From positions 1 through 20,021 of the IMG/VR virus record IMGVR_UViG_3300044627_003922: a stretch of DNA of 20,021 nucleotides. The stretch is one strand, 5' to 3'. The translations under genes were made by a program, and so were the position numbers. Origin of the DNA: a virus. The notes under the pieces are model-generated. The model saw only the letters and a list, made by a program, of their open reading frames with translations. It had not been told where the DNA came from and did no database searches. Shown here piece after piece: positions 1-20,021 of the stretch (its first letter is position 1; each line of letters opens with the position of its first letter).

Positions 1-76
1 GTGTCCGTCAGCGGCCCCCCCAAAAACTCGGTATGCTCCGGGGTCGTCCTCGGGGCCGATCGCGACCCTGGACTCC
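1..76. other. left edge, no gene seen
   Basis: No start codon opens a credible reading frame here on either strand. Read leftward, the segment follows the HNH stop codon and carries a T5 run directly followed by a G7 run. A weak TCGG/CCGA pairing precedes the T run, but no convincing terminator stem forms. In many phages an HNH gene lies beside the terminase genes or the cos end, so the packaging region may lie just outside the window. That last point is inference from gene order only. Confidence 0.4.
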
Positions 77-376
77 CTAGACCGTCGGCCCTTTCCACTC
101 CCCCGGGGTCCGGTTTCCCTTCGCCGTATTACACCGGGAGCAGGCCGCGACGAGGTTAGTCGGGTCATCGCTGCCGCCTCGGTCTACCGGGACGACGTGG
201 TCGACGTGCGTAGCGGTATCTCCGCAGTATCGGCAGATCCGGTTATCGCGGTCGAGTATCCGGGCGCGTATGCCTCGCCACCTCCTCGACGATCCCCTAA
301 GCGGTCGGGGGTGATCCGAGCATCGGGAGCCGGACGGGATAGGTCGGGCGCATATTTGACAGATCGTTCGGGGCAT
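77..376 (-). CDS. HNH endonuclease
   Basis: A 99-aa phage HNH nuclease, expected to cut or nick double-stranded DNA using a metal ion. An N-terminal CxxC pair (CQIC) is followed by the core: CRYCGD, then the catalytic HVDHVVP with its His-Asp-His, then the Asn of DPTNLVAACSRCN, and a closing CxxC. The four cysteines of the core would bind zinc. The chosen ATG overlaps the upstream stop as TAATG; an in-frame ATG nine codons earlier would overlap the neighbour by 28 bases. It is the last gene of the leftward tail-side operon here. Small HNH proteins in this position often assist terminase at cos, but no terminase is visible, so that role is inferred. Confidence 0.9.
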   Translation of the reverse strand: MPRTICQICARPIPSGSRCSDHPRPLRGSSRRWRGIRARILDRDNRICRYCGDTATHVDHVVPVDRGGSDDPTNLVAACSRCNTAKGNRTPGEWKGPTV

Positions 377-675
377 TAGAACGGCGGGTCCTTCTGGTCC
401 CACGGATTACCGGGGCGGTGGTGCCACCTGATAACCCCGAGGTCGTCGGCCCGGTGTCGGATGACCTCGAACCCTTCGAGGATTCGCAGCTCGTCGACCG
501 CGTCGAGGATCGGTAGGCCGGTATCCCCTGCGATGTCTGCCGCCGTCCTCGGTTCGGTCCTGACCAGGTGATAGATCGCCTGCCGAGTGTCGGCCCGATC
601 TAGGGTCCAGGTCGGCCAGGGTCGGGGGGTCGGCATCTGCCGGCGGTATCGGTAGGGGGATAGTTGGAGGGTCAT
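376..675 (-). CDS. small winged-helix DNA-binding-like protein
   Basis: A 99-aa protein of no recognised family. Residues about 27-75 (from DRADTRQAIYHLV through TAADIAGDTGLPILDAVDEL to FEVIRH) read as a MarR-like winged helix-turn-helix: a helix, the turn around TGLP, a recognition helix and a short beta wing. The N-terminus is rich in Arg, Pro and Tyr; the C-terminus is Trp- and His-rich. The ATG start overlaps the upstream stop as ATGA; an ATG 19 codons earlier would run deep into the neighbour and is unlikely. It lies between tail genes and the HNH gene, so a regulatory or packaging-linked DNA-binding role is possible but unproven. Confidence 0.65.
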   Translation of the reverse strand: MTLQLSPYRYRRQMPTPRPWPTWTLDRADTRQAIYHLVRTEPRTAADIAGDTGLPILDAVDELRILEGFEVIRHRADDLGVIRWHHRPGNPWDQKDPPF

Positions 676-854
676 TCCTCGGGCGGGGCGGTGAAGGTCT
701 CGGTCTCGGGGTCGTAGGTCCACCCGATCCACGCTCCGGAGTCCCCACGCTCGACGAGGGCGAGGCCTTCGGGCGGGGTGTAGTCATCGGTCCCGTCGTA
801 GACGATCGCGTTCACGATCAGGCCGGTCTCGGCGTTGTATTCGAGGAAGATCAT
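672..854 (-). CDS. small tail-fibre-adjacent protein
   Basis: A 60-aa acidic protein directly after the glycine-rich tail gene (ATGA overlap). The pattern of beta-rich sequence with WIGWTYDPETETFTAPP at the C-terminus resembles short proteins and fibre tips often found at the end of phage tail-fibre operons, where a 'GW-YD---F--P' segment recurs. No signal peptide or TM segment is visible. It could be a fibre tip or an assembly helper; the sequence alone does not decide. Confidence 0.7.
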   Translation of the reverse strand: MIFLEYNAETGLIVNAIVYDGTDDYTPPEGLALVERGDSGAWIGWTYDPETETFTAPPEE

Positions 855-1759
855 CCGTAGACCCAGACCTTTACCTCGGCCCTGCCTCCGTCGCCGCCCT
901 TACCGGCGGTTGTTCCTGACGATCCGGCGCTTGCTCCTCCGCCTCCGCCTGCTCCGCCGGGGACCCCTCCGTTCCCGCCTGCTCCGGCCGAATAGGTCGA
1001 GGCTCCCCCTCCTCCCCCGCCTCCTCCTTGCGAGGTCGATCCGTTGCCACCCGCTCCTCCGGTAGCGCCGGTCCCGGCCGTTCCTGCCGACCCGCCTCCC
1101 CCGGTCGCGACGGCCGCAGTCCGGGCCGCTGTGAAGATGTTCGTCGGGTCGGTCTCGTAAGAACCTCCCGCCCCTCCTACGAAGGCGGTAGTCGGAGTCG
1201 CGGCGACTCCTCCCCCTGCTCCTCCCCCTCCGGCTGCCTTGTAGCCCTTAGAACCGGCCGCTCCTGCTCCGGCGAGTGCGGCGGTTCCGCCGCTGCCGGT
1301 AGCCGGGTTTATCTGCTGCGTAATCCCTACGCCGCCGAGGGCCGATCCCGTAGATGCCCCGCCGTTAAACCCTCCGCCGCCGCCTATGTAGTAGAGGGGG
1401 CCGAACCTGGAGAGGCCGCCCCTTACGCCGTGGAAGCCGGTCCCCGACGGGTTAGCCCCGTTCGGTCCTACTCCTCCGGCCCCGACGGTTACGGTCACCG
1501 AACCGGATACCTCGTCGCCGGTCAGGACGTCGCGGTAGATACCGCCTCCGGCCCCTCCGCCGCCCCCGTAGGAGTTAGAGGCCCCGGACCCTGATCCCCC
1601 CGACCCTCCGGCCGCTACGGTCTCGACGACGATTACCTTTGCCCCAGTCGGGATCGAATAGGTCGTCGACGAGGTGAAGGTCTGCGAGTCCAGAAGGGTT
1701 ACCTTGTCCGCCTGCGTCGCGAGGTTCTCGTTCGCAGATTTCGGCCCGAGATAACGCAT
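851..1759 (-). CDS. glycine-rich tail fibre / adhesin-like minor tail protein
   Basis: A 302-aa protein with a short N-terminal beta region (about 1-45, including TFTSSTTYSIPTGAKVIVVE) followed by a long, nearly uninterrupted glycine-rich region with many GGGGG and GGAGG runs and scattered aromatic residues. It ends in RAEVKVWVYG. This layout matches glycine-rich tail domains in which polyglycine-II sheets form the receptor-binding tip, as in T4-like gp38 adhesins. No catalytic motif is seen. It sits after the 499-aa fibre gene (TAATG overlap), so it is probably the distal receptor-binding part. The GGN codons make the opposite strand proline/arginine-rich, which produces false ORFs. Confidence 0.85.
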   Translation of the reverse strand: MRYLGPKSANENLATQADKVTLLDSQTFTSSTTYSIPTGAKVIVVETVAAGGSGGSGSGASNSYGGGGGAGGGIYRDVLTGDEVSGSVTVTVGAGGVGPNGANPSGTGFHGVRGGLSRFGPLYYIGGGGGFNGGASTGSALGGVGITQQINPATGSGGTAALAGAGAAGSKGYKAAGGGGAGGGVAATPTTAFVGGAGGSYETDPTNIFTAARTAAVATGGGGSAGTAGTGATGGAGGNGSTSQGGGGGGGGASTYSAGAGGNGGVPGGAGGGGGASAGSSGTTAGKGGDGGRAEVKVWVYG

Positions 1760-3258
1760 TACTTCCGGACGACCACCCGATACTGATTCGAGGTCGGAGC
1801 GGTAGCGAAGACGAGGTCGATCGCGCTCGTCGAGGTCCTGCGGGTCTCGACGATGACCTCGTCGTAGTCGCCGGAGGTCCGGTAGACCTGGACGATGACG
1901 TCCCGGGTCCCGAGGTTATGCGAGACGGTGATCGTCGTCGCCGACCCGTTGCCGATGTCGGCAGCGTAGGTGCCGCCCCCGGTCTGCGCGTCGACGTAGG
2001 CCTTAGTCGCGCCGTCCTGCGCCGAGGTCGGATCGACGAGGTTGACGATCTTCCCCTCGGAGTTCGCGTCGAAGGCTGCGCCCGATCCGTGTCCGGTCGT
2101 GACCTTGTAGGCCGGGGAGGTCGCGTGAGACGATTCGACCGGGCCGGTGAAGGTGGCGCCGGTAGTCCGGGCGACGGATGAATCGACGGCCAGGGTCGCG
2201 CCGGTCTTTGTCAGGCCGGAGCCCGCGATCAGCTCGCCTGCCCGGGAGAAGACCGCCCAAACATTCGCATCGGTCCCGGGGGTGATCGCGCCGTTCGTGG
2301 TCACGACCCATCCGGTGTCTGCGTTCGTGGTCCCCTGCTCGACGAATACGAAGGCTCCCCCGGAGAGGCCATCGGAGGCCCGGGCGGGGGTCGACCCGAC
2401 GAGGTAGATCCCGTTCTCGATCGGGTCGGTCTGATCCTTTACGAGGACCCGGTCGCCTCCGGCGAGGGTGACGCCGTCGAGGGTACTGCTAGGAGTTAGG
2501 GCCGTCGCGATCGTGATGTTTGATCCGAGGGTCGCCGCCCTGACTGAAGGTTTGACGTCGAGGCCGTTAGCCGAGGCCTGGACCTGGCCGACGGTTGCCG
2601 CGTCGGTCGTTGCGGTCCCGTCGGATAGGCCGGTGATCTTCTGCGAGTTCAGGGACACCGAGGCGGTCGGGGCGGACATCTGATCGAGTCGCGAGGACCG
2701 GACCTGCGTATCGAAGTTTGCGATCTTCGAGGTCGCGATCCCGGCAGAGGCCGAGACGTCCCCGTCGACGATGGTCCCGTCCGCGATATTCGAGGAGGTG
2801 ACCGCCCCGGTCCCGATGGTCGGGTTCGGATAGGTGCCGGTCAGGTCTCCCCCGGCTGCGCCCGAGGGCGTCCGGGAGTTGGTCAGGCGACTATCCCCGT
2901 CGGTGACGTAGCGGTTCGAGGTGGAAGGAGATCCGGAGGTGCCGGCGAGGGCGGCCTTCTCGTCGGTCGAGGGGAACCGGGAGTCGTCTCCGGCTGCGAC
3001 CTTGCCCGAGGTGGTCCCGGTGTCGGCCGAGATGGTCGTCCCGGCGATCGAGATCCCGGACCCGGCGGTGTAAGTGACCCCCTGCGCGGTGAGGTCGACC
3101 CAGTTCGAGTCGGCGTAGACATAGAGGTTATCGTCGGTCGTGTTGTAGTAGACCTGACCCTCGACCGGGGAGGCAGGGGCCGAGGCGAGGTTCTGTATTC
3201 GGGCGTTTTGGAGTTCGAGTTTCCCGAGGTCGATCGGGCTTCCGAAGGTGACGGCCAT
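1759..3258 (-). CDS. tail fibre / minor tail protein
   Basis: A 499-aa structural protein built from fibre modules. The N-terminal segment has VEGQVYYNTTDDNLYVY, common at the head of phage fibres. It is followed by a GDLTGTYPNPTIGTGAVTS linker typical of fibre stalks, a 'GLSDGTATTDAATVGQV' block repeated in variant form near the C-terminus (VDPTSAQDGATKAYVD), and a C-terminal beta domain with TITVSHNLGTRDVIVQVY. The ATG has a good ribosome site, AAGGAG, about 9 bases upstream in the 13-base gap. The C-terminal domain resembles that of the 110-aa protein upstream. Role: host recognition or fibre shaft. Confidence 0.9.
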   Translation of the reverse strand: MAVTFGSPIDLGKLELQNARIQNLASAPASPVEGQVYYNTTDDNLYVYADSNWVDLTAQGVTYTAGSGISIAGTTISADTGTTSGKVAAGDDSRFPSTDEKAALAGTSGSPSTSNRYVTDGDSRLTNSRTPSGAAGGDLTGTYPNPTIGTGAVTSSNIADGTIVDGDVSASAGIATSKIANFDTQVRSSRLDQMSAPTASVSLNSQKITGLSDGTATTDAATVGQVQASANGLDVKPSVRAATLGSNITIATALTPSSTLDGVTLAGGDRVLVKDQTDPIENGIYLVGSTPARASDGLSGGAFVFVEQGTTNADTGWVVTTNGAITPGTDANVWAVFSRAGELIAGSGLTKTGATLAVDSSVARTTGATFTGPVESSHATSPAYKVTTGHGSGAAFDANSEGKIVNLVDPTSAQDGATKAYVDAQTGGGTYAADIGNGSATTITVSHNLGTRDVIVQVYRTSGDYDEVIVETRRTSTSAIDLVFATAPTSNQYRVVVRK

Positions 3259-3271
3259 AAGGCGGGGCTCC

Positions 3272-3604
3272 TTAGTTCAGGTATGCGTTGCCAGAGAAGG
3301 GGGCGGTGAATCGGATGACGAGGGCGTTATCCGAGACGTGTTCGACTTTCGTAATCCACTCGTTGCCGCCGCTATCGACGACGGTTACCGAGGGCCGCTT
3401 CCCGAGGTTATGAGTGATTGACCACGTCGCCGAGGGGGTCGACTGGACGTGCTGGTAGTGCTTATCGCCGGAGGTCCCCTGGAGGCCGACGACGGCCTCG
3501 GAGATGACGACGGCCTGCTCGACGACTTCGATCGTGACGTCCGGCCCGGTCCCCTCTACTACTTCGACCTCGGTCTCGGAGACCTCGATCCGTCCGGTCG
3601 GCAT
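3272..3604 (-). CDS. small tail protein with HNLG beta domain
   Basis: A 110-aa protein. Its N-terminal half is acidic and beta-rich (VSETEVEVVEGTGPDVTIEV). Its C-terminal half, ATWSITHNLGKRPSVTVVD through ALVIRFTAPFSGNAYLN, is a beta-sandwich-like domain also found at the end of the 499-aa fibre protein next to it. It starts on a TAATG overlap with the upstream gene. It probably belongs to the distal tail as a fibre connector or baseplate part; no enzymatic motif is present. Confidence 0.8.
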   Translation of the reverse strand: MPTGRIEVSETEVEVVEGTGPDVTIEVVEQAVVISEAVVGLQGTSGDKHYQHVQSTPSATWSITHNLGKRPSVTVVDSGGNEWITKVEHVSDNALVIRFTAPFSGNAYLN

Positions 3605-3960
3605 TACGACCTCGTCACCTCGGGGGCGACGAAGAACCGCCCCGCGAGGAGGGTCGTGACGACCGAACCGGTAACGATTTCGAGGTCGTAGACATAGGAC
3701 GAGTCGCCGGACCGGGGCGCGATCGCGGCGAGGACCGAGGCCGGAATGTTCAGGTCAACGGTGCCGGCCGATCCCCCGAGGGTGATGTAGGGGGTCGCGG
3801 TCAGGACGACCGTCGAGGCGGAGGCCTTTTTCCGGACCTCCATCCGAGCAGTCGACCCCGAGAGGTTGACCGGGGTCCCGTCGATTGTCCAGGTGAAGAC
3901 CCGCCGATAGGTGGCACCCTGTCGGGCGCGGATCGGAAAGGTCGCGGGGTAGGAAGGCAT
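3604..3960 (-). CDS. baseplate/fibre-type tail protein
   Basis: A 118-aa protein that opens the leftward tail block in this window. The pattern RRVFTWTIDGTPVNLSGSTARMEVRKK followed by short beta strands is typical of small phage beta-sandwich proteins like the N-terminal domain of BppU-type baseplate proteins. A GAGG ribosome site lies about 9 bases before the ATG. The 213-base gap upstream probably holds its promoter. The specific role is inferred from family resemblance and position. Confidence 0.75.
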   Translation of the reverse strand: MPSYPATFPIRARQGATYRRVFTWTIDGTPVNLSGSTARMEVRKKASASTVVLTATPYITLGGSAGTVDLNIPASVLAAIAPRSGDSSYVYDLEIVTGSVVTTLLAGRFFVAPEVTRS

Positions 3961-4054
3961 CGGGGGGACCTCGCGAGTCGAGTGTTGGAAGACTCCCCCG
4001 TCCGGGGGCCAGGGAGACGAGACGGGGGCAAGGTCGGGCGCCCCTTCGGGGAGT

Positions 4055-4075
4055 GTGAAGTCAACCGAGAGGAGC
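4055..4075 (+). promoter_or_regulatory. third copy of the GTGAAGTCAACC control motif
   Basis: GTGAAGTCAACCG at 4055-4067, followed by AGAGGAGC, matches the leader of the two rightward promoters at 16757 and 17964, except that about five bases are missing before the ribosome-site-like part. A CTTC lies a few bases before the motif, so the CTTC/GAAG dyad is partly kept. No rightward gene follows; the next genes are leftward. It may be a repressor-binding site or the remnant of a promoter cassette. Confidence 0.45.
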
Positions 4076-4128
4076 TGCGCCCGACCGTAGGCGCAACTAG
4101 CCCGAAGGCGGTTGCGCGAAAACTAATA

Positions 4129-4162
4129 TAGCGGACCGTCCGGACGCGATGATAGTCCGCTA
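4129..4162. promoter_or_regulatory. 8-bp inverted repeat, possible operator
   Basis: TAGCGGAC (4129-4136) and GTCCGCTA (4155-4162) are perfect inverted copies with an 18-base spacer. The left arm overlaps the TATATT element that could be a leftward -10 box. ACCGTCCGG occurs inside the spacer side and again just after the right arm. The arrangement suits a dimeric regulator or an RNA hairpin in the 3' UTR of the gene ending at 4174. Confidence 0.4.
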
Positions 4163-4173
4163 AACCGTCCGGG

Positions 4174-4926
4174 CTATTTCAGTCCGAGCGCCTTCACGAT
4201 GGCGGCGTCGGCCTGATGGAGGAGGTCTTCGGCCCTGCGGAGCGCCTCCTTGCCTTCCCGATCCTGGACTTCGGCCTTGCCTTGATCGACGACCTGCGTC
4301 AGTTTGCGGATCATCGAGTAGGCGTCAGAGACCGGGTCTTTTCGTTTGGCGATTGTGCGTCCGATTCGACTCTCTAGTTGCCTGCGTTTCTCAAGTCGTT
4401 TTTCGGCCCTTCGCATCCGAAGTCGCTCATTGTCTTTCCGGCGGTATTCGGGATTGACCCATCTTCTAATCGTTCCGCGATCCCTGCCATAAATGGCCGC
4501 CAGTTCAGTTAGCGTTAGTCCTGCGGCGTGTAGGTCGGCGATTTCCTCTCGGGTCGCTTGTTCAGTTGGAAGTCCGCGATAAACCGGACCCGAGTCGATC
4601 CTCGGTTTACCCCGCAACTGTTCGACGGCTTGCGCTATTGACAAACCTTCGGTCTCGGATAGACAGTCGCGATAATAGAAAATCCTCCGATAAACGTTTG
4701 CCGTTACGCGGGTGAAATCGAGGTTGTCTTCACACCATTTCCCCCAGTTGCCGGCTAAGGTCTTGTCTCGGATTGCCTCTAGTGCCGCTCCGACTGCGAT
4801 TGCGTGACGAAACATTTCTGAGGCCGCCGCTAAGACTCGGGCGTGTTGCGCGTTTGCCTCCGCTGCTAACTCGTTCAGAGTCATCGCGGCCAGGTCGGGC
4901 CGGTCGGCCTTGACGAGATCGGTCAT
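4174..4926 (-). CDS. DUF3102-like protein with helix-turn-helix
   Basis: A 250-aa protein. Residues about 20-95 contain HAIAVGAALEAIRDKTLAGNWGKW, similar to DUF3102-type domains (a helical pair with a Trp-rich 'G-W--W' segment). Residues about 120-160 (TREEIADLHAAGLTLTELA through GRDRGTIRRWV) form a resolvase/Hin-like helix-turn-helix. They are followed by a long basic coiled helix (RMRRAEKRLEKRRQLE). It starts on a TAATG overlap; an ATG 18 codons upstream is less likely. Third codon positions carry more A/T than in neighbouring genes, suggesting later acquisition. A regulatory or plasmid/phage maintenance role is plausible but not shown. Confidence 0.7.
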   Translation of the reverse strand: MTDLVKADRPDLAAMTLNELAAEANAQHARVLAAASEMFRHAIAVGAALEAIRDKTLAGNWGKWCEDNLDFTRVTANVYRRIFYYRDCLSETEGLSIAQAVEQLRGKPRIDSGPVYRGLPTEQATREEIADLHAAGLTLTELAAIYGRDRGTIRRWVNPEYRRKDNERLRMRRAEKRLEKRRQLESRIGRTIAKRKDPVSDAYSMIRKLTQVVDQGKAEVQDREGKEALRRAEDLLHQADAAIVKALGLK

Positions 4927-5564
4927 TACGCTGCCGCCCTCGAATAGGTGACGACGGTCCGGGTCGAGACTCCGAGCCATCGGGCGGTCTCCTCGACGGT
5001 CTTCCCCTGATCCCGGAGGCCGGAGACGATCGACCGCTTCATCGGATCGTCAAGGTCCTTCCACTTCGGGCGGCGGTAACCGGTTTCGGGCTCCCGCCCG
5101 TCCTGCTCCCTGATCCGTTCGATCCATCCCTGCGGAAGGTCGAGGTCGAGGTGAACCCGGTAGGAGTGCTGCCCCTCGTAGTCGGTCAGGACTCGGCGGA
5201 TCAGGGCGTCCTCGTCGGCCCGGGTCAGGACTAGGGCCTGCCGGTCGGACTCGGGCCGGACTATCCGGAGGCGTAGGGCCTTTTCTGCCTCCCATAGGAG
5301 GAAGTAAAGAGTTTTCCGAGTCGCCCCTGACCGGACGGCGTTCTCGAACCGATACCGGAAATGTTCGTAAAGGCTGCGGTCCTCGGGCGGGCAGTCGAGG
5401 GCGGATAGTCCGGCGAACCCGGGGGGACCGATCGGGGTCTCCGAGGACCGGGACGATCGCCCGGGGGTAGCGGCCGACGCATCAGATAGAAGTTCGAGAC
5501 GGGCCAGGACCGCCCGGATCTCGGCCCTAAGTTCGGGGTCGTCGATGTCGCCGATCCAGTTCAC
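4926..5564 (-). CDS. HTH-containing protein, divergent from integrase
   Basis: A 212-aa protein with a GTG start and a GAGGG ribosome site about 4 bases upstream. An acidic, Ser-rich N-terminus is followed by a helical middle (SLYEHFRYRFENAVRS, AEKALRLRIVRPESDR) and a C-terminal helix-turn-helix (VSGLRDQGKTVEETARWLG then STRTVVTYSR). It is transcribed away from the integrase across a 74-base gap and is coupled to the next HTH gene. Such a position fits a regulator of the integrase or of lysogeny, but the family is not recognised. Confidence 0.6.
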   Translation of the reverse strand: MNWIGDIDDPELRAEIRAVLARLELLSDASAATPGRSSRSSETPIGPPGFAGLSALDCPPEDRSLYEHFRYRFENAVRSGATRKTLYFLLWEAEKALRLRIVRPESDRQALVLTRADEDALIRRVLTDYEGQHSYRVHLDLDLPQGWIERIREQDGREPETGYRRPKWKDLDDPMKRSIVSGLRDQGKTVEETARWLGVSTRTVVTYSRAAA

Positions 5565-5638
5565 GCGGCCCTCGATTCACGATGACGAGCCGGTTTCCCG
5601 GTCCGTGTATGGTCTATTGGACGAACCTGAACTGATTC
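5565..5638. promoter_or_regulatory. divergent promoter region, possible attP
   Basis: The 74-base gap between the leftward HTH gene and the integrase. TATGGTCTATTGGACG (5608-5623) could include a rightward -10 (TATGGT) and nearly matches a segment at 15784-15798 before the XRE gene. GGTT and AACC flank a 36-base stretch (about 5592-5627) as outer arms; serine-integrase attP sites are about 50 bp, are usually next to int and have outer dyad arms, but the inner symmetry here is poor. An attP call is therefore only a suggestion. Confidence 0.35.
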
Positions 5639-7063
5639 GTGGAGATGAGCATAATAAAGGGGATGAAACTCGCCGGGTATATCCGCGTCTCCCGCGTCGG
5701 CGGTCGCGAGGGCGAAGGATACATCTCTCCGGACCTCCAGAGGCAGGCGGTCGAGACCTATGCCGCCGAGATGGGCGGGACGATCGCCCGATGGTTTACC
5801 GACGAGGACTACTCGGGAGGGACCCTGGACCGCCCCGGGTTTCAGGCTGCCCTCGGTGAGATCCGGGCAGGCCGACTCGATGGCATCGTCGTTATGCGGA
5901 TCGACCGTTTCGCCCGGTCGGTCGCCGACGGTGCCTCGGTGATCCGTGAACTCCACGACTCGGGGAAGGTCTTCGCCTCCTGCCAGGAACGCATCAGTCC
6001 CGGGACCCCGGAGGGCCGGTTTATGTTGACCTCGTTCCTCGCTAATGCCGAACTGTTCCTCGATCAGTCGAAGGCGGGATGGAGGGCGGCGAAGTCCCGG
6101 GCGGTCGCCCGAGGCGCTCCGATCGGGCCGACCCCGTTCGGGTATCTGCGGGTGAAGTCTCCGGCGACCCGGGCCAATCAGGTCACGCCGGCCGAGGCTG
6201 CCCGGATGACCGGGGACGAACCGGCCGTCGGGACCGTGATCCCTGACCCCGAAACCGGGCCGGTCGTGACCGAGGTCTTCCGACGGGCCGCTGCCGGGGA
6301 TACCCTCGCCTCGATCGCGGCGTTCGTGAATAGCCGGGTCCCGGTCGAGGGCCGTCGGCCCTATGCCCCTTCGGAGGTCCGGCGATGGTTGACGAACCGT
6401 TTCTACCTCGGGCAGATCCATTACGGCGACCTCGTCGCGACCGATTCGCACCCGCCCCTGACCGACCCCGCGACCTTCCGGGCGGCTGCCCCTGACCCAG
6501 CTCGGTCGAAACGGCGGCCTGAATCGCTGCCCCTGGTCGGACTCCTCCGGTGCGAGAACTGTAAGAACCCGATGGTCGGCAACCGGTTCGGAGGCCCTAA
6601 GCACGACCGGCCGATCTACCGGTGCGGGTCCCGTTGCGGGGAGGGCGCGGTGATCTCGGCGTCGATCGTGGAGCCCTTCATTTTCGACGATGTCCGGGAG
6701 GCGATCGCCGACCGCCGCCTGATCGGTGCCGGGGTCGATGTCTCCGACCTCGATCGGGCCGTGATCGCGGCCGAGGAGGAACTCGACGCGTTTCTCGGGG
6801 ACCTGACCATTCGTTCTAGTCTCGGCCCTGACCGATGGCAGAAGGGCGTCCTCCTCCGATCGTGCGCCCTGGACGAGGCCCGACGGGTCCGCGACGAGGC
6901 CGTTCAGGGGCAGGCCCTCTACTCGGTCGACCTTTCCGATCCGTCGGACCACGATCTATCGACCTTCGCCTTCGCGGTTATCGCGGCGGTCTACGTCGGG
7001 CGCGGTCGAGGCACCGACCGGCTCCGGGTCGTTTACGTCGACGACCACGAACCGGACGCCTAG
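5639..7063 (+). CDS. int: large serine integrase
   Basis: A 474-aa large serine recombinase that would integrate the phage genome at attB. The resolvase domain opens with LAGYIRVSRVGG, whose serine (residue 18 from the GTG start) is the nucleophile. Other catalytic-domain marks are DEDYSGGTLDRPG, DGIVVMRIDRFARS (active-site arginines) and EGRFMLTSFLANAE. The recombinase domain follows (GYLRV, TNRFYLGQIHYG). A zinc ribbon uses C305, C308, C329 and C333, and a helical coiled-coil-like tail closes the protein. Length suits the Bxb1/TP901 class. Possible starts are GTG 5639, ATG 5645 and ATG 5663; none has a well-spaced ribosome site, and ATG 5663 best fits the family N-terminus. Confidence 0.95.
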   Translation: MEMSIIKGMKLAGYIRVSRVGGREGEGYISPDLQRQAVETYAAEMGGTIARWFTDEDYSGGTLDRPGFQAALGEIRAGRLDGIVVMRIDRFARSVADGASVIRELHDSGKVFASCQERISPGTPEGRFMLTSFLANAELFLDQSKAGWRAAKSRAVARGAPIGPTPFGYLRVKSPATRANQVTPAEAARMTGDEPAVGTVIPDPETGPVVTEVFRRAAAGDTLASIAAFVNSRVPVEGRRPYAPSEVRRWLTNRFYLGQIHYGDLVATDSHPPLTDPATFRAAAPDPARSKRRPESLPLVGLLRCENCKNPMVGNRFGGPKHDRPIYRCGSRCGEGAVISASIVEPFIFDDVREAIADRRLIGAGVDVSDLDRAVIAAEEELDAFLGDLTIRSSLGPDRWQKGVLLRSCALDEARRVRDEAVQGQALYSVDLSDPSDHDLSTFAFAVIAAVYVGRGRGTDRLRVVYVDDHEPDA

Positions 7064-7126
7064 TTCGGCCTCCCGGCGTCGGACGATCGCCTCGATCCCC
7101 CGGTCGATCAGGTGCGGGGGGATCAT
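6956..7126 (-). CDS. possible 56-aa protein overlapping the integrase 3' end
   Basis: A leftward 56-codon frame whose ATG overlaps the stop of the preceding nuclease gene as ATGA, the coupling used throughout this operon. The first 35 residues (MIPPHLIDRGIEAIVRRRE, then GVRFVVVDVND) read like a small helix-strand protein. The rest is low-complexity and lies antisense to the last 108 bases of the integrase. It may be a genuine final gene of the leftward operon or a chance frame; the coupling is the main argument in favour. Confidence 0.4.
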   Translation of the reverse strand: MIPPHLIDRGIEAIVRRREAELGVRFVVVDVNDPEPVGASTAPDVDRRDNREGEGR

Positions 7127-7557
7127 TTCGCGACCCTCCCCATTTCTGTTACCGGGACGAGGATCTTCGTCGAGATGTCGTGGCGCATATATGGCCGGTC
7201 GGTCCGGCCGCAGGTCTCGAACTTCCGGGGGTCGATTCGGGTCGCGTCGATGAATCGGATCTCGTCGGTGAAGTTCACGACGTAGAAGGCGGGGAGGTCT
7301 AAGGCTCGGGAAAGGTCGAACAGGCGATACCACTTTTCGAGGGTGATGTAGGTCTCGTCGTATTTGTCGTGCGAGCATCGCCGGGTCTTCACCTCGACGA
7401 TTGCGGCCATCCGGCCGGCGCGGTCCAGCTCGAAGTCATAGGGGCAGAAACGCGGCGAGGGTCGAACCTGGCACCTCCAGGCCCGACCGAGGATCGCGGC
7501 GACCTCGTCCTCGCCGACCTGACCGGTCTCCCGGTCCCGTTCGAGGAGATCGGTCAC
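7123..7557 (-). CDS. PD-(D/E)XK nuclease-like protein
   Basis: A 144-aa protein with the core of the PD-(D/E)XK nuclease fold. An N-terminal helix with acidic residues (TGQVGEDEVAAIL) is followed by PYDFELD (D41) and AAIVEVKTR (E55, K57), the metal-binding D...ExK set, and then a helix containing EKWYRLFDLS. It probably cuts branched or damaged DNA during phage replication or recombination. GTG start, GTGA overlap with the HNH gene upstream. A second, different PD-(D/E)XK protein is encoded at 16389-16742. Confidence 0.75.
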   Translation of the reverse strand: MTDLLERDRETGQVGEDEVAAILGRAWRCQVRPSPRFCPYDFELDRAGRMAAIVEVKTRRCSHDKYDETYITLEKWYRLFDLSRALDLPAFYVVNFTDEIRFIDATRIDPRKFETCGRTDRPYMRHDISTKILVPVTEMGRVAK

Positions 7558-7973
7558 GACCGCCGCGCCTCCTCGATCTCGCGCCGGTAGTCCGGAGCGT
7601 CGATCCGGCGACGGGCGAGTTCGATCCCTCCCGCGTCCTGAACTGCCCGGAGCTGCTCGTCAGGGGTCAGGACGGCAAGGATCGAAACCTCCCCCGCGTC
7701 GTAGCGGGTATGGCAACCTTGCCGGACGCGGTTCTCGGGAACTCCGTCGGGACCGGTTGACGACTCGACGACCGAGTCCGAGCAGAGGGGCAGGACCGAG
7801 TCGGGGTGAACGTAGAGGACCTTCGTCGAGGAGCCCGCGACCCGGGGGTGGTCGTAGCGGCGGGCGAGGACGTGCGCGGCGTCGATTTTGACCCCGGTCA
7901 CCGAGCAGAGGCGGCACCGGCCCTCGTCCTCGATCTTTTGACGGGCGTCGGACCAGTCGCGGCGGACGGTCAT
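7554..7973 (-). CDS. HNH-like nuclease / zinc-binding protein
   Basis: A 139-aa protein resembling HNH proteins. CRLCSVTGVKIDAAHVLAR gives the first CxxC and a His in the place of the catalytic H; VLPLCSDS and VRQGCHTRYDAGE supply the later cysteines and the 'CH' helix. The Asp-His order and zinc ligands fit, but the central region is longer than in compact HNH proteins. The ATG overlaps the stop of the 27-aa membrane peptide gene upstream. A role in phage DNA processing is likely; specificity cannot be read from sequence. Confidence 0.75.
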   Translation of the reverse strand: MTVRRDWSDARQKIEDEGRCRLCSVTGVKIDAAHVLARRYDHPRVAGSSTKVLYVHPDSVLPLCSDSVVESSTGPDGVPENRVRQGCHTRYDAGEVSILAVLTPDEQLRAVQDAGGIELARRRIDAPDYRREIEEARRS

Positions 7974-8053
7974 CGCGACCCCTCGGCCAGGATCAGGATC
8001 ACGATCAGAATCGCGGCGGATAGCAGGCAGGCTCCGATCAGGATCTCAATCAT
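7970..8053 (-). CDS. 27-aa single-TM membrane microprotein
   Basis: An 84-base frame encoding MIEILIGACLLSAAILIVI followed by LILAEGSR: a short acidic head, about 20 hydrophobic residues able to span a membrane once, and a charged tail. Its ATG overlaps the stop of the KOW-like gene (ATGA) and its TGA overlaps the ATG of the HNH-like gene, filling exactly an otherwise unexplained gap in a fully coupled operon. No cleavable signal peptide is apparent. Function unknown; small phage TM peptides can be antiholin-like or superinfection-exclusion factors, but nothing here selects one. Confidence 0.7.
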   Translation of the reverse strand: MIEILIGACLLSAAILIVILILAEGSR

Positions 8054-8229
8054 CGGTCGGACTCCTGCCGCTTCACGATCGAGAACTGCCCGTCGGAAAC
8101 CGTCGTGACCCCGCCAGAGTCGAGGCGGACGGTCCAATAGGTCCGGCCACCGATCGGGCCGATCTTCCGGGTGATGGTCCCGGTCCGGTCATAATGCCGG
8201 TGCGAGTTGGAGGTAATCAGGACCCTCAT
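8050..8229 (-). CDS. small KOW/SH3-like protein
   Basis: A 59-aa protein with a single small beta-barrel-like domain. The pattern RTGTITRKIGPIGGRTYWTVRLDSGGVTTVSDGQF is the 'G-hydrophobic ... W-V-LD-GG ... V' layout of KOW or SH3-type barrels, which bind nucleic acid or protein. It starts on ATGA with the methyltransferase stop. An ATG ten codons earlier would lie within the methyltransferase. The function is unknown; a similar fold may be encoded at 17319-17510. Confidence 0.6.
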   Translation of the reverse strand: MRVLITSNSHRHYDRTGTITRKIGPIGGRTYWTVRLDSGGVTTVSDGQFSIVKRQESDR

Positions 8230-9614
8230 CCGAACTCCCGAAGGCGGTGACCGATCCACTCGGCGACGTTCACGGTGACGGCGTTTCCCATTTGGGCATA
8301 CCGGGGGCCGTCCGGTTTCGGGTCGTAGGCGCAGGTCGCCCGATCCTCGCCGCGTCCGTTGTGGCCGATCGCTGCCGTTGCCCCGAGTGCCGGGGTAAAA
8401 CCCTCTCCGGTGATCGGGTCCTGTTTAGCGTGGAAGGCCGTCACGGGATCGTCCACCCGTCCGGAAACCCCTGGAGTCGTTCGCACTCCGTCGGGGTCAG
8501 GCGTCGGACCGTCTGCCCGTCCCTGATCGTCGGGTAGCCCTGACCCGGCTTCCCTTCCCCGGTCGTCAGTTGTCGGGCGTAGGGCGTCTCCCTGACCTCG
8601 GCCCGTTGGTTCTCGGAAACCGCCATCGGTGACGAGGGCTCCGGGTTGCCCGAGGTCTTGTCCTGCGGATTCTCCGTATTTTGTGCTGAGGGTTGCGCCG
8701 GCGACGAGCCACCCGGCTTCCGCATCGGGGAGGTCTGCCCCGGAGTTTCCGAACCGGGTGCCGAGTGATTGAGTCGCGCCAGTTCGGTCAATGCTCGGTC
8801 CAGTTCCCGAGGCAACGAGCGCCCTCGTTTCTCGGCTCGCCTGATGATTCCCGCCGCCGCCCTCGGGCTCAAGTAGAACCTCGGCGGCACGTCGGCCTCT
8901 AGCACGTCGGGCAAGGATGAAAACGCGCCGCCGTCGTTGTGGCACTCCGAAGTATCGGCTGTCCAGCACTCTCCAGGCGAGGTCGTGAAACCCGAGGTCG
9001 GCCAGCGTCGCGAGAACGATCCCGAAGTCAGCTCCCCCATTTGAGGAAAGGAGTCCGGGAACATTCTCAATGAGAACCCATCCTCCATCCCCGAGAACAA
9101 GGTCAGAGATTCGGGCGGCCTCGAAGAACAGGCCGGAGCGTTCCCCGGCGAGTCCTGCCCGTTTTCCGGCGACGGAGAGGTCCTGGCAGGGGAATCCTCC
9201 GCAGACGAGATCAACGCCAATGGAACCTGATTGCTCCCGCTTGCCGCTGCCTTCAGGGTCGGTGCTTCGCCCTCCCGAAACCCGATCCCCCCGGCTGCCG
9301 ACCCCTGACCCCCGGAAAACCCGGCTGCTTTTTGGTTCTGAAAGATCACTCCCGCTCGACCCGTCGCCGTTCCGGTGTTCTGCCCCATTGTCGGAACTAG
9401 ATCCGTCGCCGCATCGTTCAGCGAGTCCCACGCTTGCCAGCCATTCGCCGTCGAGTCCGCAGACGTCTTCGTGGATCGGGACGTCGGGCCAGTGTCGCCG
9501 GAGGACTTTCCGGGCGTTGGCGTCGGCTTCACATTGCGCGATGATTCGATGACCGGCTCGTTCGAGTCCGAGGTCGAACCCTCCGACTCCGGTAAAGAGG
9601 GAGATGACATTCAC
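8226..9614 (-). CDS. C5-cytosine DNA methyltransferase (frame A)
   Basis: A 462-aa frame that transfers a methyl group from S-adenosylmethionine to cytosine C5. Visible motifs: I, FTGVGGFDLG (7-16); IV, GGFPCQDLSVAG with catalytic C143; VI, ENVPG (183-187); VIII, RYFGVPQRRRR (220-230); X, QMGNAVTVNVAEWIG (441-455). Two oddities: a roughly 65-residue Ser/Gly-rich insert (68-132) between motifs III and IV, and no motif IX in this frame. Motif IX instead lies in the overlapping frame B (8441-9610). The start is GTG, in a GTGA overlap; frame B's ATG lies four bases later. The protein could be active only if motif IX is supplied by frameshifting or by a second chain. It might protect phage DNA from restriction. 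Confidence 0.88.
   Translation of the reverse strand: MNVISLFTGVGGFDLGLERAGHRIIAQCEADANARKVLRRHWPDVPIHEDVCGLDGEWLASVGLAERCGDGSSSDNGAEHRNGDGSSGSDLSEPKSSRVFRGSGVGSRGDRVSGGRSTDPEGSGKREQSGSIGVDLVCGGFPCQDLSVAGKRAGLAGERSGLFFEAARISDLVLGDGGWVLIENVPGLLSSNGGADFGIVLATLADLGFHDLAWRVLDSRYFGVPQRRRRVFILARRARGRRAAEVLLEPEGGGGNHQASRETRALVASGTGPSIDRTGATQSLGTRFGNSGADLPDAEAGWLVAGATLSTKYGESAGQDLGQPGALVTDGGFREPTGRGQGDALRPTTDDRGREAGSGLPDDQGRADGPTPDPDGVRTTPGVSGRVDDPVTAFHAKQDPITGEGFTPALGATAAIGHNGRGEDRATCAYDPKPDGPRYAQMGNAVTVNVAEWIGHRLREFG
8441..9610 (-). CDS. overprinted frame-B protein within the methyltransferase gene
   Basis: A 389-codon open frame on the same strand, one base ahead of frame A, beginning with ATG four bases after the methyltransferase GTG. 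Residues 85-130 look like a methyltransferase target-recognition module (AGFSGGQGSAAGGIGF then EAPTLKAAASGSNQVP). Residues 131-270, read from the DNA that encodes motifs IV-VIII in frame A, contain SSAEDSPARTSPSPE and FYLSPRAAAGIIRRAEKRG; from memory, this block recurs in phage proteins annotated beside C5 methyltransferases. Residues 329-389 hold a true motif IX region, KPGQGYPTIRDG and RRLTPTECERLQGFPDG. Alternative starts are TTG 9220 and ATG 8626. High GC favours long false frames, so expression is uncertain. Confidence 0.5.
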   Translation of the reverse strand: MSSPSLPESEGSTSDSNEPVIESSRNVKPTPTPGKSSGDTGPTSRSTKTSADSTANGWQAWDSLNDAATDLVPTMGQNTGTATGRAGVIFQNQKAAGFSGGQGSAAGGIGFREGEAPTLKAAASGSNQVPLALISSAEDSPARTSPSPENGQDSPGNAPACSSRPPESLTLFSGMEDGFSLRMFPDSFPQMGELTSGSFSRRWPTSGFTTSPGECWTADTSECHNDGGAFSSLPDVLEADVPPRFYLSPRAAAGIIRRAEKRGRSLPRELDRALTELARLNHSAPGSETPGQTSPMRKPGGSSPAQPSAQNTENPQDKTSGNPEPSSPMAVSENQRAEVRETPYARQLTTGEGKPGQGYPTIRDGQTVRRLTPTECERLQGFPDGWTIP

Positions 9615-9898
9615 GCCGCCCTCCGAAGGACCCGGGACCCGTCGGCCTCGTAGTCGAGGTCAAGGCCCCGGACTGCCCCCTCGGGCCATCCGAGCGCAAT
9701 ATGGGCCGGGACCTCCGAGAGGTGAATCCGGAGGCGGCATAGGAAGGCGTCGACGGCCTGCTCCCCGGGGTTATGCCCGGAGCGCCAATGCCGGAGATGT
9801 CTCCGGAGGCCGTCGTCGAGGTAGCGGGCCTCGGGGCGGGTCTCGATCCAATCGACGAGGGCGGGGCCGTCGTAGGGGTTCACGACCGGGGCAGCCAT
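9611..9898 (-). CDS. hypothetical protein, paralogue of the 10109-10480 product
   Basis: A 95-aa protein of unknown function. PYDGPALVDWIETRPEARYLDD, then VDAFLCRLRIHLSEVP, aligns with the N-terminal domain of the 123-aa protein encoded two genes upstream (DGPKFVEWIARVRPDY ... VDRICVALFLHLSEIP). That protein adds a helix-turn-helix that is absent here. It is probably all-helical. It overlaps the upstream gene by one base (TGATG), and its stop overlaps the GTG start of the methyltransferase. Confidence 0.7.
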   Translation of the reverse strand: MAAPVVNPYDGPALVDWIETRPEARYLDDGLRRHLRHWRSGHNPGEQAVDAFLCRLRIHLSEVPAHIALGWPEGAVRGLDLDYEADGSRVLRRAA

Positions 9899-10116
9899 CA
9901 GGCATCCCTCCCCGGGTAGACCTCGACGACATCGGCCCCGAGCGCCCGGGCCTGCGCCTCGGCGATCTCGATCGGGACCCCTGGCCGGTCCCCGGGCAGG
10001 TAAACCCGGCGGCCGTTTCGGAATACGGCGTAAAGGGGGTCGGAACCGTAGTCCGGCGCATCGGCCGGCGTCGATCCGGTTTTCGTCCTGCGCCCCATCG
10101 GTCGGCGGCTACCCAT
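9898..10116 (-). CDS. hypothetical protein, 72 aa
   Basis: A 72-aa protein not assigned to a family. The basic N-terminus (MGSRRPMGRRTKTG) is followed by PLYAVFRNGRRVYLPGDRP, a beta hairpin-like segment, and an amphipathic helix IEIAEAQARALGADVVEV. It overlaps the upstream gene by 8 bases and the downstream one by a single base. The basic head could bind nucleic acid. Confidence 0.6.
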   Translation of the reverse strand: MGSRRPMGRRTKTGSTPADAPDYGSDPLYAVFRNGRRVYLPGDRPGVPIEIAEAQARALGADVVEVYPGRDA

Positions 10117-10480
10117 TAGCGGCCCTCCGTTTCCATTTCGTGACCGTCCGGTGAGTGATCCGGAGGCGGCGGGCGATCTCGGTCGGGCCGAGGCCCTGCG
10201 CGGTCAACTCCAGGGCCTCCCGGCGAACCTCGTCGGGCAGGCGGCGTCCCTTCGCGGGGCCGTCGTGACTCCATACCTCGTCCGGGATCTCGGAAAGGTG
10301 AAGGAACAGGGCGACGCAGATCCGGTCGACCGCCCCGAGCGAGCCCTTCGCGCCGGGGTGACTAAACCGGAGGAGGGCGCGGCGGTGCGAGTCGGACAGT
10401 TCGGCCATATAGTCGGGCCGGACCCTCGCGATCCACTCGACGAACTTCGGGCCGTCGACCCATTCCGGGAGGTTGGTCAT
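10109..10480 (-). CDS. HTH protein with a duplicated N-terminal domain
   Basis: A 123-aa protein. The N-terminal two thirds (GPKFVEWIARVRPDYMAEL to LFLHLSEIPDEVW) match the 95-aa protein encoded downstream. The C-terminal part, PDEVRREALELTAQGLGP then TEIARRLRITHRTVTKWKRR, is a resolvase-like helix-turn-helix. The ATG start overlaps the upstream stop as ATGA; an ATG three codons before it is less fitting. It probably binds DNA, and the paralogue without HTH might be a partner or inhibitor (inference). Confidence 0.7.
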   Translation of the reverse strand: MTNLPEWVDGPKFVEWIARVRPDYMAELSDSHRRALLRFSHPGAKGSLGAVDRICVALFLHLSEIPDEVWSHDGPAKGRRLPDEVRREALELTAQGLGPTEIARRLRITHRTVTKWKRRAANG

Positions 10481-10809
10481 TTCATCCACCCCTTCGCCCG
10501 GAGCTGCTCGGCGGATCGACCCTGCGACCGGAGGCGATCGAGGATTGCCTCGGGGGTCGGTTTCGTCCCGGAAAGTTTCAGGGTCAGGGCGGCGGAGGCT
10601 GCCATCCCCTGATGCTCGTCGGGTAGGACCCGGGCGACGTAGTCGAGGATCTTCGACCGGCGCTCCGACCAGGGGGGCAGGCCGTCGGATTCATCGGAGT
10701 GGGAAACCTGAACCCTTGACCTAGTCATCCCTCCCGCGCCCGATGGTCTGGTCTGTGTTTGGTTTGGTTTGGTTTGGTTGTTTCGGATGGGATTCATTTC
10801 GTCCGCCAT
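10477..10809 (-). CDS. hypothetical protein with an NQTKP-repeat head
   Basis: A 110-aa protein not recognised. Residues 9-22 (RNNQTKPNQTQTRP) come from a pentanucleotide repeat. The folded part seems to be residues about 45-110, helical (WSERRSKILDYVARVLPDE, then GMAASAALTLKLSG), ending in a basic segment. The first ATG overlaps the replication gene stop (TGATG). The internal ATG at residue 28 (10728) would avoid the repeat and could be a second start. Next to a replication initiator, a replication accessory role is possible. Confidence 0.6.
   Translation of the reverse strand: MADEMNPIRNNQTKPNQTQTRPSGAGGMTRSRVQVSHSDESDGLPPWSERRSKILDYVARVLPDEHQGMAASAALTLKLSGTKPTPEAILDRLRSQGRSAEQLRAKGWMK
10757..10779. 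repeat. GGTTT pentanucleotide repeat in coding sequence
   Basis: A 23-base run of period 5 with three perfect GGTTT units and partial units on each side, inside the 5' part of the gene at 10477-10809. On the coding strand it reads as CCAAA/ACCAA units. It is conspicuously AT-richer than the surroundings. Gain or loss of one unit would shift the frame. Confidence 0.85.
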
Positions 10810-11279
10810 CAGTCCGCCGGATACCCATTAGGAAGGGGTTCCGGAAGGGGTTCGGAAAGGGTTATTTCGGGACTGCCGAGGGCCGCATAGAGGGCCGGTG
10901 CGAACTCCCCGGCAGCGGCGACGAACTCGGGCCATAGGTCAGAATCCGGGACCTCCTGGAGGGCGTTTAGCGCCCCCTGAATCTGTTTCTCCGACTTCGG
11001 GGCCTGATACTTCAGGGCCTTCGGGAGCAGGACGACCCGGGCCGCCTCGTCGTAGAGGACGAACCCGGCGTCAAGGAGGGTCGTCATCCGGTCCCGGACC
11101 TCGGCCTCCGACCATTCCAGGTCCGCCTGAATGTAGGCGTATGGCAGGCGATAGAGGCCTTCGAGGTTGCGGTGTTCGCAGGTAAGCAGGTAGATCGCGA
11201 GAAGGGTCGTTTCCGAGTCCCATCGGACGACCTTGTCATCGGACCAAAACAACGGCGAGACGGGGTAGTAACGGGCCAT
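10809..11279 (-). CDS. replication initiator / replisome organiser-like protein
   Basis: A 156-aa protein. Residues 1-95 match the N-terminal winged-helix domain of phage replisome organisers and DnaD-like initiators: YYPVSPLFWSDDKVVRWDSE, TTLLAIYLLTCEHRN, GLYRLPYAYIQADLEWSE, and DRMTTLLDAGFVLYDEAARVV then LPKALKYQAP. The C-terminus is a low-complexity, Pro/Leu-rich tail (SEPLPEPLPNGY). It should bind the phage origin and recruit a helicase loader. No iteron cluster was seen in the gene. It overlaps both neighbours by one base (TGATG). Confidence 0.8.
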   Translation of the reverse strand: MARYYPVSPLFWSDDKVVRWDSETTLLAIYLLTCEHRNLEGLYRLPYAYIQADLEWSEAEVRDRMTTLLDAGFVLYDEAARVVLLPKALKYQAPKSEKQIQGALNALQEVPDSDLWPEFVAAAGEFAPALYAALGSPEITLSEPLPEPLPNGYPAD

Positions 11280-12196
11280 CAGGTGGCGCTCCTGTCGTCA
11301 TTAGAGCGGAGGGTTGGCATCGCACCAACACTTCCCGACTGGTTTGCCGGGGTCGTTTCTTCTACGCCTTCCGCGTGTGGTTTCGGGTAGGGGTAAGTTT
11401 TGAGCGCCAGGTCGCGGCGGTATTTCGGCCTTAGAAACTTGACGTAACGAAACTGCCTGAGGTTGTGAGGCGTTGCCCGCTCGATGTTTTGGCGGAGAAA
11501 GTCACCCTGAGGCCCTCGTCCGGCGATTTCGTTTCGCATAGAATCGTGAAACCAGCGACCGTCAACCTCCCAAAATGTCGCCGTATGTTCTCCGCAATAA
11601 AGAAACGAGCAGGCCTGATAAACCGCGCCGAATAGTCGGCAACGTTCGTCGGCGAAGGATTGGACCCATCGGACAGGGGTCGTAGCCTTTATGTATTTCA
11701 GCGTGAGGGAGAGGACCGCCGATTCGGTATTACGCGGCATCGAGTCGACGACCCAAAGACGATTGAGTTCGAGGTATTCCTTCGGGCCGGTTCCAGGGAC
11801 AATCCCGTTCTGACTCGTCGGGTTCATCGCGTAGCCGTATTGCGCGACACCAATAAGTTCGTCCTGCCAGAACGCGCCGAGATGAATGTAGGAGGCGTTG
11901 TAGACCTTGCCGCTGTAATGGTTCTGACGGATTAGGTCGTTGGCGAGGTCCCTTTCGATGACTTCGACCTCCAGGTCACCCTTTCGCCATCCGATGACTT
12001 CGGGTGCGCCGAATAGCGCCCCCTGGTCACTAAACACAGGTCCGGCCTCGCCGGTTAGTCGAAGGTCAGTCGGGGGACCGCCGGGGGTCGAGGAGGGATG
12101 ACCCCCGGCGTTTTCGGGCGACCCCTCGCCGCCCCCCGAGATCCCGGGGGAGAGGGTCAGGCCCCCGGGATCTCGGCGGTCTGCGTAGGTCGCCAT
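11279..12196 (-). CDS. Mom-like DNA modification acyltransferase
   Basis: A 305-aa protein resembling phage Mu Mom, the GNAT-fold enzyme that converts adenine in DNA to N6-carbamoylmethyladenine and so blocks restriction. Conserved blocks: NHYSGK (92-97), IHLGAF then LIGVAQYGYAMNP (104-125), YLELNRLWVVD (141-151), PRNTESAVLSL, and WVQSFADERCRLFGAVYQA (177-195). An N-terminal Gly/Pro-rich head of about 65 residues precedes the domain and is partly written by a perfect 15-bp inverted repeat. Codon third positions are less GC-rich than in neighbours, suggesting transfer. It lies just after a TM gene and a PP-loop gene. Whether it makes the Mu base or another one cannot be told. Confidence 0.85.
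   Translation of the reverse strand: MATYADRRDPGGLTLSPGISGGGEGSPENAGGHPSSTPGGPPTDLRLTGEAGPVFSDQGALFGAPEVIGWRKGDLEVEVIERDLANDLIRQNHYSGKVYNASYIHLGAFWQDELIGVAQYGYAMNPTSQNGIVPGTGPKEYLELNRLWVVDSMPRNTESAVLSLTLKYIKATTPVRWVQSFADERCRLFGAVYQACSFLYCGEHTATFWEVDGRWFHDSMRNEIAGRGPQGDFLRQNIERATPHNLRQFRYVKFLRPKYRRDLALKTYPYPKPHAEGVEETTPANQSGSVGAMPTLRSNDDRSAT
12136..12176. promoter_or_regulatory. perfect 15-bp inverted repeat in the mom-like 5' coding region
   Basis: CCGAGATCCCGGGGG at 12136-12150 and its exact reverse complement at 12162-12176, separated by 11 bases. In leftward mRNA this would fold into a very stable hairpin 20 to 60 bases after the start codon, covering codons about 7-21. No T run follows on either strand, so a plain terminator is unlikely. 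In Mu, mom translation is blocked by mRNA structure and opened by the Com protein; a comparable switch here is an inference. Confidence 0.8.
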
Positions 12197-12420
12197 CAGT
12201 TCCGACCCTTTCGGCCGGCGTCTATTTGGTCGCCGAACTGGTCGAGGTAACGCTTTGCGACTTCGCCGTCCTCGATCAGGGCCTCTGCGTATTCACGCGG
12301 TTCTCCAATCGACAGGTCGTTTACGGCGGCGAAGTAGCCCTCCGAAAACCCTCGGTAGCGGCCAGAGGCATAGGCGAATATCGCGGCGACCAATCCCCCG
12401 GCGATCAGGAAGTAGGTCAT
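12196..12420 (-). CDS. small membrane protein between PP-loop and mom-like genes
   Basis: A 74-aa protein starting at ATG 12420 (ATGA overlap with the PP-loop gene). Residues 1-18, MTYFLIAGGLVAAIFAYA, form one N-terminal TM helix, followed by an aromatic basic boundary (SGRYRGFSEGYF) and a charged helical soluble tail (EYAEALIEDGEVAKRYLDQF). N-in/C-out versus C-in topology is unclear. The longer frame upstream would overlap the PP-loop gene by over 100 bases and is rejected. Confidence 0.75.
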   Translation of the reverse strand: MTYFLIAGGLVAAIFAYASGRYRGFSEGYFAAVNDLSIGEPREYAEALIEDGEVAKRYLDQFGDQIDAGRKGRN

Positions 12421-13298
12421 TGGTCGATCCCCTCGATCGTTTGCTGCCGTTCGAGCATCGCGTCGCAGGATGAGCAGAGGGGGCCGGTGTCTTCCATCAG
12501 ACCCCGATCGAGTTCTTCCCTCCCTGCCCCCCATTTACAGAACCGGAGCCCCATCGCCTGCGCTTCGCGTTCGATAGAACCGATCCGCTCCTCGAACCAC
12601 TCCGGCCAAAGGGACCGCAGCATTTCGCGCTCGTCAGCGTCCGCGTAGGCGCCGCAGTTACACTCACCCGAGCGATGTAGGAGGGCCGCGACTTCAGACA
12701 ATCGAAGACCGTGGTCCTCGCGATAGGCCGCCATTTCGTCATTTGTCCATTCGATGACCGGATTCACGAATACCATCGAGCCCTTACGGTTGACCGGTTG
12801 ACGGTTAGATCGCCGAGACGATTCGGCCCGGCGAATACCTGAGATTGCGAGGACCCGAGCCGTCCTCGGGTGTCCCTCCTTCGTGTCTCGGAGAAGTTGT
12901 TCGAGCGGCCTCTCCTTCAGGCGGTTATAGGCCCGTCCGTGTTGGTTAGGGCCGGGGAAACCGAGGGGGTCCCAGGTGTTGCCCTTCCTATCGGTCCCGC
13001 CGAGAACGAGCAGGCGATAGGCGTCAAAGTCCTGACCGATGATCCGGAGGGGCTTATCCAGTTCGTCAGCGCATTTCCGAACGTGATCCTGAACGCCGGG
13101 TGTCGAAGTCCCCGTGTCGATGTGAATCAGTTCGTCGTAGTGGTCGCGGCATCGGTGAGCCACGACTAGGGAATCCGAACCGCCGGAAAATAGGCAGAAC
13201 GTCCGGATCGGCTTATGTTCGGCCTTCGCCCGTTCGATCCATTCGTCCGGAGTAATCCGGGGAATCAGGCGGCCGTCGTCCGAGGGGTTAGTAGCCAC
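12417..13298 (-). CDS. PAPS-reductase-like PP-loop protein
   Basis: A 293-aa protein of the phage PAPS-reductase-like family. The PP-loop FSGGSDS (37-43) binds ATP or an adenylated substrate. IHIDTGTSTPGV (59-69) and AISGIRRAESSRR (151-163) are typical, as are the cysteines C213, C215 (GECNCGA) and C275, C278 (LCSSC), which may hold a metal or a sulfur carrier. Relatives include CysH and the DNA phosphorothioation protein DndC. The start is GTG, overlapping the upstream TAG as TAGTG. Next to a Mom-like enzyme it could take part in a DNA modification, or in sulfur metabolism. Confidence 0.85.
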   Translation of the reverse strand: MATNPSDDGRLIPRITPDEWIERAKAEHKPIRTFCLFSGGSDSLVVAHRCRDHYDELIHIDTGTSTPGVQDHVRKCADELDKPLRIIGQDFDAYRLLVLGGTDRKGNTWDPLGFPGPNQHGRAYNRLKERPLEQLLRDTKEGHPRTARVLAISGIRRAESSRRSNRQPVNRKGSMVFVNPVIEWTNDEMAAYREDHGLRLSEVAALLHRSGECNCGAYADADEREMLRSLWPEWFEERIGSIEREAQAMGLRFCKWGAGREELDRGLMEDTGPLCSSCDAMLERQQTIEGIDQ

Positions 13299-13699
13299 TA
13301 GTCGCGCTCCCCTCTAAGGACGGACTGGAGGGCGGAGATGACCGACTTCCGGGCCGAGATCCATTTCTGTAAGGCGTCGACGGTCGAGGTCCGATGGAGC
13401 CATTCGGCGTAGAGGTCGGGGTGCCGCTGCCGGATTCGGAGACGAGCCCGAGCTGCCCGAATATCGGAGGCCGGCGGTCGGCGGTCGGCGGCGAGGGCCT
13501 CCTCCTCGATCCGGATGATCTCCTCGTCGTAGGCGGCCTGCCACTTCGACTCGACCCCTTCGACGACTTCCCCGGTCTCCTGGTCGATCCCGCCGTAAAG
13601 TTCGATCGTCTCCCGGTAGAGACGGGAGGAGGCCTTCGAGACCGAGTCGGCGGTCTCCCGGAGTTCCCGGAAGATGTCAGTCGAGGCAGGGGTAGTCAT
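13298..13699 (-). CDS. helical hypothetical protein upstream of the PP-loop gene
   Basis: A 133-aa, almost wholly helical, charged protein with likely coiled coils (IFRELRETADSVSKASSRLY, then EEIIRIEEEALAADRR and ASDIRAARARLRIRQRHP). A central turn holds GGIDQETGEVVEGVESKW. The ATG is on an ATGA overlap with the zinc-ribbon gene. No family recognised; it may be a structural partner in the recombination module (RecT is two genes upstream). Confidence 0.65.
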   Translation of the reverse strand: MTTPASTDIFRELRETADSVSKASSRLYRETIELYGGIDQETGEVVEGVESKWQAAYDEEIIRIEEEALAADRRPPASDIRAARARLRIRQRHPDLYAEWLHRTSTVDALQKWISARKSVISALQSVLRGERD

Positions 13700-14139
13700 T
13701 CGCCCCTCCCGTAGTTTGCCTCCAGGGTCCAGGCCGGGACCTTCTCTGAGCATCCGAGGCCGTCAGGGACCCGGGCTCCCCCATCGTCGAGGACCCGGTG
13801 ACGGCGGGCCTTCGCCCGTTCGCAATACCAGCACTCCGGGAGCCATTCGGACTGACCGCCTCGGACCGGCATCGCCCGGGAGCATTTACGGCAGAAGGTC
13901 GAGGGGTATCCGGCGGCCTCTATGTCTTTCGCCCGAGCGAGGAAGACGTCGCAGGGGTAGTTCCTCTCGGTCGCGGGGTGAACACCGCACGACGGGCAGT
14001 AGTCGATCCCCCGTCCCCGGGGGTGCCGCTCCTTATAGACCGGGTCGTTCCGGTCGAGGCCGTAGTAGTCCCCGGACCGGACGATCGCCGGCCAATAGTG
14101 GTAGCCGTTGTCGAAGTATCCCCACCGGTCGGAGATCAT
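13696..14139 (-). CDS. cysteine-rich zinc-binding hypothetical protein
   Basis: A 147-aa protein with three CxxC pairs, CPSC, CRKC and CWYC, and an additional YPCDVF cysteine. This suggests two zinc ribbons or one large treble-clef site. Aromatic residues crowd the N-terminus (RWGYFDNGYHYWPAIV). The spacing of CRKCSRAMP ... CWYCERAKARR resembles HNH-like zinc frameworks, but I do not see a convincing HNH catalytic His-Asn-His. ATGA overlap with recT. It probably binds DNA or RNA. Confidence 0.65.
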   Translation of the reverse strand: MISDRWGYFDNGYHYWPAIVRSGDYYGLDRNDPVYKERHPRGRGIDYCPSCGVHPATERNYPCDVFLARAKDIEAAGYPSTFCRKCSRAMPVRGGQSEWLPECWYCERAKARRHRVLDDGGARVPDGLGCSEKVPAWTLEANYGRGE

Positions 14140-14840
14140 TCGGTCGCCTCGTATTCGAGCCCTGCCAGGAGCGCCGAGGGGTTCGCATCTTCGAGGAGAC
14201 CGATCGCCGACTCGATCGCCTCCCCCCCGCCCTCCTTTATGTAGTCCCGGAGGGCTGCGCGTTGTTCATCGTCGAAACCGTAGTCGTCGATCAGGACCGC
14301 GAGGTAGTCGATCCGGCGGTCCTCCCGGGGCCGATTGTCCTCGACGACCTCTGCCTCCACCGGTTCAGGCTCCCCGATCTCCTCGGGGACGTAGGCCGGG
14401 GTGCCGGAGGTGACGTCCGGGCAATACCACCGGACCCCCTGAGTCAGCGCCCGAGCGAACATCATCGCCTTCGGATACTTCGACCAGTTCTGCCCCGATA
14501 GTCCGGCGCGTTGCGCGTCCTCGGCGGTGAACTCGGACACCCCGATCTCCTCGCCGTCCTGGAGGAAAACGATCCGGCAGCCTTTCGCGGTATGCGCGGA
14601 GACCCGGTAGTCGTAGTTCGGGTTCGACTTCACTAGGGAGGCGAGAAGGTTCGCCGAGAAGGTGACCCGGCCCTTTATGACGTTCAGGCCTGCGACGGCT
14701 GCCATCGGTCCGATCCCTAACTCCTGACCGGCGAGGACCTTCACGTAGGCCTGCGCCTCGGAGCGGAGATCCGGGAATAGCCCGGACTGCTGAAACTGCG
14801 CCGCGATCTCGGAGGTCGGCGAGTGAACGAGGTCGGTCAT
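14136..14840 (-). CDS. recT: RecT-family single-strand annealing protein
   Basis: A 234-aa protein that anneals complementary single strands in phage recombination. Family marks: YVKVLAGQELGIGPMAAVAG, then INVIKGRVTF-like LNVIKGRVTFSANLLASLV, SNPNYDYRV, the FTAEDAQRAGL region, and NWSKYPKAMMFARALTQGV followed by WYCPDVTSGTPAYVPEE. The C-terminal 70 residues are acidic and variable, as usual. No RecE-type or other dedicated exonuclease gene is next to it; the PD-(D/E)XK proteins at 7123 and 16389 are candidate partners. ATGA overlaps at both ends. Confidence 0.92.
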   Translation of the reverse strand: MTDLVHSPTSEIAAQFQQSGLFPDLRSEAQAYVKVLAGQELGIGPMAAVAGLNVIKGRVTFSANLLASLVKSNPNYDYRVSAHTAKGCRIVFLQDGEEIGVSEFTAEDAQRAGLSGQNWSKYPKAMMFARALTQGVRWYCPDVTSGTPAYVPEEIGEPEPVEAEVVEDNRPREDRRIDYLAVLIDDYGFDDEQRAALRDYIKEGGGEAIESAIGLLEDANPSALLAGLEYEATE

Positions 14841-15028
14841 CGGTCCCTCCCGATCGAGTAGAACCGGAGGCCGTCGTGAACCTGCTCCTGGACCCCTCGG
14901 GTTAGGAGGAGTTCGTCGAGGGCGGTCCGGACCTCGGTCAGGTTCAGGCCCGACGAGATCGCGATCTCGGTCTCGGTCTGCTCCGAGTCGGCGAGGACGG
15001 CGAGAACCTTCACGGCCCCGGTCGTCAT
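14837..15028 (-). CDS. small winged-helix protein
   Basis: A 63-aa single domain with the layout of a winged helix-turn-helix: AVKVLAVLADSEQTETEIA, the turn and recognition helix GLNLTEVRTALDELLLTRGV, and a beta wing QVHDGLRFYSIG. It is coupled to the recT start by ATGA. It may regulate the early operon or act as a recombination directionality factor; small wHTH proteins can do either, and nothing here decides. Confidence 0.65.
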   Translation of the reverse strand: MTTGAVKVLAVLADSEQTETEIAISSGLNLTEVRTALDELLLTRGVQEQVHDGLRFYSIGRDR

Positions 15029-15225
15029 TCGGCCGTCCCGACGTGTTCGGTCAGGCGGGCGGCCAGGTCGCGAAGTTCGTCCATCGTGAATAGGACGTCG
15101 GCGTGAAGTTTCCGGTCGAGGCCGAGTTCGTCGAGCGCCCGAGCTGCCCGGAGAAGGTGACGACGGGCGTCGTCGAGTCCTTCCATCGCCTCGTTTGTAA
15201 GTGTCTGGACGACCTGATCGTTCAT
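15025..15225 (-). CDS. small helical protein
   Basis: A 66-aa protein predicted to be two or three long helices with heptad-like leucines (GLDDARRHLLRAARALDELG, then DVLFTMDELRDLAARLTEHV). It starts at ATG 15225 in ATGA overlap with the membrane-protein gene; the extension upstream overlaps that gene too far. Unknown function; likely a coiled-coil partner protein. Confidence 0.6.
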   Translation of the reverse strand: MNDQVVQTLTNEAMEGLDDARRHLLRAARALDELGLDRKLHADVLFTMDELRDLAARLTEHVGTAE

Positions 15226-15422
15226 CGGACCGGCCTCCGGAGGCACTCGCGCCAATCCTCGCCGAGGAGTCGCCGTTCCTCCGACGAGATCCGACCCTCT
15301 CGACGGGCCGGTTCAGGGCGACGGCGTATCCAATCGGGCCAATAGGTCAGGGCGTAAAGCGCCCCGAATAGTCCGACAATCGCGAGGGGTGTCGCGACTG
15401 CTTCGATCAGTAGGGGGATCAT
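15222..15422 (-). CDS. small single-TM membrane protein
   Basis: A 65-aa protein with an N-terminal TM helix (IPLLIEAVATPLAIVGLFG then ALYALTYW) and a long basic cytoplasmic-type tail (DWIRRRPEPARREG, EERRLLGEDWRECLRR). By the positive-inside rule the tail should face the cytoplasm. ATGA overlap with the XRE regulator gene. Small membrane proteins next to the repressor region often act in superinfection exclusion, which is a hypothesis here. Confidence 0.7.
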   Translation of the reverse strand: MIPLLIEAVATPLAIVGLFGALYALTYWPDWIRRRPEPARREGRISSEERRLLGEDWRECLRRPVR

Positions 15423-15655
15423 CTTCCGACTCCTTCCGTAAAGAACGCCCGGTCCCATCCGGAGACCTCGACGAGGGCCTCCACGACCCCCGGCCGAGCG
15501 ATCGTCGGTATGCGGGTCTTCCCCCGCTCCCACGCCGAGACGGTGCCGGAGGAAACCCCGAGCCTTTCGGCTAGGGCCTCCTGGTCGATTCGGGCATAAG
15601 CCCGGACCGCCCGCATCCGTCCCGCTAGATCGTCTCCCATTCCCTTAGCGTTCAT
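15419..15655 (-). CDS. XRE-family regulator, first gene of the leftward operon
   Basis: A 78-aa Cro/repressor-type protein. The helix-turn-helix is clear: RMRAVRAYARIDQEALAERL, turn GVSS, recognition helix GTVSAWERGKTRIP. It ends in GWDRAFFTEG, a tail shared in form with the XRE protein encoded divergently (PFTPEFFTAE). It would bind the operators between the two genes and control lytic against lysogenic transcription. The ribosome site is weak; GATAAT at 15681-15676 is a candidate -10, and TACTAT nearer the ATG would give an almost leaderless message. Confidence 0.88.
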   Translation of the reverse strand: MNAKGMGDDLAGRMRAVRAYARIDQEALAERLGVSSGTVSAWERGKTRIPTIARPGVVEALVEVSGWDRAFFTEGVGR

Positions 15656-15837
15656 TGTGTCCGTAATAGTAGATCATTATCCGGACGGGATATTCTACGG
15701 CGAGGAGGATATTCCTACCGCCGCCGGATTTTCCGATTATTTCCGGCAGGCGGAGGATCTACGGGTCGGGGCATCGGTTGCGCTATGGTCATTGGACGGA
15801 CGTCGAAGGACCGACGCCGATAACCCAGGAGGCAAGG
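15656..15837. promoter_or_regulatory. divergent genetic-switch region
   Basis: A 182-base gap between two divergent XRE genes, AT-richer than its surroundings. Elements seen: direct repeats GGATATTC at 15688-15695 and 15707-15714, 19 bases apart (about two helical turns) and near-palindromic, followed by TACGG and CTACCG; the inverted repeat GCCGGA/TCCGGC with a 13-base spacer at 15723-15747; GATAAT at 15681-15676 as a leftward -10; and TATGGT at 15784-15789 as a possible rightward -10. The direct repeats would overlap the leftward promoter, so they are the best operator candidates. Confidence 0.65.
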
Positions 15838-16179
15838 ATGATTACTGACGGTGAGTTTGCGGCGAGAATGAGGGCGGCCCGGGCCTATGCGGGACTAACA
15901 CTCATTCAGGCAGGGGAGGCCCTGGACTACTCGGCCTCCCATCTCTCGAAGATGGAGAACGCCGACGAGAACGGCCACCAGTTCCGGAAACGGGACCGGC
16001 AGGCGATCGCGGCGGTTTATTGCGAGATGACCCCGTTCACCCCGGAGTTCTTCACTGCGGAGACGGTCGGATCATCGGGTCGGTCCGGACGAGACGAAGA
16101 TGACCTCTCCCCTGCCGAGGTTGTAAACCTTGTCGAGGATGGTCCAGACGGGAACGGAGGAGCAGCCGAGCTGCCCTGA
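15838..16179 (+). CDS. XRE-family repressor-like protein
   Basis: A 113-aa protein, the only rightward gene at the switch. ATG 15838 has a strong ribosome site (AGGAGG, 6 bases away), better than the ATG 20 codons upstream. Residues about 6-50 form the XRE fold: FAARMRAARAYAGLTLIQAG, then EALDYSASHLSKMENADENG. The C-terminus is acidic and disordered (GRDEDDLSPAEVVNLVEDG). It lacks a peptidase domain, so it would not be LexA-type cleavable. It is probably the lysogeny repressor or its partner. Its 3' end overlaps a doubtful leftward ORF. Confidence 0.85.
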   Translation: MITDGEFAARMRAARAYAGLTLIQAGEALDYSASHLSKMENADENGHQFRKRDRQAIAAVYCEMTPFTPEFFTAETVGSSGRSGRDEDDLSPAEVVNLVEDGPDGNGGAAELP

Positions 16180-16261
16180 GTTCCGGGGCCTCTCGGCCTC
16201 CCTCGGCTAGTTCAGCGAGGGCGAGGTAGGCGATCGCGACCGCCGTCTTCGGGTCGGTCAT
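16052..16261 (-). CDS. possible small protein antisense to the XRE 3' end
   Basis: A 69-codon leftward frame. The first 40 residues (TDPKTAVAIAYLALAELAEG then GREAPELRAARLLLRSRL) look like a natural pair of helices; the rest is basic and lies opposite the XRE gene for 128 bases. A G14 tract ends 6 bases before its ATG and would act as the ribosome site. The frame is coupled by ATGA to a 27-codon ORF upstream. Real expression is uncertain. Confidence 0.4.
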   Translation of the reverse strand: MTDPKTAVAIAYLALAELAEGGREAPELRAARLLLRSRLDHPRQGLQPRQGRGHLRLVRTDPMIRPSPQ

Positions 16262-16341
16262 TTACAACCCCCCCCCCCCCCGAGTGTCCTCGGCGGCGGC
16301 GAGCAGGGCCTTATGGCGATACCGACGTAATGCTCCTTCAT
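16258..16341 (-). CDS. possible 27-aa ORF reading through the G tract
   Basis: A short frame starting MKEHYVGIAIRPCSPP, with a good GGAGG ribosome site 5 to 6 bases before its ATG. With 14 Gs it reads five glycines and stops on an ATGA overlap with the next ORF. Another frame here reads ALRRYRHKALLAAAEDTR, which looks more protein-like but lacks a start codon and ends TAA directly before the same ATG. The tract length therefore decides what is made. Confidence 0.3.
   Translation of the reverse strand: MKEHYVGIAIRPCSPPPRTLGGGGGCK
16268..16281. repeat. 14-base C/G homopolymer
   Basis: Fourteen consecutive C on the plus strand (G on the minus strand), ending 6 bases before the leftward ATG at 16261. 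It is the longest homopolymer in the window. Such tracts slip in replication and also in sequencing, so its exact length is uncertain. Confidence 0.85.
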
Positions 16342-16388
16342 CGTCCCCTCCGTAGGTCGTCGAACCGGGTCGCGGATAATAACGGGAG

Positions 16389-16742
16389 TTATGGGGTCGG
16401 GGGCCACTCCTCGGGGGGCATCCATCTAGGCGGGTGACGAGGCGGCCACCAAACGAGGTAGGCCTGACCGCCGGCGACCTCGGCCGCGTCGAGTAGGGCT
16501 CGTCGATCGGCGGGGCCGAAACCGGCGAAGGGTCCGGCGCGGGTCGACTTCACCTCGACGAGTCGAATCTCCCCGGCCCTGACCGCGACCACGTCGGCGA
16601 CCCCGAGGGACGCCGGGGCGCGTAGGGCGACCCAGGGGCCGTCCGGGTCCTGCCGGAGTAGGCGGACGAGGGCGCGTTCTCGATCGTGACCTCGGCGAGA
16701 ATCTCCGGCGGCGATCGCGGGTCCTTTCAGGTCGGGATACAC
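16389..16742 (-). CDS. Hjc-like Holliday junction resolvase / PD-(D/E)XK nuclease
   Basis: A 117-aa protein matching archaeal Hjc-like and phage resolvases. RGHDRERALVRLLR carries the N-terminal Glu (E22); LGVADVVAV gives D50; IRLVEVKST gives E63 and K65; and a helix with GFGPADRRALLDAAEVAG follows, then AYLVWWPPR. These form the metal-binding core that cuts four-way junctions. It would resolve recombination intermediates before packaging. It starts divergently from the rightward promoter at 16757; no strong ribosome site is seen at the first ATG. The proline/tryptophan-rich tail is probably disordered. Confidence 0.88.
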   Translation of the reverse strand: MYPDLKGPAIAAGDSRRGHDRERALVRLLRQDPDGPWVALRAPASLGVADVVAVRAGEIRLVEVKSTRAGPFAGFGPADRRALLDAAEVAGGQAYLVWWPPRHPPRWMPPEEWPPTP

Positions 16743-16756
16743 CCGACCGGGGATAG

Positions 16757-16804
16757 TGTGCTAAACTTCGCAGCGTGAAGTCAACCGCAACAGAAGGAGC
16801 AAAG
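16757..16804 (+). promoter_or_regulatory. rightward promoter with operator dyad, copy 1
   Basis: An extended -10, TGCTAAACT (TG at 16759-16760 of the run, TAAACT at 16762-16767), overlaps the inverted repeat ACTTC/GAAGT (16765-16769 and 16777-16781). The leader GTGAAGTCAACCG and ribosome site GAAGGAG follow. It shares 43 of 51 bases with the copy at 17964. A TSS seven bases after the -10 falls on the GTG at 16775, so leaderless translation is possible. Confidence 0.7.
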
Positions 16805-17050
16805 ATGAGTCTCACCGATTACATCTGGATCAGTCAGGACGGCCGGACCGTGTGCGGTCATCCCGAACATTCCGGCGGCTACCTCGCCGAGGCGATTCGT
16901 TCCGGTAGCGCCCGTCAGGTCATCGGAGAGGAGGACGGCGTAATGGAAGTTGTCACGGCCCTGGATTCGTGGATCGGCCTCCCTTCCAAACTCGCTATCG
17001 CCGAGGGTGCGACCTGCGAGACCTGCGACCGCGACGAGGTGACCCGATGA
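16805..17050 (+). CDS. small early protein with CxxC
   Basis: An 81-aa protein starting at ATG 16805, with GAAGGAG about 7 bases upstream. An in-frame GTG ten codons earlier (16775) would add MKSTATEGAK and might be used if the transcript is leaderless. Sequence: DYIWISQDGRTVCGHPEHSG, then a helical middle (AEAIRSGSARQVIG), and a terminal TCETCDRDE. The two cysteines plus CGHPEH could bind zinc. It is the first gene of the rightward cluster. Function unknown. Confidence 0.75.
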   Translation: MSLTDYIWISQDGRTVCGHPEHSGGYLAEAIRSGSARQVIGEEDGVMEVVTALDSWIGLPSKLAIAEGATCETCDRDEVTR

Positions 17051-17322
17051 CGGCCCCCGGGTGGAAGGCCCTCGTCGTGGAATGGAAGGACCTCGTCAGG
17101 CATTACCCGGACGGGATCGACCCCGGGGCGTTTCATCGCCTCGTCTTTCGCCACGCCGGGACGGTCGAAGATACCGGAGGCGGGATCGAGGTCGGGTTCG
17201 TCAGGTTCGGCGATGATTCGACCGCGACGATTACCGACGAGATGATCGCCCTATGGGGCAGCGGGGAGCCGTTCGTAGAGATGCCGTCCGAGGAGATATT
17301 CGCGGCGGAGGTCCTCGGATGA
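17047..17322 (+). CDS. hypothetical protein, 91 aa
   Basis: A 91-aa acidic protein, ATGA-coupled to the previous gene. Features: WKALVVEWKDLVRHYPDGID at the N-terminus, a beta-rich middle (GGGIEVGFVRFGDDSTATIT) and an acidic end (EMPSEEIFAAEVLG). No family recognised. The composition suits a small protein that mimics or binds a host factor, but that is speculation. Confidence 0.7.
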   Translation: MTAPGWKALVVEWKDLVRHYPDGIDPGAFHRLVFRHAGTVEDTGGGIEVGFVRFGDDSTATITDEMIALWGSGEPFVEMPSEEIFAAEVLG

Positions 17323-17510
17323 ATATCTCCGGAGTCCGCCCCGGCGACCTCGTCCGAGTCGACGTCAACGGGTGGAAGTTCATCGCCGAGGTCCGGGACC
17401 GTCGTCCCGGGGAGCTGGAGATCGAACCGGTCGGGTCGAAGGCGACCTATCGGAAGGCGACGGCGAGGCAGGTCGTCGAACATTGGAGGAAGGCGAGGAG
17501 GTCGAAGTGA
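17319..17510 (+). CDS. small KOW/SH3-like protein
   Basis: A 63-aa protein on an ATGA overlap. RPGDLVRVDVNGWKFIAEV then PGELEIEPVGSKATYRKATA reads as a small beta barrel of the KOW/SH3 type with a basic C-terminal helix (VVEHWRKARRSK). Probably binds nucleic acid. It is comparable in layout, not clearly in sequence, with the 59-aa product at 8050-8229. Confidence 0.65.
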   Translation: MNISGVRPGDLVRVDVNGWKFIAEVRDRRPGELEIEPVGSKATYRKATARQVVEHWRKARRSK

Positions 17511-17947
17511 ACAGGCAAAGGAAACCCCGCCCCGGTATCGCTCGGGTCGAGATCGAGGGAGTCCCGGATCATCGGGACCGGAGGATCGGGACGGCCGAGC
17601 GGTTCGTCGTTGCGATGAGGCAGGACCGGTCGGCCCTGATAACGGTCGACGCCGATACCCCGGAGATGGCCGAGGCCCTGGCCCTCGACTTTTGGAAGTC
17701 CCGACGACTCGGCGGACGGCCCCGGCCGTTCGTCGTTAGCCGGACCCTGCTCCCCGAACCGTCGGAGGAGGCGTGGACCCTCGCCGCCTATCAGGACGAG
17801 ATCGACCGGGCCGAACAGATCGCGGCCGAGGTCCAGGGCGCCCGAGATGCCCTGATCCGGAAGGCGAAGGGCCTGCGACCGATCGACGCGGCGAACGTCA
17901 CCGGACTTACGAAGGGCCGGATCTCGCAGATTCTCCGGGAGGGATGA
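17507..17947 (+). CDS. HTH-containing small protein
   Basis: A 146-aa protein starting at GTG 17507, which overlaps the upstream stop (GTGA); the frame extends upstream but inside the previous gene. The N-terminal half is beta-rich (VVAMRQDRSALITVDADTPE). The C-terminal half is helical (YQDEIDRAEQIAAEVQGARD) and ends with a compact HTH, DAANVTGLTKGRISQILREG, of the type found in regulators that end shortly after the recognition helix. Likely an early regulator. Confidence 0.7.
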   Translation: MNRQRKPRPGIARVEIEGVPDHRDRRIGTAERFVVAMRQDRSALITVDADTPEMAEALALDFWKSRRLGGRPRPFVVSRTLLPEPSEEAWTLAAYQDEIDRAEQIAAEVQGARDALIRKAKGLRPIDAANVTGLTKGRISQILREG

Positions 17948-17963
17948 CGCGGTCGGGGTTTAG

Positions 17964-18011
17964 TTTGCTACACTTCATCGCGTGAAGTCAACCCCAACAG
18001 GAGGAGCAGAG
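17964..18011 (+). promoter_or_regulatory. rightward promoter with operator dyad, copy 2
   Basis: An extended -10, TGCTACACT (TG 17966-17967, TACACT 17969-17974), overlaps the perfect inverted repeat ACTTCA/TGAAGT (17972-17977 and 17983-17988, 5-base spacer). GTGAAGTCAACC and the ribosome site GGAGGAG follow. No -35 is obvious, as expected of extended -10 promoters. It drives one gene and would be controlled together with copy 1. Confidence 0.72.
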
Positions 18012-18215
18012 ATGAACAAAGAACAGACCGCCATTATGGGATTCATTTCCGAGAATGAGTCCGCCGGACTTTTTACCGAGCGGGAATGGATCGACGAGGA
18101 GTTCGATCACTTCAAGAACATTGAGTCCGTAATCGAGGGCTTGATCGAGTCAGGCGTCCTCGTGGAGAACGACGTTTTCATCACTACTCCGGCCGCACTA
18201 GAGCGAATCGCGTAG
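18012..18215 (+). CDS. small early protein, 67 aa
   Basis: A 67-aa acidic protein from ATG 18012, behind its own promoter. It is helical (MNKEQTAIMGFISENESAGL, then DEEFDHFKNIESVIEGLIES) and ends in a short beta pair (GVLVENDVFITTPAALERIA). The layout suggests a minimal winged helix. An in-frame GTG ten codons earlier would add MKSTPTGGAE. Codon use is distinctly AT-richer than in most of the window, suggesting recent transfer. It is followed by a terminator. Confidence 0.75.
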   Translation: MNKEQTAIMGFISENESAGLFTEREWIDEEFDHFKNIESVIEGLIESGVLVENDVFITTPAALERIA

Positions 18216-18236
18216 TTTTCGATTTCATAGACGCAT

Positions 18237-18266
18237 AAAACCCCCGGCTTAGTCGCCGGGGGTTTT
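18237..18266. terminator. strong bidirectional terminator
   Basis: AAAACCCCCGGC, loop TTAGTC, then GCCGGGGGTTTT: an 8-bp G/C stem flanked by A4 and T4, so it works in both directions. It separates the convergent rightward early cluster from the leftward nucleotide-metabolism genes. The TAA stop of the leftward zinc-ribbon gene lies in the loop. Confidence 0.92.
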
Positions 18267-18545
18267 GTCGTTCAGAACTCGATTTAGGCGGCGCACCTCG
18301 GCGACCTGCGCCTGAGCCTCCGCCCTGCCGACCTCCTCGGGGGTCGGACCCCGGCGGGATAGTTCCCGCTGCCGGTAGTAGCGGATGAAGGCGACCCGGT
18401 TCAGCCGGGTTTTTGCCTCGCCATTCGTCAGGACCCGGGGGGCGACGGCCGACCGGCAGGGGATACCGCACTCGGGGCAGGTCGCGAAGGACCGGGAGTG
18501 CGGCCATCGGGTCCGGCAGTCCGGGCACTCGAACCCGATCGCCAT
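18249..18545 (-). CDS. zinc-ribbon hypothetical protein
   Basis: A 98-aa protein with an N-terminal zinc ribbon: FECPDCRTRWPHSR and FATCPECGIPCRS give two CxxC pairs and one more cysteine. A basic helical region follows (RLNRVAFIRYYRQRELSRR) and then a coiled tail (EEVGRAEAQAQVAEVRRLNR). Its last codons and stop are part of the terminator stem-loop. It overlaps the dNMP kinase gene by one base. It probably binds nucleic acid. Confidence 0.75.
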   Translation of the reverse strand: MAIGFECPDCRTRWPHSRSFATCPECGIPCRSAVAPRVLTNGEAKTRLNRVAFIRYYRQRELSRRGPTPEEVGRAEAQAQVAEVRRLNRVLNDKTPGD

Positions 18546-19114
18546 CAGTCCAGGACGTCCCGGACGGCCTGCCAGAGTTCAGCGATCGTCCCCGAGTTGT
18601 CGATCTCGACGTCGATCAGGGCCTCGGGTAGCGGCCGTTCGGTCTTATGCGTTCCAGCTCCGGCCCCGGGCCGGATGACTTGCCAAACCTCCCCCCCGGC
18701 CTGCCGGATTCGTTCGGCCTCGGCGACGGTTCGGACGTCGGTCAGGACGAGGAGGTCGACGTCGGCCTCGAAGGGGACCGCGTCGAGGAGCGAGGTTTCC
18801 CCGAGGACGTCCCGGATACCTTCGGTCCCGAGGCGTTGTAGGAACTCCCGCCCGGAGGTTTTCGCGACGACGGTATTGCGGGCGTCGAGGACGACGACCG
18901 ACCCGGTCGACTTGAACTGGTCGGCCCACCTCCGGATTCCCGAGGTTCCGACGTCGTCCGGGTGAACGGTCACCCCTAGCGCCAGGGCCGCGATCAGTTT
19001 CAGGCGGTCGGCGAACGCTTCGCGGCGAACGGTCCCGTCGACGAGGTCCTCCAGAATGTCGGCGACGGTGTCCTTCCCCGCCCGGGCCTTACCGTGTAGT
19101 CCGATGATCTTCAT
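18545..19114 (-). CDS. phage deoxynucleoside monophosphate kinase
   Basis: A 189-aa P-loop kinase that phosphorylates dNMPs to dNDPs for phage DNA synthesis. Walker A is LHGKARAGKDTVA (6-18). LGVTVHPDDVGTSGIRRWAD and SVVVLDARNTVVAKTSGREF are lid/substrate segments; DLLVLTDVRTVAEAERIRQA is the typical 'TDvR ... E---i' stretch, and VWQVIRPG follows. Length fits the T4 gp1-like family. T4 gp1 accepts hydroxymethyl-dCMP, so broad specificity for a modified base is possible (inference). It lies between the zinc-ribbon and metallophosphoesterase genes. Confidence 0.9.
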   Translation of the reverse strand: MKIIGLHGKARAGKDTVADILEDLVDGTVRREAFADRLKLIAALALGVTVHPDDVGTSGIRRWADQFKSTGSVVVLDARNTVVAKTSGREFLQRLGTEGIRDVLGETSLLDAVPFEADVDLLVLTDVRTVAEAERIRQAGGEVWQVIRPGAGAGTHKTERPLPEALIDVEIDNSGTIAELWQAVRDVLD

Positions 19115-20021
19115 CTAGTCCCCCTGGTCGAGGTAGCGGCGACCGTCCGGCGTTAGCAGGCGGTCCGGGTTTGGGAGGAAGATCAGGGGGGCGAGGGCGA
19201 AGTCCCCAGAGGGCCATACCTTCGCGACCATCGCGGCGTTCTGCCAATCCTTCGCCGGGTTTCCATAGCCGAGCCCGTCCGAGATTTCAGCGGCGCATCC
19301 GACCTCCCCGGCGACCCTGACCTCGGGGCCGTCCGGGTGTCGGGTCGTCCGGTAGAGCAGGGACAGGCGGTGAGTATGCCCCTGGAGGCTGCTCCCACTT
19401 AGGGAGTCGAGCATCGTCTTTCCGGCAGCCTTCGAGGTCGTGTATCCGTGGACCGTTGTTAGCCGGTGATTTATCCGGGACTCGGCCCGCTCCCAGTTTT
19501 CGTCCAGGTAGTCGATCCCGAGGAGATCGAGGTGAAGGAGACGCCGGAGCGATAGGGCCGGGACGTCCTCGTCGTCTCCGGTATTCGCCGGCCGGACCCG
19601 GTAGAGGGCGGCGACCCCGTTAGACAGGAGGGCCTTCTCGATTCGCTCGTCGTGGTTGCCGCGTTTCAGGATGATGCGAACGGCGTCCGGGTCGGGGCAG
19701 GCGTCCCGGTAGTCCCGGAGGATTCGGTAGGCCTCGTCGAGGCCCTCGTTCAGGGATTGGTCGTAGCCGGACCCGGGGATGACTTCGTGCCGGGTTAGCC
19801 CTCCCCCGGCCGGACCGGAGGCGTCGAGCAGGTCGCCATTTACCTCGATCCGGTCGATTCTGCCCGCCTCGAACTCATCCCGGAGCCATTCGACGAGACA
19901 CCGATGAAACGGTCGGGAATGGTGCGGGGCGTGATGGTCAGAGACGATCAGGACCGTCTCGGGATCGCCGGGGTCCTTCTTCGGGCGTTTCCGGACCGGG
20001 ATCGGTTCGTAGTCCTCCGGG
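19115..20021 (-). CDS. calcineurin-like metallophosphoesterase (partial)
   Basis: The C-terminal 301 residues of a protein whose start lies beyond the right edge. All metal-binding motifs are present in order: SDHHAPHH (DxH), VNGDLLD (GD), LKRGNHDER (GNHD), TTVHGYTTSK (H) and LQGHTHR (GHxH). This is a dinuclear phosphoesterase that may act as a nuclease or phosphatase during replication or recombination. The stop (TAG) directly precedes the ATG of the dNMP kinase gene with no gap. A methionine inside the frame at 19414 is not the start, since the motifs lie upstream of it. Confidence 0.92.
   Translation of the reverse strand, partial: PEDYEPIPVRKRPKKDPGDPETVLIVSDHHAPHHSRPFHRCLVEWLRDEFEAGRIDRIEVNGDLLDASGPAGGGLTRHEVIPGSGYDQSLNEGLDEAYRILRDYRDACPDPDAVRIILKRGNHDERIEKALLSNGVAALYRVRPANTGDDEDVPALSLRRLLHLDLLGIDYLDENWERAESRINHRLTTVHGYTTSKAAGKTMLDSLSGSSLQGHTHRLSLLYRTTRHPDGPEVRVAGEVGCAAEISDGLGYGNPAKDWQNAAMVAKVWPSGDFALAPLIFLPNPDRLLTPDGRRYLDQGD

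Follow-up and report, generated by a model that had tools for sequence, protein, structure and literature searches.

The window analysed here, a 20 kb IMG/VR virus contig taken over its full length (20,021 nucleotides), contains two long overlapping reading frames, A and B, with B lying in the +1 frame relative to A (Table 1). The two starts overlap as GTGAATG, within the sequence GGAGGGCGGCGTGAATG, and share a single upstream GGAGG. Coordinates, strand, frames and start codons were confirmed as given in a preliminary description of the locus, as was its allotment of cytosine C5-methyltransferase motifs. Frame A matches Pfam PF00145 at 7e-42, on model positions of the catalytic part, and has every feature of that family sought in it, namely motifs I, IV (PCQ), VI (ENV), VIII and X. 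Motif IX is present in frame B only, where residues 336-389 match PF00145 at 4e-5 over model positions 234-296, the part that holds this motif; B terminates three residues after the motif. Given A's protein and codon usage, the probability that B would remain open over 389 codons by chance is 0.009.

Table 1. Features of the overlapping methyltransferase frames in the window.
Feature	Position	Strand	Remarks
Frame A	8226..9614	-	putative alpha subunit; GTG start, 462 aa; C5-methyltransferase motifs I-VIII and X, without motif IX
Frame B (+1)	8441..9610	-	putative beta subunit; ATG start, 389 aa; carries motif IX
Shine-Dalgarno-like GGAGG	9620..9624	-	common to both starts; 5 nt before A GTG, 9 nt before B ATG
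Motif I in A (ISLFTGVGGF)	9576..9605	-	
Target-recognition-type module in B, residues 98-133	9212..9319	-	within the insert between A motifs III and IV
Motif IV in A (GGFPCQDLS)	9174..9200	-	
B reading SSAEDSPARTSPSPE	9164-9208	-	over the DNA of A motif IV
Motif VI in A (LIENV)	9060..9074	-	
Motif VIII in A (VPQRRRRV)	8922..8945	-	
Conserved helical core of B (SSLPDVLEADVPPRFYLSPRAAAGIIRRAEKRGRSLP...)	8777..8920	-	z about 66 against the A-fixed null (best-scoring segment); AlphaFold2 pLDDT 96-97
Second target-recognition-type module in B (AVSENQRAEV...GKPGQGYPTI)	8525..8623	-	homology to frame-A modules
Motif IX in B (RRLTPTECERLQGFPDGW)	8453..8506	-	
Motif X in A (GNAVTVNVAEWIG)	8250..8288	-	

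Elsewhere in the window, positions 11279-12196 (minus strand) encode a Mom-like DNA modification protein (phrog_1384, 2.6e-53), and a PAPS reductase-like gene (12417-13298) and a dNMP kinase gene (18545-19114) are also present. On the strength of these three genes, more than one kind of DNA modification is possible in this phage.

The 80 loci closest to the window were retrieved with frame A alone as query, and the behaviour of frame B was assessed against a null in which synonymous codons were permuted within each A gene. Across 83 loci, +1 stops numbered 203 against 422 expected (0.48 of expectation), while +2 stops numbered 873 against 851 (a ratio of 1.03); as a control, 114 other long reading frames of the same loci gave 1.01 and 0.97 in +1 and +2, respectively. 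With A proteins held fixed, pairwise similarity in frame B reached z=87 over 53 non-redundant loci. The corresponding value for +2 was 38, as expected since the DNA itself is constrained. Past motif VIII, similarity in B lay at 2.4-3.2, with a null near 0 and +2 at 0.3-0.65, and in four subgroups B was conserved better there than A itself. Fourfold-degenerate sites at which A is unchanged diverged by 0.575 over motifs I-III, before the overlap, by 0.30 over IV-VIII and by 0.132 after VIII (68 independent pairs); the A-selected loci alone gave 0.63, 0.42 and 0.19 for the same regions (13 pairs). Both frames are thus under coding constraint in a conserved arrangement, and B behaves as an overlapping gene should, since the first frame does not account for the degree to which B is kept open and conserved. 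That B similarity is a mere shadow of conserved A DNA was rejected by the permutation and the +2 control for motifs IV-VIII, above all after VIII. The same reading still stands for motifs I-III of the window clade: in five window-like loci, constraint on B was no higher there than on +2 (z of 4.8 and 5.1, respectively), which leaves unproven exactly where B starts in the window.

As far as sequence signals alone can tell, frame B has a translation start of its own. At most loci it begins at an ATG, a median of 23 nt upstream of motif IV, and a Shine-Dalgarno sequence precedes this codon in 78% of cases as against 16% of control ATGs, although selection of the best candidate ATG per locus favours the former figure. 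Among genes of the region that begin [MV]N and then G, the asparagine is spelled AAT in 7 of 7 with a long B and AAC in 3 of 3 without one (p about 0.008 by Fisher's test, our own arithmetic); it is the AAT spelling that creates the ATG of B within GTGAATG, an overlapping start that relatives with a long B conserve.

The placement of motif IX is exclusive. None of 79 relatives has it in both frames: it lies in either B or A in the 45 classified loci, and in the remaining 34 it is placed elsewhere or the locus is truncated. On the tree, its presence in B requires five changes (4-5 in bootstrap, at least 3 of them forced). Motif IX is in A at 33 of the 79 loci, and the core of B is present even where A is complete in this way. 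Homologues with IX in A and a frame B full of stops, named beforehand as the case that would refute a genuine split, were not what we encountered; B is open almost everywhere, including loci with IX in A.

Frame B of the window carries two target-recognition-type modules, both homologous to modules that single-frame enzymes hold in A between motifs VIII and IX. The upstream module resembles frame-A modules in L257 (7.5e-10) and L003 (6e-8), and the downstream one that in L059 (5e-14). Compared with these two on B, frame A of the window retains one weaker recognition-type module (1e-5). There is no stop after the core of B in the window, and the frame continues through the second module into motif IX. 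At five further loci (L007, L011, L022, L023 and L029), frame B has a recognition-type module reading ENQRGEL...GGGKPGQGYPAV ahead of its core, at a point that falls between motifs III and IV of A. Such modules seem to change both their frame and their position.

A second subtype of B, seen at the gp64 locus of mycobacteriophage SG4 and in L038, L058, L060, L068 and L080, likewise accompanies an A with motifs I-VIII and X and carries in +1 a motif IX-like LNPxWVEWLMGFPxGWT. It differs from B of the window in its core (WPRSGMMRNGTAYQL; it carries SETWPRSGMMRNGTAYQL), in belonging to a separate clade and in its form of motif IX, which Pfam does not recognise. Proteins with SETWPRSGMMRNGTAYQL are not free-standing in the loci examined (SG4 and IMG/VR relatives), where they too are +1 frames of methyltransferases. 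A different arrangement occurs in L032, L033, L034 and L049, where an A chain with I-VIII is followed by two to four small reading frames, in changing frames, each with its own IX and X. These loci possibly encode one catalytic chain with several interchangeable recognition subunits.

A typical B reads M...QLTLFAEDSPARTY... to ...SLSDVLETDVPQKYYLSPKACAGILRRAEKRGKELP..L..AL and ends 20-35 residues further. AlphaFold2 was confident only in the C-terminal helical domain (pLDDT about 95), and for the isolated B of the window confidence was limited to the core and the motif IX helix; the alignment used comprised the window and IMG/VR rows only. Two blocks that the preliminary description likened to phage proteins, SSAEDSPARTSPSPE and YLSPRAAAGIIRRAEKRG, arise when the DNA encoding A motif IV and the segment that follows motif VIII is read in +1, although their conservation in B is far above A's contribution. 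Profile searches with the core gave no significant match in Pfam, NCBIfam or PDB, and a fold search of PDB likewise returned nothing significant. All 38 B-core proteins tested did match PHROG 16143 (139 aa, labelled DNA methyltransferase). This family appears to be made of frame-B products, since the frame-B protein of streptococcal phage 5093 aligns with it over its whole length (6e-59). Its label gives no hint of an overlapping gene, and B of the window has recognition modules and motif IX in addition. An hhalign comparison of the core with the part of E. coli Dcm that follows motif VIII in the enzyme's own frame (LLDPMVEAKYILTP) aligned the expected places without reaching significance; few Dcm-like sequences were included.

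A +1 frame over motifs IV-VIII lies inside nearly all related phage and prophage C5-methyltransferases, including those with IX in A such as P1 Dmt, and the core was found in P1 Dmt, a Caulobacter phage, gut Heliusvirales and Omega-like mycobacteriophages. In 20 bacterial genomes selected for holding one B, 17 phage-type C5-methyltransferases have the core and the Dcm-like ones lack it. The overlap is conserved in phages and prophages whose hosts include Proteobacteria, Actinobacteria, Firmicutes and Acidobacteria, among others. Scanning with B alone retrieved 441 stretches in a set of 84,980 species genomes, and viral contigs yielded at least 594. Frame A accompanied B in 160 of 160 loci found in this manner, with no free-standing B gene among them. 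Judged from its sequence record, frame B is a conserved, mostly unannotated gene within the C5-methyltransferase of hundreds of phages and prophages.

Insertions were seen in several of these enzymes. In the Omega-like phages L094 (827-2350) and Schatzie (L290, 327-1850) the methyltransferase is interrupted after motif VIII; the insertion in Schatzie holds an HNH gene, annotated 'unable to determine intron boundaries', and in L094 a short B frame with a Shine-Dalgarno-like start crosses the insert junction. L087 resembles these two. The P1 dmt record used (L088) has a long insert inside motif IV (PCFTAGHMVLCKNG...VVHNCQAFS), which looks like an intein.

Three explanations of the split had been offered at the outset: a two-chain enzyme, programmed frameshifts, or compensating indels near 8626 and 8441. 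Indel errors are common in metagenome contigs, and two of them, through faulty assembly or decay of the gene, could in principle have put part of one enzyme out of frame. We regard this as excluded for practical purposes, because the end of a separate contig (L008) covers window positions 7515-8714 (1200 nt) ungapped at 99.8% identity, without a gap at either suspected site, and because four relatives (L009, L010, L012 and L013; best-segment identity 40-77%) have the same split, with I-VIII and X in A, IX in +1 and both chains confirmed by Pfam. These four form one clade with the window in the tree of the catalytic part (99/96). Motif IX moreover occurs in B in about five separate lineages, both frames being under selection. 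A single full-length enzyme made by frameshifting from A to B before motif IX and back before X would suit the order of A-recognition, B-IX and A-X, and the resumption of X in A right after the end of IX in L012. However, it demands two shifts and requires the second frame only past a shift site, leaving unexplained both the start signals of B and its open, protein-level conserved course upstream, over motifs IV-VIII. B also stops cleanly a few residues past IX in the window, L012 and L013, and in most relatives it ends well before IX, so that no frame exists there to shift into. We hold frameshifting to be very unlikely, and among the three options the two-chain enzyme is the one supported.

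A further alternative concerns the role of the core rather than the split. It may be an independent overlapping protein, for example with a counter-defence or regulatory function, whose only catalytic link is a run-on into motif IX in a few lineages. Its presence beside complete A chains and its lack of database relatives noted above are in keeping with such a role, but its association with A at all 160 loci found through B is not, nor is the repeated gain by B of methyltransferase parts, with recognition modules acquired both upstream and downstream of the core in addition to IX. In our opinion a core that has not been seen without A and keeps acquiring enzyme parts is likelier to be a subunit than an unrelated protein, and we consider the independent role improbable, if less so than frameshifting.

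Our preferred reading, which we consider probable, is that A and B are both translated and form the alpha and beta chains of a C5 DNA methyltransferase, and that beta grew from the older core of B. Translation, assembly, function as a heterodimer and methylation are inferred, and there are no expression, peptide or activity data. One message would yield both chains, A from the GTG as the catalytic domain with motifs I-VIII and X, and B from the ATG four bases on, served by the same GGAGG, with motif IX and recognition modules; the module that A retains speaks against a clear-cut division of the recognition region. B would dock on A and complete the small domain, made up of the recognition region and IX; cytosine would then be methylated by the pair, as established for M.EcoHK31I (PMC3404938). 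The ancestor of the beta gene would be the older overlapping gene represented by the core, which most related phage enzymes carry in +1 across motifs IV-VIII. In the lineage of the window, loss of the stop after the core may have extended B into the recognition region, after which motif IX would have been retained in B and lost from A.

A broader generalisation is offered tentatively, at somewhat less than even confidence: phage and prophage C5-methyltransferases as a class may hold an ancient, unrecognised +1 gene over their catalytic core, which would supply a second subunit even where A looks complete and serve as a platform for repeated moves of IX and modules. On that view, P1 Dmt and many other phage enzymes taken to be 'single-chain' would in fact be of the alpha/beta kind. 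Our literature search, which did not extend to subscription papers, turned up no description of a conserved overlapping gene within phage methyltransferases, and novelty is provisional; one mycobacteriophage paper gives such genes as plain DNA methylases. Gene finders skip frame B, and a partner needed for expressing such enzymes may therefore be absent from annotations and clones. For research on how genes arise by overprinting, a long, conserved, same-strand overlap within a catalytic core offers an unusually favourable case, and the progression from core-only B through B with IX and B with IX and X to separate small IX-X genes is a natural series for the division of an enzyme between chains.

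M.AquI is encoded by two overlapping genes and was the precedent initially proposed. It serves for one enzyme divided over two genes, and together with M.EcoHK31I it is named in the literature as a two-polypeptide exception among C5 enzymes. It is not the closest parallel, however: M.AquI has IX and X together on the small chain (PMC3404938), whereas X of the window is in A, an arrangement that is not of the AquI type and to whose division L011 and L201 come nearer. The nearest counterpart is M.EcoHK31I, a proven two-polypeptide C5-methyltransferase (YGGCCR) with I-VIII and X on the large chain and IX alone on the small one (PMC3404938). Its predicted recognition domain is on the large chain as published, while in the window homologous modules flank the core of B and one more lies on A. 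B of the window further differs in overlapping A from A's fifth base. The small chain of M.EcoHK31I is likewise read from an alternative frame within the large gene. In the division of the motifs themselves the window meets the same pattern, with I-VIII and X but no IX held by A, and IX held by B.

Follow-up and report, generated by a model that had tools for sequence, protein, structure and literature searches.

A Mom family enzyme beside a PAPS reductase-like protein in a phage operon: one pathway or two accessory genes?

The Mom enzyme of phage Mu places a carbamoylmethyl group on N6 of adenine. Its reaction has been described as an acyl transfer to that position (PMC7824862). In the virus record analysed here (the window, 20,021 bases), a Mom-like gene is separated by a single small gene from one for a PP-loop protein, which raises the question of whether the two enzymes act in one pathway or are merely neighbours. 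A reading made from the sequence alone had proposed that these genes form a hypermodification cassette in which the PP-loop protein supplies or alters the group that Mom adds, possibly by sulfur chemistry as in DndC. The features on which the argument rests are as follows.

11279 to 12196, minus strand: Mom-like ORF, 305 aa; Mom family DNA adenine-modifying enzyme of the Mu-type clade (PF25680, phrog_1384, PDB 8bv8, invariant residues)
12196 to 12420, minus strand: small membrane-type protein, 74 aa (ORF, hydropathy, GC by codon position)
12417 to 13298, minus strand: PP-loop protein, 293 aa, PAPS reductase fold (PF01507, phrog_424, AlphaFold2 model, family invariants)
8226 to 9614, minus strand: C5-cytosine DNA methyltransferase, same operon, context only (PF00145, E 3.5e-42)
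10809 to 11279, minus strand: DnaD-like helicase loader, next gene downstream of Mom, context (phrog_1701, E 1.2e-23)
14136 to 14840, minus strand: RecT-like annealing protein, first gene of the overlapping series, context (phrog_561, E 1.7e-22)
18545 to 19114, minus strand: dNMP kinase

The operon and its Mom protein

The three genes are read on the minus strand in the order PP-loop, 74-aa protein, Mom, with an overlap of 4 bases (ATGA) at the first junction and of 1 base at the second. This arrangement, with its 1- to 4-base overlaps, is as the sequence-only reading described it, and the C5 methyltransferase and dNMP kinase that it listed elsewhere in the window were likewise found. The short overlaps do not set the three genes apart, because genes overlap at all 15 of the 15 junctions of the operon between 14840 and 7123. 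The called overlaps measure 1 to 88 bases, mostly 1 or 4. Such overlaps would provide translational coupling across the entire operon. The Pfam match of the C5 methyltransferase falls into two separate stretches. The protein has a low-complexity, Ser/Gly-rich insert between its early motifs, and a 389-aa reading frame in another frame (8441-9610) that overlaps this gene is probably spurious.

The Mom-like protein is a genuine and intact member of its family, as had been supposed when it was called a Mom-like acyltransferase. It matches the Pfam Mom family PF25680 with 210.2 bits (cut-off 27.1, E 3.3e-62), phrog_1384, and the solved Mu enzyme (PDB 8bv8, 'Methylcarbamoylase mom', E 1.8e-57); the NCBIfam and PADLOC models gave no match. 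In an alignment of nine Mom sequences of the Mu and Y8A types, including those of Mu, L002, L003 and Y8A, every invariant residue is kept in the window protein, for example in the HYS, ELNR, SFAD and QxRY motifs. The nearest Mom proteins are those of loci L002 (70% in this alignment) and L003 (57%). With Mu Mom the protein is 43-46% identical over the catalytic domain, but it carries about 50 extra N-terminal residues, and its setting differs: the window gene has DnaD-like and PP-loop neighbours in an early operon, whereas Mu Mom is expressed from the late com-mom operon. The window enzyme is likely to modify DNA on its own.

Between the Mom and PP-loop genes, the 74-aa reading frame has a coding-like GC content by codon position (0.64/0.44/0.72) and encodes one N-terminal hydrophobic stretch (mean hydropathy 1.7 over residues 1-19), consistent with a small membrane protein. 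No Com-type zinc finger gene stands upstream of the window Mom, unlike in Mu, and the 74-aa protein is without cysteine. It matched no family among the NCBIfam and PADLOC models and had no relative among the loci fetched by the time of its search.

The PP-loop protein and its possible reactions

The assignment of the third gene to the PAPS reductase-like PP-loop proteins is borne out by both sequence and predicted structure. The protein matches PF01507 (E 1.6e-12) and phrog_424 (E 4.1e-30), and its family is marked by the invariant motifs SGGxDS, GFPGPxxH, GxRxxESxxR and SGECxCGxxA, with a CxxC in nearly all members. An AlphaFold2 model, computed from an alignment that left out one row from an annotated phage record, has a mean pLDDT of 87, and its best fold match is the E. 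coli PAPS reductase CysH (1sur; Z 17.2, rmsd 2.8, 184 residues). The four conserved cysteines are probably ligands of a metal or iron-sulfur centre; since the model has low confidence around the second cysteine pair, the joint site is deduced from conservation.

The fold match invites the view that the protein is an assimilatory PAPS/APS reductase that would raise the sulfur supply during infection. This is very unlikely: the scores against the NCBIfam reductase models lie far under their curated cut-offs (NF002537, 30.8 versus 154; TIGR00434, 28.3 versus 165.1), and the ECGLH-type C-terminus is absent from the sequence.

In phylogenetic terms, the protein forms a small subclade with those of loci L086 and L087 inside a well supported clade (100/99). 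Among phage proteins of phrog_424 it is 39% identical to gp72 of Arthrobacter phage LittleTokyo and 38% identical to gp3 of Streptomyces phage phiSASD1, with which it has the SGGxDS, SGECxCG and CxxC motifs in common, but it differs from them in belonging to the subclade with L086 and L087. None of these relatives has a Mom neighbour. Gene neighbourhoods across the family are mixed and include DNA methyltransferases, SSB, DnaB, RusA and endonuclease VII. In the closest relative, L086 (205-4189), the PP-loop gene has a 4-base overlap with an N6/N4 DNA methyltransferase gene, which is followed by a second methyltransferase-like reading frame with an SPPYW motif. No partner gene in common is evident in L087 and L362-L365.

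It is also possible, if doubtful, that the protein inserts sulfur into DNA or RNA, alone or with a host cysteine desulfurase, and independently of Mom. The PAPS reductase fold with its CxC and CxxC cysteine pairs is consistent with such a role, as is the presence of the [4Fe-4S] tRNA thiolases TtuA and NcsA among the structural neighbours of the model (Z about 12-13), and the methyltransferase gene that overlaps the PP-loop gene of L086 points in the same direction. DndC, SspD and BrxP share the PAPS reductase-like PP-loop domain with the window protein, but the latter scores low on its top PADLOC models (BrxP, 29.9 bits; SspD, 22.8 bits; no DndC model reported), and the known partner genes of these systems were not recognised nearby. 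The search for partners could be carried beyond the window, as the contig L254 (IMGVR_UViG_3300042348_000339), 99.97% identical to window positions 1-8714, carries a further 13 kb of the phage past window position 1 (extension L334). Judging by the lengths and order of the called genes, this stretch seems to encode terminase, portal, protease, capsid and tape-measure proteins. No dnd or ssp gene was recognised among the genes scanned, which were part of those in about 33 kb of this incomplete phage genome (window plus L334). The suggestion of sulfur chemistry as in DndC is thus left without direct support, and the mixture of replication, recombination and methylase genes around family members also speaks against sulfur insertion.

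Co-occurrence of Mom and PP-loop genes

The locus itself encourages the idea of a single pathway, with the PP-loop enzyme activating or thiolating the donor or the Mom product to give a base beyond the Mu modification: both genes lie in one operon with only the 74-aa gene between them, and both proteins keep their active-site motifs. The association was followed in more than a hundred relatives. Loci came from alignment scans, as a scan of viral contigs with the single PP-loop protein gave nothing. Near-copies were removed so that counts refer to non-redundant loci, and because the PAPS profile was iterated on pooled loci, all sets are treated alike.

As many records are fragments, the presences counted here are lower bounds: a PAPS-like gene stands within 1.5 kb of Mom in 0/88 Mu-type loci and within 3 kb in 2/88, and none of the 53 loci that carry the window's PP-loop family has Mom within 3 kb, compared with a PAPS-like gene within 3 kb in 4/66 control loci centred on C5 methyltransferases. 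A terminase control was dropped, having only 4 loci. By record, PF01507 was found in 1/50 with Mu-type Mom and PF25680 in 1/50 with the window's PP-loop family, against PF01507 in 2/50 whole control records. The nearest relatives behave in the same way. Neither L002 nor L003 has a PF01507 match in the whole record (35.8 and 35.7 kb), L086 and L087 have no Mom in theirs (60 and 86 kb), and no Mom was seen in the stretches read of the further PP-loop relatives L362-L367. Among named phages, Mom is absent from all 10 with the window's PP-loop family and PF01507 from all 17 with Mom, Mu included, in keeping with the earlier remark that Mu mom is not known to need a PP-loop partner. Outside that set, Psychrobacter phage vB_PmaS_Y8A is the exception, with Mom and a PF01507 gene 4.4 kb apart (PMC10434257).

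Records with Y8A-type Mom initially appeared enriched in PAPS-like genes (8/50, versus 2/50 in the control). The enrichment was gone after redundancy removal (2/45 loci within 3 kb, versus 4/66), because most of the matches were near-copies of one lineage. In this gut-phage lineage, the one or two Mom genes of L192, L195 and L206 have a PAPS-like gene immediately after them, and those of L202, L207 and L221 have one after a small gap. These PP-loop proteins all fall outside the 100/99 clade of the window's protein, which holds none of the Mom-adjacent ones. Adjacency of PAPS-like genes of other subfamilies to Mom in L192, L195 and L206, and their presence in one genome in Y8A, is the further argument for a shared pathway, and given these cases there may be a general link between Mom and PP-loop chemistry. 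For the window, a single pathway is nonetheless unlikely, with co-occurrence not above background, the nearest relatives of each gene without the other, and Mu without a PF01507 gene. A more elaborate form, in which the two enzymes act one after the other, helped by the small membrane protein, and the product is a hitherto undescribed N6-substituted adenine that bears sulfur or is altered in some other way, is very unlikely. There is no sign of a Mom/PP-loop association, and the idea of one cassette did not survive the co-occurrence check that had been proposed along with it (0/53 and 0/88, control 4/66).

Two probably independent accessory genes, and the partner of Y8A-type Mom

As Mom and the PP-loop gene are not normally found together in relatives, they are most likely separate accessory genes and not parts of one pathway. 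Quite probably, then, two independent genes lie side by side in what would be the early/replication operon of a temperate tailed phage, with Mom working alone. With regard to chemistry, we infer that Mom would transfer a Mu-type carbamoylmethyl group to N6 of adenines in the phage DNA, an adduct proposed to block host restriction. The PP-loop protein would be a distinct ATP-pyrophosphatase with the PAPS reductase fold, probably catalysing a reaction of its own with a small molecule or a nucleic acid as substrate, and sulfur insertion can hold together with this account as its more specific version. The 74-aa product would be a small membrane protein.

A different gene accompanies Mom in the Y8A-type clade. 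There, Mom is immediately preceded by a ParB-like gene in 45/45 non-redundant loci, and in 79/80 raw loci that gene stands within 300 bases (L162-L241; for example L161:6521-7778, L195:3191-4494 and L206:8695-9998). Among Mu-type loci the same distance holds a ParB-like gene in 0/88. The Y8A pair and its relatives resemble the window in that a phage operon encodes a Mom family enzyme, with a PAPS-like gene near in some lineages, but they belong to a separate Mom clade (27% identity) and their PP-loop proteins to other subfamilies, and the window Mom has no adjoining ParB. Microbacterium phage Appa has the ParB-Mom order of the Y8A-type clade. In the gut-phage lineage an island comprises a terminase small subunit gene, a ParB-like gene, a tandem pair of Mom genes and a PAPS-reductase-like gene (L195:2630-7447, L206:8128-12992, L192:7913-12615), with a gene for a ParB-domain DNA methyltransferase at its end in L195 and L206.

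The window adds to the known Mom proteins a well preserved member in a phage operon unlike the Mu layout, and the controlled count shows that the Mom/PP-loop arrangement found here is not conserved as a module. The near-obligate ParB-like companion of Y8A-type Mom is a stronger clue to the partners of Mom enzymes.
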